A stretch of DNA of 61,292 bases from Akkermansiaceae bacterium (GTDB taxonomy: Bacteria; Verrucomicrobiota; Verrucomicrobiia; Verrucomicrobiales; Akkermansiaceae), in assembly GCA_903888515.1 (NCBI GenBank), contig CAISTY010000174.1, positions 1 through 61,292 on the forward strand, written 5' to 3'. The notes under the pieces were generated by a model that ran no database searches, was not told the DNA's origin, and saw only the letters and a list, made by a program, of their open reading frames with translations. This document shows, piece after piece, positions 1 to 61,292 of the stretch. Within the stretch, counting starts at the first letter, position 1. Every line of letters starts with the position of its first letter. The translations under genes and the position numbers were made by a program.

Positions 1-2
1 TG

Positions 3-92
3 CCGCACAATGCGACCGCCGAACAAGCCGCCGAGCTGACCCCGGCCCGCTTCGCCGCCGCGCTGAGCGCCGAAGCGCAGGAAGTCGCCTAA
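3..92 (+). CDS. C-terminal end of an unidentified protein (partial)
   Basis: The window opens inside a plus-strand reading frame that stops with TAA at 90-92. Only the last 29 residues are visible. They are alanine- and glutamate-rich and look helical. No family can be assigned from so short a tail, and the 5' end lies outside the window. Confidence 0.5.
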   Translation, partial: PHNATAEQAAELTPARFAAALSAEAQEVA

Positions 93-103
93 CAAACGTC
101 TCG

Positions 104-118
104 CCGCCCAGCGGGCGG
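104..118 (+). terminator. GC-rich stem-loop after the partial gene
   Basis: CCGCCC (104-109) pairs with GGGCGG (113-118) around a three-base loop, twelve bases after the stop codon of the partial gene. A G-run and not a T-run follows, so this is only a weak candidate for an intrinsic terminator. I see no gene between here and 345. Confidence 0.3.
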
Positions 119-345
119 GGGGACGAATTTAGGACGCTTACCTTGATGAGGACGTCGCCGGAAGTTGTCAGACGCCATGGGGCTTTGTCCTCGTTCCTCT
201 CGGACCATGCGGGGTGTCATTTTCTCCGCCGAAAATGAAGTTGCCGAGAGCCCTCCGGGCGTGGCGTGGCGGCGGGGAGGGACATGGGACGGAGAATCCT
301 GTTTATGGAAATCTCACAACCACGGCGGAACGTTCCTCTGGCCGT

Positions 346-868
346 TCATCCCGGCGCGATTTCCATGCCGGTTTCCAGCGAGGCCGCCGGAAGGAACATT
401 CTCAGGTTTTCCGGTCCCACGCGCCGGAAGCCGTATCTCGCGTAAAATCCGCTGACCTCCTCGTTGGAGGCATCCACGACCAAACCCACACCGCCCGTGC
501 GGGCAATCGTTTCCCGGGCCAATTGGCGGGCCGTAGCCACCAGCATCGAGCCGATGCCCCGTCCATGGGCGGCTTTTGCCACCGCCAGACGTCCCAACAA
601 CACCGCGGAGACCGACTGTCCGGGCAGCGCCTTGGGCACACCCGGCCATTCCCCTGGCTTCGACGGTGATGTTGGACAACGTGAAGTAGCCGAGCACGGC
701 TTTCGGTGGCAGGGCGTCCGCCGCGACCAGGACACGGGTCACACTCACTCCTTTCTCCAAATGGCTGCTGGCCGTTTCACGCAGGTAACGGTCCACCGAT
801 TCCAAGCCGCTGGCGAATTCCGCCCGCGCATGGCAGTCGGCCAGGATTTCAAGAGCGTATGACGACAT
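346..868 (-). pseudogene. GNAT acetyltransferase toxin (TacT-like), frameshifted
   Basis: This is a GNAT toxin of the TacT/KacT type. Such toxins acetylate the aminoacyl group of charged tRNA and are neutralised by a DUF1778 antitoxin. The N-terminal half reads in one frame from 868 to about 645, up to the ITVEARGM segment. The second half continues in another frame to the stop at 346-348 and carries AVLLGRLAV, the acetyl-CoA loop HGRGIG and FYARYGF. The span is 523 nt, one base more than a whole number of codons, so a single extra base (or two missing) near 645-655 explains the break. I see no slippery heptamer at the junction. The start overlaps the antitoxin stop by 20 nt, as is usual for this pair. 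The toxin is probably dead unless the shift is a sequencing error. Confidence 0.75.
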
Positions 869-1172
869 GGCGGGCGGCCAGCTTCGCAGCATCGAGCATC
901 GTTTGATGCGACTTGGGCGGCTTCGCGATCAGCGCGGCGAGATTCGCCGCCTCATTCCGCGTCAACTGCCAGCGGGCATCCGCTTCGATGACGCGATCCG
1001 CCCTGTCCGCTGCCGCATCGTGGATGAACGCCGCCACGGCGACCCCGCGCAAGGCCGCCGCATACTCGATCTTTTCCGCCAGACCGGCCGGAAAGCGTGT
1101 GTTGATGCGCTTGGTCGGCGCTCCCTCAGGGCGTCCCCGGCGGCCAGGAACTGTCTTCGATTTCGTGTTCAC
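849..1172 (-). CDS. DUF1778 antitoxin (TacA-like)
   Basis: The 107-residue protein matches the DUF1778 antitoxin pattern. It has a basic N-terminus, a ribbon-helix-helix segment (RINTRFPAGLAEKIEYAA, then AAFIHDAAADRA) and a C-terminal toxin-binding tail with a tryptophan and a proline-rich PPKSH segment. Antitoxins of this family bind their own promoter and block the GNAT toxin. The frame begins with GTG at 1172, and no Shine-Dalgarno is visible. The toxin gene follows with a 20-nt overlap. The antitoxin appears intact although the toxin is frameshifted. Confidence 0.82.
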   Translation of the reverse strand: MNTKSKTVPGRRGRPEGAPTKRINTRFPAGLAEKIEYAAALRGVAVAAFIHDAAADRADRVIEADARWQLTRNEAANLAALIAKPPKSHQTMLDAAKLAARHVVIRS

Positions 1173-1207
1173 GCGTGGAGCCTATGCCGGGCGGGCACTC
1201 GGTGCAA
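1172..1207 (-). promoter_or_regulatory. Candidate promoter of the toxin-antitoxin pair, leaderless start
   Basis: On the minus strand TTGCAC (1207-1202) and TAGGCT (1184-1179) are separated by 17 bases. Six bases lie between the -10 box and the GTG start. The predicted transcript would therefore begin at or next to the start codon, which fits the missing ribosome binding site. This is inference from spacing only. Confidence 0.35.
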
Positions 1208-1288
1208 TTGTTTTTTGGTGCCATTCAGACACCGGACATTTAGATTCCGCTTCCCCTCAGGCCGCGAATCCGCTATCAGCCATTCAAG

Positions 1289-1660
1289 CTACCCCTGCGA
1301 TGACCGCCGTCCTAACAGCCCCCGCCGCAATTCCCGATCCGGAGCTTTCCAGCCCTCGGGAACGCGGAAAATCGCCAACCCCCATTTCCCCGCGTTCCGG
1401 TCCGGCCACCGGCTTTTCCAACGGCCTTCACCGGGAAAGCAATTTCCTAGCAATTTGATGCGATCCACGCCTTGGCGCGGCCACCAGTTCACCACGGGCC
1501 GCTGATCGCCTTCGGCAAAGGGGCCGCCGGTGTGCTCTGCCTGGTAGAGGTCAACGCCCGGCAGTTTGACCGGGCCCGGGTATCTAGCACGGTTGAAGAA
1601 GTCATACACCACCGCCGCGGCCACGCTGCACAGGCATGCAGCCACCGCAGTCAGGGTCAT
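1289..1660 (-). pseudogene. Truncated N-terminus of a fourth HExxH-protease paralog
   Basis: The first 65 or so residues contain a signal peptide followed by YDFFNRARYPGP and VNWWPRQGVD. They match the N-termini of the proteins at 7728 (DYDFYAGLRYPGA, VDWWPRKGVD) and 14597 (HDYYKSLRYPAK, VQWWPRQGQD). The similarity ends near 1455, and a dispersed repeat begins at about 1445. The remaining residues are translated repeat and unrelated sequence. The protease domain, beta-helix and LamG domain are all absent. The ATG at 1660 lies inside the end of the esterase gene (stop at 1602) in a different frame. Confidence 0.7.
1401..1445 (+). repeat. Dispersed REP-like repeat, copy A
   Basis: The core GGCCACCGGCTTTTCCAACG, followed by GCCTTCACCGGGAAAGCA, recurs with few changes at 3022-3065 and, inverted, at 48080-48120. 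Just to the left, GGAACGCGG (1369-1377) and CCGCGTTCC (1390-1398) can form a separate hairpin. The copy lies exactly where homology of the truncated protease paralog ends. Confidence 0.75.
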
Positions 1661-2912
1661 TAATCTTTGGGTTTCCGGAGGCGGCCGCCATCACCTTGTT
1701 GGTGACGGTGTTTCGAAGGCGCATGGTGACGGCTGCATCGCCGGGGGATGCGGTGGTCATGAAGACCATGGCCACATCGTTGGCGGGATCGGCCAAGCCG
1801 ATGACGGTATCGACGCCGGCATGGCTAAACGTTTGCGCGGAGGCGACGTTTCCAAATCCGAACCAACTTTCTTTCGTGGTGCCCCGCAGCAACCAGCCCA
1901 GACCCCAGAACTCATGTTTGGGAACCTGGCCCGCAGTCACGGACGCATCGATCTGCTTCTGATATTGAACACGGTGCATTTCCTTGAGAGCATCCGGCTG
2001 GATCAGGGTCTTGCCGTTCCATATGCCGTTGTTCAGATGGAGGTTGAGCAGTTTCAACATGTCGTCGGTGCGTGCGAAGGCGCCTGCGGAAGGATGACCG
2101 AGGGATTGCTCATGGTCGGTATCCATGGGCCATGGATAGGATTTCGGTTTCGACACCAAGGCGATCGGCGCATCCCCCGTGGGGATTCGGAAGGTAAATC
2201 CGGAGTCCAGCGGATCGAACAGGCGTTCTCGGCAAATATCGTTCCAAGGTTTGTTGCCTGACACCCGCCGCACCACCTCGGCGGCGATCAGCATGCCGCT
2301 GTAACCGTGATAGGCCGTACGCGAACCCGGCACCCATTCAACTTCCATGGCGCACAGTTTGGCGATGGCCGTTTTCCACTGGCTTTCGCTGTAGGTGGGG
2401 ATGAGCGGCGCGGCGCTGAGGCCTGCCGAATGGGTGAGCACGTGTCGTACGGTGATGCTTTCCTTGCCGCCACCGGTGAACTCGCCGATGTACTTCGATA
2501 CGGGCACATCGTAGTCCACAAGTCCGTCCTGATGCGCCATGACGGTAATGGTGGCGGTGATCGCCTTGGAGAAGGAGTACATCATGTTTCGGGCAGAGGC
2601 GTCGTAGGGGATGCTGTCGCGGTCCGGTCCCGAGCAGATGCCCCAGTACTTCTCGACAAACTTGCGTCCGCCGCGCGTGGCCACAAGTGCCGCACCGGGA
2701 AATGTCTTTGCCGCGAACTCCTTGGAAATGAAGTCGATGGCTTCCTGGAGGGCTTGCGGGTTGACGCCCACCTGTTCGGGGGTGACCGAAGCAAGGGATT
2801 CGCGTCGTGGCACCGGTCCGCCACGGGCAACGTTCAGAATGCCAATTCCGACGGTGCTGACAGCCGCGCGTTGTAGAAACTCCCGTCGGTTGAGATTTGA
2901 GTTGTATTGCAT
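1602..2912 (-). CDS. Tat-exported beta-lactamase-fold serine hydrolase
   Basis: This 436-residue protein belongs to the class C beta-lactamase / EstB / penicillin-binding-like family, usually esterases or D-aminopeptidases. A twin-arginine signal (NRREFLQRAA) is at residues 8-17. The nucleophile motif SFSK is at 113-116, followed by the YHGYSG segment and a late HAG motif. I chose the ATG at 2912 because it gives the Tat signal. The longer frame back to 3074 only reads through repeat DNA. It is transcribed away from the degradation locus and shares its upstream region with it, so it may act on acylated fragments. The C-terminus overlaps the start of the truncated paralog at 1660. Confidence 0.85.
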   Translation of the reverse strand: MQYNSNLNRREFLQRAAVSTVGIGILNVARGGPVPRRESLASVTPEQVGVNPQALQEAIDFISKEFAAKTFPGAALVATRGGRKFVEKYWGICSGPDRDSIPYDASARNMMYSFSKAITATITVMAHQDGLVDYDVPVSKYIGEFTGGGKESITVRHVLTHSAGLSAAPLIPTYSESQWKTAIAKLCAMEVEWVPGSRTAYHGYSGMLIAAEVVRRVSGNKPWNDICRERLFDPLDSGFTFRIPTGDAPIALVSKPKSYPWPMDTDHEQSLGHPSAGAFARTDDMLKLLNLHLNNGIWNGKTLIQPDALKEMHRVQYQKQIDASVTAGQVPKHEFWGLGWLLRGTTKESWFGFGNVASAQTFSHAGVDTVIGLADPANDVAMVFMTTASPGDAAVTMRLRNTVTNKVMAAASGNPKINDPDCGGCMPVQRGRGGGV

Positions 2913-2975
2913 GGTGTGCGCTGCCTCTGGTCGTTTGGAAAATCGTACCCGTGTGGTGGGAGTATGGCAAGGCAA

Positions 2976-3065
2976 TTGCTCTTGGGGGGCGTTGCAAGAG
3001 CAGATGGCCGGACCGGAGGTTCGGCCACCGGCTCTTCCATCGGCCTTCACCCCGAAAGCAATTTG
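2976..3065. repeat. Inverted pair of REP-like repeats, copy B
   Basis: The right half (3022-3065) matches copy A at 1401-1445. The left half (about 2976-3020, with GTTGCAAGAGCAGATGGCCG) matches the opposite strand of the same element, as seen at 48097-48118. The two copies therefore face each other like a BIME. TGGCCG and CGGCCA flank the centre and could fold into a stem. The pair sits between the divergent esterase and acetylesterase genes. Confidence 0.6.
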
Positions 3066-3197
3066 TGAAATCACCTATTTTTTCTGGCAAACGGGTTTTC
3101 TTCCGCTTGGCGTGATAGGATACGCGGTTGAGTCAGTATTGTGAGCGATGTGAACACTTCCCCGGGAAGTCATCAGCCATCAGATCCCACCCTGCCA
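3063..3197 (+). promoter_or_regulatory. Duplicated upstream region, copy 1
   Basis: About 135 bp are nearly identical to 7498-7633. Both copies start with the dyad GTGA-AA-TCAC, pass a T-run and a GGCAAACGGGTTT block, and share an unchanged stretch from GCGGTTGAGTCAGTATTGTG to CCCCGGGAAGTCATCAGCCA. The copy ends three bases before the acetylesterase start codon. The location suggests a shared promoter and operator for the SGNH/GH106 unit and the protease unit. I could not fix the -10 and -35 boxes with confidence. Confidence 0.7.
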
Positions 3198-3200
3198 ATC

Positions 3201-3962
3201 ATGCAAAACGTCCCCAAGCTCCTCCTCATCACCGCCCTCCTGGGCACGCAACTCAGTGCGCAGACCGTTGCCAACAAACCAGTGCATTTGTTCATCTTAT
3301 CCGGCCAGTCCAACATGGCCGGGATGGATCCAAAACTCGGCTTCGAGCCAGAGGCCGCCCTGTTGTTCCCCAACGCCACCGTCGCCCACATCAAGATCGC
3401 CACCGGCGGTCAACCGATCCGCAGCTGGGTAGCCGAGTGGAGCGAGATCGCGCGCAAACACGGCATTGATCCCGCCACGGTGGGTGCCGACAAACAGAAA
3501 AGCACGATCTTCTACCAGCCCATCCTCGACCAGTTCGCCGGATTGCTCAAACAGTACCCTCATCCCGCATCGGTCACTTTTTGTTGGATGCAGGGCGAGC
3601 GCGACGCCAAGGAAAACCTCCAGGCCGCCTACGGCGATGCCTTGAAGCAACTGATCGCAAGCCTGCGCCGGGATTTGAAGCAGCCGGACATGAAATTCGT
3701 CATCGGCCGCCTGAGCGACCACAAAAAAGCCGATGACGTTCCATGGGAATCGGTGCGGCAGGCGCAGGTGTCCCTCGCCAAGAGCGATCCTCTGGGTGCC
3801 TGGGTGGACTGCGACGACCTCAACAACCAAGTGAACAACGGTGTGGCCTTCGACGACCTCCATTACACCAAGGAAGGCTACGAACTCCTCGGGCGCCGCT
3901 ACCTCCGCCAAGCCAAGGCGCTCATCGATGGCAAGAAGCCCGCAGAGAACGGTCGGCCATGA
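3201..3962 (+). CDS. Secreted SGNH carbohydrate esterase (sialate O-acetylesterase family)
   Basis: This 253-residue protein has a signal peptide (residues 1 to about 21) followed by a SASA/DUF303-type SGNH hydrolase fold. The GQSNM block carries the catalytic serine at residue 37, WMQGE lies near 130, and the Asp-x-x-His pair is at 218-221. Such enzymes remove acetyl groups from sugars, including acetylated wall polysaccharides. ATG 3201 was chosen over 3141 because it starts the signal peptide; the longer frame would translate the duplicated control region. The stop overlaps the ATG of the GH106 gene (ATGA), indicating translational coupling. The natural substrate is unknown. Confidence 0.85.
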   Translation: MQNVPKLLLITALLGTQLSAQTVANKPVHLFILSGQSNMAGMDPKLGFEPEAALLFPNATVAHIKIATGGQPIRSWVAEWSEIARKHGIDPATVGADKQKSTIFYQPILDQFAGLLKQYPHPASVTFCWMQGERDAKENLQAAYGDALKQLIASLRRDLKQPDMKFVIGRLSDHKKADDVPWESVRQAQVSLAKSDPLGAWVDCDDLNNQVNNGVAFDDLHYTKEGYELLGRRYLRQAKALIDGKKPAENGRP

Positions 3963-6900
3963 CACACACCCATCAAGGCATGCCCACCTTGCCGCGCGGA
4001 ACGGATTTCTGGTATATAATAACAACGGTTAGCATAGTCCTGCTCGCGAGTGTGTTGGTCGGGGCTGGGGCAGCGACTGCGGGTGATCTGGCCGGCAGTT
4101 TCGCCCAGCCGCCATATTCAGCTAGACCGTGGGTGTATTGGTACTGGATGCAGGCAAATGCCACGCGCGAAGGTATTACCAATGATCTCGAAGCAATGGC
4201 GAAAGCCGGTATCGGCGGAGCGTATCTGATGCCGATCGGTCACCATGGCAACAAGACGCTTGTCAAGCCGCCGGCAAACCCGTTGTCCGAACAATGGTGG
4301 GATCTGGTCGTGCATGCGACCAAAGAGGCTGACCGCCTCGACATGCGACTGGCCATGAACGCCTGCGACGGTTGGGCATTGGCGGGAGGGCCGTGGATTA
4401 CGCCGGAAATGTCGATGCAGGAAGTGGTAACAACCTCGCTCAACATCGACGGCGGCAAACCCTTCACAGGCAAACTCGCGCAGCCCGCAGCGCGAAGCGA
4501 CTATTACCGTGAAATCGCCGTGATGGCCTATCCCGCGCTCGTAGGCGTGGACATCACTTCCACCCACCTTAAACCCAAGGCCTCCACGAACATTGCCAAT
4601 TTCGATCCGCAACCTCTGGTCTCCGGCGCGGAAAAGCCGCTGAACCTGCCTGCGGAGGGGTGGATTCAGTACGAGTTCTCCGAGCCCTTCACATGCCGGT
4701 CGATCAAGATGACGCCCGATCAGAGTTCGGCCTTTCAATTGCATCGCTCGGAGGTGCTCGCAAGCAATGACGGCAACACGTTTCGCTCGCTGGGACGGTT
4801 GAAGCCCACCGAGTTTCACGGATGGCAGGACGGAGGCTTCGGAGCCACGCACGCCATCGAAGCCACCACCGCGCGGTTTTTCCGCTTTGTATTCGACAGT
4901 TCGGATACAAAGCCGCACTCGGAAAATTGTGAAGGAACCAAAGTTCGCAATCGCGGTCGGCTCGGTGCCCAGCATATCGAACTTCGTTCGCAGCCGGCCA
5001 TTAACCACTGGGAAGGCAAGGCCGGTTTCCGCTGGCGCCGCGGCGCGTGGACGACCGATGCGCAATGCCCGAGCGCGTTGTGCGTTCAGCCCGAAAGCAT
5101 CGTCATCCTGAGCGACAAGATGGACGCCGACGGCACGCTGCGCTGGACACCGCCGCCGGGACGCTGGACGATCCAGCGAATCGGCTACACGACGACCGGC
5201 GTCTGCAACGGGCCGGGTGGCACGGGCTCGGGCTTGGAATGCGATAAGTTCAACCCCAAGGCCGCCGAAGTGCAGTTCAACGGCTGGTTCGGAGCGGCAC
5301 TTAAACGGGTCGGTCCCGAACTGGCCGGCAAGACCATGTGGATCAACCACACCGACAGTTGGGAGGCCGCCAGCCAGAACTGGTCGCCGCTGTTTAGGGC
5401 CGCGTTCATCGAGCGCCGCGGCTACGATCCGTTGAAATGGTTGCCGGCCATGAGCGGCGTGCCTATCAAATCGCCCGAACTCTCCGAGCGTTTCTTGTAC
5501 GACGTGCGCCGCACAATCGCCGATCTGGTTTGCGAGAACTTCTACGCGCCATTCTCAAAACTCGGTCGCGAGCAAGGGGCCGCCTTCAGTGCCGAAGGCA
5601 TCGCACCCACGATGATGGCCGACGGCATGCAGCACTTCAAGTACGCCGACTTCCCTATGGGCGAGTTCTGGCTTAATGGCGTTAATCAGGACAAACCGAA
5701 CGATATCAGCGACGCCATTTCCGGCGGGCATATCTACGGCAAACCGATCATCGGCGCCGAGGCCTTCACGCAAATCCCCATGCGTTGGAACGAGGATCCA
5801 TATTGGCTCAAGCCGATGGGCGACTTCAATATGGCCAAAGGCATCAACCGGTTCGTGCTGCACGTGTGGGCTCATCAAGCTTTCCCGGAGAAGCCCGGCC
5901 CCGGCGTGACGTTGGACGCAATCGGAACATTCTTCAGTGGCACACAGACTTGGCACGAACCGGGACGCGCGTGGTTCGATTACCTGCGGCGCTGCTCTGC
6001 CATGCTTCAGCAGGGGTTGCCTATGGTTGATGTTTGCTATTTCACCGGCGAGGAGCAACCAGCCCGCTCGTACCTGCGAAGGGACTTGCCGCTGCCGCTT
6101 GGCGAAGGTTACTCGTTCGACAGTATCAACCGCGATGCTCTGCTAACCCGCGCTTCCGCCAAAAACGGTCGGCTGGTGTTGCCCGACGGCATGTCGTACC
6201 GCCTCTTGGTGCTTCCTGCTACCGATCATATGACGCCGCAGCTTGCCGCACAGATCGGAACCCTCGCCAAGGCGGGCGTGCCGATCATCGGTCCGCGGCC
6301 GACGCGCTCGATCAGTCTGACCGACTATCCGAATTGCGACGAGAAGGTTCGCGGCATTGTTGCCGACTCGTGGAAATCGGTGCGATCCGGCGCGACGACA
6401 CAAGAGGTTCTCGACGAACTCGCTTTGTCGCCGGATGTCGAGTTTCCCGGCGTGGACCTAACGCCGGTGTTGCGCCCGCAAATGGAATACACGTCGCCGC
6501 CGCTGGTGTGGAATCACCGAACGACCGGCGAGGCCGATATTTACTTTCTATCCAACCAGGAAAGACAGCCGCGCAGTGTCGAGGTTGCCTTTAGAATTAC
6601 CGGCCGCGTGCCCGAGCTTTGGGATCCGGCAACCGGAAGCACCGGTGACGCGGGCATTTGGCGGGAAGAAAACGGCCGTACGGTTGTATCGATCCGCTTT
6701 GCGCCGACCGATGCGGTGTTTGTCGTCTTCCGACGGGACTCGGGCAACGCCGATCCGGTGGCACGGATAACGCCGTCGGAAACCGCACCTCCGCAATCCG
6801 TCCTACAGCCGTTGTGGATCGAAAATGATCGGGCGTGGGCTTCGACCGATGGGACTTGGAAGTTGACTCATCAGTCGGGAAAAACCACGAGCATCTCGGT

Positions 6901-7411
6901 TGACGACCTGCCCAAGCCACACATGATCGGCGGGCCGTGGAGTGTGACTTTTTCACCGGGACGAGGCGGGCCGGACAAAATCGAATTGGCCGAACTTCAA
7001 TCTCTTGGCGAGCATGAGAACGCCGGTGTTAAATACTTTTCGGGCACGGCCAGCTATCTTTGCACTTTCGATTTGCGGAACGTGCGCCAGGGTGAGCGTC
7101 TGTTTCTCGATCTTGGTCGTGTGGCCAATCTGGCCGAAGTGACCGTCAACGGGAAGAAGTTCGGAGTGCTATGGAAACCGCCGTTTGTGGTTGACGTTAC
7201 CGACGCTGTGCGACCGGGAAAGAACACGCTGACCGTCGCGGTAACCAACACGTGGCGTAATCGGCTGATCGGCGATGCGTCGTTGCCCGCCGAAGATCGT
7301 ATCGGGTGGTCGCTGTTGCGCGACAAGTGGTTCGCACCGAATACACCGCTGGACCCGGCCGGCCTGTTGGGCCCGGTGAAGTTGTGGACCACCCGAGGAA
7401 GTCATTTGTAA
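3959..7411 (+). CDS. GH106-type alpha-L-rhamnosidase
   Basis: The 1150-residue protein has a hydrophobic export segment near residues 18-45. It then shows the typical GH106 N-terminal motif RPWVYWYWMQANATREGI and the following AMAKAGIGGAYLMP. Length and order agree with family GH106, which cleaves terminal alpha-L-rhamnose from pectin side chains or arabinogalactan. Near residues 1040-1110 a GH2-like sugar-binding beta-sandwich is visible (LFLDLGRV, VTVNGKKFG, NTLTVAVTNTWRNRLIG). The start overlaps the acetylesterase stop, so the two are co-translated. An alternative start is ATG 3980. A hairpin after the stop (7453-7495) separates it from the next unit. Confidence 0.85.
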   Translation: MTHTHQGMPTLPRGTDFWYIITTVSIVLLASVLVGAGAATAGDLAGSFAQPPYSARPWVYWYWMQANATREGITNDLEAMAKAGIGGAYLMPIGHHGNKTLVKPPANPLSEQWWDLVVHATKEADRLDMRLAMNACDGWALAGGPWITPEMSMQEVVTTSLNIDGGKPFTGKLAQPAARSDYYREIAVMAYPALVGVDITSTHLKPKASTNIANFDPQPLVSGAEKPLNLPAEGWIQYEFSEPFTCRSIKMTPDQSSAFQLHRSEVLASNDGNTFRSLGRLKPTEFHGWQDGGFGATHAIEATTARFFRFVFDSSDTKPHSENCEGTKVRNRGRLGAQHIELRSQPAINHWEGKAGFRWRRGAWTTDAQCPSALCVQPESIVILSDKMDADGTLRWTPPPGRWTIQRIGYTTTGVCNGPGGTGSGLECDKFNPKAAEVQFNGWFGAALKRVGPELAGKTMWINHTDSWEAASQNWSPLFRAAFIERRGYDPLKWLPAMSGVPIKSPELSERFLYDVRRTIADLVCENFYAPFSKLGREQGAAFSAEGIAPTMMADGMQHFKYADFPMGEFWLNGVNQDKPNDISDAISGGHIYGKPIIGAEAFTQIPMRWNEDPYWLKPMGDFNMAKGINRFVLHVWAHQAFPEKPGPGVTLDAIGTFFSGTQTWHEPGRAWFDYLRRCSAMLQQGLPMVDVCYFTGEEQPARSYLRRDLPLPLGEGYSFDSINRDALLTRASAKNGRLVLPDGMSYRLLVLPATDHMTPQLAAQIGTLAKAGVPIIGPRPTRSISLTDYPNCDEKVRGIVADSWKSVRSGATTQEVLDELALSPDVEFPGVDLTPVLRPQMEYTSPPLVWNHRTTGEADIYFLSNQERQPRSVEVAFRITGRVPELWDPATGSTGDAGIWREENGRTVVSIRFAPTDAVFVVFRRDSGNADPVARITPSETAPPQSVLQPLWIENDRAWASTDGTWKLTHQSGKTTSISVDDLPKPHMIGGPWSVTFSPGRGGPDKIELAELQSLGEHENAGVKYFSGTASYLCTFDLRNVRQGERLFLDLGRVANLAEVTVNGKKFGVLWKPPFVVDVTDAVRPGKNTLTVAVTNTWRNRLIGDASLPAEDRIGWSLLRDKWFAPNTPLDPAGLLGPVKLWTTRGSHL

Positions 7412-7452
7412 AACGTTGATAACCAATGATCGGATTGTTGTGCAATGGATTG

Positions 7453-7495
7453 CTTCCTGACCACCAAACGCCACTCGTGCTTCAAAATCAGGAAG
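7453..7495 (+). terminator. Inverted repeat after the GH106 gene
   Basis: CTTCCTGA (7453-7460) pairs with TCAGGAAG (7488-7495) around a 27-base loop. There is no clear T-run, so termination is only a possibility. It lies directly before the duplicated regulatory region. Confidence 0.3.
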
Positions 7496-7497
7496 TG

Positions 7498-7633
7498 ATT
7501 GTGAAATCACATGTTTTTTTGGCAAACGGGTTTTTCTTCCGTTTGGCGTGATAGAAAACGCGGTTGAGTCAGTATTGTGAGCGATGTGAACACTTCCCCG
7601 GGAAGTCATCAGCCATGAGATCCTACCCTGCCA
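7498..7633 (+). promoter_or_regulatory. Duplicated upstream region, copy 2
   Basis: This is the second copy of the element at 3063-3197. It again opens with the dyad TGTGA-AA-TCACA (7500-7511) and ends at the conserved ACCCTGCCA. In this copy an ATG at 7615 replaces ATC of copy 1 and opens a short reading frame. The two copies imply common control of the GH106 and protease transcription units. Confidence 0.7.
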
Positions 7634-7731
7634 CCCTCTGTTGTCCGGGCGCGTTGCTCGCCATCGCGGTTTCCCCCATGCATGCCGCCGAAGGACTTAC
7701 GGAAACAGCGCACCTGAAAACCAACCGATGA
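7615..7731 (+). CDS. Small open frame resembling an orphan signal peptide
   Basis: The frame encodes 38 residues: MRSYPATLCC, then a hydrophobic stretch and PMHAAEG, which looks like a signal peptide with an Ala-x-Ala type cleavage site. Its TGA overlaps the ATG of the protease gene (ATGA at 7728-7731), so it could act as a coupled leader. It could equally be the remnant of a secreted protein whose mature part was lost when the region was duplicated. Nothing shows that it is translated. Confidence 0.35.
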   Translation: MRSYPATLCCPGALLAIAVSPMHAAEGLTETAHLKTNR

Positions 7732-10700
7732 AAACCAAACTCATAGTCGTGGCGGCGCTTGTCGGATGGGTATCTGCCGGTGCCGCTGCGGACGATTACG
7801 ATTTCTATGCCGGGCTGCGGTATCCGGGCGCGAAATTGCGTCCCGACGTGGACATCTACAAGGTGAAGGAGGCGGGCACGGGCGACCCGAAGGCCTACGA
7901 GCGCCGCGAGGTCGATTGGTGGCCGCGCAAGGGCGTGGATATCATCCAAGTCGCGAAGGGGATGCCGTTGCGAACCTGGACGCTGCGGGCACCACGGCTC
8001 GCAACCGGGACTCATCAGTTAGAGGCGCATCTGGTCGGCTTCCGCGGCATGGGCAACACGATGAGCGGCAGGTCGGATGGCGGGCCGATCGAGCCGGGCG
8101 TCGTGCTGCGCCTGCCCGACGGCAGGAAGCGTTGTTTCGTGCGGGGCAGCTTCGGCGAAGAAGACAAGAAGTACATCATGGACTTGTACCTCAAGGAGAT
8201 GAATCGCATCAAGGCCGGCCTCGACAAAACCAAGCGCGTCAAGCCGTCCAACGCCGACCTCCGATGGCCTAACAACGCCAAGCCGGGCGATCCGGGCACG
8301 ATGCAGGTCGAGTCCGAACACTTCATCTGGGTGTCCGGCAGCCAGGGAGGTAGCGATGACGACCCATGGGTCAACGCCAAGGAGCCGGATCGAGGGAAGT
8401 GGTATCGGGACGGTGCGGTGGAATGCGCGGAGTACTGGTGGGCGCTGCTCGAATATGCCGGCAACCTCATGTTTTACTGGGACCGAAAGGAGAAGTTGAA
8501 ACACGAAATCACTGTGGCCGGCACCAAGCGCAACGGTCACGAGGTCATCGCCGGCTATGCTGGCGGCGGCTACGGCGGATGTATCCTGAAGGGTGCGGGC
8601 GGCGGTCCGTGGGCATCCGGACTGTGGCATGAGTGGGGCCACGGGTCGTTGTCGAACAGGGTGCGACTCGGCGGCGGCGAGGCCCAGGCGGACGCGCACC
8701 AGTGCCTTGCCGATCCAAGCTCGCTCAAGGGCAACGCTCATATCCGCGCACCCTGGCGCAATCTTTTTTTCGGGGGGGGTGGATACGGACACACGATCTT
8801 CTACATCATCACGGGCGACGACCCCAACTGGGGGTACGCATGGTTCACATGCCTGCCTTATGGTGCGGATGAATGGAGCGTGCTGCAAACCGTGGCACGC
8901 GTCGGCGAACAACGCGGGTTGTTCAAAAACGGCGTCCGCGGAGTGGGCGACATGGTCGGTGAATACGGCGCGCGCCTGGCAACCTTCGACTGCGAACTCG
9001 AGGACCTCCTGACCAGCCACTACTTCGCACCCGCACACAACTGGCTCGAAACGGTTGACGGCGCAAAAGGCATCTATCGGATTCCGTGGGAGGATGCGCC
9101 GGAGCCGTTCGGCCTCAATATTGTGCGGTTGGTGCCCGGCGATGGTGCCGGGAAATTCACGGTGGATTTCATGGGAGTGCACGATCCGGATTATTTCAGT
9201 GACTGGCGTGCGTGCATCGTCGCCGTTGGCCAAGACGGCAAGCGCCGTTACTCGCCGATGTGGAACAAGGGCGCGATGACGATGGCGTGTCAGCCCGGCG
9301 ACAGAGCCTACTGGTTGACCGTGACCGCAACGCCCACGGCACTGTATACCGGCAACTCGGGACAGAACCTTTACACCGGGCGCCACGCGTACCGCTACCC
9401 GTGGTCGGTCCAACTGTCCGGTGCACGGCCCGGCACGCCGCACGATACCCGCGTGGATCCGGCAGAGACTGATCTCATGAAAAAGGGCAAACGCCATTCT
9501 AACGGCGGCGGCTGGGTAGCCGACAGCGCGAAGGTGGCGGCCACCGCCTATATCGGGCCCGCCGCGAGGGTGCTTGGCAACGCGCAGGTGTTGGATCATG
9601 CGATGGTCGAGGATTATGCGGTCGTGACTGGCGACGCGCTGGTTGCGGATCACGCGCGGGTCAGCGGCGCTGCCATGTTAGATAAGCGCGCCAAGGTGAT
9701 TGGCCATGCGCGCACATGGGCCGCGCTCGGTGGTTCGGATGTGGCGGACATCGTTCCCAAGCGGGTGGGTGCCGAGAAACTTCATGAGTACGCATTATGG
9801 GCGAATTATGCCATGGATCGCCCCGAGAACACGCTGCTGGAGGATTGGTATAGGTTCCCGCACAACGCCGGCATACATTCGGGCCCGAATCTGAATGGCT
9901 ATCTCTACGGTCAGCCGGCGTTCGTGGTGGACGGCGATCATCGCGGATTCCGCTTCGATGGCAAAACCCAGTTCGGCGAAATGTGCCCGCGCCTGGCCGA
10001 TCTCGGCGCGATCACCATCGACATCATTGTCAAGTGCGAGGGCCAGGCTGCGCAGACGATCTTCGATTTCGGTAGTTCCACCACGAACTGCTGCGTGTTG
10101 AAAACCGCGCGGAATGGCCAGCCCGGGTTGGTGGCCACGGTGGACGGCAAGACCGTTGTCTCGCTGATCGCCCCAAAACCGCTGCCGCAGAACGAGTGGG
10201 TCCGCCTGCGTGTCGAGATCGACGGCATCAAGGCGGCGCTCTGGCTCAATGGCAACAAGATCGCGGAGATGCCATCCAACTTCCGGCCGTGCGACGTCTT
10301 TCCAGGCGGCAAGGAAAAGCGTAACTTCCTGGCGGCCTCGCGCGATGGCTCGGGCCACTTCAAGGGCATCATCGACCGGGTCGTGGTCTATCATGCCGTG
10401 CACAACGATTTTTCCAAGGTGCCCGACCCCCTCCGCGACGCGCCCATCCGCCCCACCGCCGAAGTGGCCGAGACCTTCGAAAAGACGCTCGGCAATGTCG
10501 CGGAGAGAAACAAGCAAATACAAGCCGGTGTGCAGAAGATGACCGAGCCCTACAACAAACTTAAGGAGCGGCAGGACGCCCGCATCAAGGAGTTGTTAGA
10601 CAGGGATCCGGCATATCTGGCCGCAATTGTGGAACTTGAGAGGGTCAAGAAGGATTCGAAAGGAGCGGCGGACATGGCTCTCAAGGTTGGGGCTGCCGAG

Positions 10701-11057
10701 AAGGCGTTGGGGGATGCGAGTGACAAGGCGCTGGCTCCCTATCTTCCCGAGAAGCTCTGGACCGGAGGCTTTGCCTACGCGGGGTTCAGAGGCTACTACA
10801 ACACCCCCTATCGCCTATACATTACGGATCATGTCCAGACTTTGGTCAGCGGCGGGCCGATGCGCGAGGATCCCGGGTCTTTGAAGGGACTGGCGGAAAC
10901 TGCTGCCAGCAATAAGGGCTGGAGCACAAGCATCGACTGGGACTGGCGCATGCGTCAGGAGATCGATGGCACGATCAAGGATTTGCCACTGCAGGAAAAG
11001 TGGCTTATTAAAGCACGCGGCCCGGTGGTGACGGATCATCCGGCCCGGATCAAGTGA
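7728..11057 (+). CDS. Secreted HExxH metalloprotease with beta-helix and LamG domains (paralog 1)
   Basis: This 1109-residue protein begins with a signal peptide (residues 1 to about 21); I chose ATG 7728 for that reason. An N-terminal domain with WWPRKGVD is followed by a zincin domain with HEWGH at 301-305 and, 13 residues later, GEAQADAH, a plausible gluzincin third ligand (Glu). Left-handed beta-helix hexapeptide repeats follow near 586-664 (patterns like AKVAATAYIGPAARVLG), then a LamG/concanavalin-like domain near 720-890 and a charged helical C-terminus near 907-1004. The protease part resembles the DUF6055/Svx group known from plant pathogens; that assignment is from memory and should be confirmed. 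The gene follows regulatory copy 2 and precedes GH127 by 61 bp. The hexapeptide repeats might suggest an acyltransferase, but the HExxH favours a protease. Confidence 0.75.
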   Translation: MKTKLIVVAALVGWVSAGAAADDYDFYAGLRYPGAKLRPDVDIYKVKEAGTGDPKAYERREVDWWPRKGVDIIQVAKGMPLRTWTLRAPRLATGTHQLEAHLVGFRGMGNTMSGRSDGGPIEPGVVLRLPDGRKRCFVRGSFGEEDKKYIMDLYLKEMNRIKAGLDKTKRVKPSNADLRWPNNAKPGDPGTMQVESEHFIWVSGSQGGSDDDPWVNAKEPDRGKWYRDGAVECAEYWWALLEYAGNLMFYWDRKEKLKHEITVAGTKRNGHEVIAGYAGGGYGGCILKGAGGGPWASGLWHEWGHGSLSNRVRLGGGEAQADAHQCLADPSSLKGNAHIRAPWRNLFFGGGGYGHTIFYIITGDDPNWGYAWFTCLPYGADEWSVLQTVARVGEQRGLFKNGVRGVGDMVGEYGARLATFDCELEDLLTSHYFAPAHNWLETVDGAKGIYRIPWEDAPEPFGLNIVRLVPGDGAGKFTVDFMGVHDPDYFSDWRACIVAVGQDGKRRYSPMWNKGAMTMACQPGDRAYWLTVTATPTALYTGNSGQNLYTGRHAYRYPWSVQLSGARPGTPHDTRVDPAETDLMKKGKRHSNGGGWVADSAKVAATAYIGPAARVLGNAQVLDHAMVEDYAVVTGDALVADHARVSGAAMLDKRAKVIGHARTWAALGGSDVADIVPKRVGAEKLHEYALWANYAMDRPENTLLEDWYRFPHNAGIHSGPNLNGYLYGQPAFVVDGDHRGFRFDGKTQFGEMCPRLADLGAITIDIIVKCEGQAAQTIFDFGSSTTNCCVLKTARNGQPGLVATVDGKTVVSLIAPKPLPQNEWVRLRVEIDGIKAALWLNGNKIAEMPSNFRPCDVFPGGKEKRNFLAASRDGSGHFKGIIDRVVVYHAVHNDFSKVPDPLRDAPIRPTAEVAETFEKTLGNVAERNKQIQAGVQKMTEPYNKLKERQDARIKELLDRDPAYLAAIVELERVKKDSKGAADMALKVGAAEKALGDASDKALAPYLPEKLWTGGFAYAGFRGYYNTPYRLYITDHVQTLVSGGPMREDPGSLKGLAETAASNKGWSTSIDWDWRMRQEIDGTIKDLPLQEKWLIKARGPVVTDHPARIK

Positions 11058-11118
11058 ACCTGAAATGTCGCAATACAAGAAATAGCACAAGAAAACAAAC
11101 ACTGGAAACCAACACACC

Positions 11119-13053
11119 ATGAAATCATACCTCATTCTATCACTGACGTGTCTGCCGTGTTGCCTGGGATTCGCCCAGACAACGGCGGAACCATCCGCCG
11201 CGCGCGACCGTATCGAACCGGTCCGCCTATCGACAATTGAACTCGGCGGCTTCTGGAAACAGCAGAACAAGCGGCTGACGGAACAATGGCTGCCGCATTG
11301 CATCCGGCAGATGGAAAAAGGTGGCAAAGGCCAGGAGTTGCTCAATCTGGTGGCCCTCGGCCGGGTGGAACGGGGCGAACCGGTCGATTGGAAATATACT
11401 GGCGCGCCATGGAGCGATGCCTACGTTTACAACACGGTGGAGGCCATCTGCCTCGCGCTGGCGATCAAGCCGGATGGCGATGCCGATCTCACCGGCGCAC
11501 AAACGCAGCTCCGCGCCAAACTCGACGAGTGGATTCCGATCATTCTCGCCGCACAGGCCAAGGACGGTTACATCCACTCCTTCCATGTGGTCAACAAGCG
11601 CCCACGCTACAGCAATGTCGGCTGGCATGAATTCTATGTGATGGGTTACTTCCTCGAAATGGGAGTGGCCCACTACCGGATGACCGACGGCAAAGACCGG
11701 CGGCTTTACGATGCGGCGGTCCGCTGCGGCGACCATCTATGCGCCACCTTCGGTCCGCCGCCGCTGCGGACCTGGCGTAACGGCCATCCGGGAATGGAAT
11801 ACGCACTCTGCCGTTTGGGCCGCCTGGTCAACGAGGTGGCAGGCACGGGCAAGGGCGATAAGTATATCCAACTCGCCAAACATTTCCTCGAACACCAGCA
11901 CGAGGGCGATAAACCGACCCCCTACAATCAGTCGGACAAACCAGTGCTCGAGTTGAGCGAGGCGGCGGGCCACGCGGTGCGCGCCACATATTTCTACACC
12001 GCCATGACCGACATCGCGCTGCACACCGGCAGTGCCCCTTACCAGCAGGCGGCCGACCGCCTGTGGGCGAACGCCATCCACAAGAAACACTATATCACCG
12101 GCGGCGTGGGGGCGTCCCACAAAGGCGAGGCTTTTGCCGGCGACTACGAGCTGCCTAACGACGGTTACTGCGAGTCATGTGCCGGCTGCGGCCTGAGCTT
12201 CTGGTCCGACCGCATGCACCGCTTGCATGCGGACGGCCATTACCGCGACGTCCAGGAGCGCGTGCTCTATAACAACCTGCTCGGATCCGTCGAACTGAGC
12301 GGCACGAATTTCTATTATCAAAATCCGTTGACATCTAACAAAGCACGCCATCCGTGGCACGGGTGCCCGTGTTGCGTCGGCAACATTCCGCGCTCGCTCA
12401 TCGCGATCAAGGACATGATCTATTCGCTCAACCCGGCTCGCACCGAACTCTACCTCAGCCACTATGTGGACAGCGTGGCGGCGCTCCCCGAAGTCGGCGG
12501 CGCCCCGCTGCGCATCCGGCAGACCACCCGCTACCCGTGGGACGGCGAAGTGACGGTGACGCTGCACCCGGCGCGGCCGGGCGCCTTCACCCTCAAACTG
12601 CGCATCCCCAACCGCACGGAAAGCGCATTGTATTCCGCCACCCCCGATCTGGCCGGACGCTTCACGGTGCGCGTGAACGGCAAGCCGCAAACGCCCAAGA
12701 TCGAACGCGGCTATATTGCCCTGCAAGGCGAATGGAAGGATGGCGACCGGGTGGAATTGTCGCTGCCGATGGATGTGCAACGCGTTCATTGCGACAAGCA
12801 GGTAGTTGCCAATCGCGGACGTGTGGCACTCCAACGCGGGCCGCTCGCATACAATGTCGAGGACGTGGAGCACCCGCAAACAGCCGCCGCAGTCATCCTC
12901 CCACCAGAGCTGCCGCTCAAGGCGGTGTGGCAGGAAGGACTACTCGGCGGTATCACGACGATCGAAGGCCAGGGCATCAAGGCGGTGCCGAACTATGTGC
13001 GGCTCAACCGCGGCGGGGCGTCGCAGGTGTGGCTGCTAGAGAAACCCGAATAA
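11119..13053 (+). CDS. GH127 beta-L-arabinofuranosidase
   Basis: The 644-residue protein has a signal peptide and the full GH127 pattern. It starts with RIEPVRLSTIELGGFWKQQ and carries a CESC segment (351-354) and a CPCC segment (416-419). In characterised GH127 enzymes one glutamate and three cysteines bind zinc beside the catalytic cysteine; here Glu352, Cys354, Cys418 and Cys419 fit. GH127 enzymes release beta-L-arabinofuranose, for instance from hydroxyproline-linked oligo-arabinosides of extensins. The leader before the ATG is A/C-rich with no Shine-Dalgarno. It lies between the protease and oxidoreductase genes on one strand. Confidence 0.9.
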   Translation: MKSYLILSLTCLPCCLGFAQTTAEPSAARDRIEPVRLSTIELGGFWKQQNKRLTEQWLPHCIRQMEKGGKGQELLNLVALGRVERGEPVDWKYTGAPWSDAYVYNTVEAICLALAIKPDGDADLTGAQTQLRAKLDEWIPIILAAQAKDGYIHSFHVVNKRPRYSNVGWHEFYVMGYFLEMGVAHYRMTDGKDRRLYDAAVRCGDHLCATFGPPPLRTWRNGHPGMEYALCRLGRLVNEVAGTGKGDKYIQLAKHFLEHQHEGDKPTPYNQSDKPVLELSEAAGHAVRATYFYTAMTDIALHTGSAPYQQAADRLWANAIHKKHYITGGVGASHKGEAFAGDYELPNDGYCESCAGCGLSFWSDRMHRLHADGHYRDVQERVLYNNLLGSVELSGTNFYYQNPLTSNKARHPWHGCPCCVGNIPRSLIAIKDMIYSLNPARTELYLSHYVDSVAALPEVGGAPLRIRQTTRYPWDGEVTVTLHPARPGAFTLKLRIPNRTESALYSATPDLAGRFTVRVNGKPQTPKIERGYIALQGEWKDGDRVELSLPMDVQRVHCDKQVVANRGRVALQRGPLAYNVEDVEHPQTAAAVILPPELPLKAVWQEGLLGGITTIEGQGIKAVPNYVRLNRGGASQVWLLEKPE

Positions 13054-13162
13054 GTCACCTGACATCTCCCGCAACGGCTGGAAAACGCCATGCCAATTGA
13101 CTTCCCTATCAGAACCGAATCCTGCTTGAATCAACAATTCCAACCCACATGATGATACACCT

Positions 13163-14581
13163 ATGAATCCGCAAATCAACCGAAGATTGTTTTTGAAAAC
13201 CACTGTTGGCGCCGGCGTGTTCAGCCAGTTCGGCTTCAACATCCTGCACGCCCAAAACAAGGGTGATAAACTCCGCTTGGCCATCATTGCCACCGGCGGT
13301 AAAGGTGGATCGCATCTCCAATGCGTCCAGCGGGCCGGCGACATCGTCGTCGCCCACTGTGACATCGATGCCAACCGCCAGGGCATGGCGCCCGGCACAT
13401 GGCCGGCGTCCAAGTTCTATCAGGACTACCGGCGGTTGTTTGACAAGGAGATCAAGAATATTGATGCGGTGATGGTGGCGACACCGGATCACAGCCACTA
13501 CCCACCGACGGCCATGGCGATGGCGGCGGGCAAACATTGCTACACGCAGAAACCGCTGGTCCACACCGTCGGGGAAGCCCGCCAGTTGCAACTGGCACTT
13601 GAAAAGCACAAGGTGGCAACACAAATGGGCAACCAGGGGCATGCCGGTGAAGGCAACCGCCTGATCTATGAATATGTCAACGGCGGCATGCTCGGTGATG
13701 TGACGGAAATCCATTGTGTCACCAACCGTCCGATCTGGCCGCAAGGCGGCCCGCGTCCTGCCGGTGAAGACCCGGTGCCCGCCAACATCGACTGGGATTT
13801 GTGGCTTGGGCCGGCCCCCGTGCGCCCGTATAAGAATGGGGTTTACCATGACTTCAAATGGCGCGGGTTTTATGACTTTGGCGGTGGTGCGCTGGCCGAT
13901 ATGGCCTGCCACACCATGGACAGTATTTTCTGGTCCATGAACCCGGGTGTGCCCAAAAGTGTGGAAGTGATGGAAATCCACCAGCACAGCGACGACATGT
14001 TCCCGTCCGGCGCCATTTTCCGCTGGATCTTCCCCGCCGGCAAACTGCCTAACGGTAAAGCCCGCCCGGAACTCACCATTTACTGGTACGAAGGGAAATT
14101 GCTCAAAGACGGCAAGGAAGTGCCCGCACTTGAACGCGTCCGCCGCCCTGCCAAATTGGAGGAAAACAAGAAGATGCCGCGCAGTGGCAATGTTTATTTC
14201 GGCTCCAAGGCGGATCTGCTCATTCAAGGTGACTATGGCGACAGCCCGCGCATTGTCACCGGTCCGGACGAAGCGCCGGCGGGCAAGCCGCCCCAACTGC
14301 TGGAGCGCAACCCCGATGGCGGCGGTGACTACGGCCAGTATGCCGAATGGCGCCGCGCCTGTGTGGGCGAAAAGGACTGGAAGCATCCGGGCTCAAACTT
14401 CACCTACGCAGCCCCGTTCACCGAGGCCATACTGTTAGGAAACATCGCCCTCCGCGTCGGCAAAATCGGCGAGAAACTCGAGTACGATGCCAAACAGATG
14501 AAATTCACCAACAACGCCGAGGCCAGCAAGTATCTCAACAAGACCTATCGCAAAGGTTGGGAACCAATCGGATTTGCCTGA
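13163..14581 (+). CDS. Tat-exported Gfo/Idh/MocA family oxidoreductase
   Basis: The 472-residue protein has a Tat signal (INRRLFLKTT) followed by a Rossmann domain (RLAIIATGGKGGSH). Next come the family block AVMVATPDHSHYPPTAMAMA and the TQKPLVHTVGEARQL segment that carries the catalytic lysine (EKP in most members, QKP here). A GGGALADMACHTMD motif precedes the C-terminal beta-sheet domain. Such enzymes oxidise or epimerise sugars with tightly bound NAD(P). The exact sugar cannot be read from sequence, but the position between GH127 and a protease suggests arabinose- or rhamnose-derived substrates. Confidence 0.85.
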   Translation: MNPQINRRLFLKTTVGAGVFSQFGFNILHAQNKGDKLRLAIIATGGKGGSHLQCVQRAGDIVVAHCDIDANRQGMAPGTWPASKFYQDYRRLFDKEIKNIDAVMVATPDHSHYPPTAMAMAAGKHCYTQKPLVHTVGEARQLQLALEKHKVATQMGNQGHAGEGNRLIYEYVNGGMLGDVTEIHCVTNRPIWPQGGPRPAGEDPVPANIDWDLWLGPAPVRPYKNGVYHDFKWRGFYDFGGGALADMACHTMDSIFWSMNPGVPKSVEVMEIHQHSDDMFPSGAIFRWIFPAGKLPNGKARPELTIYWYEGKLLKDGKEVPALERVRRPAKLEENKKMPRSGNVYFGSKADLLIQGDYGDSPRIVTGPDEAPAGKPPQLLERNPDGGGDYGQYAEWRRACVGEKDWKHPGSNFTYAAPFTEAILLGNIALRVGKIGEKLEYDAKQMKFTNNAEASKYLNKTYRKGWEPIGFA

Positions 14582-14596
14582 TTTCCATACCCCGCC

Positions 14597-17500
14597 ATGT
14601 CAGCCAGGAAAAGGAAACTCAGGGGCAAGAGCGTGATCGGCATGTTGGCGCTTGGTTTGAAAACCCCGTCGATTCTAACGACCATGGCGGCGGCTTGCCT
14701 GACTGCAAGCGCGCCTGCCGCCGAACACGACTACTACAAGTCCCTGCGCTACCCGGCCAAGCTCGTGCCGGGTGTCGGTCTGGACAAGGTGGAGCAGGAA
14801 GGCGGCGCCGACGCCACCGGCTACCAGCGCCGCACCGTGCAATGGTGGCCGCGCCAGGGGCAGGACATCGTGGACATCCCTGCAGGCGCGCCGCTGCGAA
14901 CCTGGACGCGCAACAACGGAAAAAATGATCAGGAGGCGCTGGCCGGTCTTTGCCGGAACTGGACGTCTTCGGACCCCGCAATGTTCAAGGCGCACCTGAT
15001 CGGTTTCCGGGGCTTCGGCACCTCGACTCCCATGAAAGGTCAACCGCCCCATATTCCCGTTGCAGTACTGCGCATGGAGGACGGCAGGCCAAGGGCTCTA
15101 ACAAATTACGGGCCTGTCACCCAGATGGTCAGCCGCGACGACCATGACTTCATTCACAAGATTTGGATGGAAGCATGGCTGAAACTCCATGCCACGGTAC
15201 CTCCCGACCCGCGCGTCTCGCGTTCCGAAGAAGCGATTCCCGAGATGAAGCCCTACGATGCGGTGCGTCCTGCATTCAACGGAATCGAGTGGCGACAAGG
15301 CGACAAGTATCCGCAGTGGTGCGAGACGGGCGAGTGGATCTTCTTCGAGACCCCGCACTTCCGCATCAGGTCTCTCAAGACAGCCAGGGACTCGGGCGGT
15401 TGGGTGCGGCCGGAGGACCCCGCTCGTCAGACATTGAACCATAAGAACACCTTCGAGCACATCGAGAATTTCTGGACCTATGTGCATGCCATGGGTGCCT
15501 CGATGCCTTTCTGGCGTCATGAGGGCCCGAAATACAGATATGTCATTACCGCCACCTCCAGCGGCGCGGGAGGTGGTTACGGCGGCTGCGGGATCGGCGG
15601 GGCCAGCCTCGAGGCGCTGTCACACGAGTTCTTCCACGGCCACGACTGGGGGGGCTGGGACCAGAACGTTTTCGGCGAGACCTCGTGCAATGCGGGGGCG
15701 CACTGCACCTTGCCGGGCGAGTTGCAGATGTTCAGCGGCAATTTCCGGCATCCATGGCGCAACGTGAATGTGACGAGATACCAGTCATCCCTGTGGTGCT
15801 TTGTTCTCGGCGACAATCCCAACTGGGGCTATGGCATCCCGGTGGTGTCCGCCAGCCTCGCCGGCGCCACCGAACTCTCGGCCTATCACACCATTGCCCG
15901 GCTGGGTCAGCAGCGCGGTCTGTGGCAAAACGGCGTCAAGGGATTCGGCGATTTCTTCGGCGAATACGCCGCGCGCATGGTCACCCTCGACATGGTCGAA
16001 CAGGACATGCTGCGCAGCAAGCACGGCATGCCGGAGATCAGTTATGTCTATCCGGTGTACGGCTTGGAGAAGACCTATCGCATCCCCAATTCCGAAGCAC
16101 CCAAAACTTACGGATTCAACATCATCCGCCTGGTTCCGGAGGAAGGCGCCAACGAGATCGTGGTCGATTTCCACGGCTTTCACGACCCGCAACTGCACAG
16201 CGATTGGCGGGTGTGCATTGTTGCCGTCGATGACCGCGGCCGTGCGCGTTACAGCCCTTTGTGGAACAAGGGCAGGATGAGTTTTGGTCTGCAGGCGGCC
16301 GACCGCCGGTTATGGCTGACTGTTGCCGCCACGCCCTCGGCCTTGTGTCTGCCGGGCGGCTCGCAGGCCGGATCGATCAGCGACTATTTGGACGGCTTCC
16401 ATGCCCCGGCTTACCCATGGCAGGTGACCTTGACCGGGTGCGAGCCCGGCACCGCGCACCGCCAGCAGGGCGATGTGATCAATCATGATGAACTTTATAC
16501 CATCAACAACGGCAACAAATATACCGACTTCAGCGTGAAGCACGAGGTGCCCGTCCCGCTGACGGACAAGGACGGCCAGCTTGCCCGTGATAAGCTGTTA
16601 GATATAGCTGTGCGGATCAAGGCATCATCAGCCGCCTTTCAGGAACTAGTCAAAGCGGGCCGGTACGATGAGAATGGCTGGTGGGAGAAGCGCAAAACCG
16701 AAACGCTGGGCGATCTCGCCAGGCGCGTCGAATTCCTGCAGAAGAACGCCATGGGTCATCGCCACGCCAACGGCGGCGGCTTCGTGGCGGACAATGCCCG
16801 CGTGGCGGCGACCGCCTATGTGGGGCCCCATGCGATGGTGCTGGACGGTGCGCAGGTGAAGGACCAGGCATGCATCAAGGAATTTGCGGTCGTGATGGGA
16901 GACAAGACGGTCGTTTCCGGCAATGCCAAGATCGGCGGCAAGGCGTGGGTGTGCGGTGATCTCAAGATCGGCGGCAACGCGCGTATTCTCGAAAGTGCGA
17001 CCATCGTTACCTTGGGCCGCAAGCGCTGGTCCATCATCAATGGCGCGGCCGAGATCACCGGCAGCGTGGTGATCAAGGGCGACCCTTATGTGAATCTGTG
17101 CGACACGACGGATCTGATCCTCACCGGCGGCCTCGTGGCCGACTACGGCGCCACCCTCAAGAGCACCCAACCCGGCACCTTCAGCGTGGGTAGATTCTGC
17201 GTCGGTGCCGAGGTGAGTCAGGGCGTCGATGACGGAGCCCTCTATGCCAACTGGGAGTTCGACCAAGCGCAGACTTTCCTGCTAGAGGATTCCTACGTCA
17301 ACAACAACGGGATTCTCTACGGCAGCCCGCAATTCACCACCGGGGACGGGCGCAAGCACATCGTCTTCAACGGCGTGAATCAGTATGGCGAAGCACCGCC
17401 GTCGGTAGCCGATTTCGGGGCGTTGACCATTGATATGCATATCAACCGCAGCGGCCCCGGCAAGGATCAGCGGCTCTTTGATTTCGGCACCGGCGCGGAG

Positions 17501-18277
17501 GAATGCTTCTATCTTGCCACGACCGGCGAAAATGGCAAACTCGTCCTGATAGCCAAACATGGCGGCAAGAGCCACACCCTCGACTCAGCCGCAGTTGTTC
17601 CTCCTGACAAATGGGTGGCCGTGCGCGTGGCCATGGACGGATCCAACGCCTCCATCACCATCGACGGGAAACAGGTCGCCAACGGAAAGTTCGAATTCAG
17701 CCCGCGCGAGGTGTTCATCGGCGACAGGCCGGAGGGGAATTTCATCGCCTGTGCCAGAAACCGGACCGGTTTCTTCCAGGGAAAGATGGATCATTTCCGC
17801 ATCTATCGCAAGGTCCACGAGGATTTCAACGCTCTGGGCAGAGTGCCCTTCGCGCTGACCCAATCGGTTGGCAAGGAATCCGTCGAGCAAGCGAAAGAGG
17901 CGTCCGCGGCCTGGGATGAGTGGAGCAAGAAGAAGACGACCGAACTCAACAAGACCTTGGGGCACGACGCCTACGGAGAAAAAATCAAAGCCCTTGAGGA
18001 GCGCAAGAAACAAACGGAATCAAAAGAACAGATTGCGCAAATGGACGCGGAGTTGAAAAAACTGGCCGAGGAGAGGCATCAAATTTGGTGGCAGGTCCGC
18101 CGTGCGATTGGCGGCAATCCGTTCTCGTCCTTGGTGGAAGCGGACAACATCCGGGCGTTCCAGGAGAACCGGAAGTATCACACAACCGCAGACTGGGACG
18201 GCAGTACCCGCGAGGAAGTGGCAGGCAAGGTCACACCGGAAATGAAGGAGTGGCTGCTGCGCGTCCGCGGCTTCTAA
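14597..18277 (+). CDS. Secreted HExxH metalloprotease with beta-helix and LamG domains (paralog 2)
   Basis: The 1226-residue protein parallels the one at 7728. A basic N-terminus and a signal peptide (cleavage near residue 41) precede YYKSLRYP and QWWPRQGQD. The zinc motif HEFFH is at 343-347, and 14 residues later GETSCNAGAH supplies a candidate Glu ligand. Hexapeptide beta-helix repeats span about 720-805, a LamG-like domain about 881-1075, and a Lys/Glu-rich coiled coil about 1091-1170. It has an extra segment (about 630-715) before the beta-helix that paralog 1 lacks. It starts 15 bp after the oxidoreductase and precedes the peptide transporter, so cleaved peptides are a likely product. 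Confidence 0.75.
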   Translation: MSARKRKLRGKSVIGMLALGLKTPSILTTMAAACLTASAPAAEHDYYKSLRYPAKLVPGVGLDKVEQEGGADATGYQRRTVQWWPRQGQDIVDIPAGAPLRTWTRNNGKNDQEALAGLCRNWTSSDPAMFKAHLIGFRGFGTSTPMKGQPPHIPVAVLRMEDGRPRALTNYGPVTQMVSRDDHDFIHKIWMEAWLKLHATVPPDPRVSRSEEAIPEMKPYDAVRPAFNGIEWRQGDKYPQWCETGEWIFFETPHFRIRSLKTARDSGGWVRPEDPARQTLNHKNTFEHIENFWTYVHAMGASMPFWRHEGPKYRYVITATSSGAGGGYGGCGIGGASLEALSHEFFHGHDWGGWDQNVFGETSCNAGAHCTLPGELQMFSGNFRHPWRNVNVTRYQSSLWCFVLGDNPNWGYGIPVVSASLAGATELSAYHTIARLGQQRGLWQNGVKGFGDFFGEYAARMVTLDMVEQDMLRSKHGMPEISYVYPVYGLEKTYRIPNSEAPKTYGFNIIRLVPEEGANEIVVDFHGFHDPQLHSDWRVCIVAVDDRGRARYSPLWNKGRMSFGLQAADRRLWLTVAATPSALCLPGGSQAGSISDYLDGFHAPAYPWQVTLTGCEPGTAHRQQGDVINHDELYTINNGNKYTDFSVKHEVPVPLTDKDGQLARDKLLDIAVRIKASSAAFQELVKAGRYDENGWWEKRKTETLGDLARRVEFLQKNAMGHRHANGGGFVADNARVAATAYVGPHAMVLDGAQVKDQACIKEFAVVMGDKTVVSGNAKIGGKAWVCGDLKIGGNARILESATIVTLGRKRWSIINGAAEITGSVVIKGDPYVNLCDTTDLILTGGLVADYGATLKSTQPGTFSVGRFCVGAEVSQGVDDGALYANWEFDQAQTFLLEDSYVNNNGILYGSPQFTTGDGRKHIVFNGVNQYGEAPPSVADFGALTIDMHINRSGPGKDQRLFDFGTGAEECFYLATTGENGKLVLIAKHGGKSHTLDSAAVVPPDKWVAVRVAMDGSNASITIDGKQVANGKFEFSPREVFIGDRPEGNFIACARNRTGFFQGKMDHFRIYRKVHEDFNALGRVPFALTQSVGKESVEQAKEASAAWDEWSKKKTTELNKTLGHDAYGEKIKALEERKKQTESKEQIAQMDAELKKLAEERHQIWWQVRRAIGGNPFSSLVEADNIRAFQENRKYHTTADWDGSTREEVAGKVTPEMKEWLLRVRGF

Positions 18278-18318
18278 CCAACCGATGGGGGAAATGGAGC
18301 CAACATGAACCACACACC

Positions 18319-19827
18319 ATGGGCCACGTCGCCGATCTAACACAAATCGTGGAACCTGGAGTGACCTTGCCGACCCGGCATCCCCGCGGGCTCAGCACGT
18401 TGTTTTTCACGGAGATGTGGGAGCGCTTCAGTTATTACGGCATGCGCGCCTTGCTGGTCCTGTTCATGGTCAGGGAGGTCAGCAAGGGGGGCATGGGACT
18501 CACCGACGAAGTGGCCACGGCGATTTACGGCCTCTACACCGCAGGGGTCTATCTGATGGCGCTGCCGGGTGGCTGGATTTCCGACCGCATTTTCGGCGCC
18601 CAGAAAACGGTTTGGTATGGCGGCATCATCATTGCTCTCGGGCATTTCACGCTGGCCATGCCATGGACCCAGACGTTCTACCTCGGCTTGATCCTCGTCG
18701 TGATCGGCAGCGGCATCCTGAAACCCAACATGAGCGCGCTGGTGGGTGAACTCTACCCGGAGGGCGGGGCCCGCCGCGACGCGGGCTTCACCATCTTTTA
18801 CATGGGCGTGAATCTTGGCGCGGCACTCGGACCCATTGCCTGCTGTTATCTCGCGGAACGCCTGAGCTGGCATGCGGGGTTTGCCGCGGCAGGCGTCGGC
18901 ATGGTCCTGGGATTGATACAGTTCAGGTTTTCCAAACACCTGTTAGGAAGTGCCGGCACCGCATCTCCCCACCAGCACAAGCGTCCGGGCAGCGTGGGAA
19001 TGGGGATTTTGGCCGGCATCGTGGCGGCGGTGGTGGGACTGATCGCGTTATGCCTGACGGGCTGGATTGTTATCTATCCGCCAGCCATTGCACGCTATGC
19101 ATCGGGTGTCATTGTGCTCATTGCGGCGGTCTATTTCGCATATGTGTTGTTATTTCTGGGTTTGGATCGTGCGGAGAAGAAGCGGATCGCCTTGATTCTG
19201 GTGTTGTTTCTCGCCTCGGCCTTGTTCTGGGCCGGTTTTGAACAAGCCGGGTCCTCGTTCAATTTGTTTGCGGAGCGCTACACGGACCGGGTGATCGACA
19301 TGACCGGTTTCGTGATTCCGGCTGGCTGGTTCCAGGCGTTGGGTCCGGTGTTTGTCATCACGCTGGCACCGGTGATGGCGTCGCTGTGGGTGCTGCTCGC
19401 CCGCAAGAACTGGAATCCCTCGATCCCGACTAAATTCGGCCTCGGGCTGCTGTTTCTGGCGCTCGGTTTCGTTGTCATGGCCGCCGCATCCGGGGTCGTC
19501 GCCTCGGGCAAACCGGTCATCCCCGTATGGTTGGTGGCCACCTATCTGATCCATACCGTGGGCGAACTCTGCCTGAGCCCGGTGGGACTTAGCTCGGTGA
19601 CCAAACTCGCCCCGCGCAAGTTGGTCGGACAAATGATGGGCTTCTGGTTCCTTGCCACGGCCCTCGGCAATCTGATAGCCGGATTGCTGGCCGGCACCTT
19701 TTCAGTCGATGCCATCCAGCAGTGGCCAGACATGTATTTGAAAATCACCGTGCTTCCCATTGCCGCAGGTTTGCTGCTGATCGTCTTTTCCAGATTGCTC
19801 AAGAAACTCGCCCCGGATGTGAAGTGA
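18319..19827 (+). CDS. POT family proton-coupled peptide transporter
   Basis: The 502-residue membrane protein contains the POT/PTR2 signature ExxERFxYYG (TEMWERFSYYGMRALL) and GGWISDRIFGAQKTVWYGG. About 12-14 transmembrane helices are expected. POT proteins import di- and tripeptides with protons across the inner membrane. I chose ATG 18319; the frame extends upstream only through the end of the protease gene. It closes the degradation operon, 41 bp after protease paralog 2, and supports the idea that the secreted enzymes feed on protein-containing material. Confidence 0.9.
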   Translation: MGHVADLTQIVEPGVTLPTRHPRGLSTLFFTEMWERFSYYGMRALLVLFMVREVSKGGMGLTDEVATAIYGLYTAGVYLMALPGGWISDRIFGAQKTVWYGGIIIALGHFTLAMPWTQTFYLGLILVVIGSGILKPNMSALVGELYPEGGARRDAGFTIFYMGVNLGAALGPIACCYLAERLSWHAGFAAAGVGMVLGLIQFRFSKHLLGSAGTASPHQHKRPGSVGMGILAGIVAAVVGLIALCLTGWIVIYPPAIARYASGVIVLIAAVYFAYVLLFLGLDRAEKKRIALILVLFLASALFWAGFEQAGSSFNLFAERYTDRVIDMTGFVIPAGWFQALGPVFVITLAPVMASLWVLLARKNWNPSIPTKFGLGLLFLALGFVVMAAASGVVASGKPVIPVWLVATYLIHTVGELCLSPVGLSSVTKLAPRKLVGQMMGFWFLATALGNLIAGLLAGTFSVDAIQQWPDMYLKITVLPIAAGLLLIVFSRLLKKLAPDVK

Positions 19828-19878
19828 TGCCATCTTTAGGAAATAATGCGCAATGGAGCGGGACGCACCTTGCACGGT

Positions 19879-19897
19879 CTGGAGCAGGATGCTCCAG
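19879..19897. terminator. Perfect hairpin between convergent genes
   Basis: CTGGAGCA and TGCTCCAG form an 8-bp stem with a GGA loop in the 106-bp gap between the convergent transporter and CphA-like genes. It may serve as a bidirectional terminator, although no long T-run follows on either strand. Confidence 0.5.
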
Positions 19898-19933
19898 CTA
19901 CGCTGCGAAGTGGTATGATGATGCGGAATGGCC

Positions 19934-22120
19934 TCACAATGTGGCAATACCCGCACGGATGATATCCGTCGAGATACCGAGCGCCCAGGCGGCGGCAACC
20001 GCCGCCAGGATGTTTTCAAGTTGTATTTGACCGCACACCTTGTTAGACACCGGCAACTCCGCCAGCATGAGTACCACACCATCCATCCCGCCCTGACTCA
20101 TGACGATGCCGCCATCACGCACCAACACGACCCGGCCACCCAGGCTCATATGTTCGGTAACAGCGGGTAACGGATCGGTGGCGGCAAAGAAAATCACCTC
20201 CCCATCGCAATACCCGGCCAATTCCACTACCCACGGATCCGTACCATTCAGCACCGCGACGCCCCCGGGCAACACCACGTCTATCTGGGTACGCACCACG
20301 TTGCCGACCTGTTCCGCGGTTGCAATGTAATGCGGTCCGGAATGACATGCGGCTTCCATGTTGGTAACAATGCCTACCTGGCAGCGGTCATAGCCCAGAC
20401 CTTCCGTTAGAATCATCTCAATGCTGTTTTCAAGCACGGCGGCGGTGACCGAACGGTTGCACAACACTTTTTGCGCCGATGCCCAATTCGCGCAATCGTT
20501 CTTGTCCACCACACGCTTGTCAAATGTCAGTCCCTCGCTGCTGGCAAGACCCACATAATACCCGGCCAGCTTCAGCAATCCGGCCACGATGCGCGCCACT
20601 TGTGCTTTGCCATGCGTACCGCAAATTCCGATTACAGGAATACGACCGCTCTCCTGGTCGGAAAACAGGCTGTCAACGATGGCCCGACCCACCGGACGGG
20701 GTTGTCCGGAAGCAGGCTTCAAATGCATCAACAGGCCGGGGCCCGCATTGATTTCAATGATCGCGCCGTCTTGCTCTTCTAGCGGACGCGAAATATCCTC
20801 CGCTACCAAATCAACGCCGGCGATATCCAGACCGATCATGTGAACCGCGCGGGCGACCAATGCCGTCACCTCCGGATGAACCTGATCGGTCACATCAGCC
20901 ATCACATTGCCAGTGCGCTGGATCAACACCTGCGTGCCGGACGCGGGCACCGAATCCGCGGTGTATCCCTGACGGGTAATTTCAAACAGCGCGGCCGCGT
21001 CGTCATCCAAATCCATCAAACTGAGCGGGAAGTTCTCACCGATGCCGCGACGTGGATCCGTGTTGATTTGCTCGTCTATCAGTTTTCCAATTGACGAACG
21101 CCCGTCGGCGAGCAGCGAGACCGACTCGCCCCGTGTTGCCGCCTCCAGTCGACCGCCAACGAACAGCAACCGATATTCGTTGCCGTGGATGAAGCGTTCA
21201 ACAATGACTTCACTACCCTTTTCATCGGCGAGCTGATAGGCGCTTGCGACCTCCTCGCGTGTCATCAAGTCGGTAGTGACGCCGCAGCCATGATTCCCAT
21301 CGGACGGTTTCACCACCACCGGCAGGCCGATGGCTATTGCCGCCTCCCAGGCATCCTCCGGACTACTGACAATCCGCCCTACAGGCACCGGCATGCCGCA
21401 CGCCTGCAACAAAGTCCTGGTGAGATTCTTATCCCTGGCAATACTTTCGGCGATCGCACTGGTCTTGTCGGTCTCGGCCGTCCAAATCCGTTGTTGCCGC
21501 GCACCATAGCCCAATTGCACCAGATTGCCTGCCGTCAACCGGATTGAGGGAATGTCGCGCTCGTCAACCGCTGCGGCGACGATGCACGCGGTGCTGGGAC
21601 CCAGACAAAGCGTATCCACCAAATCGTGCAGTTGGTGGCGGATCGCCGCCATGTCATACGACTGGTTATGGATCGCCGCGAGGATCAGATCGCGTGCCGC
21701 ATGCAATGCCGCACGGCTCACCTGCTCGTTGCGCGAACGTACCACTACTTGATAGACACCGCGCACCGGGGTGCCATGGGTTTTGCCAAAGCCGCCTTGC
21801 ATACCGGCGAGATTTTGCAGTTCGATCGTGACATGCTCGAGGATGTGGGCAACCCCGGTTCCCTCGCGCATGTGTTGCAGGAAGCCCCCCCGTTCACCCG
21901 TGTCGCAGCGGTGCTCGACGAGTGTGGGTAGCCATCCGGTGAGGCGTTCGTAAAACCCGGGAATCGTATGGGTCGCTGAATTCTCCAACACCCCGATATC
22001 CACCCATGCCTCAAGCACTGGACGACACCCCCAGATGTTAGGGCCGCGCAGAGGTAATATTTTGAGAAAGTCCATCAGACTGGTAAGTTGGCCGGTTGGC
22101 CGCACGAGTCTAGGTGCCAT
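19934..22120 (-). CDS. Cyanophycin synthetase-like ligase, CphA2-like
   Basis: The 728-residue protein has the CphA N-terminal domain (ILPLRGPNIWG), an ATP-grasp domain (KPSDGNHGCGV, EINAGPGLLMHL) and a Mur-ligase-like domain. In the Mur part the P-loop reads GTHGKAQ where CphA1 has GTNGKTTTT, the usual ECARGG block is altered to ENSIEM, and the protein ends about 150 residues early compared with CphA1. A degenerate Mur site and short C-terminus recall CphA2, which polymerises beta-Asp-Arg dipeptides with only the ATP-grasp site. It could also act on another dipeptide. ATG 22120 has AGGGG six bases upstream and overlaps the previous gene by 11 nt. ATG 22075 matches the usual family start better. 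Confidence 0.75.
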   Translation of the reverse strand: MAPRLVRPTGQLTSLMDFLKILPLRGPNIWGCRPVLEAWVDIGVLENSATHTIPGFYERLTGWLPTLVEHRCDTGERGGFLQHMREGTGVAHILEHVTIELQNLAGMQGGFGKTHGTPVRGVYQVVVRSRNEQVSRAALHAARDLILAAIHNQSYDMAAIRHQLHDLVDTLCLGPSTACIVAAAVDERDIPSIRLTAGNLVQLGYGARQQRIWTAETDKTSAIAESIARDKNLTRTLLQACGMPVPVGRIVSSPEDAWEAAIAIGLPVVVKPSDGNHGCGVTTDLMTREEVASAYQLADEKGSEVIVERFIHGNEYRLLFVGGRLEAATRGESVSLLADGRSSIGKLIDEQINTDPRRGIGENFPLSLMDLDDDAAALFEITRQGYTADSVPASGTQVLIQRTGNVMADVTDQVHPEVTALVARAVHMIGLDIAGVDLVAEDISRPLEEQDGAIIEINAGPGLLMHLKPASGQPRPVGRAIVDSLFSDQESGRIPVIGICGTHGKAQVARIVAGLLKLAGYYVGLASSEGLTFDKRVVDKNDCANWASAQKVLCNRSVTAAVLENSIEMILTEGLGYDRCQVGIVTNMEAACHSGPHYIATAEQVGNVVRTQIDVVLPGGVAVLNGTDPWVVELAGYCDGEVIFFAATDPLPAVTEHMSLGGRVVLVRDGGIVMSQGGMDGVVLMLAELPVSNKVCGQIQLENILAAVAAAWALGISTDIIRAGIATL

Positions 22121-23174
22121 CCTTTGCCCCTGTAAAGGCCGGGATTTGCTTATCGAGCAACCATTTCCATTCCCACTGGCCGTTCCATGTGTGTTGTGTT
22201 TTGCCGTCGGGCGATTTGGTGAACTGAACGCCGCTTTTCATCCGGTAGGCGGCACGCAAGCGATCCCCGGTGAGGTTGATCACAAAGAAACCGACGTCGG
22301 CATGACCATCGTTGATGCAATTCAACTTCTTGTCCTCGCCATCAGGGGCCCAGGTGCTTACTCCGGTGCCGGTATGGCCGTACAGATAGAGCACCACGTT
22401 GTAGGGTTTGGCCACCTGATAGAACGCGGCCCAATCCTCGGCGATCCACCAGTTGGTGTCGAATCCGCAATGGGCCATCAACACCACCGGTCGGCCGCTG
22501 GTGCCAACGTCGCGTGCAAGATCATCCTTGAGAAATGTCCGTGCATTCTGCGGATCGTGCCATACCGGCGAGTAGTGAACGCGTGCGTTCTGTTTGTCCG
22601 CCGGATAGAAATTGAGCTGCACGAAATGCACGTCGTCCCAATTCCAGGAATAATGCAGGCCGTTTTCCGAGATGTTGGAAATCAGTTTCTTCTCCTTGCG
22701 GATCAGGTTGCGTTGTTTGATTCCGGCTTGTGAACTGAAACCTTTCTTCTCCTTGCCGATGGGCGGGCCATCGTGATTGCCCCAGCCCTCGAACACCGGG
22801 TATTTGACCAAGCCGTCAGTGCCGTCCAAGCCGAAATCCGCTAGAAAAAGCTGGTATTGTTCGGCGCTGAGCTGGCGGCCTTTTTCGGCGCGGTCCCCGT
22901 CGTCGATGAGGTCTCCTAACAGCACCACGCCGCGGGGCTTGCCGATCTTGCCGGGACCGAGTTTGTCCGGCCATGTGAGTTCTGAAATCCGGTTCATTTC
23001 CTCGACGGATGCGCGGTTGAGGTCGTTGTGACAGCCGCCCCGGTGGTCCGGTTCGCGGTAATGGGTGTCCGAGGCGGAGAGGAACGTCACGTCGCGGGTC
23101 GGGGGTGCGGCCAGGATCGCGCACGGCACGCAGGCCAGCAGGGTGCTGTGCAGAATGGGGTGGCGGTGTTTCAC
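22110..23174 (-). CDS. Secreted calcineurin-like metallophosphoesterase 1
   Basis: The 354-residue protein has a signal peptide (to about residue 23) and the ordered metal motifs of the family: SASDTHY, GDLIDDG, GNHDG, MAHCGF and YGHTG. Enzymes of this fold hydrolyse phosphomonoesters, diesters or nucleotides with two metal ions; here the location is extracytoplasmic. It overlaps its upstream paralog by four bases (ATGA) and the downstream CphA-like gene by 11, so the three form one translationally coupled unit. The substrate is not evident. Confidence 0.85.
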   Translation of the reverse strand: MKHRHPILHSTLLACVPCAILAAPPTRDVTFLSASDTHYREPDHRGGCHNDLNRASVEEMNRISELTWPDKLGPGKIGKPRGVVLLGDLIDDGDRAEKGRQLSAEQYQLFLADFGLDGTDGLVKYPVFEGWGNHDGPPIGKEKKGFSSQAGIKQRNLIRKEKKLISNISENGLHYSWNWDDVHFVQLNFYPADKQNARVHYSPVWHDPQNARTFLKDDLARDVGTSGRPVVLMAHCGFDTNWWIAEDWAAFYQVAKPYNVVLYLYGHTGTGVSTWAPDGEDKKLNCINDGHADVGFFVINLTGDRLRAAYRMKSGVQFTKSPDGKTQHTWNGQWEWKWLLDKQIPAFTGAKDGT

Positions 23175-24226
23175 GGGAGTGATGGTTTGGGGCGGGTGGT
23201 TGGTGTCGCAGGTGTTGTGGTTACAGGGCCGGCTTGGAATTTCTTGCGCGAGGTCATGCCCCAGGTGTCGTCGGTCTTGCGTTCCGCCACGGTGAGTTCA
23301 TCGGCGGTGAGGCGAAACACGAAAAATCCGTGGCTGACCGGGCCGTCGTTCTTCTTCGGGTCTTTCTGCTTGAAGTGGGGCGGATGATAGATATCGATGC
23401 CTTCCCACTGATAGATGAACGGTTGGTGAGCGTGGCCGTGGAGAATGGCGATCACATTCCGGTCCTTGATCAGTTCGAGGTAGCGGGTCCGGCGTTCCTC
23501 GGGCCACCAGTTGAGGCTGTGACCTTTGTCGAAACCGAAATGGTGCATCAGGATCAGCGGTTGTCCGGGCCGGGCGTGCTTTGCCAGCACTTCCTCCAGA
23601 AACTCCATACTGTATTCCGGGTCATACGGCCGCGTCGTCGAGCCCGGGGCGATGCCGAGGTTGACGAACAGGATGCCGTCCCAGTTCCAACAATAATGCA
23701 GGCCGTTGCTGGAGATTGCCGTCAACCCGACGCGCTGCGGGTTGCGTTCGCGGATTCCGTCGCGCACCGGGGTTTTCGGGCCGCCATCGTGATTGCCATA
23801 GGTCTCGTAAACCGGCCAATGCAAGCGTCCGTCCTTGCCGGTCAAACCGTAGTCCCTGACAAACATCGCCCATTGTTCCTTCTTGCCGTCGTTGGTGGCG
23901 TCGCCAAGGTGGACCACCCCGCGCGGTTTGGCCACCGTGCCGCCGATTGCATCCGGATAGGCCGTGCCCGGCAGTTGGTTCATCTTGTCCACCAGCAGCG
24001 GCAGCGTTTTGTCCCCTTCCGGGCTCAGCCCGTAATGGGTGTCGGAGACCACATAGAACGTCAGGTCGCGCGCGGGTTCGCCGCCCGACGCCCTGGCAGG
24101 CAGCAGCGGCATGCCCGGAACCGCACATAGCAAGGCAATGGCAAACCATTGGAAAATCGCCGTGTGCCACCTGCATGGCAACGCCGCCACCCTGGTTCCG
24201 GATCTCATGCGTATTATTCGGGACAT
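23171..24226 (-). CDS. Secreted calcineurin-like metallophosphoesterase 2
   Basis: This 351-residue paralog of the previous protein shows VVSDTHY, GDATNDG, GNHDGG, MHHFGF and HGHAH, plus shared segments such as NGLHYCWNWD (NGLHYSWNWD in the neighbour). The two probably arose by tandem duplication. A long N-terminal basic region precedes the signal peptide; ATG 24208 is an alternative start. It is the first gene of the minus-strand unit. A perfect TATAAT box lies about 19 bases upstream. Confidence 0.85.
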   Translation of the reverse strand: MSRIIRMRSGTRVAALPCRWHTAIFQWFAIALLCAVPGMPLLPARASGGEPARDLTFYVVSDTHYGLSPEGDKTLPLLVDKMNQLPGTAYPDAIGGTVAKPRGVVHLGDATNDGKKEQWAMFVRDYGLTGKDGRLHWPVYETYGNHDGGPKTPVRDGIRERNPQRVGLTAISSNGLHYCWNWDGILFVNLGIAPGSTTRPYDPEYSMEFLEEVLAKHARPGQPLILMHHFGFDKGHSLNWWPEERRTRYLELIKDRNVIAILHGHAHQPFIYQWEGIDIYHPPHFKQKDPKKNDGPVSHGFFVFRLTADELTVAERKTDDTWGMTSRKKFQAGPVTTTPATPTTRPKPSLP

Positions 24227-24244
24227 CGAAGCTTGCTGTTAGAT

Positions 24245-24250
24245 ATTATA
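24245..24250 (-). promoter_or_regulatory. Candidate -10 box for the phosphoesterase operon
   Basis: On the minus strand the sequence is TATAAT, 18 bases after a poor -35 candidate TTCCGG. Transcription would start close to 24238, giving a leader of about 12 bases before ATG 24226. The rest of the 297-bp gap up to 24523 shows no gene. Confidence 0.4.
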
Positions 24251-24523
24251 TTTTCACCGGTCGTCGGTCCGGAACGGCGAGGCACCCGGGATGAAGAACC
24301 TCTACGAGGCTCCGCAAGTCATGCTTTCAACGGTTCGCATCTTGGTCAATCCGATTCGCTCAATGAACATGATGCCGCCATCGACCAACGACCACGGCAA
24401 CTCGCGCCGGAAAAAATGTCGGCAGACACTGTCAAGATGATCACCTCTCGAGCCGGGACAGCGCTCATCGGGCTGTTGCGCCCTTTCGTGATTCATGCAC
24501 CGGAAAGCCAGCGACGTACAGCG

Positions 24524-27500
24524 TTACGGATACGGTTCGACTTTGACGCGCAGGAACCCCCTGACTCCCCGCGCGGGCACCGGACCACTCAGCCGGAAAG
24601 TCCGATAGCTCCAACCGGGGTCGAGCGCGGGCATGCCTGCCGCACTTGCCGGTGTCACTTCCGTGACGACCTGATCAAAGGTTGCCAGATTGTTAGATCC
24701 CCCGATGGTGTAAACCACGCCGTCCACGGTGGCCGTTGGAGGCGCTCCGCTGAAGACCGGGGCGGGCGCGGTGCCCCGCACCGGCAGGGTCAGCACCATG
24801 GCCTGCTCGCTGCCAAGCGTCTCGATGCGTGAGCGCACCTTGCCGGAGGCTGTTCCGTTAGACGGATGGCCGTTGGTGGCGAACTCCAGCAGGTTGTTCT
24901 GGCCGTCCTTATCGGGGTCCTTGTCCGCACCCCTGTCTCCCGTAGCAAGGCCGAACGCCGGATTGCCGATCCATGCCTCAAAGGGTGTTGGGTTGGCCGT
25001 CACGGTCAGGATTACGGATTTGTTGTCGCTGCTGATGGAGATAACGCCCGTCACTCCGCCGGCCACGCCGCTGCCGCCGGTATAGGACGGGGTGGCGTTG
25101 ACCGTGCCGCTGATGCCGGCAGGAGCCGAAACCAGGGTATAGACACCCGCGTTCAAGGGCGTGCCGGTGACCACCGTGAACGTTTTGTTAGCCAACACCA
25201 GCGCGGCCTGTGAAACCGTTAGAGACGGATGGGTGCTGTCAGTACCCGACGACTCCCCCCCCCAGGTCAGCATCAGCGGCTGCGCGCCCAGATTGATCGT
25301 GCCGCTGGTGGCACCTTTGAGGGTGGCGGGGCTGGCCGCGCCGCTCGCGCTCAACGCGGTGCTGGTGCTCAAGATATAGGGAGAGGTTTTGGCCGACACA
25401 TCGAAGGTCGCCCCGGCGGCGATGGAAATGCGCGACGTGTTTTGAATGGAACCATTGCTGCCACTCAGGGCGAGTGTGCCCACATCCACCGCCGTCGGGC
25501 CGGTGTAGGTGTTAGAGCCGGTGAGCGTAAGTTTGCCGGCGCCTTTCTTGGTCAGGCCGCCGGTATAAGAATTGGCCGTCAGCGCGATGTTCGCGGCGGG
25601 AACGGTCCCGGGAGTCCCCAAGTCCCCTCGGATCAACGTGATTAGGGGTTTGACCGTGTAGTTATTGCCGGGGTTGGTAATGACGAAGCCGGTGATGTAG
25701 CCGCTGGAGTTGATCGTGGCAACGGCGCTGGCACCCGATCCCGTGGTGTCCCCGGACGCAGTATCACGAGTGATAAACACCCAAGGCGGACAGCCATTGT
25801 TATACATCGTCCCGGTCAGACCTGTCGTGTCGATAGCGCTGACACCACTGCCAGTGGGTGCCAACAGGGCTTGGGCCACCGTCACGTTCTGGGCGCCGGT
25901 GTTGATCGTGGCCCCTTCCCAGATGCGGAGGTTTTGGGTGCTATCGATCCCGTCAGTGACCGCCGAAGCGGTTAGATTGATCCAGTCGGTCTGCGGGCCG
26001 GCGCCCGTGTACGTGAGCGTGCCGCCGTGGAAGTTAAAGTACGACTGCCCGACGCCCGTCCGAGTCGCACCCCCGGTGATGATCCCGCCAACCTTCAGAA
26101 GGCTGCCGGACCACAGGTTGTATGCGCCATCAACCTCATGACGAATGGTGGCTGCGCCCTTGACCGGATCATTGTCGCACAACCTCAGGTTACCACCTAC
26201 CGTCACCGTACCGCCGTGCTGATAGACCTGCACGTGGACGCGCGCACCGCCCGCATTACTCCTGTTCTGGTCATTGATTCTTTGCATCACGTACATGTTG
26301 CCGGGGGTGGTGAGTTGAGCGGCATCCCGCACTTCCAGCACGGTATTGTGACCGGTTGAGTCGGCATACTCGGCATTCGGCCCGAATATGACATTGGCGA
26401 AGGTGGCCTGCGCACTGTTCTGCATCAGGATATAATACGACTGTGCGGCTTGGGTCCAATGTGTTTCCAGGTTGCCGGTTCCGCCATTGATGGTGGCAGT
26501 GTCATTGAAATAGTATGCGTGAGAACAGCTATCGGCAGACCCCGTAATTCGAACCCCGCCCGTATTGTTAATCACGCTGGTGCCCCGCGCGATGACCTGA
26601 CCCCCCTGGATGTTGATCCCCGCCGTTGTCAAAGTGGCGTTGTTGATGTCGAGCACGCTCGCATCGTTGGACAGCGTGGTACCCGTCACGGTCATGGTCG
26701 GCGCAGCGGCCACTGAATTATCCAGGCGCAGCGTTCCCTGACTGACGGTCAGCCCACCGAAACTGCTGCCCACGCTGGAGACGACCAGCGCGCCTGTGGT
26801 GCTGCCCGCCTTGGTCAGGGTGACGGCGCCGGTGATCGGGCCGCCCACCGTCAGGGTTTTCGCGGAGACGGTGACTTGTGTGTTGGTGTTCATCGTCACC
26901 GCGCCGGTGCCGAGGTTCAGGTCCCGGGTGCCGGCAAAGGTGAAATCGCCGGCCCATGTCTGGGGCGTCACGGTGGACAGCGTCACCGCGCCGGCACTGG
27001 TGTTGTCGATCGTGCCGCCGCTGATCGTGAACCTGCCGGTCCCGAGGGCCGTGACACCATTGATATTGAGCTTGCCGGGGTCGGTGCTGCGGATCACGCC
27101 GCCGCTGCCGGAGAACGCCCCGTTAAGGGTCACGGGCTGCGCTCCCTTGACGGTCAGGTTGAAGCCCCCGTTGGCGATCGTGCATGCACTGCCGATGACA
27201 ATAGTCCCGGTCGCCGCATTGAGATTCGTGGCACCCGTCAGGGTGATTGGCAGGTTGATGGTCTGGGTGTTGGTCGAATTGTTGAGGGCGACGTTGCCGC
27301 CGGGGTCGCCGGTGAGCGTCACGCTGTTGCCGTTCAGCGTGAAGGCCGGGGCGTCGCTTTCGAACTGCATGCTGGCAAACGACCCGCCGGCGATATTGTT
27401 ATTGAGAACAGCGCCGCCGGCACCGTTTGTTAGAAATGGCAGGATGTCACCGGTTGCGGGTGGTGCATCGTTCCAATTGGCCGGATTGCTCCAAAGCACG

Positions 27501-30500
27501 TCGCCGCCGCCGCCACTCCAGTAGGTCCCCGTGGGAAAGGGGGATATGACCGGGTCGCCACCACCGCGGGGACTCTCGGCGGGCCCGGTGTCGGTCGGCA
27601 AAGTGCTTCCGGGAGTGATCACGACTTTGTCAATGGTTGCGTCGTCCTCGCGCATCCAAATGTTGATCTTGTGGACACCGACGGACGGGACGTAAAAGGT
27701 CTGGCTGGCATGCCAAGAGTAGCCAGTCTGGGTGAAAGTGGTGATATACTGCAATTCGGGAAGTTCCTGCATGTCGAGGCCGGCGTGACAGGAATCGGCG
27801 TTATAATTCGCGCCATGGCCCCGGACGAAGAGCGTGTGGGCTCCAGCGCGATCAAACTTGACGTTGAAGTCGAGGCGAGGACTGGCGGTGGGTGCATACT
27901 GGGAGCTGATCTGTCTTCCCGCATCAGCAACCCTCATCCCGCCGGTGCCGCTGTAGCCAACGATGTCATTCACAAAAAACCAGTTGTTATTATAAAGCGT
28001 GCCGGTGACCTTCAGGTCATGGTTTTCGGCCTCCATCGAAATGGTGCCGTCCGTGGCCTGGGTGAAGTTGGGCGGATGAACGGTCGGGGTGGTGATGTTC
28101 GCGGGGGCGGAGTTAGTGGTGGTGTTTCCGAGCGCATCGCGCATCCGAACTACATAGGTGTAAAGGGTGTTGGGAACGAGGCTGCGATCATAGAATAACG
28201 GACTGGTCTGCCAACCGCTGTCGCTGCCGCCAGCATGACCGGTGGTTTCCTCGAAGTAATACTCGATTGGGAGGTTGCCGTCGCTGCCCGGAGTCGCCTG
28301 CATCATCACGGTGTTGCCGTCGAGTTGGGTCGGGAGAATCACGAACCCGGCTGGATTCGGCGTGGGCGGCTGGGTTTCCACCAACGCTTTCGACCAGACG
28401 ACGAAGTTATCGATGCGACCGGCGAAGGCGTTGCCCGCCGGACCGCGTCCGATGTAGCATTCATTGGCCTGGACGTCCTCGAGGTCGTGGCTGAAGGCGC
28501 TGTTGCTGGCCCACTCGCTGCCATCGACGAGGAGTTTCACAGTGTCCGCGAAACCCATCACCTGGACTTTGTGCCAGGTGCCGGAGGGCAGCGGATTGGC
28601 GGCCCTAACAACCTGGGTGGCGCCGCCAATGGTGATGGAGAAGGCGAGCTTGCCCTGGCTGTCGCTCGGGCTCAACCAGGCCGCGTTGCCCGTCGCCGAG
28701 TTAGAGAAGTTGAGCAGGCGCTGACTGTTAGATCCGCCGCTCCACTTGACGTCGATTTCGATGGTAAAGGAATCCTTGAGGGCCACGCTCTGATGAAGGT
28801 CGACAAAGTCATCGATGCCGTCGAGTGAGAGCGCGCTGCCGCCGTTGTCGTTGACGTAGGCCGGGCCGTTGACGAGGTGGCCCCAGGTGGCGCCGTAGGT
28901 GTCCCAGACGCGGTAGGCATGCTGATTCTCGAATTTGTATTCCAGATAGAGCTGGTTGAACTCCTGGTCCAATTCGCCGACATGCTGGCCGCTGCCCCAA
29001 CTCCAGACGAACCAATACCCCTTGTCCACGTCGTTGCTCTTGATGTAGTTGCCATCGATGATTCCGGTTCCGTGGACGGGGCCGCTGATATATGAATTAC
29101 CCTTGCAGACCGCGTACTCCGAAATCCGGATTCCGTTATTGATCCATGCATGTTCCATCACGCGGGCGCTACCCTCGATGATCGCGTTGCCACGGATATG
29201 GGTGAAGTCGGTGACGCGCGCCTGGTCACGCACGATCGCGCCGCTCTCGATGATCGCATAGCCCGAGACCACCGCGCTGCCCTCGATCCGCGCGCTGCCG
29301 AACACGCGGGCATGGTCCAGCACCCTGGCCTGCGGCCCGACGTAAACGCTTGCGTCAACCCGCGCCGTTCCCGCCACGAAGCCGCCGCCATTCGCATGCG
29401 CGCCGTCGCTGGTGGGTGTGGGTTTTTGCCAGATCGAGGCCTTGGGAGTGGTGCCGCCGAGTTTCACCTGATAGGGAAACCGGTCCTGCGCCGGGCAGCG
29501 GTAATCCGTGAGCGGATCGTTCGCGAAGATCCCGATATCCATGATGGTGGTCGGCGTGGCGGAAACCACCAGATAGAGTTCCAGATCGCCGGCGAGCACC
29601 TGGAAGGATCCCTGGGCGGCCTTCGTAAAGATGTTGCCGTAGCGCGGCGAGCCGTTGCTTTGGACCGCCACGAACATCGCGCGCCAGTCGGAGCCGTGGA
29701 CGGGGTCGATGAACCCTGTTAGGTCAGCGGTCACCGTGCCGGGAGTCACCACCAGCGGGCACATGTTGTATCCGTGCTGCTGCGGTGCGCGCCATTTCGG
29801 CGGTTCATACCAGCCGGCCGGGAGGTAAGGGACTTTCTGCAGCAGGATCAGGTGCGTGCGCTCGTTGTATTGCAGGCTGTTGTAGCGCGTCTTGTACTCC
29901 GGGTGGCGGGGGTAGTCCCAGGTCACGTTGCGTGCCGCCATGCGGACCCATTCGTCGTCGAAGGGGGTGGCGGGGTTGAGGTCCATGTCGCGCATCCCCT
30001 TGGGCGGATAGACCGAGCCGCCCGGAACCGAACTCCACAACCGCGTCGAGTAAAACGTGCCGTATTCGGGCACCTCCTCCAAGTGGTCCCAAATGAGGTA
30101 GGCATGATAGTAATTGCCGCCGGTGGACGGATAGACATGGGAGTGTTGAGGGCAGACATCCACCGGGTTGACGTGGGGATTGCCGCCATACGAGGGTCCG
30201 TAGTTGGCATGCGATTCCCACCAGTGGCCGGTGATGCTTCCCATCTGGTGGGCATCGACTCCATGCTGGAGTTCGTGGTCATTGAACCAGCCAGTATATG
30301 TGAATCCCCAACCGAAGCCGGTGTCGCCCGCGTAACCCATGAAATCCCCCCCAGTCCACTTGTTGCCGTGGTGGATCTTGTACTTGCGTCCGTCGCCGCG
30401 GAGAGGCTCGTTATCCGAGACGATGGGCATGTGGAAGGCCAGCTTGTGGGCCATCCAATCATAGGCGGTTTCACCTTGCGGCATCTGGATAGACTCCACC

Positions 30501-31486
30501 CGCGCCGCGATATTGTCGGCAGGGTTGGGATTGGCCGAAGGCGTCCAGATCGAGCGGAAGTGCTTGGACTCGCGCGTCTCGCGATCCGTCGGATGGCGGG
30601 TCGGATCCCCCTGCACCATATCGTCGAGGGCGTTGGCATTGATGTTATAGAATAGATAGGTCCCGAGCATCACTCCGCCGGCGAAATTGTGCGCGATGTC
30701 GGCAGGGGTCATCGCCTCGGTGTGGATGCGCACCGCCGCGATCGAACCGGTGAACGATTTCGCCCCGAGGTTGATGATGGCGCTCGTCGCAAACGACAGC
30801 GCTCCGGCCTGCGGCGCGCCGACCTGCACGTTGTCCTTGTAGAAAGTGATTTGCCCGCCGCTGGAAACCGCGACCAGATGCTGCCACGCCGTGCTGCCCG
30901 CCATGCCGAACTGGGCCGCCGTGAGGTCCTTGTTGGGCGTACCCTCGAAGCGCACCAGCACCTCGCCGGCCTCGACGCTCGGATTGCGCACCCACAATTC
31001 CACGCTCAGGACCCCATCGGCGATGGCGGCCGGCAGCAGGGTGTTGCCCTCGGTGATCATGCGCAGCTTGTCGCCCCCGTCAAATGTGAGCGCCGGCGAT
31101 CCGCCGAGGTCCGCCACGAAAAGAGGATACTCGGTGGCCGGTCCGTCGAAACCGTAGCGCCCGAACGACCACTTGAAGGTCCCGCAGTTGTTCCAGTTCT
31201 TCACGACCAGGCCGGCGTCGCGCGTGACCATGAATTCGGCGTGGTTATCAATCGCCAACCGCCCGCCGCTTGCACCTTGGCCGACGTAAAGCAGACGCGC
31301 ATCGGTCTGCTCGGCACCGGCATACATCGGGCTCGGCGCGGGAACCACCCCGGCGAACGCGCTAACAGGAAAGAGCAGGGCAAACAAGGGTGCAAGCAGG
31401 CTTGCGCAGGCCGGGCGACGGCGGCGATGAGAATGCGGGTGACGTGTGGCGGATGGCGAAGGCAGCGGATTGCGGGACATTTTCAT
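24524..31486 (-). CDS. Giant secreted HExxH protease with LamG, beta-helix and autotransporter-type repeats (paralog 3)
   Basis: The protein has about 2320 residues if it starts at ATG 31486 (31510 and 31480 are alternatives). An arginine-rich n-region and signal peptide lead to a LamG-like domain (about 60-270). A zincin domain follows with HELQH at 404-408 and, 17 residues later, WWESHANYG as possible Glu ligand. Next are hexapeptide beta-helix repeats (about 696-812), a second LamG (about 885-1035), an FnIII-like domain (about 1045-1132), and a carbohydrate-binding-like domain starting ISMEAENHDL (about 1147-1292). A long beta-helical region with autotransporter-associated repeats (GAGKLTLTGSNTYTGPTAV) follows. 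The end has an acidic DKDPDKDGQNNLLEF loop and FLRVKV. No outer-membrane barrel is visible. It is divergent from the gene at 31865. Confidence 0.8.
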   Translation of the reverse strand: MKMSRNPLPSPSATRHPHSHRRRRPACASLLAPLFALLFPVSAFAGVVPAPSPMYAGAEQTDARLLYVGQGASGGRLAIDNHAEFMVTRDAGLVVKNWNNCGTFKWSFGRYGFDGPATEYPLFVADLGGSPALTFDGGDKLRMITEGNTLLPAAIADGVLSVELWVRNPSVEAGEVLVRFEGTPNKDLTAAQFGMAGSTAWQHLVAVSSGGQITFYKDNVQVGAPQAGALSFATSAIINLGAKSFTGSIAAVRIHTEAMTPADIAHNFAGGVMLGTYLFYNINANALDDMVQGDPTRHPTDRETRESKHFRSIWTPSANPNPADNIAARVESIQMPQGETAYDWMAHKLAFHMPIVSDNEPLRGDGRKYKIHHGNKWTGGDFMGYAGDTGFGWGFTYTGWFNDHELQHGVDAHQMGSITGHWWESHANYGPSYGGNPHVNPVDVCPQHSHVYPSTGGNYYHAYLIWDHLEEVPEYGTFYSTRLWSSVPGGSVYPPKGMRDMDLNPATPFDDEWVRMAARNVTWDYPRHPEYKTRYNSLQYNERTHLILLQKVPYLPAGWYEPPKWRAPQQHGYNMCPLVVTPGTVTADLTGFIDPVHGSDWRAMFVAVQSNGSPRYGNIFTKAAQGSFQVLAGDLELYLVVSATPTTIMDIGIFANDPLTDYRCPAQDRFPYQVKLGGTTPKASIWQKPTPTSDGAHANGGGFVAGTARVDASVYVGPQARVLDHARVFGSARIEGSAVVSGYAIIESGAIVRDQARVTDFTHIRGNAIIEGSARVMEHAWINNGIRISEYAVCKGNSYISGPVHGTGIIDGNYIKSNDVDKGYWFVWSWGSGQHVGELDQEFNQLYLEYKFENQHAYRVWDTYGATWGHLVNGPAYVNDNGGSALSLDGIDDFVDLHQSVALKDSFTIEIDVKWSGGSNSQRLLNFSNSATGNAAWLSPSDSQGKLAFSITIGGATQVVRAANPLPSGTWHKVQVMGFADTVKLLVDGSEWASNSAFSHDLEDVQANECYIGRGPAGNAFAGRIDNFVVWSKALVETQPPTPNPAGFVILPTQLDGNTVMMQATPGSDGNLPIEYYFEETTGHAGGSDSGWQTSPLFYDRSLVPNTLYTYVVRMRDALGNTTTNSAPANITTPTVHPPNFTQATDGTISMEAENHDLKVTGTLYNNNWFFVNDIVGYSGTGGMRVADAGRQISSQYAPTASPRLDFNVKFDRAGAHTLFVRGHGANYNADSCHAGLDMQELPELQYITTFTQTGYSWHASQTFYVPSVGVHKINIWMREDDATIDKVVITPGSTLPTDTGPAESPRGGGDPVISPFPTGTYWSGGGGDVLWSNPANWNDAPPATGDILPFLTNGAGGAVLNNNIAGGSFASMQFESDAPAFTLNGNSVTLTGDPGGNVALNNSTNTQTINLPITLTGATNLNAATGTIVIGSACTIANGGFNLTVKGAQPVTLNGAFSGSGGVIRSTDPGKLNINGVTALGTGRFTISGGTIDNTSAGAVTLSTVTPQTWAGDFTFAGTRDLNLGTGAVTMNTNTQVTVSAKTLTVGGPITGAVTLTKAGSTTGALVVSSVGSSFGGLTVSQGTLRLDNSVAAAPTMTVTGTTLSNDASVLDINNATLTTAGINIQGGQVIARGTSVINNTGGVRITGSADSCSHAYYFNDTATINGGTGNLETHWTQAAQSYYILMQNSAQATFANVIFGPNAEYADSTGHNTVLEVRDAAQLTTPGNMYVMQRINDQNRSNAGGARVHVQVYQHGGTVTVGGNLRLCDNDPVKGAATIRHEVDGAYNLWSGSLLKVGGIITGGATRTGVGQSYFNFHGGTLTYTGAGPQTDWINLTASAVTDGIDSTQNLRIWEGATINTGAQNVTVAQALLAPTGSGVSAIDTTGLTGTMYNNGCPPWVFITRDTASGDTTGSGASAVATINSSGYITGFVITNPGNNYTVKPLITLIRGDLGTPGTVPAANIALTANSYTGGLTKKGAGKLTLTGSNTYTGPTAVDVGTLALSGSNGSIQNTSRISIAAGATFDVSAKTSPYILSTSTALSASGAASPATLKGATSGTINLGAQPLMLTWGGESSGTDSTHPSLTVSQAALVLANKTFTVVTGTPLNAGVYTLVSAPAGISGTVNATPSYTGGSGVAGGVTGVISISSDNKSVILTVTANPTPFEAWIGNPAFGLATGDRGADKDPDKDGQNNLLEFATNGHPSNGTASGKVRSRIETLGSEQAMVLTLPVRGTAPAPVFSGAPPTATVDGVVYTIGGSNNLATFDQVVTEVTPASAAGMPALDPGWSYRTFRLSGPVPARGVRGFLRVKVEPYP

Positions 31487-31864
31487 GGCAGGGACATCGG
31501 TCGGGGTCATGGGCACCCGCAGGAAACCTCGTCCATCGCGCGCATCCTGCCATGAAAAAATCGCCCCGGCATGAAAAAATCGCCCCGGCCTTTTCCGCCA
31601 GGCTGATACCAGCGGGATCGGAAGATTCGGCAAGGCAAATACCAACCCATGGTCAGGCATGGAAAATCCGTTGTCCGCGGTTTTTTTAAAAAACTCCTTG
31701 ATGAATCGGGGCTGGAAGCTATTTTCGCGGGGTAGGACTTTTCTCATGAATCCGGCTCCAACCACGTGTCCCGTGGCCAAATCCGCCGGAAAACACCGCT
31801 TGAATCGCATCCTTTCCAGTAGTTTCAGATCTATCACAACCACCACCCTAACACCCACCACACG
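31487..31864. other. Divergent intergenic region
   Basis: This 378-bp gap separates the giant protease (minus) from the isomerase-like gene (plus). It holds the tandem 19-bp repeat at 31551-31588, a T-run at 31680-31687, and an A/C-rich, almost G-free leader before ATG 31865. No convincing gene or exact promoter pair was identified. Confidence 0.5.
31551..31588. repeat. Two perfect tandem 19-bp repeats
   Basis: CATGAAAAAATCGCCCCGG occurs twice without a gap or mismatch, 65 bp upstream of the giant protease start. Its location between divergent genes makes it a possible operator. It could also be a chance duplication. Confidence 0.8.
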
Positions 31865-32689
31865 ATGATCAAAATCGGCATTGCCAGTGATAACTTCCGC
31901 CACGACGACCGGTCCCTGCCCTACTTCTTCAAGTGGTGCCAGAAGAACCAATCGCCCATCGTCGAATTGAACACCCTCAACGGGGACGACTTCTTCGAGG
32001 GCCTGGGCTTCTCTCCCGCCGCCTCGCTACAGTCGGACCCGCTCGCCCTGCGCCACGAACTCGAATCCTTCGGACTGATGGTCAGCCAGTTGGACTGTCA
32101 TTACGCGCTGCATCGGTGGCAGTCCATTCCCTACCTGATCAACGGCATCAAATTCGCCCACGCCTTGGGCTGTCCCGCCATTGCCACCACCGACGGTGCC
32201 GAAGTGCCGCGCGGCATGACGCTGCAGCAGGTTTATGAACGCGCCGCTTATCACATCGGCGAGGCTTTGCCGGTGGCCCGCACCCACGGCATCCAGATCA
32301 ACGTCGAGCCGCACGGCCCGTTGACTAACAACCTGGAACTGATGGTGAAACTGATGAAGCACTTCGACGACCCGCTGGTGGGCGTGAATTTCGACACGGC
32401 CAACACCTTCATCGCCGGCAACGACCCGGTCAAGATGACCGAAGCGCTGCTGCCTTGGATCCACCATTTTCATGTGAAGGACGTGGCGCCGGAACTCCGG
32501 GCCAACATCGGCAAGGACACCGGCATCGCCGCGAGCGACGTCCACGTCGGCCAGGGAATCAACGCCGACAACATCCGGAACATCGTCGCCCTCTTGAAAA
32601 AGCACAATTGGGATGGCGTGATGAGTCTGGAGTCCAAGGGCGAAATGAACACCCTCAAGAGCCTGGAATGGTTCCGCACCATTCTCTAA
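31865..32689 (+). CDS. Sugar phosphate isomerase/epimerase-like TIM-barrel protein
   Basis: The 274-residue cytoplasmic protein fits the AP-endonuclease-2 / xylose isomerase-like barrel family. Visible features are the metal-site segments INVEPHG, GVNFDTANTFIAGND and HHFHVKD, and a conserved VGQGINAD stretch. Family members isomerise or epimerise free or phosphorylated sugars. In these phyla they often accompany Gfo/Idh/MocA proteins, as one does here some 17 kb away. Only 10 bp separate it from the next gene, so they may be co-transcribed. Confidence 0.85.
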   Translation: MIKIGIASDNFRHDDRSLPYFFKWCQKNQSPIVELNTLNGDDFFEGLGFSPAASLQSDPLALRHELESFGLMVSQLDCHYALHRWQSIPYLINGIKFAHALGCPAIATTDGAEVPRGMTLQQVYERAAYHIGEALPVARTHGIQINVEPHGPLTNNLELMVKLMKHFDDPLVGVNFDTANTFIAGNDPVKMTEALLPWIHHFHVKDVAPELRANIGKDTGIAASDVHVGQGINADNIRNIVALLKKHNWDGVMSLESKGEMNTLKSLEWFRTIL

Positions 32690-32699
32690 CGCTTTCGTC

Positions 32700-33284
32700 A
32701 TGAAACACACACTGACAAAACTCGTCACCCTCACCATCGTCGCCACCGGCACGCTCGCCCTCAGCCACTGCGCCAACGGGCCGGTGACCAACATGAACGC
32801 CGCCAGCGTCAATCCCCACCAACTTGCGGCGGACTCGCGTGCCGCGTTGAATGACCTCTGCCGCAAAAACCCCGGTGCCCGCGGGCTCAGAGCCAGTGCC
32901 AAGGGCATCCTCGTATTCCCCAACATCACCAAGGGCGGCTTTGTCGTCGGCGGCATGGGCGGCAATGGCGCACTCATCCGCAACGACGGCACCATCCGCG
33001 ATTTCTATCAGACCGGCGGGGTTTCCTACGGCCTGCAGGCCGGCATTCAGCAATATGGCTATGCCCTCTTCCTGATGGACGACTCCGCCTTCCACAACAT
33101 CAACCGCGCCAGCGGATGGGAAGTAGGCAGCAGTCCGAGCCTGGTCATCGTCGATGAAGGCATGGCGGCATCCCTGACCAACGCCACGCTCAACAAAAGC
33201 ACCTATGCGTTCTTTTTCAATCAGCACGGCTTGATGGGCGGCCTCGGCTTGCAAGGAGCCAGGATCACCCGCATCCAACCCTGA
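32700..33284 (+). CDS. SYLF/YSC84-domain protein, possible lipoprotein
   Basis: The 194-residue protein has an N-terminal signal with a cysteine at the end of the hydrophobic stretch (LSHCAN). The histidine before the cysteine makes the lipobox imperfect. The SYLF (DUF500) signature follows: AKGILVFPNITKGGFVVGG, then GNGALIRNDG and the terminal YAFFFNQHGLMGGLGLQG. SYLF domains bind phospholipids in eukaryotes; bacterial members are exported and uncharacterised. The tight spacing to the isomerase gene may be an operon or coincidence. Confidence 0.85.
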   Translation: MKHTLTKLVTLTIVATGTLALSHCANGPVTNMNAASVNPHQLAADSRAALNDLCRKNPGARGLRASAKGILVFPNITKGGFVVGGMGGNGALIRNDGTIRDFYQTGGVSYGLQAGIQQYGYALFLMDDSAFHNINRASGWEVGSSPSLVIVDEGMAASLTNATLNKSTYAFFFNQHGLMGGLGLQGARITRIQP

Positions 33285-33381
33285 CGCGGTGCCAATAGTC
33301 GCCCGCAACCCGCGTGAAGCGCAACATCCCCCAGTCTGGCAGCCATCGTGCCGGCCCTGGACTTTTTTCCGGCACCCGTAG

Positions 33382-33777
33382 CCAGCTTGTGCGCCTCACG
33401 CGCTCGACGCCCTCCTCCAACCCGGCGCCACCCTCACCGTCACCAACACCGAAGACGGACTCGCCCTCCACCTCTCCGGCCGCGAAGCCCTCCGCCTCTA
33501 CGACAAACCCGACACTGCCTTCATCGCCGCCCAATGGCGTCACGCCCTCCGCGACCTCAACATCACCGAGTTCTTCAACGCCCCCCGCCTCCTCAAACTC
33601 CTCCTAACCCTCCGCACCACCCCCGACCCCACCCTCCGCACCCGCATCCTAACCCTCGATCACGAAATCACCACCCGCGAACAAACCATCGCCATTAAGG
33701 AAGCCGAACTGAACGTTATCACCTACCAACTCTACAAGCTCACCCCCGAGGAAATAGCCATGGTTGAGGCAGGATGA
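33382..33777 (+). pseudogene. C-terminal fragment of a type IIG/Eco57I-like DNA methyltransferase
   Basis: An open frame without a start codon runs from a TAG at 33379-33381 to TGA at 33775-33777. Its last residues, AELNVITYQLYKLTPEEIAM, match the typical end of type IIG/Eco57I-class restriction-modification proteins (LNELVYELYGLTEEEI in relatives). The preceding AQWRHALRDLNITEF and LLKLLLTL also fit the C-terminal helices. The methyltransferase motifs and nuclease are missing. Codon use is extremely biased to CTC, ACC and CGC. It lies next to another damaged defence system. Confidence 0.55.
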
Positions 33778-33788
33778 TCTACCGTGGC

Positions 33789-33804
33789 GGCGGTTTAAAC
33801 CGCC
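33789..33804. repeat. Perfect 16-bp palindrome
   Basis: GGCGGTTTAAACCGCC is its own reverse complement. It lies between the methyltransferase fragment and the Septu-like ATPase gene. It may be an operator, a terminator stem or an extragenic palindrome. Confidence 0.6.
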
Positions 33805-33864
33805 ATGCCAAATCAAGTCTCGCCACCCTAAACCCGTTTCTTTACTCTGAGCTCACCAACCATC

Positions 33865-35205
33865 ATGTCCCCACGCATCCGCACACTCAAACTCAAAGGA
33901 ATCAGACAGTTCCGCGATGTGACCTTCGATTTCACCGATCCGAAGACCGGACAGCCGTTGAATCGTATTTGTCTGATTGGTGGCAACGGAACGGGAAAAT
34001 CTACGATTCTTCGTTTGCTTGCATCGGACAAAACCCTTGGAGTTCCATCTTCGATGCCTCGTTGGACGACAAGGCTGGGTGCGAATGCAGCCATGTATGT
34101 GGATTTCGAGAATAAGGATTCCAGAGCTTGTCTTTATGGTAATCCAAAACAAATGAAATGGGGTTCACGTAGTAATCCACTAGCCGCGCTCTGTGATGAA
34201 GAATTACCGGAACCAGTGCCAATGGGTAACACCGAGAAACAGAAACAGTGGATTGCAGAGCTACGGGATTTGGTCACCGTATATTGTCCGCCAGACGCGG
34301 AACTCGCGCCCAATTCTTCGAACATCACCGATCTTCCATCCGCGAATCTCAGCGTGGCGCTCACATTTCTCAAAAAACCTTTAACCAAATTCATGGTTGG
34401 CCAAGACAAGGTCGCGGAATTCTGGAAGCTTCTGATCGCACTCATCAAGGATCGCGAAGCACGCCTCATCGATTATACTCACCTTCCCGAAAACCAGGAA
34501 CGCACGATCAGTGCGGTTCAAAAGGAGTTCCTGACTAAAAACCCGGACATCCTCAAGGAACTCGCAAGCTTCTGGGAACCGATTCTCATGCAAGCGGGCC
34601 TGAGGTTCGACTATGAGAAGGCCTCCCAACCCGTTCAACTCACCGACAATCTCAAGGCTTATATCTATTTGGCTGCTGAAAATGCGGTTCTTCCCTATGC
34701 GGAACTCAGCACCGGAATCCGCAGCTTCTTGTTCCGTCTCGGCCACCTTTATACCATCTTCCGTTATCACTCCGGCAAGGGCGGCATCGTCTTGATTGAT
34801 GAACCCGAAAACAGCCTATATCCGGATTTCCTCTTCGACCTGCTCGCTCACTATGAGCAAACCGCTCCCGGAAGCCAGTTGTTTTTCGCAACCCACAGTC
34901 CGATTGTGGCAGCACAATTCAAACCCGAGGAACGTTTCATTCTCGAATTCGACCCGGATCGTGGCGTTGTCGTGAGGCGAGGCGTCACTCCCGAAGGTGA
35001 CGATCCCAACGATGTTCTTCTCAAGGATTTCGCGGTTAGAACCCTCTACGGAGAAAAAGGATTGGCCAGTTGGAATCGATTCCGTGAATTGAACCGCCTC
35101 ATTGAGACAGAGAACGATCCAAACACTCGAAAGTCGATGCTCAAGGAATACCTTGAGCTCGGCAGAACCTACAACTTCGATCCGCACAATGAACTTTCTG
35201 CATAA
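33865..35205 (+). CDS. ptuA: Septu-type AAA ATPase (PtuA-like)
   Basis: The 446-residue protein is an SMC/OLD-like ABC ATPase. It starts with IRTLKLKGIRQFRDVTF, has the Walker A GGNGTGKST (39-47), an ABC-type signature segment ELSTGIRSF, Walker B VLIDEPEN (Asp312-Glu313) and the H-loop ATHSP. A gene for a TIGR02646-like HNH protein overlaps its 3' end by 17 nt. This ATPase plus HNH order defines Septu anti-phage systems, and also the effector part of some retrons. No retron reverse transcriptase is present. Base composition is lower in GC than the neighbours, suggesting transfer. The ATPase itself looks complete. Confidence 0.7.
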   Translation: MSPRIRTLKLKGIRQFRDVTFDFTDPKTGQPLNRICLIGGNGTGKSTILRLLASDKTLGVPSSMPRWTTRLGANAAMYVDFENKDSRACLYGNPKQMKWGSRSNPLAALCDEELPEPVPMGNTEKQKQWIAELRDLVTVYCPPDAELAPNSSNITDLPSANLSVALTFLKKPLTKFMVGQDKVAEFWKLLIALIKDREARLIDYTHLPENQERTISAVQKEFLTKNPDILKELASFWEPILMQAGLRFDYEKASQPVQLTDNLKAYIYLAAENAVLPYAELSTGIRSFLFRLGHLYTIFRYHSGKGGIVLIDEPENSLYPDFLFDLLAHYEQTAPGSQLFFATHSPIVAAQFKPEERFILEFDPDRGVVVRRGVTPEGDDPNDVLLKDFAVRTLYGEKGLASWNRFRELNRLIETENDPNTRKSMLKEYLELGRTYNFDPHNELSA

Positions 35206-35698
35206 GGACGGTGCCGCGGTCGAACAATACGGTGACCTGCGGTATCCTCAGGATAGTGAAGAAGCCAGAGACGCCCTGATTGGTCTCCAGAAGGGATTTT
35301 GCGCATACTCGGAACGCCACCTGAAGCCGCTGGACAGCGTCGAAGTCGAGCACTTTGATCCCCGTAAGAAGAACACCCCCGCCGATGGCTTCAACAACTG
35401 GCATGCGGTCATCCGTTGGATGAATGCTCACAAGTTCAGACGGATAGCCTTGAGCTTGTCCTCATCGCCTTCGCGGAGCGGCTTCACCACCCCGATCAAC
35501 CGGGCTTCGCGGATTTCGCCGGTGTGGATGTGTTCCTTGACGCTCACGTTCAGGGTCATCGCCCGATACCCTGAGACAATCGAAGGTAAAGCGCGATTTG
35601 CGTTCTGGAAGTGCGTGATTCGGCACGGCTGGCCGGCTTTGCCTGAAGGGGCGGCACATGAAGAGGAGCGCACCGTGCGGGCAAGGACGTTGGCTTAG
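35189..35698 (+). pseudogene. ptuB: HNH nuclease of the Septu-like pair, truncated (PtuB-like)
   Basis: The first 82 or so residues match HNH proteins paired with PtuA: CAYSERHL (Cys38), VEVEHFDPRKK with the catalytic histidine, then NNWHAVIRWMNAHK. After position about 35437 the sequence changes abruptly to an unrelated serine/arginine-rich tail that runs to a stop at 35698, so the second half of the nuclease is missing. On the opposite strand of this tail a frame (35428-35673) ends exactly at the junction and looks protein-like (EARLIGVVKPLREGDED); I cannot name it. The system is probably inactive as encoded here. Confidence 0.6.
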
Positions 35699-35758
35699 AG
35701 GACCATCGTTACAGCCGACGCATTTCCGGTAATCTTTGGACTTCTCAAAGCGTCCGGC

Positions 35759-36079
35759 ATGCGTCACTTTCCGTGCGTGTCTGAACCTGTTGCGCCCGCA
35801 ATCGTGATTTCGCTCTACTCAGCGATGGGGTTGCTTTTTTTGTTGGTGGCGATGATGGTGGGGATTTCCCGCAGGCTGACGCGGATCGAAAGACGTTTGG
35901 CCGCAGGAGGTAGGCGTGAGGAGGTCGCCGCCCCGTCGCTTGCGGAAACCCCGGCGGGAGGGACCTTCGACACCTTTCTCAACGAGGATCCGGCCCGCCG
36001 ACTCATGTCGAAGGGTGAACAATTCGCCGCCTATCGCCGATGGCGGCATGAGAACGGCCTGAATTGGTCGCATTCATGA
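35759..36079 (+). CDS. Small membrane protein upstream of the act operon
   Basis: This protein has up to 106 residues, with one transmembrane helix (GLLFLLVAMMVGI), a basic cytoplasmic stretch and a conserved-looking C-terminus (GEQFAAYRRWRHENGLNWS). The start is uncertain: ATG 35825 directly before the helix is as plausible as 35759. It ends 22 bp before actA, so it may be the first gene of the respiratory operon. I do not recognise its family. Confidence 0.5.
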   Translation: MRHFPCVSEPVAPAIVISLYSAMGLLFLLVAMMVGISRRLTRIERRLAAGGRREEVAAPSLAETPAGGTFDTFLNEDPARRLMSKGEQFAAYRRWRHENGLNWSHS

Positions 36080-36101
36080 GGAAACCATCATTGTCCTTGC
36101 C

Positions 36102-36800
36102 ATGGCAAATATTTTTCCACGTTGGACCAATCAACTGCCTCTGAAAATCGCGATCTGCGCCGGGTCCGCAGTGGTGGGCGTGGCGCTCGCCTTCAATTAT
36201 TATGCGACGCCGAAAGCTTTGGCGGCGGGCTATCAACCGGCGCAGCCGATTCCGTTTTCGCACAAGATCCATGTGGATCAGATCGGCTTGGATTGCCGGT
36301 ATTGCCACTCGTTCGTCGAGGTGTCCGGCCATGCGAACGTGCCGCCGGGAAATACCTGTTGGAATTGCCACCAGCACGTCCAGCGGGAAAGCCCTAAACT
36401 CGCGCCGCTGCACCAGGCGATGGATCCGGCCTATCCGGGGTATGACGGCAAGCCGATCGAGTGGGTGCGCATCCACAAGGCGCCCGATTATGTCTATTTC
36501 AACCACTCGGCGCACTTGAGCCGGGGGGTTGGCTGCCGGAGTTGCCACGGCAATGTGCATGCCATGGAAGTCGTTTCCCAGGACCAGCCGCTCTCGATGA
36601 GTTGGTGCCTGGACTGCCACCGCGCCCCGGAAAATTTCCTCCGTCCGCTCGAGGAGGTTTGCAATTCCGGGCATGACGCGCAGACATATCTAACAAACAA
36701 CCCGCAGCTTGGCGTGACAACTCCCCGGGAACTCGGTCTCATGCTCAAGGAGCGCTTCAAGGTGAAACCGAAGATCACCTGCACCACCTGCCACCGCTGA
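36102..36800 (+). CDS. actA: Alternative complex III pentaheme cytochrome c, ActA
   Basis: The 232-residue protein has one N-terminal membrane anchor and five CxxCH heme sites (CRYCH, CWNCH, CRSCH, CLDCH, CTTCH), the number expected for ActA. It is the periplasmic electron-transfer subunit of quinol:cytochrome c oxidoreductase ACIII. It heads the order actABCDEF found in many bacteria that lack the cytochrome bc1 complex. ActB follows after 45 bp. Confidence 0.95.
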   Translation: MANIFPRWTNQLPLKIAICAGSAVVGVALAFNYYATPKALAAGYQPAQPIPFSHKIHVDQIGLDCRYCHSFVEVSGHANVPPGNTCWNCHQHVQRESPKLAPLHQAMDPAYPGYDGKPIEWVRIHKAPDYVYFNHSAHLSRGVGCRSCHGNVHAMEVVSQDQPLSMSWCLDCHRAPENFLRPLEEVCNSGHDAQTYLTNNPQLGVTTPRELGLMLKERFKVKPKITCTTCHR

Positions 36801-36845
36801 CATATCCAACATGCACTCGATTTCCACCCTTTCCTGAAGCCGCAC

Positions 36846-39800
36846 ATGAGCAAACGCAATTGGCAACACCCCGCAGTTCCCGCCAACGAAACCACCGTCG
36901 TTTGGCGCGGTGCGGGCCCACTTGCCGACATCCCGGCCATGCACGAGTGGTGGGCGCGCGAGTTTCCGCAAGCGGCCACCGCAATGTCCGATGCGGGCGA
37001 CGCGGAAACCACCCGCCGGTCGTTTCTCAAACTGATGGGCGCGTCTGCCGCACTGGCTGGATTCGGCATGGCCGCGTGCCGCCGCCCGGAAAGTCATATC
37101 GTCCCCTATACCAAGGCACCCGAGTGGGGGATTCCCGGCAAGGCGACCTACTATGCATCTGCCATGCCGCGAGCGCATGGCGCGACGCCGTTGGTGGTGA
37201 CTACCTTCGAAGGCCGCCCCACGATGCTCGCCCCCAACCGCCTCCATCCGGATGCCAGCGGCACGGATGCCTTCGCCCAAGCCTCGGTGCTCGATCTTTA
37301 CTCCCCATCGCGATCCCGCGAAATCCTCAACTCGGGCAAACCGGCCACACGCACCGATCTCATGGCCGCCATCAGCGCGATCGCAAGCAATCCATCCGCC
37401 AAAATCGGCTTCCTCTTCGCGGCCGACGATAGCCCGACCCGTGCCCGACTGACCAAGGAACTCGCCGCCAAGTACCAGTCCTCTAAATTCTATCAATATG
37501 AAGCGCTCACCGGCGAGTCCCCGAAGGCCCTCGGCGCGGGCGTGAAATGCCTCGCGGATTTTTCCAAGGCCGAGCGGATTCTATCACTGGATTGCGATTT
37601 TGTGGGAACCGACCCGCAGGGACCTGTCACACCGTTTTTCTCGGGTCGCAAGCCGGAGGGAAATGGTTACGACACCAAGGCAGACGCATCGAAGTTGAAC
37701 CGTCTTTATGTCGTCGAGGCCGCCTTCTCGCTTACCGGCGGCATGGCCGATCACCGCTTGCGCGTCGCACCGGGCCAAGTTCTGTTAGTCGCCGGCCAGA
37801 TCGCCCGCGAACTGGGAATTTTCCATGCGAAAGGCGTCAACGAGGTCACCGATGCCAGCCAGCTCGCGTGGATCAAGGCGCTGGCAGCGGATCTCAAGGC
37901 CCATGCGGGGAAAGCCGCGGTCCTAACAGGTTCGCGCCAACCCGCCGCAGTGCATCACCTCGCGCTGGCCATCAATCTGGCGCTTGACAACCTCGGCGCG
38001 GGAAAACCGTTAGCCGCCATGCAGACCGATACCCGCGACCTCGGCTCGCTGGCCGCACTCAAGGCCGGCATCGAATCCGGCGCGGTGGAAACACTCGTGC
38101 TGCTCACCCCGTCCAACCCGGTTTATGATGCGCCGTCGGACCTCAAGTTCGCGGATTCGTTAGCCAAACTGAAAACCAGCATTCATCTCGGCGAGCGCAC
38201 CGATGCCACGGCCCATGCCGCCACCTGGCACATTCCCGCCGCCCATTACCTCGAATCGTGGTCGGACACCCGCAGCGCGCGCGGCACCCACACCGCGGTC
38301 CAACCGATGATTCTGCCGCTCTATCAGGACTGCGTGTCCGAATTGGAACTGCTCCTCGCGCTGCTATCCGATACCGGCAAACTCTTGAATGGCGAAGGTG
38401 AGCAAGGCGCCCCGTCGCCCGCCTACCATGCCGTCCGCACCACCTTCGCCGGTCTCGGCGGGGAAAGTGAGACCGCCTGGAAAAAATTCCTGCGCGACGG
38501 ATTTCTAGCGGATACCGCGTATCCGCTCATCACTCCGGAGATTGCGGAATCCGCCGCTGCCGACATCGCGGACGCGAACATCGTAACGGTCAAAGCCGGA
38601 GTGCCCACCAAGGATGCGCTGCAAGTGCTTTTCGCCACCGACGCCTCGGTCTTTGACGGACGCTGGATCGACAACGCTTGGCTACAGGAAGCACCCGATC
38701 CGATTTCCAAACTCACCTGGGACAACGCCGCATTGATCGCGCCAAAAACCGCCATGGAACTCGGGATTTACGACGAGATCATCGCCACCGCAAACGCCCG
38801 CGCGCTCGCATCTCCGGATGGCGAAGGACCTAACCGAAAGTCACCCGTGATTCAAGTGATGGTCAACGGCCGGTCGCTGGAAATCCCGGTCCTCGTCGCC
38901 TTCGGCCAGGCCGAACACACCCTCGTGATTCCGTTAGGTTATGGTCAGGGATTTGACAAGGATGATGAATTCAAGCGCGGTCCATCGAACGAGTCGCACG
39001 TCGGTCTGGTCGGTGTCAACCGCGGCTTCAACGCCTATCCGCTGCGCACCGCCGCCACCGCCTATTTCGCCACCGGTGCCACCGTCCAGCTCACCGGCAA
39101 GCGCTACGCGGTCGCCCTTACCCAGGAGCATCACGCCATGTATGGCCGCGCCCTGGCGCGCGAGGTTTCCACCCTCGATGCGGATGACGGGAAAGGCGGA
39201 TTCGCCGCGCAACTCGCCAACGTCAGCAAACAGGGCAACGACGCCCACGCGCCGCCTAACATCTATCTATACGAGCCCAAAGGCTCCGCGTTGTGGCATC
39301 CCGGCCCTGATGGCAAGGCACAGGAGTTCCTCAGTGACCCGCTCCACCAGTGGGGCATGTCGATCGACCTCTCGGCGTGCATGGGATGCAACGCATGTCT
39401 GGTCGCCTGCCAGGCGGAAAACAACATCCCGGTCGTCGGCAAGGAACAAGTCGCCAGAGGCCGCGAAATGCATTGGATCCGCATGGACCGGTATTTCGCG
39501 ACGCAAGAGCGCTTCATCGATGAGGATGGCAAAGAAAAGCAAACTCCCGAATGGGTGCGCGATAACCCGGAACTCGTCCCACAACCGGTCGCCTGTATGC
39601 AATGTGAATCCGCGCCGTGCGAAACCGTGTGCCCGGTCAACGCCACGGTGCACACCGAGGACGGTCTCAACGCGATGGCCTACAACCGCTGCATCGGCAC
39701 CCGCTATTGTGCTAACAACTGCCCGTACAAGGCCCGCCGCTTCAATTTCTTCGATTATAACAAGCGCAACCCGCTCATCGCCCATAACCTCTATCGCGGT

Positions 39801-40256
39801 CCGCTGGGAGTCACAGCCGTCGGCGACCCGGATCACCTGCAAAAAAACCCCAACGTCACCGTCCGCATGCGCGGGGTGATGGAAAAATGCACCTATTGTG
39901 TGCAGCGTCTCACGGAGGCGGTCATCCGCCAAAAACGCGGCCCGCAACAACAGACGCTCGATGACGGCGTGCCATCCACCGGAATGACGGTTTCTAACAG
40001 CACGTTGCGCATTCCGCCGGACTCGGTGAGAACCGCCTGCCAGGACGCCTGCCCGGCCGCCGCCATCACCTTTGGAAACCTGCTGGACAAAGAACAATCC
40101 GTGCTTGGCCGCAGCCGCCACATGGATCGCGGTTATGACCTGCTTCACTATATCGGCACCCGCCCGCGCACCAGCTATCTGGCACGCGTCAAAAACCCGA
40201 ATCCGGCGATGCCCGACGCCAAGTTCGTCGGCAAGGCCACCATTCACATGGGCTGA
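36846..40256 (+). CDS. actB: Alternative complex III iron-sulfur subunit, ActB
   Basis: The 1136-residue protein fuses a molybdopterin-oxidoreductase-like domain without evident cofactor motif to a C-terminal ferredoxin-like domain. A Tat signal ([13 protein letters not shown]) lies unusually deep, near residue 57, as is normal for ActB. The iron-sulfur part shows [35 protein letters not shown] and CTYCV with a late CQDAC. It passes electrons from the quinol site to ActA. An imperfect inverted repeat follows before actC. Confidence 0.95.
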
Positions 40257-40390
40257 AGACGCAAGACTTCAAGACACAAGACTCAAGAAAGAAGAAGATA
40301 GATGAATTCCCCACAGAAGACGGACCTCGAGAAGCCAACGAATGGAGAAATCTTCCATCTTGGGTCTTCAAGTCTTGTCTCTTGCGTCTC
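40255..40390. repeat. Large imperfect inverted repeat between actB and actC
   Basis: AGACGCAAGA (40257-40266) is repeated as TCTTGCGTCT (40379-40388). Inside the arms CAAGACTTCAAGAC pairs imperfectly with GTCTTCAAGTCTTG. The arms also contain short direct repeats of a CAAGAC type. The transcript could form a long hairpin at a subunit boundary in the operon, possibly affecting RNA stability. Confidence 0.6.
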
Positions 40391-40429
40391 CTGCCGCTTT
40401 TTCTAACACTTTGCATTTTCGACCCGCGC

Positions 40430-41902
<1,473 letters not shown>

Positions 41903-41978
41903 ATCCTATATTCTATATTCCAAATTTCATATCTCAAATTTCAAATTTCGAATTTCAAATCCGCATCCCCTATCTTCC
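41903..41978 (+). repeat. AT-rich low-complexity spacer between actC and actD
   Basis: The spacer consists of degenerate repeats of a TTTCAAAT/ATTCCAAAT type and contains almost no G. It separates two genes of one operon and ends at the GTG start of actD. There is no Shine-Dalgarno. The likely effect is an unstructured leader. Confidence 0.6.
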
Positions 41979-42542
41979 GTGACTCCTGATCGCAAACGCA
42001 TTTACGGCTATCTGGCCGAGTTTGAGAGCGCCGCCGCCCTGTATCAGGCCGCGGCACGGGTCCGCGACGCCGGCTTCAAGCATTGGGACTGTTATTCGGC
42101 ATATCCGATCCACGGTCTTGACGGCGCGATGGGCATCAAACGTTCGATCCTGCCACGGCTTGTCTTTGTCGGTGGCCTGACCGGCTTTGTCACGGCATTT
42201 GTGCTCTCCTACGCGACGCAGGTGGTGATCTATCCGACCGTGGTGCAGGCGAAACCGGCGAATTTATTCACCATTCCGGCGTTTTTCCCCATCATGTTTG
42301 AGCTGACGGTATTGTTTGCGGGACTCACGGTGCTGTTCGGGTTGTTGGCACTGATCCGTCTGCCGCGACTCAACCACCCGCTCTTCGAAAGCCGCCAGTT
42401 CCAGCGTGTGACCGATGACGGGTTCTTCATCGCCATCGAAGCCCTGGATCCCAGCTTCGACACCCAGGAAACCCACACCCTGCTCGCCGAAATCGGCGGC
42501 GCCAATATCGAACTCGTCGAAGAAGAAGATGATGATGGATAG
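41979..42542 (+). CDS. actD: Alternative complex III subunit ActD (DUF3341)
   Basis: The 187-residue protein begins with GTG and shows the DUF3341 pattern: YGYLAEFESAAALYQAAARV, HWDCYSAYPIHGLD, then two transmembrane helices (about residues 58-80 and 98-122) and an acidic C-terminus. ActD is a structural membrane subunit of ACIII near the ActC/ActB interface. Position and length agree with the family. Confidence 0.92.
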   Translation: MTPDRKRIYGYLAEFESAAALYQAAARVRDAGFKHWDCYSAYPIHGLDGAMGIKRSILPRLVFVGGLTGFVTAFVLSYATQVVIYPTVVQAKPANLFTIPAFFPIMFELTVLFAGLTVLFGLLALIRLPRLNHPLFESRQFQRVTDDGFFIAIEALDPSFDTQETHTLLAEIGGANIELVEEEDDDG

Positions 42543-42546
42543 GGAA

Positions 42547-42604
42547 CATGCCGAAAATCCAGAATCCACAATCCACAATCCACAATCCGAATTCCCCACA
42601 TTAG
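42547..42604 (+). repeat. Low-complexity spacer between actD and actE
   Basis: The spacer is built from tandem AATCCAC units (AATCCACAATCCACAATCC at 42563-42588) and is nearly free of G until the last bases before ATG 42605. It resembles the other G-poor leaders in this window. Confidence 0.6.
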
Positions 42605-43261
42605 ATGCGCTATTTTTTCATTGTTTATGCGTTGCTTGCGCTGCTTGTCGTTGGCATCTTCGGACTGCCCGGGCAGAAGTTCGCCAAACTGCCTATCAGA
42701 ATCTTCCCTGACATGGACGAACAGGACAAGCTGCGCGCGCAGAAGCCGGATGCGTTTTTCGCGGACGGTCATGGCGGCCGGGGGTCCATCGCCGGGGTCC
42801 ATCCGCGCGGTTTCAACCCGGATGGCGCAAAGATGATTGGCGGAATCCCCGAGTATGAGTTTGGCGGCGGAACCGGTTATGATACAACCGGACGGATTGG
42901 CGACTACTATGGCAACGGCATGCCCGTGGAGTTGCAGCTATCTCCCGCGGGCGCCCGGGCATTGATCCGCCGCGGCAAAGAACGCTACGGCATCTATTGT
43001 GCGGCCTGCCACGGTGCTTACGGCGATGGCCAGGGGATCACCGCGGCCTACGGCGTGCCGGTAGCCAGCAACCCGAATGCGAAACTCAACTCCACCAGGC
43101 AGGATATTTATCCGGACGGGCGCATGTTCCATACCATCACCCACGGCATGGGCAGGATGAGTGCTTATGGCTATCAGATTCCGGTGCGCGACCGCTGGGC
43201 CATCATCGCCTATGTCCGCACGCTCCAGGCCGCCAAACAATCCGCGGATCAAGCCCGTTAA
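42605..43261 (+). CDS. actE: Alternative complex III monoheme cytochrome c, ActE
   Basis: The 218-residue protein has an N-terminal membrane anchor and a single CAACH heme site near residue 135. GRMFHTITHGMGRMSAYG further on carries candidate axial methionines. ActE is the cytochrome c subunit from which ACIII delivers electrons to a soluble carrier or directly to an oxidase. It lies 21 bp before actF. Confidence 0.93.
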   Translation: MRYFFIVYALLALLVVGIFGLPGQKFAKLPIRIFPDMDEQDKLRAQKPDAFFADGHGGRGSIAGVHPRGFNPDGAKMIGGIPEYEFGGGTGYDTTGRIGDYYGNGMPVELQLSPAGARALIRRGKERYGIYCAACHGAYGDGQGITAAYGVPVASNPNAKLNSTRQDIYPDGRMFHTITHGMGRMSAYGYQIPVRDRWAIIAYVRTLQAAKQSADQAR

Positions 43262-43282
43262 TCCTATTTTCATCCCACCGCA

Positions 43283-44593
43283 ATGGCCCGCCACCACGTT
43301 ACTTCCGCAGACCTTGCCATCCACGGCGATCACCTGGATTCCACGGGGGTTTCCACGGTGAAAAGCATCGCCATGGGCGTGGCCCTTGTCGGGACCGTGG
43401 CCAGCCTGTATTTGTTATTTTTCGCGCCGGAGATGATTCGCGGATGTTTTGCCTACTCCTGGTTGTTCGCGTTTTATTATTTCCTGTCGCTCTCGATCGG
43501 CGGTTGTTTCTGGACCTTGCTCCACAACGTCACGAATGCGGGCTGGGGGACGTCCGTGCGCCGGACCTTCGAAAACCTCGGATCCACCTATCCGTGGATA
43601 TACCTGTTCGCCCTCCCGCTGCTGTGCCCGGAAGTGCAACAATATCTGTATGAATGGATGAATATCCAACGCGCCGCCACCGGCCGTGTGGAGGAATTCC
43701 TGCAGTCCCATAGCAGCCTGCTCTATCACAAATATGGTTTCCTGAATTTGCCGTTTTGGTATGGCAGGGTGATCTTCTGGGGACTGGCGCTGAGCCTCGT
43801 CATCATCGGCCTGCGCAAACTATCGGTCGCCCAGGATACCGATCCGCATCCCGGAACGGCCCGTTTGTTCCAAGCGCGTTTCCACTCGACTTACACGTTG
43901 ATTCTGTTCGCACTGACGGTCACCTTTACCGGTTTTGATTTTCTGCTGGGGCTGGATTACAAGTGGTTTTCCACGATGTGGGGTGTCTATCTGTTTGGTG
44001 GTTCGGCGCTCAACGCGATGGCGGTGATCATTCTGACATGCGCCTGGTTGCAGAGTCGGGGGCATCTCAAACACGTCACCTCGGACGAACATTTCCATAT
44101 CATGGGCAAGCTGTTGCTGGCCTTCACCATTTTCTGGGCCTACATCGCGTTCTCGCAGTATTTCCTCATCTGGTATGCGGGCATCACCGAGGAAACCTCG
44201 TATTTCCTGATCCGCAACACCGGCCACTGGAATACCGCGATGATCGTGCTGGTCTTCGGCCACTTCGCCGTGCCCTTTGTTTTCCTGCTTCAGGCATGGC
44301 TCAAGCGCAACCCGAGATCACTCTCGATCCTGGCGGGTTACACGCTGTGCATGCATGTCTTTGACCACTATCTGATCACCATTCCCGAACGCGGCATCTC
44401 GCTGGGGAACATCAAGCCGGATGTCTTCGGTGGAATTCAAGTCTCCATCCCCGGCGCGTTCTGGGGTGACATCCTGGCCTTCGTCACCATCGGTGCGGCC
44501 TTCCTGTTTTTTCTTCTGCGTGCGCTCGGCCAGCACTCGCTCTATCCAAACCGCGACCCGCGCATCCTCGAATCCGCCAATTTGTCCAACTGA
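43283..44593 (+). CDS. actF: Alternative complex III membrane subunit, ActF
   Basis: The 436-residue protein has about ten transmembrane helices and is related to ActC. Typical segments are SLSIGGCFWTLLHNVTNAGW, FDFLLGLDYKWFSTMWGVY and HDLGKL-like HIMGKLLLAFTIFWAYIAF. It forms the second NrfD-like half of the ACIII membrane core. It ends 13 bp before the next gene. Confidence 0.93.
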   Translation: MARHHVTSADLAIHGDHLDSTGVSTVKSIAMGVALVGTVASLYLLFFAPEMIRGCFAYSWLFAFYYFLSLSIGGCFWTLLHNVTNAGWGTSVRRTFENLGSTYPWIYLFALPLLCPEVQQYLYEWMNIQRAATGRVEEFLQSHSSLLYHKYGFLNLPFWYGRVIFWGLALSLVIIGLRKLSVAQDTDPHPGTARLFQARFHSTYTLILFALTVTFTGFDFLLGLDYKWFSTMWGVYLFGGSALNAMAVIILTCAWLQSRGHLKHVTSDEHFHIMGKLLLAFTIFWAYIAFSQYFLIWYAGITEETSYFLIRNTGHWNTAMIVLVFGHFAVPFVFLLQAWLKRNPRSLSILAGYTLCMHVFDHYLITIPERGISLGNIKPDVFGGIQVSIPGAFWGDILAFVTIGAAFLFFLLRALGQHSLYPNRDPRILESANLSN

Positions 44594-44606
44594 AAAACCG
44601 CCGTCC

Positions 44607-45020
44607 ATGGACCCCGCCCGCGACACCCCGATCATCCGTTCCACCATCTACTTGCGGGGCATCGGCATTTTCCTGATGTTCGCACTGTTGCTGGCGGTCA
44701 TCTGGTTGTTCACGCACAAGGCTCCGGAATCCCTTGAGGACGTGGTGGCCAGGACCCGTTACGCCACCAAGGCGAAACTCGAAGAGACCCAGGCCGCCAG
44801 TCTCTCGCAACAGGCGATCGACGCGGCCATTCCCGCAGTCGCGGAACAACTCGCTGCTGCCAAACCTGCCGCTGTCGAAAAACCGGAACAGGTCATTCCC
44901 GGATCCCCGACCGCCGCGAAGATCGCTCCGAAGCCTGTGAGTACGCCTGCGCCGATAGATTCCAAGGTCAAGGACGCGGACAAGCCGCCGGTGCCCGCGC
45001 CAAATCCGCCCCAGCCTTGA
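44607..45020 (+). CDS. Single-helix membrane protein with Ala/Pro/Lys-rich tail
   Basis: The 137-residue protein has one transmembrane helix (residues about 15-34, GIFLMFALLLAVIWLFTH) and a long low-complexity tail rich in Ala, Pro and Lys. I do not recognise its family. It sits between actF and the CcoN-like gene with 13- and 29-bp gaps. That suggests a role in assembly or docking of the respiratory complex. Confidence 0.75.
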   Translation: MDPARDTPIIRSTIYLRGIGIFLMFALLLAVIWLFTHKAPESLEDVVARTRYATKAKLEETQAASLSQQAIDAAIPAVAEQLAAAKPAAVEKPEQVIPGSPTAAKIAPKPVSTPAPIDSKVKDADKPPVPAPNPPQP

Positions 45021-45049
45021 TGGATTGAATTACCTATTTCAAAGAGCCG

Positions 45050-46516
45050 ATGTCATCCACCCTATCATCTTCCACGGATCAAGACGCGCTGTTGCAGGCG
45101 GCAATTGACCGGTCGTTGCGCTATCCGGTGATGTTTTTCCTCACCAGTGGTGCCGCGTGGCTTGCGGTTGCGCTATGTCTCGGAGTGATCGCCTCCGCCA
45201 AAGTCCATAACCCGGAATTCCTCGGGAACTGGGCGTGCCTCACCTATGGCCGGGTTTATCCCGCCCATATCAATGCCTTGGTTTATGGCTGGGGAATGCA
45301 GGCCGCCTTCGCGGTGATTCTTTGGCTGATGGCCCGGCATTCCGGCAGGCAATGCCCGGACGCCGTCATGATTCTAACCGCAGGGCACGTATGGAACCTT
45401 GGGGTTGCGCTTGGGTTTGCGGGAATCCTTTCGGGCAACGGCACCGGAATGCCATGGATGGAGTTTCCGCCGTATGTATGGCCGGTACTGCTCGGCAGTT
45501 ACTGCGTCATCGTCATGGGGGCGTTCAACCAGTTCCGCGTCCATCCGCAGGGACGTGTTGCCATCCCGCAATGGTATATCTTCGCCGCGATGCTCTGGTT
45601 TCCATGGATTTATACCACCTCGAACCTGCTGCTGCATTGCCTGCCGGGTCATCCGGTAATGGCCGCCGGCATCAACGCATGGTATAAGTCCGCACTGGTT
45701 TTCTTGTTTTTCACGCCTGTGGGTTTGGGTGCCGCTTATGATCTCGCCGGGCAGGTGACCGGCCGTCCGGTGTCGGGTGATGCGCTCGTCAAACTCGGTT
45801 TCTGGTCGCTGGCGGTGATCGCGCCGTGGGCGGGCATGCAAAAACTCGCGGGTGCGCCGGTGCCGTATTTTCTGCCGTATGTCGGGGCGGCGGCGGCGGC
45901 GTTGTTATTCATACCGATTTGTGCTGCCGTGCTCAACACGGCGCGCATGATGCGGCCATGGCGCAAGACGCTCGTCGCGAATCCCACACTGCAATTCATC
46001 ACCGCCGGGATCGCCAGTCTGATGGTGATCGCAGTCACCTCGGTTGTGCTCTATCTGCCGGAATCCACATTGCCTCTGACGCAATTCTCGTTGTCAGGAT
46101 ATGGTTTTGATATCCTCGCACTTTACGGGTTTTTCAGCCTCGTGATGTTCGGTGCCATTTACGTGATCGTGCCCCGTATGGCAGGCCGCGCGTGGATCTC
46201 CAACAAGCTGGTCAAGGTCCACTTTCTGTTCTCGGTTTACGGCATGATCACGATCTGTTGGGCCGCGCTCATTGGCGGATTCCAACAGGGGATGGGACAG
46301 GAAAACTGGAAATTACCATGGATAGGTGTGGCATCAGCCACGAATCCTTATGCCGTGACCATCACGTTCGCCTGGTGTTTGATGCTTTTCTCCAACGTGT
46401 TTTTCTTCCTTCATCTCATCCTGATGTGGCGACTCCCGGCCCGTCCCGGCGCCCGTCACGCCTTAGATGAACCCGCCCCTGCCATGCCAGGCCACATCGC
46501 CGAAGATATCTATTGA
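45050..46516 (+). CDS. CcoN-like heme-copper oxidase homolog without copper, heme b3 and one heme b ligand
   Basis: The 488-residue protein aligns with the cbb3 oxidase catalytic subunit CcoN. GRVYPAHINALVYGWG keeps one low-spin heme ligand, His73. In the copper-site helix, the expected WYGHNAV is AWYKSAL (Lys213). The expected GPHHLHY is APWAGMQK (258-265). The helix with GHVHAGALGW reads SGYGFDILALYGF, placing Phe353 and Ile355 where heme b3 and heme b ligands should be. Three copper ligands and two heme ligands are therefore gone while the fold is kept. It cannot reduce oxygen in the usual way. The alignment was made by eye against CcoN from memory. It lies between ACIII and a CcoO gene. 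Confidence 0.85.
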   Translation: MSSTLSSSTDQDALLQAAIDRSLRYPVMFFLTSGAAWLAVALCLGVIASAKVHNPEFLGNWACLTYGRVYPAHINALVYGWGMQAAFAVILWLMARHSGRQCPDAVMILTAGHVWNLGVALGFAGILSGNGTGMPWMEFPPYVWPVLLGSYCVIVMGAFNQFRVHPQGRVAIPQWYIFAAMLWFPWIYTTSNLLLHCLPGHPVMAAGINAWYKSALVFLFFTPVGLGAAYDLAGQVTGRPVSGDALVKLGFWSLAVIAPWAGMQKLAGAPVPYFLPYVGAAAAALLFIPICAAVLNTARMMRPWRKTLVANPTLQFITAGIASLMVIAVTSVVLYLPESTLPLTQFSLSGYGFDILALYGFFSLVMFGAIYVIVPRMAGRAWISNKLVKVHFLFSVYGMITICWAALIGGFQQGMGQENWKLPWIGVASATNPYAVTITFAWCLMLFSNVFFFLHLILMWRLPARPGARHALDEPAPAMPGHIAEDIY

Positions 46517-46540
46517 ATTTCCAATCCACGATTTTTTTCC

Positions 46541-47248
46541 ATGAGCCTCCGAACCTTCATTCTTGGTCTCTCCGCCAGCTTCGGCGTGGCATGGCTGGCG
46601 ATCATCGTGATGCCTTACTTCATGATGCGCAATCTCGCTCCCATCACGCTTTCTCCATCAAAAGATGGAAGTGCCGGCGTGTTTTTCCCGAAACGCACCG
46701 GCCGCATCGCCGATGGTGCCAGCGTGTATGCCGCCAACGGTTGCTACCTCTGCCATTCCCAAGTGATCCGTCCGACCTACGCCGGCCATGACCTCTATCG
46801 TCCCGATTGGGGCGGACTCAAGGACGATGCCGAGCGCGGTGATACCCGCCGCGAGACCAACGCCTATGACTTCGGCGGCGAATCGTTCGCCCAACTCGGC
46901 GTGATGCGCATCGGGCCGGATCTTTCCAACCTTGGCCGGCGGGTGGATGCGCTTCATGCCGCCGGCAAGGATCCCGCCGCCTGGTTGTACGCGCATCTTT
47001 TCAACCCGCGCGACAATCCGCAATTGTGGCAATCCACCTGCCCTCCCCATCGATTCCTGTTTGATAGACGTGAAATCAAGGGCCGCCCGTTTGATGGCGC
47101 GCTGAAGGTCGATGCGGGTGCTAATCATGAGTGGGTGCCCAAAGCCGATGCGAAGGCCCTGGTGTCCTACCTGCTGTCATTGAAAAAAGACCACAAGCCA
47201 CCGGCCGCACTCGATTTTTCACCGCCAAAACCCAAGGACGCCGACTGA
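46541..47248 (+). CDS. ccoO: cbb3-type monoheme cytochrome c subunit, CcoO
   Basis: The 235-residue protein has an N-terminal anchor, then GASVYAANGCYLCHSQVIRP with the heme site at 68-72, GPDLSNLGRR and AHLFNPRDNP. These fit CcoO. Where CcoO normally has SKMPSYPWL with the axial methionine, this protein has STCPPHRFL (Cys167), so the sixth heme ligand may differ. It follows the CcoN-like gene by 24 bp and probably forms one membrane complex with it. Confidence 0.88.
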   Translation: MSLRTFILGLSASFGVAWLAIIVMPYFMMRNLAPITLSPSKDGSAGVFFPKRTGRIADGASVYAANGCYLCHSQVIRPTYAGHDLYRPDWGGLKDDAERGDTRRETNAYDFGGESFAQLGVMRIGPDLSNLGRRVDALHAAGKDPAAWLYAHLFNPRDNPQLWQSTCPPHRFLFDRREIKGRPFDGALKVDAGANHEWVPKADAKALVSYLLSLKKDHKPPAALDFSPPKPKDAD

Positions 47249-47276
47249 TTCCGCGTACCTCCACTTGCTATCCAAC

Positions 47277-48070
47277 ATGTCTTCGCCTAACAAGATGCCG
47301 TATTTCAAGGACGTCTGCCACATCTCCGGGGCTCAGCGACGCGTGAGTGCGGCGGCTCCGGCCGGCGCCGTTGACGGACACGCCGGATCTAACGGAACAG
47401 CGCCGGTTTCGCTCGGTGTTCTAACGGTCTTTGGGGTGGTGGTGCTCATCGCCGGCGGCATCCTCGGCGGCGCCGGCAGGTTTTTTGATTATCGCACGAT
47501 GTTCCGCGAGGGCTACGAACGCACCCCGGCCCCGGGTGACGCGGATGCGCCCCCCCCCCCAAGGTGGCCCTCGCGAGCTATATGGCGAAAGGTGCGAAAA
47601 TCTATGCCGGGAAATGCATCGTTTGCCATGGACCTGAAGCCAAGGGCGATGGGATCAATTTCCCCGCGCTCGCCGGTTCCACATGGGCGACCGGTGAAAC
47701 CCAGCGCTTTGCCATGATCATCCTCAACGGCCTGCAAGGACCTAACAGTGATGGGAAAACCTATGCTGCGGGCATGCCATCCCAGGCTGCTGGCCTCACC
47801 CCCGAGGATATCGCCGGGGTGATGACATATGTGAGAAACAGCTTCGGCAACAACACCGGCGATATTGTCACCGTTGCCATGGCCAAGACCGCCCTCGAAA
47901 TTTCCGCCGCCCGCGCCAAGGCCGGCCAACAGGTCACCGCCGCAGAACTCACCGCCGACCACCTCAAAACGCTCCCCGGCCCCCCACTCGACCCGAAAGC
48001 ACTGGTCAATCCCATCACCCTGACACCGGCGCGTACGCCTGCTTCCGCTCCCGCCGCACCCAAGCCGTGA
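47277..48070 (+). pseudogene. Membrane-anchored cytochrome c (CcoP-like), interrupted by a frameshift in a C-run
   Basis: The N-terminal part (transmembrane helix SLGVLTVFGVVVLIAGG) reads in one frame up to the run of 11 C at 47550-47560. The cytochrome c domain (SYMAKGAKIYAGKCIVCHG, then AAGMPSQ with the axial Met) follows in another frame to 48070. Nine or twelve C would join them. The second half is well preserved, so this may be a recent mutation, a phase-variable gene or a sequencing error. It would supply the third subunit of the CcoNO-like module. ATG 47295 is an alternative start. Confidence 0.8.
47550..47560 (+). repeat. 11-base C homopolymer in the cytochrome gene
   Basis: Eleven consecutive C residues form the point where the reading frame of the CcoP-like cytochrome shifts. 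Runs of this length are prone to slipped-strand errors both in cells and in sequencing. Confidence 0.9.
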
Positions 48071-48079
48071 TGGAATGGA

Positions 48080-48120
48080 GTGCTTTCCGGGTGAAGGCCG
48101 TTGCATGAGCCGATGGCCGG
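48080..48120 (-). repeat. Dispersed REP-like repeat, copy C
   Basis: The minus strand reads CCGGCCATCGGCTCATGCAA, then CGGCCTTCACCCGGAAAGCA, matching copies A (1401) and B (3022). It lies between the cytochrome gene and a truncated VapC gene, again at the edge of a broken gene. Confidence 0.75.
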
Positions 48121-48142
48121 AGCGGTTGGAAAAGGAAGTGGA

Positions 48143-48301
48143 TCACAACTCATATACGGAATCCAGAACCCAGACGGTTTCCATGAGCACAAGCAGCGAG
48201 ACCCATGCGCCCGCTTGCACGAACGCCTCGGCAGAGGCCAATTGCCTTGGATCATCACGCGCCAGCAAACGCACCAGGACATTGGTGTCAATGGCGCGCA
48301 T
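48143..48301 (-). pseudogene. vapC: N-terminal fragment of a VapC-type PIN toxin
   Basis: A 52-residue frame begins MRAIDTNVLVRLLARDDP and continues with WVSLLVLMETVWVL, the first acidic and central parts of a PIN-domain ribonuclease. A VapC is normally about 130 residues. Here the frame ends at TGA 48143-48145, 22 bp from the REP-like copy C, so the C-terminal acidic residues are missing. No clear VapB antitoxin was recognised upstream. Confidence 0.65.
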
Positions 48302-48424
48302 GGCGGGCTCTCACATGTTGCCTGATTCCATTCTTGAAGTCCGCAAGACTGCGAGCAGAAGTTGAAACCACGAAAGATCAGGCGATTGACAAACATTGCC
48401 ATATTCACCAGTTTGAGGAAACTC

Positions 48425-50479
48425 ATGCCGGACCTATCCGATTCCCCATCCGAGCGGCGTTTCGTCGATCTTGCTACCCGGCCGCTTGAGGACAATGCCG
48501 AATTGCTCGATGCCGCGCGGGACGATCTCACGCGTCGCATCGAAGCGAGTCCGAAGACGACGGAAGCGGTGCTGGAGAATGCCGCCGCGCGACTGGAGAG
48601 GGCGGACCGGAGTGGTTGGAGAATGCGGGTCATGCCCTTGCTGGGATCGGTCGCTTTGGTTTCGCTGGCAGGGGTTGTTGGGACGTCGGCCTATCGTTTC
48701 TGCCAGTTCCGGGGATTCATCCGCATGGTTTCGCCACTCTCCAGAGTAGAGGAAGCCCCGGCGCTCTATCGTCTCGCCAAGAAACTGCCGCCGGATGCGC
48801 GCTTGTTGTTGTTCGGCGATGAGACTGCGAGAAACGAAGCCGCGAGATGGAAACCACTGTGGGAAAGCGACCGATCCAATCCCGCCTATCTGCAAGCTTA
48901 CGCGGTAGGCTGCCTCTCTGCTGAAAAAGAAATTCCACTGGAGTTGCTCAAGCAGTCGGAGACCATCGATCCCGGCAACGCCTATCTCGCCATCTTGGCC
49001 GCGGGTGCTCTGGCAAATGAATCCGTGGAGAGGAAAAGCCGTCCATGGTCCGCCCGTAAAGGCCATGAGGCCCCGGAGTGGATCATCAAGGATCAGGCAC
49101 GCTTCGATCAAGCCTGCGCGGCACTCCGCAAAGCGGCGGAACTCCCGGTGTGCACAGATCACAACATCGCGCTGAATCAGCAAAGATTCAGCCACCTGCC
49201 GCCGGGACGCGATTTTATCGAACGCTTATCCGTCGCGGCATACACGGCGGGGTTAACTACGCAAAAAATCAAATTTCTCGATCTCGCAAAGCTGCTTGCC
49301 ACGAAGGTTTCGACCTTTGACGACACGGCAGACATCGCTGATTTCAGGGAATGCGTGCGGCTGTGGCGCTGGCTGGCGGAACGTTCAGCGGAGTCGAACT
49401 GGTCCCTGATCGACGGAATGATCACCAAGGCGATCATTCAGATACCATTGAAGAATTTCCGGGATGCGGCGGCCAGCCTCGGGCTTGAGGACGCCTCTCG
49501 GGATTTCCGCATGCTGGACGAACGGATCGAGGCAGAAAAGGAACAGCGCAAGGTGAGGGACAAGGCGCATGAGACTTTGATCATGACCGAAACCAAGAGT
49601 TCGATCATGGCGCATCTAACGGTGCCGGTGACGATGCGACAGTTCAATTCGCCACCCGTGCTCACCGAGGATGATTTCAAGCCGGGCCGCCTGGTGGATC
49701 ACGCGTTGTTTGGTCAGGCTCACGCCTCGGTCGCGGCCGTGTGCTTCGGTCTGCTGATGATGGGCGCGCTGTTGTCCCGCACGGTGGTGCCGTATCCCGC
49801 GCAAATCATCGGGCGACGTTTGGCGGATCTGGTCTCCCCGCGAACCCGGATGCTACTGTTCGTCATCGGCATTCTCGGGCCAGTCGGGATGTATTTCGCG
49901 TTGATTCAGATTCCCCATCTATCAGCCCGCGAATGGGGTATGAAAATCAGCGGTTTCCTCGCGCCCTCCGGCCAGCTTGCGGCGCTCACGCTGCTGATGA
50001 TCAACCTCACCATCGCGCTCGGCGCGAGGCTGACGCGCAAGCGCCTGCCGATGCTTGCTCCCGCCCGCCGTTCATGGCGGCGCTGCCTGCCATGGTTAGG
50101 CGTCGCATGCTCGGTGCTGGCGATGCTTGCCTGCGGCACCATCCATGGCGAGATGATCCAATTTGGCATCACTCTCGCCATTGTTGCCGCGTGCTGGCCG
50201 CTGGCTTTCTGGCTGCCGAGGATTTTCCGCAAACCCGCGGAACCCAACCTGCGCCGCGTCGTGCTGCATCAGGTGCTTGTTCCGGTATGGACCGGCGCGG
50301 TGATGGTTTCCTGCCTGCTCTTCGCCCTTCACTGTGCCGATGAAATCAAGTGGACTGGACGCGACCGGTTGCTGGCTCCGGATTCGGAAGTGCGCGGCAT
50401 GACCCACATCGAGGGCGAGGCCGCGAAGCAACTCATTACGGAAGTGCGGGAACTGCTGAAAACCCTGCCGCAATCCTGA
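48425..50479 (+). CDS. Large multi-pass membrane protein of unknown function
   Basis: The 684-residue protein starts at ATG 48425, preceded by GAGGAA at a good Shine-Dalgarno distance. The longer frame from 48362 reads through the VapC remnant region. One transmembrane helix lies near residues 70-95. A long extracytoplasmic or cytosolic helical region (about 100-430) may contain TPR-like repeats. Six helices follow in the C-terminal third (for example AVCFGLLMMGALL and LFVIGILGPVGMYFALI). I do not recognise the family and see no catalytic motif. Confidence 0.75.
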   Translation: MPDLSDSPSERRFVDLATRPLEDNAELLDAARDDLTRRIEASPKTTEAVLENAAARLERADRSGWRMRVMPLLGSVALVSLAGVVGTSAYRFCQFRGFIRMVSPLSRVEEAPALYRLAKKLPPDARLLLFGDETARNEAARWKPLWESDRSNPAYLQAYAVGCLSAEKEIPLELLKQSETIDPGNAYLAILAAGALANESVERKSRPWSARKGHEAPEWIIKDQARFDQACAALRKAAELPVCTDHNIALNQQRFSHLPPGRDFIERLSVAAYTAGLTTQKIKFLDLAKLLATKVSTFDDTADIADFRECVRLWRWLAERSAESNWSLIDGMITKAIIQIPLKNFRDAAASLGLEDASRDFRMLDERIEAEKEQRKVRDKAHETLIMTETKSSIMAHLTVPVTMRQFNSPPVLTEDDFKPGRLVDHALFGQAHASVAAVCFGLLMMGALLSRTVVPYPAQIIGRRLADLVSPRTRMLLFVIGILGPVGMYFALIQIPHLSAREWGMKISGFLAPSGQLAALTLLMINLTIALGARLTRKRLPMLAPARRSWRRCLPWLGVACSVLAMLACGTIHGEMIQFGITLAIVAACWPLAFWLPRIFRKPAEPNLRRVVLHQVLVPVWTGAVMVSCLLFALHCADEIKWTGRDRLLAPDSEVRGMTHIEGEAAKQLITEVRELLKTLPQS

Positions 50480-50500
50480 TGTGCGATGTCATACTTCAGA

Positions 50501-50525
50501 TCGTCTTCGGGACCCCGGAAGACGA
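50501..50525 (+). terminator. Strong hairpin after the unknown membrane protein gene
   Basis: TCGTCTTCGGG (50501-50511) pairs with CCGGAAGACGA (50515-50525) around a very short loop, 22 bp after the stop codon. An A-run, not a T-run, follows on this strand. It is a plausible terminator or RNA-stabilising structure. Confidence 0.5.
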
Positions 50526-50601
50526 CGAAAAAAGGTCCGCCGACAGTTAGAAACAGCCGACTTGTCGTTTCCCATTTTCACTTTTAGGATCGTCTCCACG
50601 C

Positions 50602-52515
50602 ATGGCAGATTTCCTGACCACCCTGAAATCGCAAACATTGCTGACCGATGGCGCGATGGGTTCCTATCTGTTTGAACTGACCGGGCGGCTGTCGGAAGCC
50701 AACCATGTTTACGAGGCGTTCAATCTGGAGCAGCCGGAGCTGATTCAAAAAGTCCACCTCGCCTACCTCGCCGCCGGGGCACGCTGCCTGAAAACCAACA
50801 CCTTCGGTGCCAACCGCCGGCAATTGTCGGAATACGGGCTGGATGACCGCGTGGCCGCCTTAAACCGGGCCGGCGTGCTGTTAGCGCGCCAGGCGATGGA
50901 CCTGTTTCAAGTCCGGCACGATGCAGCGCACCCGTTCTTCGTGCTGGCATCAGTCGGGCCGACGCTCAAACCCCTGACCACGGCGGACGCGGTGGCGGAT
51001 TGCTATCGCGAACAGATCGAAACCCTCGCGGCCGCCCGTGCCGATGCGTTGCTGCTAGAGACATTTCATTCATTGCCACAACTTGAACTGCTCATCGGCC
51101 TGATCCGGTCACTGCCCGGGATGCCGCCGGTGATTGCGCAAGTCACGCTGCATGCCGCACAGGCCGGACCAGCACTGGACCCGGACCCGGTCACCTTCGT
51201 CCATCGCATGGCTGCGCTGGGCGTGGCGGTGGCCGGCGTGAATTGCTGCACCCCGTGGGATGCCAGTGCGTTTGTGGACGCCGTCAAGGACACCGCACCG
51301 CTCCGCTGCGGGGCGATGCAACTGGCGGTGATGCCCAACGCCGGCGGCTTCCAGCGCATCGGCAACCGGTTCATGACCTTGGTCAACCCGGAATTCGCCG
51401 GCAAAATGGCCCGCGGTCTATCTGATCGCGGCGTGCGTTTGTTAGGCGGTTGCTGCGAAATGCATCCGCCGCACATCCGGGAAATGCACCATTATCTACA
51501 GTCCCGCACGGTGGGCGAACGGGCGGTTACTTTCACTCCGACCACCACCTTGCCGCCGATTGGTGACAGCGAAAAACGCCTCAATGGCCCACTCTCGCGC
51601 AAACTCAAGGAGGGCCGGTTCGTCGTCAGCATCGAGGTGCTGCCACCGCGCGGAACGGATGAAAAAATCCTGCATAACAAAGTGGATTTCATCGCCAGGC
51701 TGGCGGCCTGCGGTTTGGTGGATGCGGTGGATTTCACCGATGGTTCGCGGGGCATTCCGCTGATATCTCCCGGCGATTTCATTCATTTGATCCGCGAGCG
51801 GCTCGACTGGACGGCGGCGACGGGAGATCCGTTAGAACTTATCCCGCACTTCACGGGTCGTGACCTGAATGTGATGGGCGTGCAAAGCCGTTTGGTCGGC
51901 TATCATGCCAATCGCATTCACAACGTGTTGTTCGTCACCGGCGATCCCCCCAAAATGTCGCCGACTTATCCGCGCTCTGCGGCGGTGTTTGATTTGGATT
52001 CCATTGCGATGATCCGTCTCACCCATAACTGCCTCAATGCCGGGGTGGATTTTGGTGGCATGCCGCTAGGCAAGCAGCCCGACCCGCGCACCCATTTCAC
52101 TCTCGGTTCCGGCGTCGAACTCGAAGCGCAGGACATGCGGCGCGAACTGGATCGTTTGCAGCGCAAAATCGACCACGGTGTGGATTACATTATGACCCAG
52201 CCGGCCTTCCACCATGAGCCCTTGGCGGTGTTGGAAAAGTTCCGCGGGCGGACGCCCTTCCTCATCGGAGTGATGGTGTTAACCGGTTTCGAGCACGCCC
52301 GGCGCATGGCGCAGGTCCCCGGGGTGGTCATTCCCGACTCTATCCTGCAACGGTTTGCCACCATGCCCAACCCGGCCGATCAAGCCCGGGTCGGCCAGGA
52401 AATCGCTGCCGAACAAATCCGCTGGCTGGTGCGCGAAGGCTGGACGGGGGTCTATCTCATGTCCACCGCCGCCGGCAGCGGCACCGTGGACGTCCTGCGC
52501 GCCGGTCTGCTGTAG
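50602..52515 (+). CDS. Bifunctional homocysteine S-methyltransferase / methylenetetrahydrofolate reductase
   Basis: The 637-residue protein joins a homocysteine methyltransferase barrel (residues 1 to about 300) to a MetF-like flavin reductase barrel (about 330-637). Zinc ligands are visible as GVNCCTPWDAS and GGCCEMHP. The reductase half has SIEVLPPRGTDE and the late PAFHHEPLAVLEKF. The same fusion is known from Bacillus YitJ-type proteins. It provides methyl-THF and transfers the methyl group to homocysteine, giving methionine. folD downstream supplies methylene-THF, so the two genes act in the same one-carbon pathway. Confidence 0.92.
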   Translation: MADFLTTLKSQTLLTDGAMGSYLFELTGRLSEANHVYEAFNLEQPELIQKVHLAYLAAGARCLKTNTFGANRRQLSEYGLDDRVAALNRAGVLLARQAMDLFQVRHDAAHPFFVLASVGPTLKPLTTADAVADCYREQIETLAAARADALLLETFHSLPQLELLIGLIRSLPGMPPVIAQVTLHAAQAGPALDPDPVTFVHRMAALGVAVAGVNCCTPWDASAFVDAVKDTAPLRCGAMQLAVMPNAGGFQRIGNRFMTLVNPEFAGKMARGLSDRGVRLLGGCCEMHPPHIREMHHYLQSRTVGERAVTFTPTTTLPPIGDSEKRLNGPLSRKLKEGRFVVSIEVLPPRGTDEKILHNKVDFIARLAACGLVDAVDFTDGSRGIPLISPGDFIHLIRERLDWTAATGDPLELIPHFTGRDLNVMGVQSRLVGYHANRIHNVLFVTGDPPKMSPTYPRSAAVFDLDSIAMIRLTHNCLNAGVDFGGMPLGKQPDPRTHFTLGSGVELEAQDMRRELDRLQRKIDHGVDYIMTQPAFHHEPLAVLEKFRGRTPFLIGVMVLTGFEHARRMAQVPGVVIPDSILQRFATMPNPADQARVGQEIAAEQIRWLVREGWTGVYLMSTAAGSGTVDVLRAGLL

Positions 52516-52543
52516 TTCAGGCATTCCCACCTGAACGCCTGAA
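52516..52543 (+). terminator. Stem-loop directly after the methionine gene
   Basis: TTCAGGC (52516-52522) pairs with GCCTGAA (52537-52543); an inner CCTGAA offers an alternative shorter stem. It begins right after the TAG stop. No T-run follows, so confidence is moderate. Confidence 0.45.
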
Positions 52544-52576
52544 CGCCACCCTCGCCCGGATCACAATAATCATGGC

Positions 52577-52805
52577 GCGCAACGTGCTGCCCGGGACATG
52601 ACAAAAAAACAAGGAGGGGCGATCTCCTGAATCGCCCTCGCCCATGGGATGCCCATGGATGCCAATGGAAAGTGGCTGACTTCAGCTCATTAGCGGCTCA
52701 TGGGCATCGGCGGATCGGAGTCCGCCGCTCCTTGGGGCGCCTTCCCGCCGGTTTCCGGCATGATCGCGTGGTTTTGACTTTTTTGTCATGCGCAACTTGC
52801 CTGCC
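52577..52805. mobile_element. MITE-like non-autonomous element
   Basis: Perfect 12-bp terminal inverted repeats CATGACAAAAAA (52597-52608) and TTTTTTGTCATG (52779-52790) enclose 194 bp. Outside them lies an imperfect direct repeat: GCGCAACGTGCTGCC (52577-52591) and GCGCAACTTGCCTGCC (52790-52805). The interior has hairpins (GGGCGAT/ATCGCCC at 52617-52637, GGCGGA/TCCGCC near 52708-52725) and three GCCCATGGAT-like tandem units at 52640-52670. No protein is encoded. This could be a mobile element or a complex terminator region. Confidence 0.4.
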
Positions 52806-52863
52806 TAAGCGGCTGCGAAAAACCTAGCTAACAGACGGCTCCTGATATTGGATGGCGCCGCCG

Positions 52864-52919
52864 CAACCCATCAACCCATCCACCCCTCCACTCCCCCACC
52901 CCATCAACATCCCACCCAT
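52864..52919 (+). promoter_or_regulatory. G-free leader of folD
   Basis: Fifty-six consecutive bases before the G of the start codon contain no G. They consist of degenerate CCCATCAACCC-type repeats. There is no Shine-Dalgarno. The RNA would be unstructured, which may help initiation without anti-SD pairing. Confidence 0.6.
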
Positions 52920-53823
52920 GCCCGCCATCATACTCAATGGAACTGAAATCCGCAAGGAAATTCTAGCAGAAATCCGGCAGGAGGTTGAAGCGATCAAGGC
53001 CGCGCACGGTGTGGTGCCCGGACTGGTCACCATCCTGGTGGGCAGCAATCCCGCGTCGTTGTCCTATGTTTCGCTGAAGGTGAAAACCGCGCACAGTCTG
53101 GGTTTCAAGGAAATCCAGGACAATCAGCCGGAGGATATTTCCGAAGCGGCGTTGTTAGGGCTGCTTGATCAATACCGGCGGGACGAGACCATTCACGGCA
53201 TTCTCGTGCAACTGCCCTTGCCGCCCCATATCGATGAGAAGTTGGTGCTCAACGCCATTGATCCCGACAAGGATGTGGATGGCTTTCATCCGGTCAATGT
53301 CGGGCGTCTGGTCATCGGCGGCAGCGAGGTGAAATTCCCGCCCTGCACGCCAGCCGGCATCCAGGAGATGATACGGCGCTCCGGCGTCGAAACCCGCGGC
53401 GCGGAGGTCGTCGTCGTCGGCCGCTCCAATATCGTCGGCAAACCGATCGCCAACATGCTGCTGCAAAAAGGCTCCGGTGCCAATGCCACGGTGACCGTTG
53501 TGCACACCGCCACCCGCAACCTGGCAGCCCATTGTCAGCGTGCTGATATCCTTATCGTCGCCGCCGGCGTACCCGGCCTGGTCAAACCGGAATGGATCAA
53601 ACCGGGGGCCTGCGTCATCGATGTCGGCGTCAACCGGGTGGGGGAAACCGTCAGCCCCACCACCGGCAAAACCGTGGCCATCCTGCGCGGCGATGTGGAC
53701 TTCGAAGAAGCCTCAAAAATCGCCGGTTTCATCACCCCCGTGCCCGGTGGTGTCGGCCCCATGACCATTGCCATGCTCATGCGCAATACCCTCAACTCTC
53801 TGAAATTCAAGTTGCAGATCTAA
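52918..53823 (+). CDS. folD: Methylenetetrahydrofolate dehydrogenase / cyclohydrolase FolD
   Basis: The 301-residue protein shows the catalytic lysine block SYVSLKVKTA, GILVQLPLPPHID, DVDGFHPVNVGRL, the NADP-binding VVVGRSNIVGKPIANMLL and the end motif PVPGGVGPMTIAMLMRNTL. It interconverts methylene-THF, methenyl-THF and formyl-THF. ATG 52918 was chosen because MPAIILNGTEI matches the family start; the upstream frame is low-complexity. It lies after the methionine-synthesis gene and 28 bp before a kinase gene. Confidence 0.95.
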   Translation: MPAIILNGTEIRKEILAEIRQEVEAIKAAHGVVPGLVTILVGSNPASLSYVSLKVKTAHSLGFKEIQDNQPEDISEAALLGLLDQYRRDETIHGILVQLPLPPHIDEKLVLNAIDPDKDVDGFHPVNVGRLVIGGSEVKFPPCTPAGIQEMIRRSGVETRGAEVVVVGRSNIVGKPIANMLLQKGSGANATVTVVHTATRNLAAHCQRADILIVAAGVPGLVKPEWIKPGACVIDVGVNRVGETVSPTTGKTVAILRGDVDFEEASKIAGFITPVPGGVGPMTIAMLMRNTLNSLKFKLQI

Positions 53824-53851
53824 CGCATATCAACCCGTTGCCACTGAACCC

Positions 53852-54880
53852 ATGACCAAAAAAAAAGCACGCATCCTGGTTGTCAAAGACAGCCCGGCCG
53901 ACGCCGATTCCCTCCGCGCATTGCTGTCTAGCGACGGGCCCGTATGCTTCCACATCGAATCGATCACGCGGCTATCCGAGGTTGCCCCTTTCTTGGAACA
54001 TCACCCCGTCGATTTGATATTGTTAGATCTCGACTTGCCCGACAGCGCGGGCCTGTCCGCTTTACACCACCTGCGGCAAGCGACACCGGACATCCCGGTC
54101 ATCGTATGGGCCGGCACCGATGACCCGGAGCTGGCTGTGGCCGCAGTACGGGATGGTGCGCAGGACTTCCTTGTCACTGGACAATGCAACGCGAGCCTGC
54201 TGACCCGCGCGGTCCGCCACGCTCTGGAACGCGGGGTGATCGAGACGGCGCTGCGGACCGCGTTGCGCGAGAAGGATGTGCTGCTCAAGGAGCACCGCCA
54301 CCGCATGAAAAACAACCTGCAAATCTTGAGCAGCCTGTTGTTCCTGCAGGCGAGCCACAGCGATGACCCCAACGTCAAAGCCTTGTTGCAGGTGACGCAG
54401 AACCGGGTGCTCTCCATGGCTTTGATCCACAATCACCTGCACCGCTCAAGTAATCCGGAGGCCGTGGACATGGCCGACTACCTCAGGAGTCTCTGCGAGC
54501 AGTTGTACGATCTCTTGGCAATCACCCCGGAAACCCTCCAGCTCCATCTGGATCTGGCCCCGCTCCAATTGGCAACCGAACAGGCCGTCCCCTGCGGCAT
54601 GCTCGCCAATGAACTCGTCTCCAACGCGTTCAAGCACGCTTTTCCAAAGGGCTGCGGCGAACTGCGTGTCACGCTGCAACCCGCCGCCGATGGCCGAATG
54701 GTGCGCCTGTGCGTGGCCGACAACGGCGTGGGCCTGCCTCCGGGTTTTTCTTTGGAAGATGACGCGTCGATGGGCTTGCAAGTGGCCTCCGGCCTGACCC
54801 ACCAGTTGGGAGGGACCTTGGAAATCGGGACTGACGCCGGCACCCGATTTGAGATTTTCTTTCCTATACGTCATCCATGA
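53852..54880 (+). CDS. Receiver-HisKA_2 histidine kinase with degenerate receiver
   Basis: The 342-residue soluble protein has a receiver domain (1 to about 120) and a HisKA_2/HWE-type kinase: LKEHRHRMKNNLQILSSLLF followed by NELVSNAFKHAF, DNGVGLPPG and GGTLEIGTDAGTRFEIFF. The phosphorylatable Asp59 is kept (LLDLDLPD). The first acidic residue of the pair is Lys12 (VVKDSP), and the usual Lys of LVKG is Thr109 (LVTG). Phosphorylation of the receiver is therefore doubtful. It lies 28 bp after folD and 135 bp before the Phc-like module; I see nothing in that gap. Confidence 0.85.
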   Translation: MTKKKARILVVKDSPADADSLRALLSSDGPVCFHIESITRLSEVAPFLEHHPVDLILLDLDLPDSAGLSALHHLRQATPDIPVIVWAGTDDPELAVAAVRDGAQDFLVTGQCNASLLTRAVRHALERGVIETALRTALREKDVLLKEHRHRMKNNLQILSSLLFLQASHSDDPNVKALLQVTQNRVLSMALIHNHLHRSSNPEAVDMADYLRSLCEQLYDLLAITPETLQLHLDLAPLQLATEQAVPCGMLANELVSNAFKHAFPKGCGELRVTLQPAADGRMVRLCVADNGVGLPPGFSLEDDASMGLQVASGLTHQLGGTLEIGTDAGTRFEIFFPIRHP

Positions 54881-55015
54881 ATCCATTCACCCGCCATGAT
54901 CCCGTTAGACCAGTCGTCAGGTGAATCCTCCATGCATAATCATCGATAAAGACGAGGACGGCGTGGTGACGCACCTCGTAATCCACCGCTCTCAAACTCC
55001 AACTCCAATCGATCC

Positions 55016-56461
55016 ATGGATATGGATTTAACAAGCAATTCATCCCAAAGCGTCATTACCTGCCGGAACAGCCAAGGCACGCAACTGACAGCAAACCTGC
55101 TTCGAATCAACCGGTATTCCGTCGTCTTTGAGGTCTATAATCCCTACAGCATCCTTCAGTTGTCCGAGGTTTTGTCGGATTTCCGGATCATGGCGTCGCG
55201 ACGGCAGGTGTATCACGGCAAGGCGGTGATCAGCAACCTGCTCCACACCGGCATCGGACTGGTGTGCGAGGCGATGCTTGATGAAGGTTGGATGGAACTT
55301 GATTTCCACGCGAGCGTGACAGGCCTGAACGCCGTAGCGGGCCAGGACGGCGGGGATCTGGCCAGCCAGTTTGTCAACTTCATGAGCGAGTGGAAATCCG
55401 CCAACCAGGTGCAGACTCCCTTCAAGCTGGTGGTTTCCAACATGGCAAGCATGTTGATCGGTGTCCAACACTGGCTGACCGCTGTGGACGTTGGCATTCG
55501 CACCACCGTCACCCGCCGCCGCGAAGACATCGAACAGGAGATTTTCGCAACCGTGCAGTCCCGCGTGGTGGACGAAATTCATCCGGCAATGCAACGTTTC
55601 GAGGAGGTCGTCGCCGAGTTGGAGAAAAGTGAAGTCGCCGTCCACAAGTCCTTTGTCCGCCGCCAACTGCATCCCATCCTGCTGTGCTCGCCGTTCCTAT
55701 ACCGATCCTACATCAAGCCGCTCGGCTATGCGGGGGACTATGAAATGGTCAACATGATGTTGCGCAACCCCTACGAGGGACCCTCCGCATTTGCCAAACT
55801 GCTGAACTTCGCGCTGCTCAATACCGCTCCGGTGGTTGCTCACCGCAACCGGATCGATTACCTGCTGGATAAACTCCGCGTCGAGTGCGCCCGCCGTGCC
55901 CCCATGGGAAAAACCCGCATTTTCAACCTTGCCTGTGGCCCCGCCATGGAAATCCAGCGCTTCCTGCGCGAATGCGAGGAAAGTGATCTGGCGGAAATCG
56001 ATCTGCTCGATTTCAACGAGGAGACGCTCGACTACACCCGCGAGCGGATTGATAGAGCGCGGCGAGACGGCGGCTCGGAAGCGAAGGTCGCTTTCCTTCA
56101 ACGCTCGGTCCAGCAACTGCTCCGTGCCGCGACCCAGAGTGGTGACGACGAGTTCACCGGATATGACATCGTCTATTGCGCGGGCTTGTTCGATTACCTT
56201 TCGCAGCAGGTCTGCAAGCGCCTGGTCGAGTTGTTCTGTACCATGGTCAAGCCGGGTGGGCTGATCATCGTTACCAACGTCTCCGACGCCAATCCCAGCA
56301 AGGCTTGGATGGAGTATCTGATGGAATGGAACCTGATCTATCGCGGGCGGAAGGAAATGGAGGATTTGGTTCCGGAAAACGCACTCATCAAAAACACCCG
56401 TATCCTGGCGGATGCAACGGAGGTGAACCTGTTTCTGGAAATAGAACTCGAAAATGGTTAA
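55016..56461 (+). CDS. SAM-dependent methyltransferase of the PhcB (3-OH-PAME synthase) type
   Basis: The 481-residue protein has an N-terminal beta-rich, possibly PilZ-like domain (about 1-120), a helical linker, and a methyltransferase domain with the SAM loop FNLACGPAMEI near residue 305. The block YIKPLGYAGDYEMVNMML is characteristic of the PhcB family, which makes 3-hydroxy fatty acid methyl ester signals in Ralstonia. The following YCAGLFDYL and VKPGGLIIVTNV fit a class I methyltransferase. It overlaps the hybrid kinase gene by 8 nt. Substrate identity is inferred from family and context only. Confidence 0.7.
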   Translation: MDMDLTSNSSQSVITCRNSQGTQLTANLLRINRYSVVFEVYNPYSILQLSEVLSDFRIMASRRQVYHGKAVISNLLHTGIGLVCEAMLDEGWMELDFHASVTGLNAVAGQDGGDLASQFVNFMSEWKSANQVQTPFKLVVSNMASMLIGVQHWLTAVDVGIRTTVTRRREDIEQEIFATVQSRVVDEIHPAMQRFEEVVAELEKSEVAVHKSFVRRQLHPILLCSPFLYRSYIKPLGYAGDYEMVNMMLRNPYEGPSAFAKLLNFALLNTAPVVAHRNRIDYLLDKLRVECARRAPMGKTRIFNLACGPAMEIQRFLRECEESDLAEIDLLDFNEETLDYTRERIDRARRDGGSEAKVAFLQRSVQQLLRAATQSGDDEFTGYDIVYCAGLFDYLSQQVCKRLVELFCTMVKPGGLIIVTNVSDANPSKAWMEYLMEWNLIYRGRKEMEDLVPENALIKNTRILADATEVNLFLEIELENG

Positions 56462-59180
56462 AATCCCGGTCAGCGCACAGACTGAAGATCCGGCATTGTT
56501 CCAGGAATTCCGTCTTTATGAAGATCATGTGGCGGTGGCCAATGTGAAGCATACCTTGGCCTTGGGAGGCATCTTCATGTTGGTCGGCAGCGCGCTCGAC
56601 TGGATCGTCTTCCCCGAGCACATGTGGGTCTTCCTGCTTATCCGGGTGACCTGCGCGTTGTTGTTAGGTGGCATTTTCCTTTTCATTGGCAAGACACCCG
56701 GATTCAAGACCTGCTACTTCGCCTCGGTTTTGGCAGCCGTCCTGCCGATGATCGGGATCTGTGCGATGATCACCTACACCGGCGGCGGAAACTCCATGTA
56801 CTATGCCGGCCTCAATCTGGTTCTGGTGGGTATTTCGCTGGTCCTGCGGTGGACGTTTCTCAATACGCTGGTGATCATTGCCGCCTGTTTCCTGACCTAC
56901 GCCGCCAGCGTGATCCTCGCGCCGATCCCCCCGGATTTCAACGTTCTCTTCAACAACACTTATTTCCTCGGCGTGACCTCTGTCTTTGTTTTGGTCGGCT
57001 CTTACTTCTATGAAAAGCTGCGCTTCCGCGAATTCCGCCTGCGTGCCGAAGTCGAGAGTTCTCGTGAGTTGCTGGAATCGCAAAACCAGCAACTCAGTGA
57101 ACTCGACGAGACGAAGACCCGTTTCTTCGCCAACATCAACCATGAACTGCGTACTCCGCTCACCATCATGTTGGGCATCACCGAGCGTCTGAAAAACGCG
57201 ATCGTTCCTCGAGCTGTGGATTCCAACATCCAAGAGATGATCACCATGCTCGAGCAAAACGGACTCCGCCTGCTCAAACTCATCGACGACCTGCTCGATC
57301 TCGTGCGTTTCGACACCGACCATGTCGACATCATTCGGCAACCCACCCGCATCACCGCCTTGATCGACGGATTGCTGCGCTCGCTCGTCCACCTCGCAGA
57401 ACAGGACCGCGTCACACTGCTGTGGGAATGCCATACCGATCACGAATTCATCCAACTCGATGGCGACAAGTTCGATAAGATCCTGCTCAATCTGGTCATC
57501 AACGCGATCAAATTCACTCCTTCCGGCGGCTCGATCACGGTAAATGTCTCAGTCGCTGATAATCTCCTGCGGCTTGTCGTGGCAGATACCGGCGTCGGCA
57601 TCCCGGCGGAAGTCCTGCCGAACATCTTCGAGCGCTTCTGGCAAGTGGACAACTCCGCCACCCGGAAATTCCGCGGCGCGGGTATCGGCCTGTCCCTGGT
57701 CCGCAACCTAACCGAAGCAATGGCCGGATCGGTCAAAGTGACTAGCAAAGTCAACCACGGCACCGTGTTCACGATCGAATTGCCCGCAGCGGCGACTTCT
57801 CCCCAGGAAATGCCATCCACTACCGGCAACGACGAAACCAAACTGCTGTACGACGGCGGAAACATCGCCCAGCTCCACCGCCGGGCGGCGATGTCCATGC
57901 CCGGAAAAGTGGATGCCCGCTCCACCATACCGATCCAACCAAGCGGCAGGCTTTCCAGCACGATGATAGGTCGCCCTGACAGCACGCGGCCCCTGGTTTT
58001 GATCGCGGACGATGAACCCGACATCCGCCGTTTCCTGATCATGCAGATGAAAAACGTCGATGTGATCGAGGCCTCGGATGGAGCCGAGGCGCTTGAACTC
58101 GCACGCCTGCGCCGCCCCCAACTCGCGTTGCTCGACTACATGATGCCCGAAATGGATGGCATTGAGGTTTGCAGGCGTATCCGGGAAAACCATAGCACGC
58201 GCGGCGTGGCGGTGATCCTCCTCACCGCCCGGGCCGACGAACCCACGAAACTTGCCGCCCTCCAGGCGGGCGCGAACGATTTCCTGACCAAGCCGTTCTC
58301 TTCCGCTGAACTCGAGCTGCGTCTTGAAAACCAGCTCGCCATGAGTCGCATCCGGAACGAAATGGCCGATCTCAACATGGAACTGCAAGCCGCGATCGAA
58401 CAGATCAAGGAGGACGAAGTGCTGATGGTCCGCAACGAGAAGCTCTCGTCGCTCGGCCGCATGAGCGCCGGGATCATCCATGAAATCAACAACCCGCTGA
58501 ACTACGCCAGTGCAGGCATCCACTCCTTGTTCACTTTCGCCAAGGCCTTGCCCGCCAGCGAGCAACACGATTTCGCGGACATCCTCAAGGATGTTCGCGA
58601 CGGCATCACACGGGTCTCCCAAATCATCATCGACCTCCGGACGTTCGCCCACGACGACGTTATCCTGGGGAGCGATGTCGACCTCGTGGAAATCCTCACT
58701 CGCGTCCGTCGCATGGTATGCCATCAATTCGGCACGGAGATCGAATGCAATTCCGTCACCCCGGCCAATGCCCATATCCGCGGCAATCCCAACCAACTCG
58801 TCCAGGTTTTTATCAATTTCTTCCAGAACAGCATCGATGCCATCCATCAGCGCATCCAAAGCGACGGTGGCGATCCCGGACGCATCGACGTCGCCATCTC
58901 TCCCGCTGGCGAGGGGTGGCAGGTCACCATCCGCGATAACGGCATTGGCATCCCGCCCGAAAACCTGCCAAATATCTTCGATCCCTTCTTCACCTCGAAG
59001 GATGTCGGCGAAGGCATGGGCCTCGGCCTCTCCATCATTCATCGCATCCTGCGCAACCACCAAGCTCTCATCAAGGTGGACAGCCGCCCGGGAGAATTCA
59101 CTTGTTTCCACGTCGTCTTTCCGACACCCGGTGACTGCGAGCCACCCGGCTCCGAATCCGTTCTCGACCCATCCGCCTGA
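56454..59180 (+). CDS. Membrane hybrid kinase: six-helix sensor-kinase, receiver, second kinase (PhcS-PhcR-like fusion)
   Basis: The 908-residue protein has about six transmembrane helices (about 27-190). The first kinase follows, with [15 protein letters not shown] (His230), [20 protein letters not shown] and GAGIGLSLV. Next comes a receiver ([13 protein letters not shown], phospho-acceptor Asp561 in [17 protein letters not shown]). A second kinase has [15 protein letters not shown] (His676), [19 protein letters not shown] and [10 protein letters not shown]. In Ralstonia PhcS is a membrane kinase and PhcR a receiver-kinase; this protein looks like both in one chain. It overlaps the methyltransferase and precedes a response regulator. 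Confidence 0.85.
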
Positions 59181-59254
59181 ACCCGCTTGAATCCGCCGTA
59201 CCCCATCCTTTGGAATTCAATCCGCATCCGTACCCCGACCCACCAGCGCCCACC

Positions 59255-60316
59255 ATGCACAACCATCCCGAAAGTAAAAACTATCAGCGCTACGCCATCC
59301 TTTTCGTAGATGACGAAGCCATAACCCGCAAAGCTTTCTGCCGCATGTTCGGCGAAAAATACCGCATCTTCGTAGCGGAAGACGGGGTCCATGCGCTTGC
59401 AGTGTTCCACCAGCACGCCCACGAAATCGGCGTCATCGTGACCGACCAGCGCATGCCCAATGAAACGGGAGTCGGCTTCCTCTCCAAAATCGCCGGCGAC
59501 TATCCCGACATCATCAAAATCCTTTCAACCGCCTACTCGGATATTGATACGGCCATCAGCTCGGTCAATCTGGGCGGAATCTTCCGCTACATCACCAAAC
59601 CTTGGGACATCCCGCAACTGGAAGCAACCTTGCGCTATGCCATGGAATTCTTCACCGTGAAACGTGAACGGGACGCGCTGCTGAATGTGAAAATGCAGGC
59701 CATGGGCAATGTCCTGATTGCCAGCCGGTTCGCCGTCTTCGCCCTCGTTCCGGTCTGCGCGGGTCTGCCTGTCAAACACGCCGCCGAAGCCATCGCCACC
59801 TTCGTGCAAACCGGCGTTGCCGGCCGTCGCACCGGTTCTGACGGCGATTCGGACGTGCGATCCCCCAACTGGACCCACCTGCATAGCCGCCAAATCGTTC
59901 TGGCCACAGCGTTGGAAGCCCGCCTGCCGGAGGCACTTCAATCCACCGACTTGCTGGCACGCACCAACTCGCTGGCCGCCGAACTCACCGCCGCAGGCGT
60001 TTCCGAATTCACCGCAACCCACGAGGATACCTCCTCCCTCCTCTCCGGCACAACCGATCCCATGCCCAGCCTGCTCGATGCCCTGTTAGGAAGTAATGAC
60101 GATCCCGCTCTCACCCAGGCAGCCGTCAGAACCCTGGCGGCGTTCATGGCGGTTTACGATGCCGGTGGCGCCATCCGCCGGATCCGCGGCGAAGGGCTCA
60201 CCCTCAACGTCTCCCCATCCACGTCTCCAGCCACGTCATCCTCCCCCGGCGCCGAAACCGCCAAATGGCTGATCGATGACAATCTGCTGATTTCCGCTGC
60301 TTTGGGATTGCTCTGA
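59255..60316 (+). CDS. Response regulator (PhcQ-like) with long C-terminal domain
   Basis: The 353-residue protein has an intact receiver: ILFVDDEAIT, IVTDQRMPNETG, KILSTAYSD and YITKPWD. A helix (LRYAMEFFTVKRERDALL) and an uncharacterised helical domain of about 200 residues without a DNA-binding motif follow. Position after the methyltransferase and kinase, and the receiver-helix layout, match PhcQ. ATG 59255 is preferred over 59210 because the upstream residues are proline-rich and unlike the family. It is the last gene of the unit. Confidence 0.75.
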   Translation: MHNHPESKNYQRYAILFVDDEAITRKAFCRMFGEKYRIFVAEDGVHALAVFHQHAHEIGVIVTDQRMPNETGVGFLSKIAGDYPDIIKILSTAYSDIDTAISSVNLGGIFRYITKPWDIPQLEATLRYAMEFFTVKRERDALLNVKMQAMGNVLIASRFAVFALVPVCAGLPVKHAAEAIATFVQTGVAGRRTGSDGDSDVRSPNWTHLHSRQIVLATALEARLPEALQSTDLLARTNSLAAELTAAGVSEFTATHEDTSSLLSGTTDPMPSLLDALLGSNDDPALTQAAVRTLAAFMAVYDAGGAIRRIRGEGLTLNVSPSTSPATSSSPGAETAKWLIDDNLLISAALGLL

Positions 60317-60324
60317 ATTTTTCG

Positions 60325-60438
60325 CAAGCATCGGAACTTCGCAAAACCTCAATACCCGACGGTTCTCACTCCTTTTCTGTTTCAAAACTCAGCAAAAACT
60401 CATTCCAAAAACACCCGGCCCGCACTCCGCGATGCTTG
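60325..60438. repeat. Widely spaced 9-bp inverted repeat between convergent genes
   Basis: CAAGCATCG (60325-60333) is repeated as CGATGCTTG (60430-60438), enclosing an A-rich 96-bp segment between the response regulator and the SDR gene. It may frame a terminator region. No gene is seen inside. Confidence 0.4.
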
Positions 60439-60461
60439 GGAATTGTTGCGTTCAAATCGGC

Positions 60462-61208
60462 TCACTGCCGCTGGAAAACGCGGAGTAATCTCCGATGCAA
60501 CGGGACAAGTAATGTGGGTGCCCATTTTGAAAGCCACCACAATAAACGGGCCGAAACCGGGAAAACAATGGTATTCTTGCGGCCCACGACACCTTGAAGC
60601 AAATGGCTGGCGGCTTCCTCAGGTGTCATCATTTTCACGGGAAGATCACGTATCATCGCTTCAATATCAGCACCTATGATGCAATCCTGCGTGAAAATCC
60701 CGCTGTTCACGTACCCCGGGCAAGCCACGGAGACGCGCACTCCATACCCCTTTGCTTCGGCCCGCAACGAACGGGAGAACTCCAGAATCGCGGCTTTGGA
60801 TGCGGCATAAGCTGCCGCTGTCGCATATCCCGTCGCACCTGCGACCGAAGCGGTGTTGATAATGTGGCCCGATCCTTGGGCAATCATGAGCGGATAGACC
60901 AAATGAGTCCCGTGGATCACGCCCATCAGATTGACATCCAACAACCATTTCCAGCGTTCAAAGGGGATGGTCTGCGCCTCGCCCAGCAGGGTGACCCCGG
61001 CATTGTTGAAAAGAAAATCGATGCTTTTCGAGAGCCGCAGAATCTCTTCGATGACAGATGCATATGCATCCCTGTCACGCACATCAAGAATGAAGGGGTG
61101 GATAACACCCGGCCCTGAATGCTCCCGAACCATGGCTGCCAAAGCATCTTCGTTGTGCGCCGAGCCAAGCAAGGCGCTTCTTGTCAGGTGAAAGACCTGA
61201 TGTTTCAA
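60462..61208 (-). pseudogene. Short-chain dehydrogenase/reductase lacking its N-terminal nucleotide-binding motif
   Basis: The frame gives 248 residues from a TTG at 61208. It shows the SDR blocks LFNNAGV, INTASVAGATG, the catalytic YAASKAA and VACPGYVNSG, and a hydrophobic C-terminus (SARLLWWLSKWAP). The first beta-alpha unit with the TGxxxGIG cofactor motif is missing: the frame begins about 30 residues too late and no glycine-rich segment is found in any upstream frame to the window end. It is probably an N-terminally truncated remnant, or it has an upstream frameshift. Confidence 0.6.
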
Positions 61209-61245
61209 AACCTAGCCAGTAGAAACTACCGAGTGTTGCAGTTAT

Positions 61246-61255
61246 GTTAGCTAAC
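61246..61255. repeat. Palindrome GTTAGCTAAC
   Basis: This perfect 10-bp palindrome lies 38 bp upstream of the SDR remnant. It joins two GTTAG pentamers head to head. It may be an operator or a chance event. Confidence 0.4.
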
Positions 61256-61292
61256 CCATTGGAAAACCGCGGAAGGCACCGCGTGAACAACA

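Follow-up and report, generated by a model that had tools for sequence, protein, structure and literature searches.

A cbb3-type oxidase module lacking metal-ligand histidines and linked to the alternative complex III genes in Akkermansiaceae and other members of the class

The window, a 61,292-nucleotide stretch of DNA from an Akkermansiaceae bacterium, contains a complete gene set for alternative complex III (ACIII), followed by a cbb3-type oxidase module on the same (forward) strand. The set begins with actA (36102..36800), which encodes a QrcA-like multiheme cytochrome c (Cytochrome_C7, PF14522, 3e-14; five CxxCH motifs counted in the translation), and actB (36846..40256), which encodes a fused molybdopterin-oxidoreductase-like and iron-sulfur subunit (Fer4 families, TAT signal, QrcC/QrcB-like). 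The genes for the NrfD-like membrane subunit ActC (40430..41902, start codon approximate; PF03916, 1.8e-23), ActD (41979..42542; PF11821, the ACIII ActD family, 1.3e-58), the monoheme cytochrome c ActE (42605..43261; PF13442, 1.5e-12) and the second membrane subunit ActF (43283..44593) follow. The first five products were recognized by protein family, and ActF, which has no family in NCBIfam or Pfam, by position and orthology.

The preliminary description had placed genes for CcoN, CcoO and a CcoP-like protein directly after actABCDEF. The order is correct, but a 137-codon gene (orf137, 44607..45020) lies between actF and ccoN. Its product has a single membrane span, as judged by eye, and likewise belongs to no NCBIfam or Pfam family; in most relatives it runs on into a cytochrome c domain (CxxCH in 49 of 62 orthologues), which is absent in the window. 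The heme-copper oxidase core gene ccoN (45050..46516) is followed by the gene for a CcoO-like monoheme cytochrome c (46541..47248; PF02433, 1.3e-9; CxxCH at residues 68–72) and by that for a membrane-anchored cytochrome with a CcoP-like domain (47289..48070; PF00034, 1.4e-14 in the 3′ part). The last product is a c-type cytochrome, as had been proposed, but its gene is split by a frameshift at a run of 11 C (47550–47560) and it has one CxxCH rather than the two hemes of CcoP; in the near relative L003, the gene forms one reading frame, with a single CxxCH there as in other relatives.

Alignment with the cbb3 structure 3mk7 by phmmer (E 1e-10), from which the 3mk7 residue numbers were also taken, revealed that the window's CcoN carries other residues in place of five of the six histidines that ligate the metals in cbb3 oxidases, giving the pattern H-S-Q-K-F-I. 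Only H60 is kept, as H73 (codon 45266..45268). H207 is replaced by S214 (45689..45691), H257 and H258 by Q264 and K265 (45839..45844), and H345 and H347 by F353 and I355 (46106..46114). We take H60 and H347 to be ligands of heme b, H345 of heme b3, and H207, H257 and H258 of CuB. The alignment thus agrees with the preliminary description in the retention of His73 and in the replacement of the two histidines of the heme b3/heme b helix by Phe353 and Ile355. The copper histidines are also replaced, as it had stated, except that the site which it put at Lys213 is the neighbouring S214. Among 120 homologues plus the query (121 sequences), H73 is invariant, and S214, Q264, K265, F353 and I355 occur in 120, 120, 119, 113 and 101, respectively. 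Misalignment was rejected as an explanation of the ligand loss: the same residues come out of the phmmer and MAFFT alignments, and a fold comparison backs the frame.

Structure prediction indicates that the CcoN membrane fold is retained, as the preliminary description had stated. The predicted fold of a Methylacidiphilum CcoN copy (pLDDT 81) has cbb3 CcoN chains as all of its best seven matches (TM 0.81–0.84). The window's CcoN scores 55.5 bits against the ccoN equivalog TIGR00780, far below the cut-off of 583; this shortfall alone decides little, because the ligand-complete homologue of L160 also scores below the cut-off (253).

The frameshifted last cytochrome gene might suggest a decaying pseudogene about to disappear, a reading to which we give hardly any credence. 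The ccoN gene itself is open and conserved, and its dN/dS is well under 1 (0.265 between the window and L003, 0.029–0.134 in six further pairs), which indicates purifying selection and led us to reject this reading; the frameshift, moreover, falls within the C run and is not found in L003. It is also very improbable that the protein is an active oxidase or NO reductase with alternative ligands. Four histidines (H53, H73, H391 and H455) are invariant in the 121 sequences and could be considered for such a role, but one of them, H391, is shared with the genuine cbb3 oxidase of the window's genome, and the CuB and heme b3 positions of the window's CcoN are all free of histidine. Furthermore, homologues with six histidines exist in the same operon type, and the one COX1-family match found elsewhere in the window's genome (93% complete) is a separate CcoN–CcoO fusion with all six.

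To place the window's CcoN among its relatives, we surveyed the class. The search of the class gave matches in 230 of 286 genomes, and the CcoN was typed in 164, namely the listed matches plus relatives, including the window's genome; low-scoring class matches are under-represented among them. These 164 genomes derive from 170 loci, after removal of two without a usable CcoN (L113 and L271) and of four duplicate genomes. Source records label these CcoN proteins 'cbb3-type cytochrome c oxidase subunit I'. All six histidines are present in 47 genomes, with a complete CcoN in some families (L160–L162 and others), whereas 117 lack the full set (hereafter, dead copies): five histidines remain in 2, four in 0, three in 4, two in 13, one in 63 and none in 35. 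The Methylacidiphilum and Methylacidimicrobium proteins examined retain one of the six ligands. ActF is adjacent in 155 of the 164 genomes, comprising 43 of the 47 intact and 112 of the 117 dead copies, the latter being the combination for which a genome survey had been suggested. The order act genes–ccoN–ccoO–cytochrome is constant in the compared loci wherever the DNA extends far enough. Eighteen additional loci were examined: within the class, eight of nine were typed (not L299) and all lack ligands; outside the class, six of nine were typed (not L287–L289) and all have six histidines. No act genes were found in the DNA examined around CcoN in the nine loci from outside the class.

In a tree of ActC plus ActD, the ligand state changes at least seven times, and nine losses are required if the ancestor was intact. 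By parsimony, we infer an ancestor with an intact ACIII-linked cbb3 core whose ligands were lost repeatedly. The tree left out L167, which has a complete CcoN and no act genes in its DNA, L114, and L183, in which ActC is short; six tree rows were labelled 'HSQKFI-like' from a separate alignment. Dead copies occupy deep clades, 18 rows from the window's order among them, which again speaks against a gene about to disappear.

The replacement residues bear on another explanation, that the emptied site acquired a new function, such as an ion channel or a quinone site, through its buried polar replacements. Purifying selection on ccoN, the near invariance of S214, Q264 and K265 in the window's group and the pairing of K or R at 265 with D or E at 354 in 45 of the 117 dead copies would fit such repurposing. 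The replacements, on the other hand, vary from one separately dead lineage to another (HSQKFI, ADAHQT, SESHFV, AATLII and others), which is more easily explained by relaxed constraint than by a single new function, and we regard repurposing as rather improbable. Nor does the surviving ligand serve as a sign of retained heme b in all members. A histidine at the H73 position remains in only 52 of the 117 dead copies, and heme b is therefore not generally needed.

The CcoO heme motif is present in all 164 genomes (158 by alignment and six more in full frames), and the next cytochrome retains CxxCH in all 117 dead loci and, in the order-level alignment, its presumed axial Met in 86 of 86 sequences. 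The presumed axial Met of CcoO, in contrast, is found in 47 of 47 genomes with an intact CcoN and in 71 of the 117 with a dead one (39 Cys, 3 His, and 4 with another residue or a gap). In the window, the CcoO-like protein has Cys167 at the position that the axial Met occupies in genuine CcoO, and Cys nearly always stands there in the window's group. His/Cys ligation is expected to lower the potential of a heme; the exchange of Met for Cys therefore counts against this heme lying on the main electron path in that group. The kept CcoO heme motif may be needed only for the folding of CcoO.

These observations bear on the idea that CcoN and CcoO are a pure scaffold, only stabilizing ACIII or holding it against an oxidase, with their heme outside electron transfer. 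The axial Met is relaxed in dead lineages only, the H73 position is poorly kept, and some lineages have neither the orf137 cytochrome domain nor aa3, yet carry CcoN and CcoO; all of this favours a pure scaffold. Complete preservation of the CcoO heme motif and of the heme-binding residues of the neighbouring cytochrome speaks against it, and we consider a pure scaffold unlikely, albeit worth serious consideration.

Genes for an aa3-type oxidase are frequent downstream in the close relatives, where coxA follows in 44 of the 54 named loci with sufficient sequence. Among L003–L069, with 13 skipped, 41 loci combine an adjacent coxA with an orf137 that includes the cytochrome domain, nine have neither and four are discordant (L010, L058, L059 and L065), the rows being related; the four discordant loci weaken the link between the two features. 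Across the class survey, among loci with enough DNA, an aa3-type coxA is adjacent to only 30 of the 84 dead copies and to 8 of the 44 intact ones; in L168 and L172, an intact CcoN and a downstream aa3 oxidase share one operon. No adjacent aa3 oxidase was found in the window's lineage; in G029, the 1.7 kb beyond ccoN are too short to judge coxA. Genomes with intact copies have other COX1-family genes as frequently (12 of 13) as those with dead copies (26 of 27), and one genome with a dead CcoN (G097) has no other COX1 match.

Taken together, the module is probably a cbb3-type relative that persists as an extension of ACIII with a structural and cytochrome-wiring role, the wiring being the inferred part. 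Because relatives carry either a complete or an emptied CcoN at the same place, the emptied module is likely retained for docking or wiring and not for oxygen reduction. The tie of CcoN and CcoO to ACIII shown here is one of gene linkage. Of the interpretations offered in the preliminary description, a non-catalytic conduit or scaffold extending complex III is of the best-supported kind, given the lost ligands, the predicted fold, the act linkage and the kept heme motifs; none of our results favoured its other suggestion, a separate quinone-linked device. Menaquinol would be oxidized by ACIII, and electrons would exit via ActA/ActE to c-type hemes docked on a CcoN/CcoO platform, with CcoN itself non-catalytic and probably heme-free. 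In the window's group, the receiving heme would probably be that of the terminal cytochrome, plus that of the orf137 cytochrome domain where present. The final acceptor might be the aa3 enzyme whose genes adjoin the module in most close relatives and the separately encoded fused cbb3 oxidase in the window's lineage.

The near relative of the module is the cbb3-type cytochrome c oxidase (C-type heme-copper oxidase, CcoNOP of 3mk7), from which it differs not only in its ligands but also in the Cys for the presumed CcoO axial Met, in its single-heme terminal cytochrome and in closing an ACIII operon. ACIII also has a partner oxidase in the ACIII–aa3 supercomplex of Flavobacterium johnsoniae, for which the available excerpts of the reports (PMC8552683, PMC8361435) make no mention of a CcoN/CcoO module; in the present case, the act genes are followed by a ligand-less cbb3 core, after which the aa3 genes come in most close relatives. 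Cytochrome bc1–cbb3 supercomplexes (6xkw and 8smr, by title) physically couple a quinol-oxidizing complex to cbb3, but the partner there is bc1 and the cbb3 is active; cyt cy is mentioned in this context in the excerpt of PMC8361435. The 'deranged' COX1-like protein of Acetobacter is also free of metal ligands and retained, with a structural role proposed (PMC10715153, in excerpt), but its partner there is CtaB and not ACIII, whereas the present case concerns a C-type relative with CcoO that recurs across a class. The same operon arrangement, ACIII beside a C-type oxidase, has been noted in Opitutaceae and in verrucomicrobial methanotrophs (Refojo 2010, cited in PMC8498564); it is counted there as a cbb3 oxidase, whereas the methanotroph CcoN proteins examined here have one of six ligands. 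No description of a ligand-less CcoN adjoining ACIII was found in the open-access literature.

On balance, we lean towards a class-wide partnership of ACIII and cbb3 in which the oxidase was repeatedly switched off, about nine times, and the dead oxidase stayed on in complex III as a subunit for both structure and wiring. Verrucomicrobial methanotrophs would then lack a working cbb3 and reduce oxygen via aa3 and ba3. Excerpts of earlier reports list a cbb3 oxidase for these methanotrophs (PMC8498564, PMC10205796, PMC11102522) and tie the operon to low-oxygen growth in Methylacidiphilum kamchatkense Kam1 (PMC6688271). Because the ACIII-linked copy is dead in 117 of the 164 typed genomes, an oxygen-affinity score based on the presence of ccoN would be wrong for these genomes unless another cbb3 gene is present. 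The retention of a respiratory enzyme that has lost the residues on which its chemistry depends, seen repeatedly and each time in this operon, allows a direct test of what ACIII requires of its partner oxidase.

In the window, the ACIII genes actA to actF are followed on the plus strand by orf137 (137 codons, one membrane span) and by genes for a CcoN-like protein, a CcoO-like protein and a membrane-anchored c-type cytochrome, here called the terminal cytochrome, with intergenic gaps of 13–173 bases. ActD was identified directly by a Pfam match (1.3e-58), and the CcoN-like and CcoO-like proteins match COX1 (2.1e-33) and FixO (1.3e-9), respectively; ActF has no family match and was assigned via orthology. 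The terminal cytochrome gene is broken by 11 consecutive C at 47550–47560, the longest homopolymer of C or G in the window; in the near relative L003 the gene is a single uninterrupted frame. This run is likely a sequencing slip, or possibly a variable tract. A 705-codon open frame, for which no Pfam family was found, lies behind the operon (48362–50479). The window also contains, within 3743–18274 and 24527–31951, carbohydrate-degradation genes (a GH106 rhamnosidase and GH127) as well as genes for three large proteins that carry DUF6055 and Laminin_G_3 domains, one of which has 2475 residues and a passenger-associated repeat. On the minus strand, a cyanophycin synthetase-like protein with PF18921, ATP-grasp and Mur ligase middle domains is encoded (19937–22120).

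A profile of the ligand-less CcoN had matches in 230 of the 286 genomes of the window's class. Usable CcoN sequences were obtained from 168 of 170 loci, representing 164 genomes including that of the window. All six ligand histidines (positions 73, 214, 264, 265, 353 and 355) are present in 47 genomes (intact) and fewer in 117 (dead), among which five are kept in 2, four in 0, three in 4, two in 13, one in 63 and none in 35. By position, in the same order, the dead copies keep histidine in 52, 15, 6, 17, 3 and 18 cases. ActF adjoins ccoN in 112 of the 117 dead loci (four more have no upstream DNA, and one has ActF at a distance of 7.3 kb) and in 43 of the 47 intact ones (three not found, one without DNA). 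The locus with the 7.3-kb gap is L183 (genome G090), whose arrangement resembles that of Methylacidiphilum caldifontis IT6, where the available text places a nos cluster inside the ACIII genes (PMC11102522). ccoO follows ccoN in all 164 genomes, and its product always contains CxxCH (158 by alignment, six by full reading frames); the terminal cytochrome has this motif in 117/117 dead and 44/47 intact cases (two not found, one without the motif). Therefore, it is the metal site of CcoN that goes, while the c-type heme carriers stay. In some ligand-less lineages (L192, L193, L196, L198, L263, L266 and L269), CcoO contains an additional segment behind its heme motif, with a common pattern near 'GWG..' and 'DYL'.

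On a tree of ActC and ActD from 56 loci, of which 12 are intact and 44 are not, a minimum of seven changes in ligand state is required; starred branches force six of these, and 1 of 500 shuffles was as low. With an intact ancestor, midpoint rooting and no regain, nine losses are required; parsimony favours such an ancestor, because regain of six ligands is unlikely. Family f17 holds intact L160–L162 alongside dead L163, L179 and L186, and f31 holds intact L171 alongside dead L189. Partly emptied sites occur in L169 (HRHHHH) and L164 (HNQRYH; residues in the order of the positions listed). In L168 and L172, one operon holds both an intact CcoN and, downstream of it, an aa3, plausibly a stage preceding loss. 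Nine loci from outside the class were fetched; the six whose CcoN was typed all have the intact state, and act genes were not seen in the available DNA of any of the nine.

A further COX1-family gene is present in 26 of 27 dead genomes (the exception, G097, has no other COX1 match) and 12 of 13 intact ones, and thus does not separate the two states. An aa3-type coxA adjoins 30/84 dead and 8/44 intact loci with enough DNA, in a search that used an aa3 coxA as query and could miss other oxidase types; the partner oxidase therefore varies by lineage. In 44 of 54 named close loci with enough DNA, coxA lies ~1.5–1.9 kb 3' of the ligand-less ccoN, in the same orientation. Among the COX1-family matches of the window genome (93% complete), no aa3-type CoxA was found; the one further match is an 826-codon CcoN-CcoO fusion with all six histidines, whose adjoining genes look by eye like ccoQ and ccoP. 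Six sister genomes (G006, G018, G019, G026, G029 and G036) share the window's ligand state, H-S-Q-K-F-I/M, and have no coxA downstream of ccoN (4.2–10.4 kb covered in five of them, just 1.7 kb in G029); their best PF00115 matches, 324–365 bits, do not reach the ~425–445 bits of most CoxA of relatives. In such coxA-less lineages, the cytochrome c domain that orf137 has elsewhere is missing. Among loci L003–L069, domain and coxA are both present in 41, both absent in 9 and discordant in 4 (L010, L058, L059 and L065); a further 13 were left out because the gene or DNA was missing. These rows are related and not independent events. This co-occurrence and joint absence point to aa3 as the oxidase served by the orf137 cytochrome, with CcoN, CcoO and the terminal cytochrome remaining with ACIII.

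The verrucomicrobial methanotrophs bear on a published assignment. L180 is identical to a Methylacidimicrobium sp. AP8 protein, and L181 shows 94% identity to a Methylacidiphilum kamchatkense Kam1 protein and 73% identity to an M. infernorum protein. The 14 methanotroph CcoN proteins found with them (P0131 is partial) keep one of six ligands, the H258 equivalent, the rest being gone where covered (ADAHQT-like or SESHFV). In contrast, the available passages of the Kam1 paper treat the gene linked to ACIII as one for a high-affinity cbb3 oxidase and tie it to low-oxygen growth (PMC6688271), and a cbb3 oxidase is also listed for these methanotrophs in passages of one review and of two later papers (PMC8498564, PMC10205796, PMC11102522). 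The Kam1-like genome G106 has five COX1-family matches: two with aa3 scores (one checked: 1ar1, 3e-116), one ba3-type (1ehk, 2e-126), one NorB (3o0r, 6e-89) and the ligand-less CcoN. NorB also explains the 470–476-residue matches of G072 and G111. No complete cbb3 CcoN was found among the COX1-family matches of G106, G072, G090, G111 and G117, those without an individual check being judged by score and length. The L181 CcoN is predicted to keep the CcoN fold (pLDDT 81; TM 0.81–0.84 to cbb3 chains).

Selection is acting on the genes of the module: for ccoN, dN/dS (NG86) is 0.265 in the comparison of the window with L003 and 0.029–0.134 across six other pairs, for ccoO it is 0.064–0.198, and for the tested act genes it is 0.007–0.340. 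The closest parallel found in open-access text is a ligand-less COX1-like protein beside CtaB in Acetobacter, to which the available passages give a structural role (PMC10715153). Its linkage to ACIII and the retention of both the fold and the cytochromes suggest that the CcoN/CcoO module is a platform belonging to ACIII; electrons would pass via the module's cytochromes to a working oxidase. The presumed axial residue of CcoO is Met in 47/47 intact copies; in the alignment of the 117 dead ones it is Met in 71 and Cys in 39, a change that argues against the CcoO heme lying on the main path in the window's group. The terminal cytochrome, with a conserved and presumably axial Met in 86/86 sequences of the order, is the better candidate for electron carrier. 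A general requirement for heme b in dead CcoN seems unlikely, because H73 is absent from 65 of the 117 copies. The proposed wiring fits what the available text describes for Flavobacterium johnsoniae, where ActE is not needed for transfer to aa3 (PMC8552683), so that other cytochromes could take part. Family f17, with its dead and intact members, provides a good setting for the experimental study of ligand loss.
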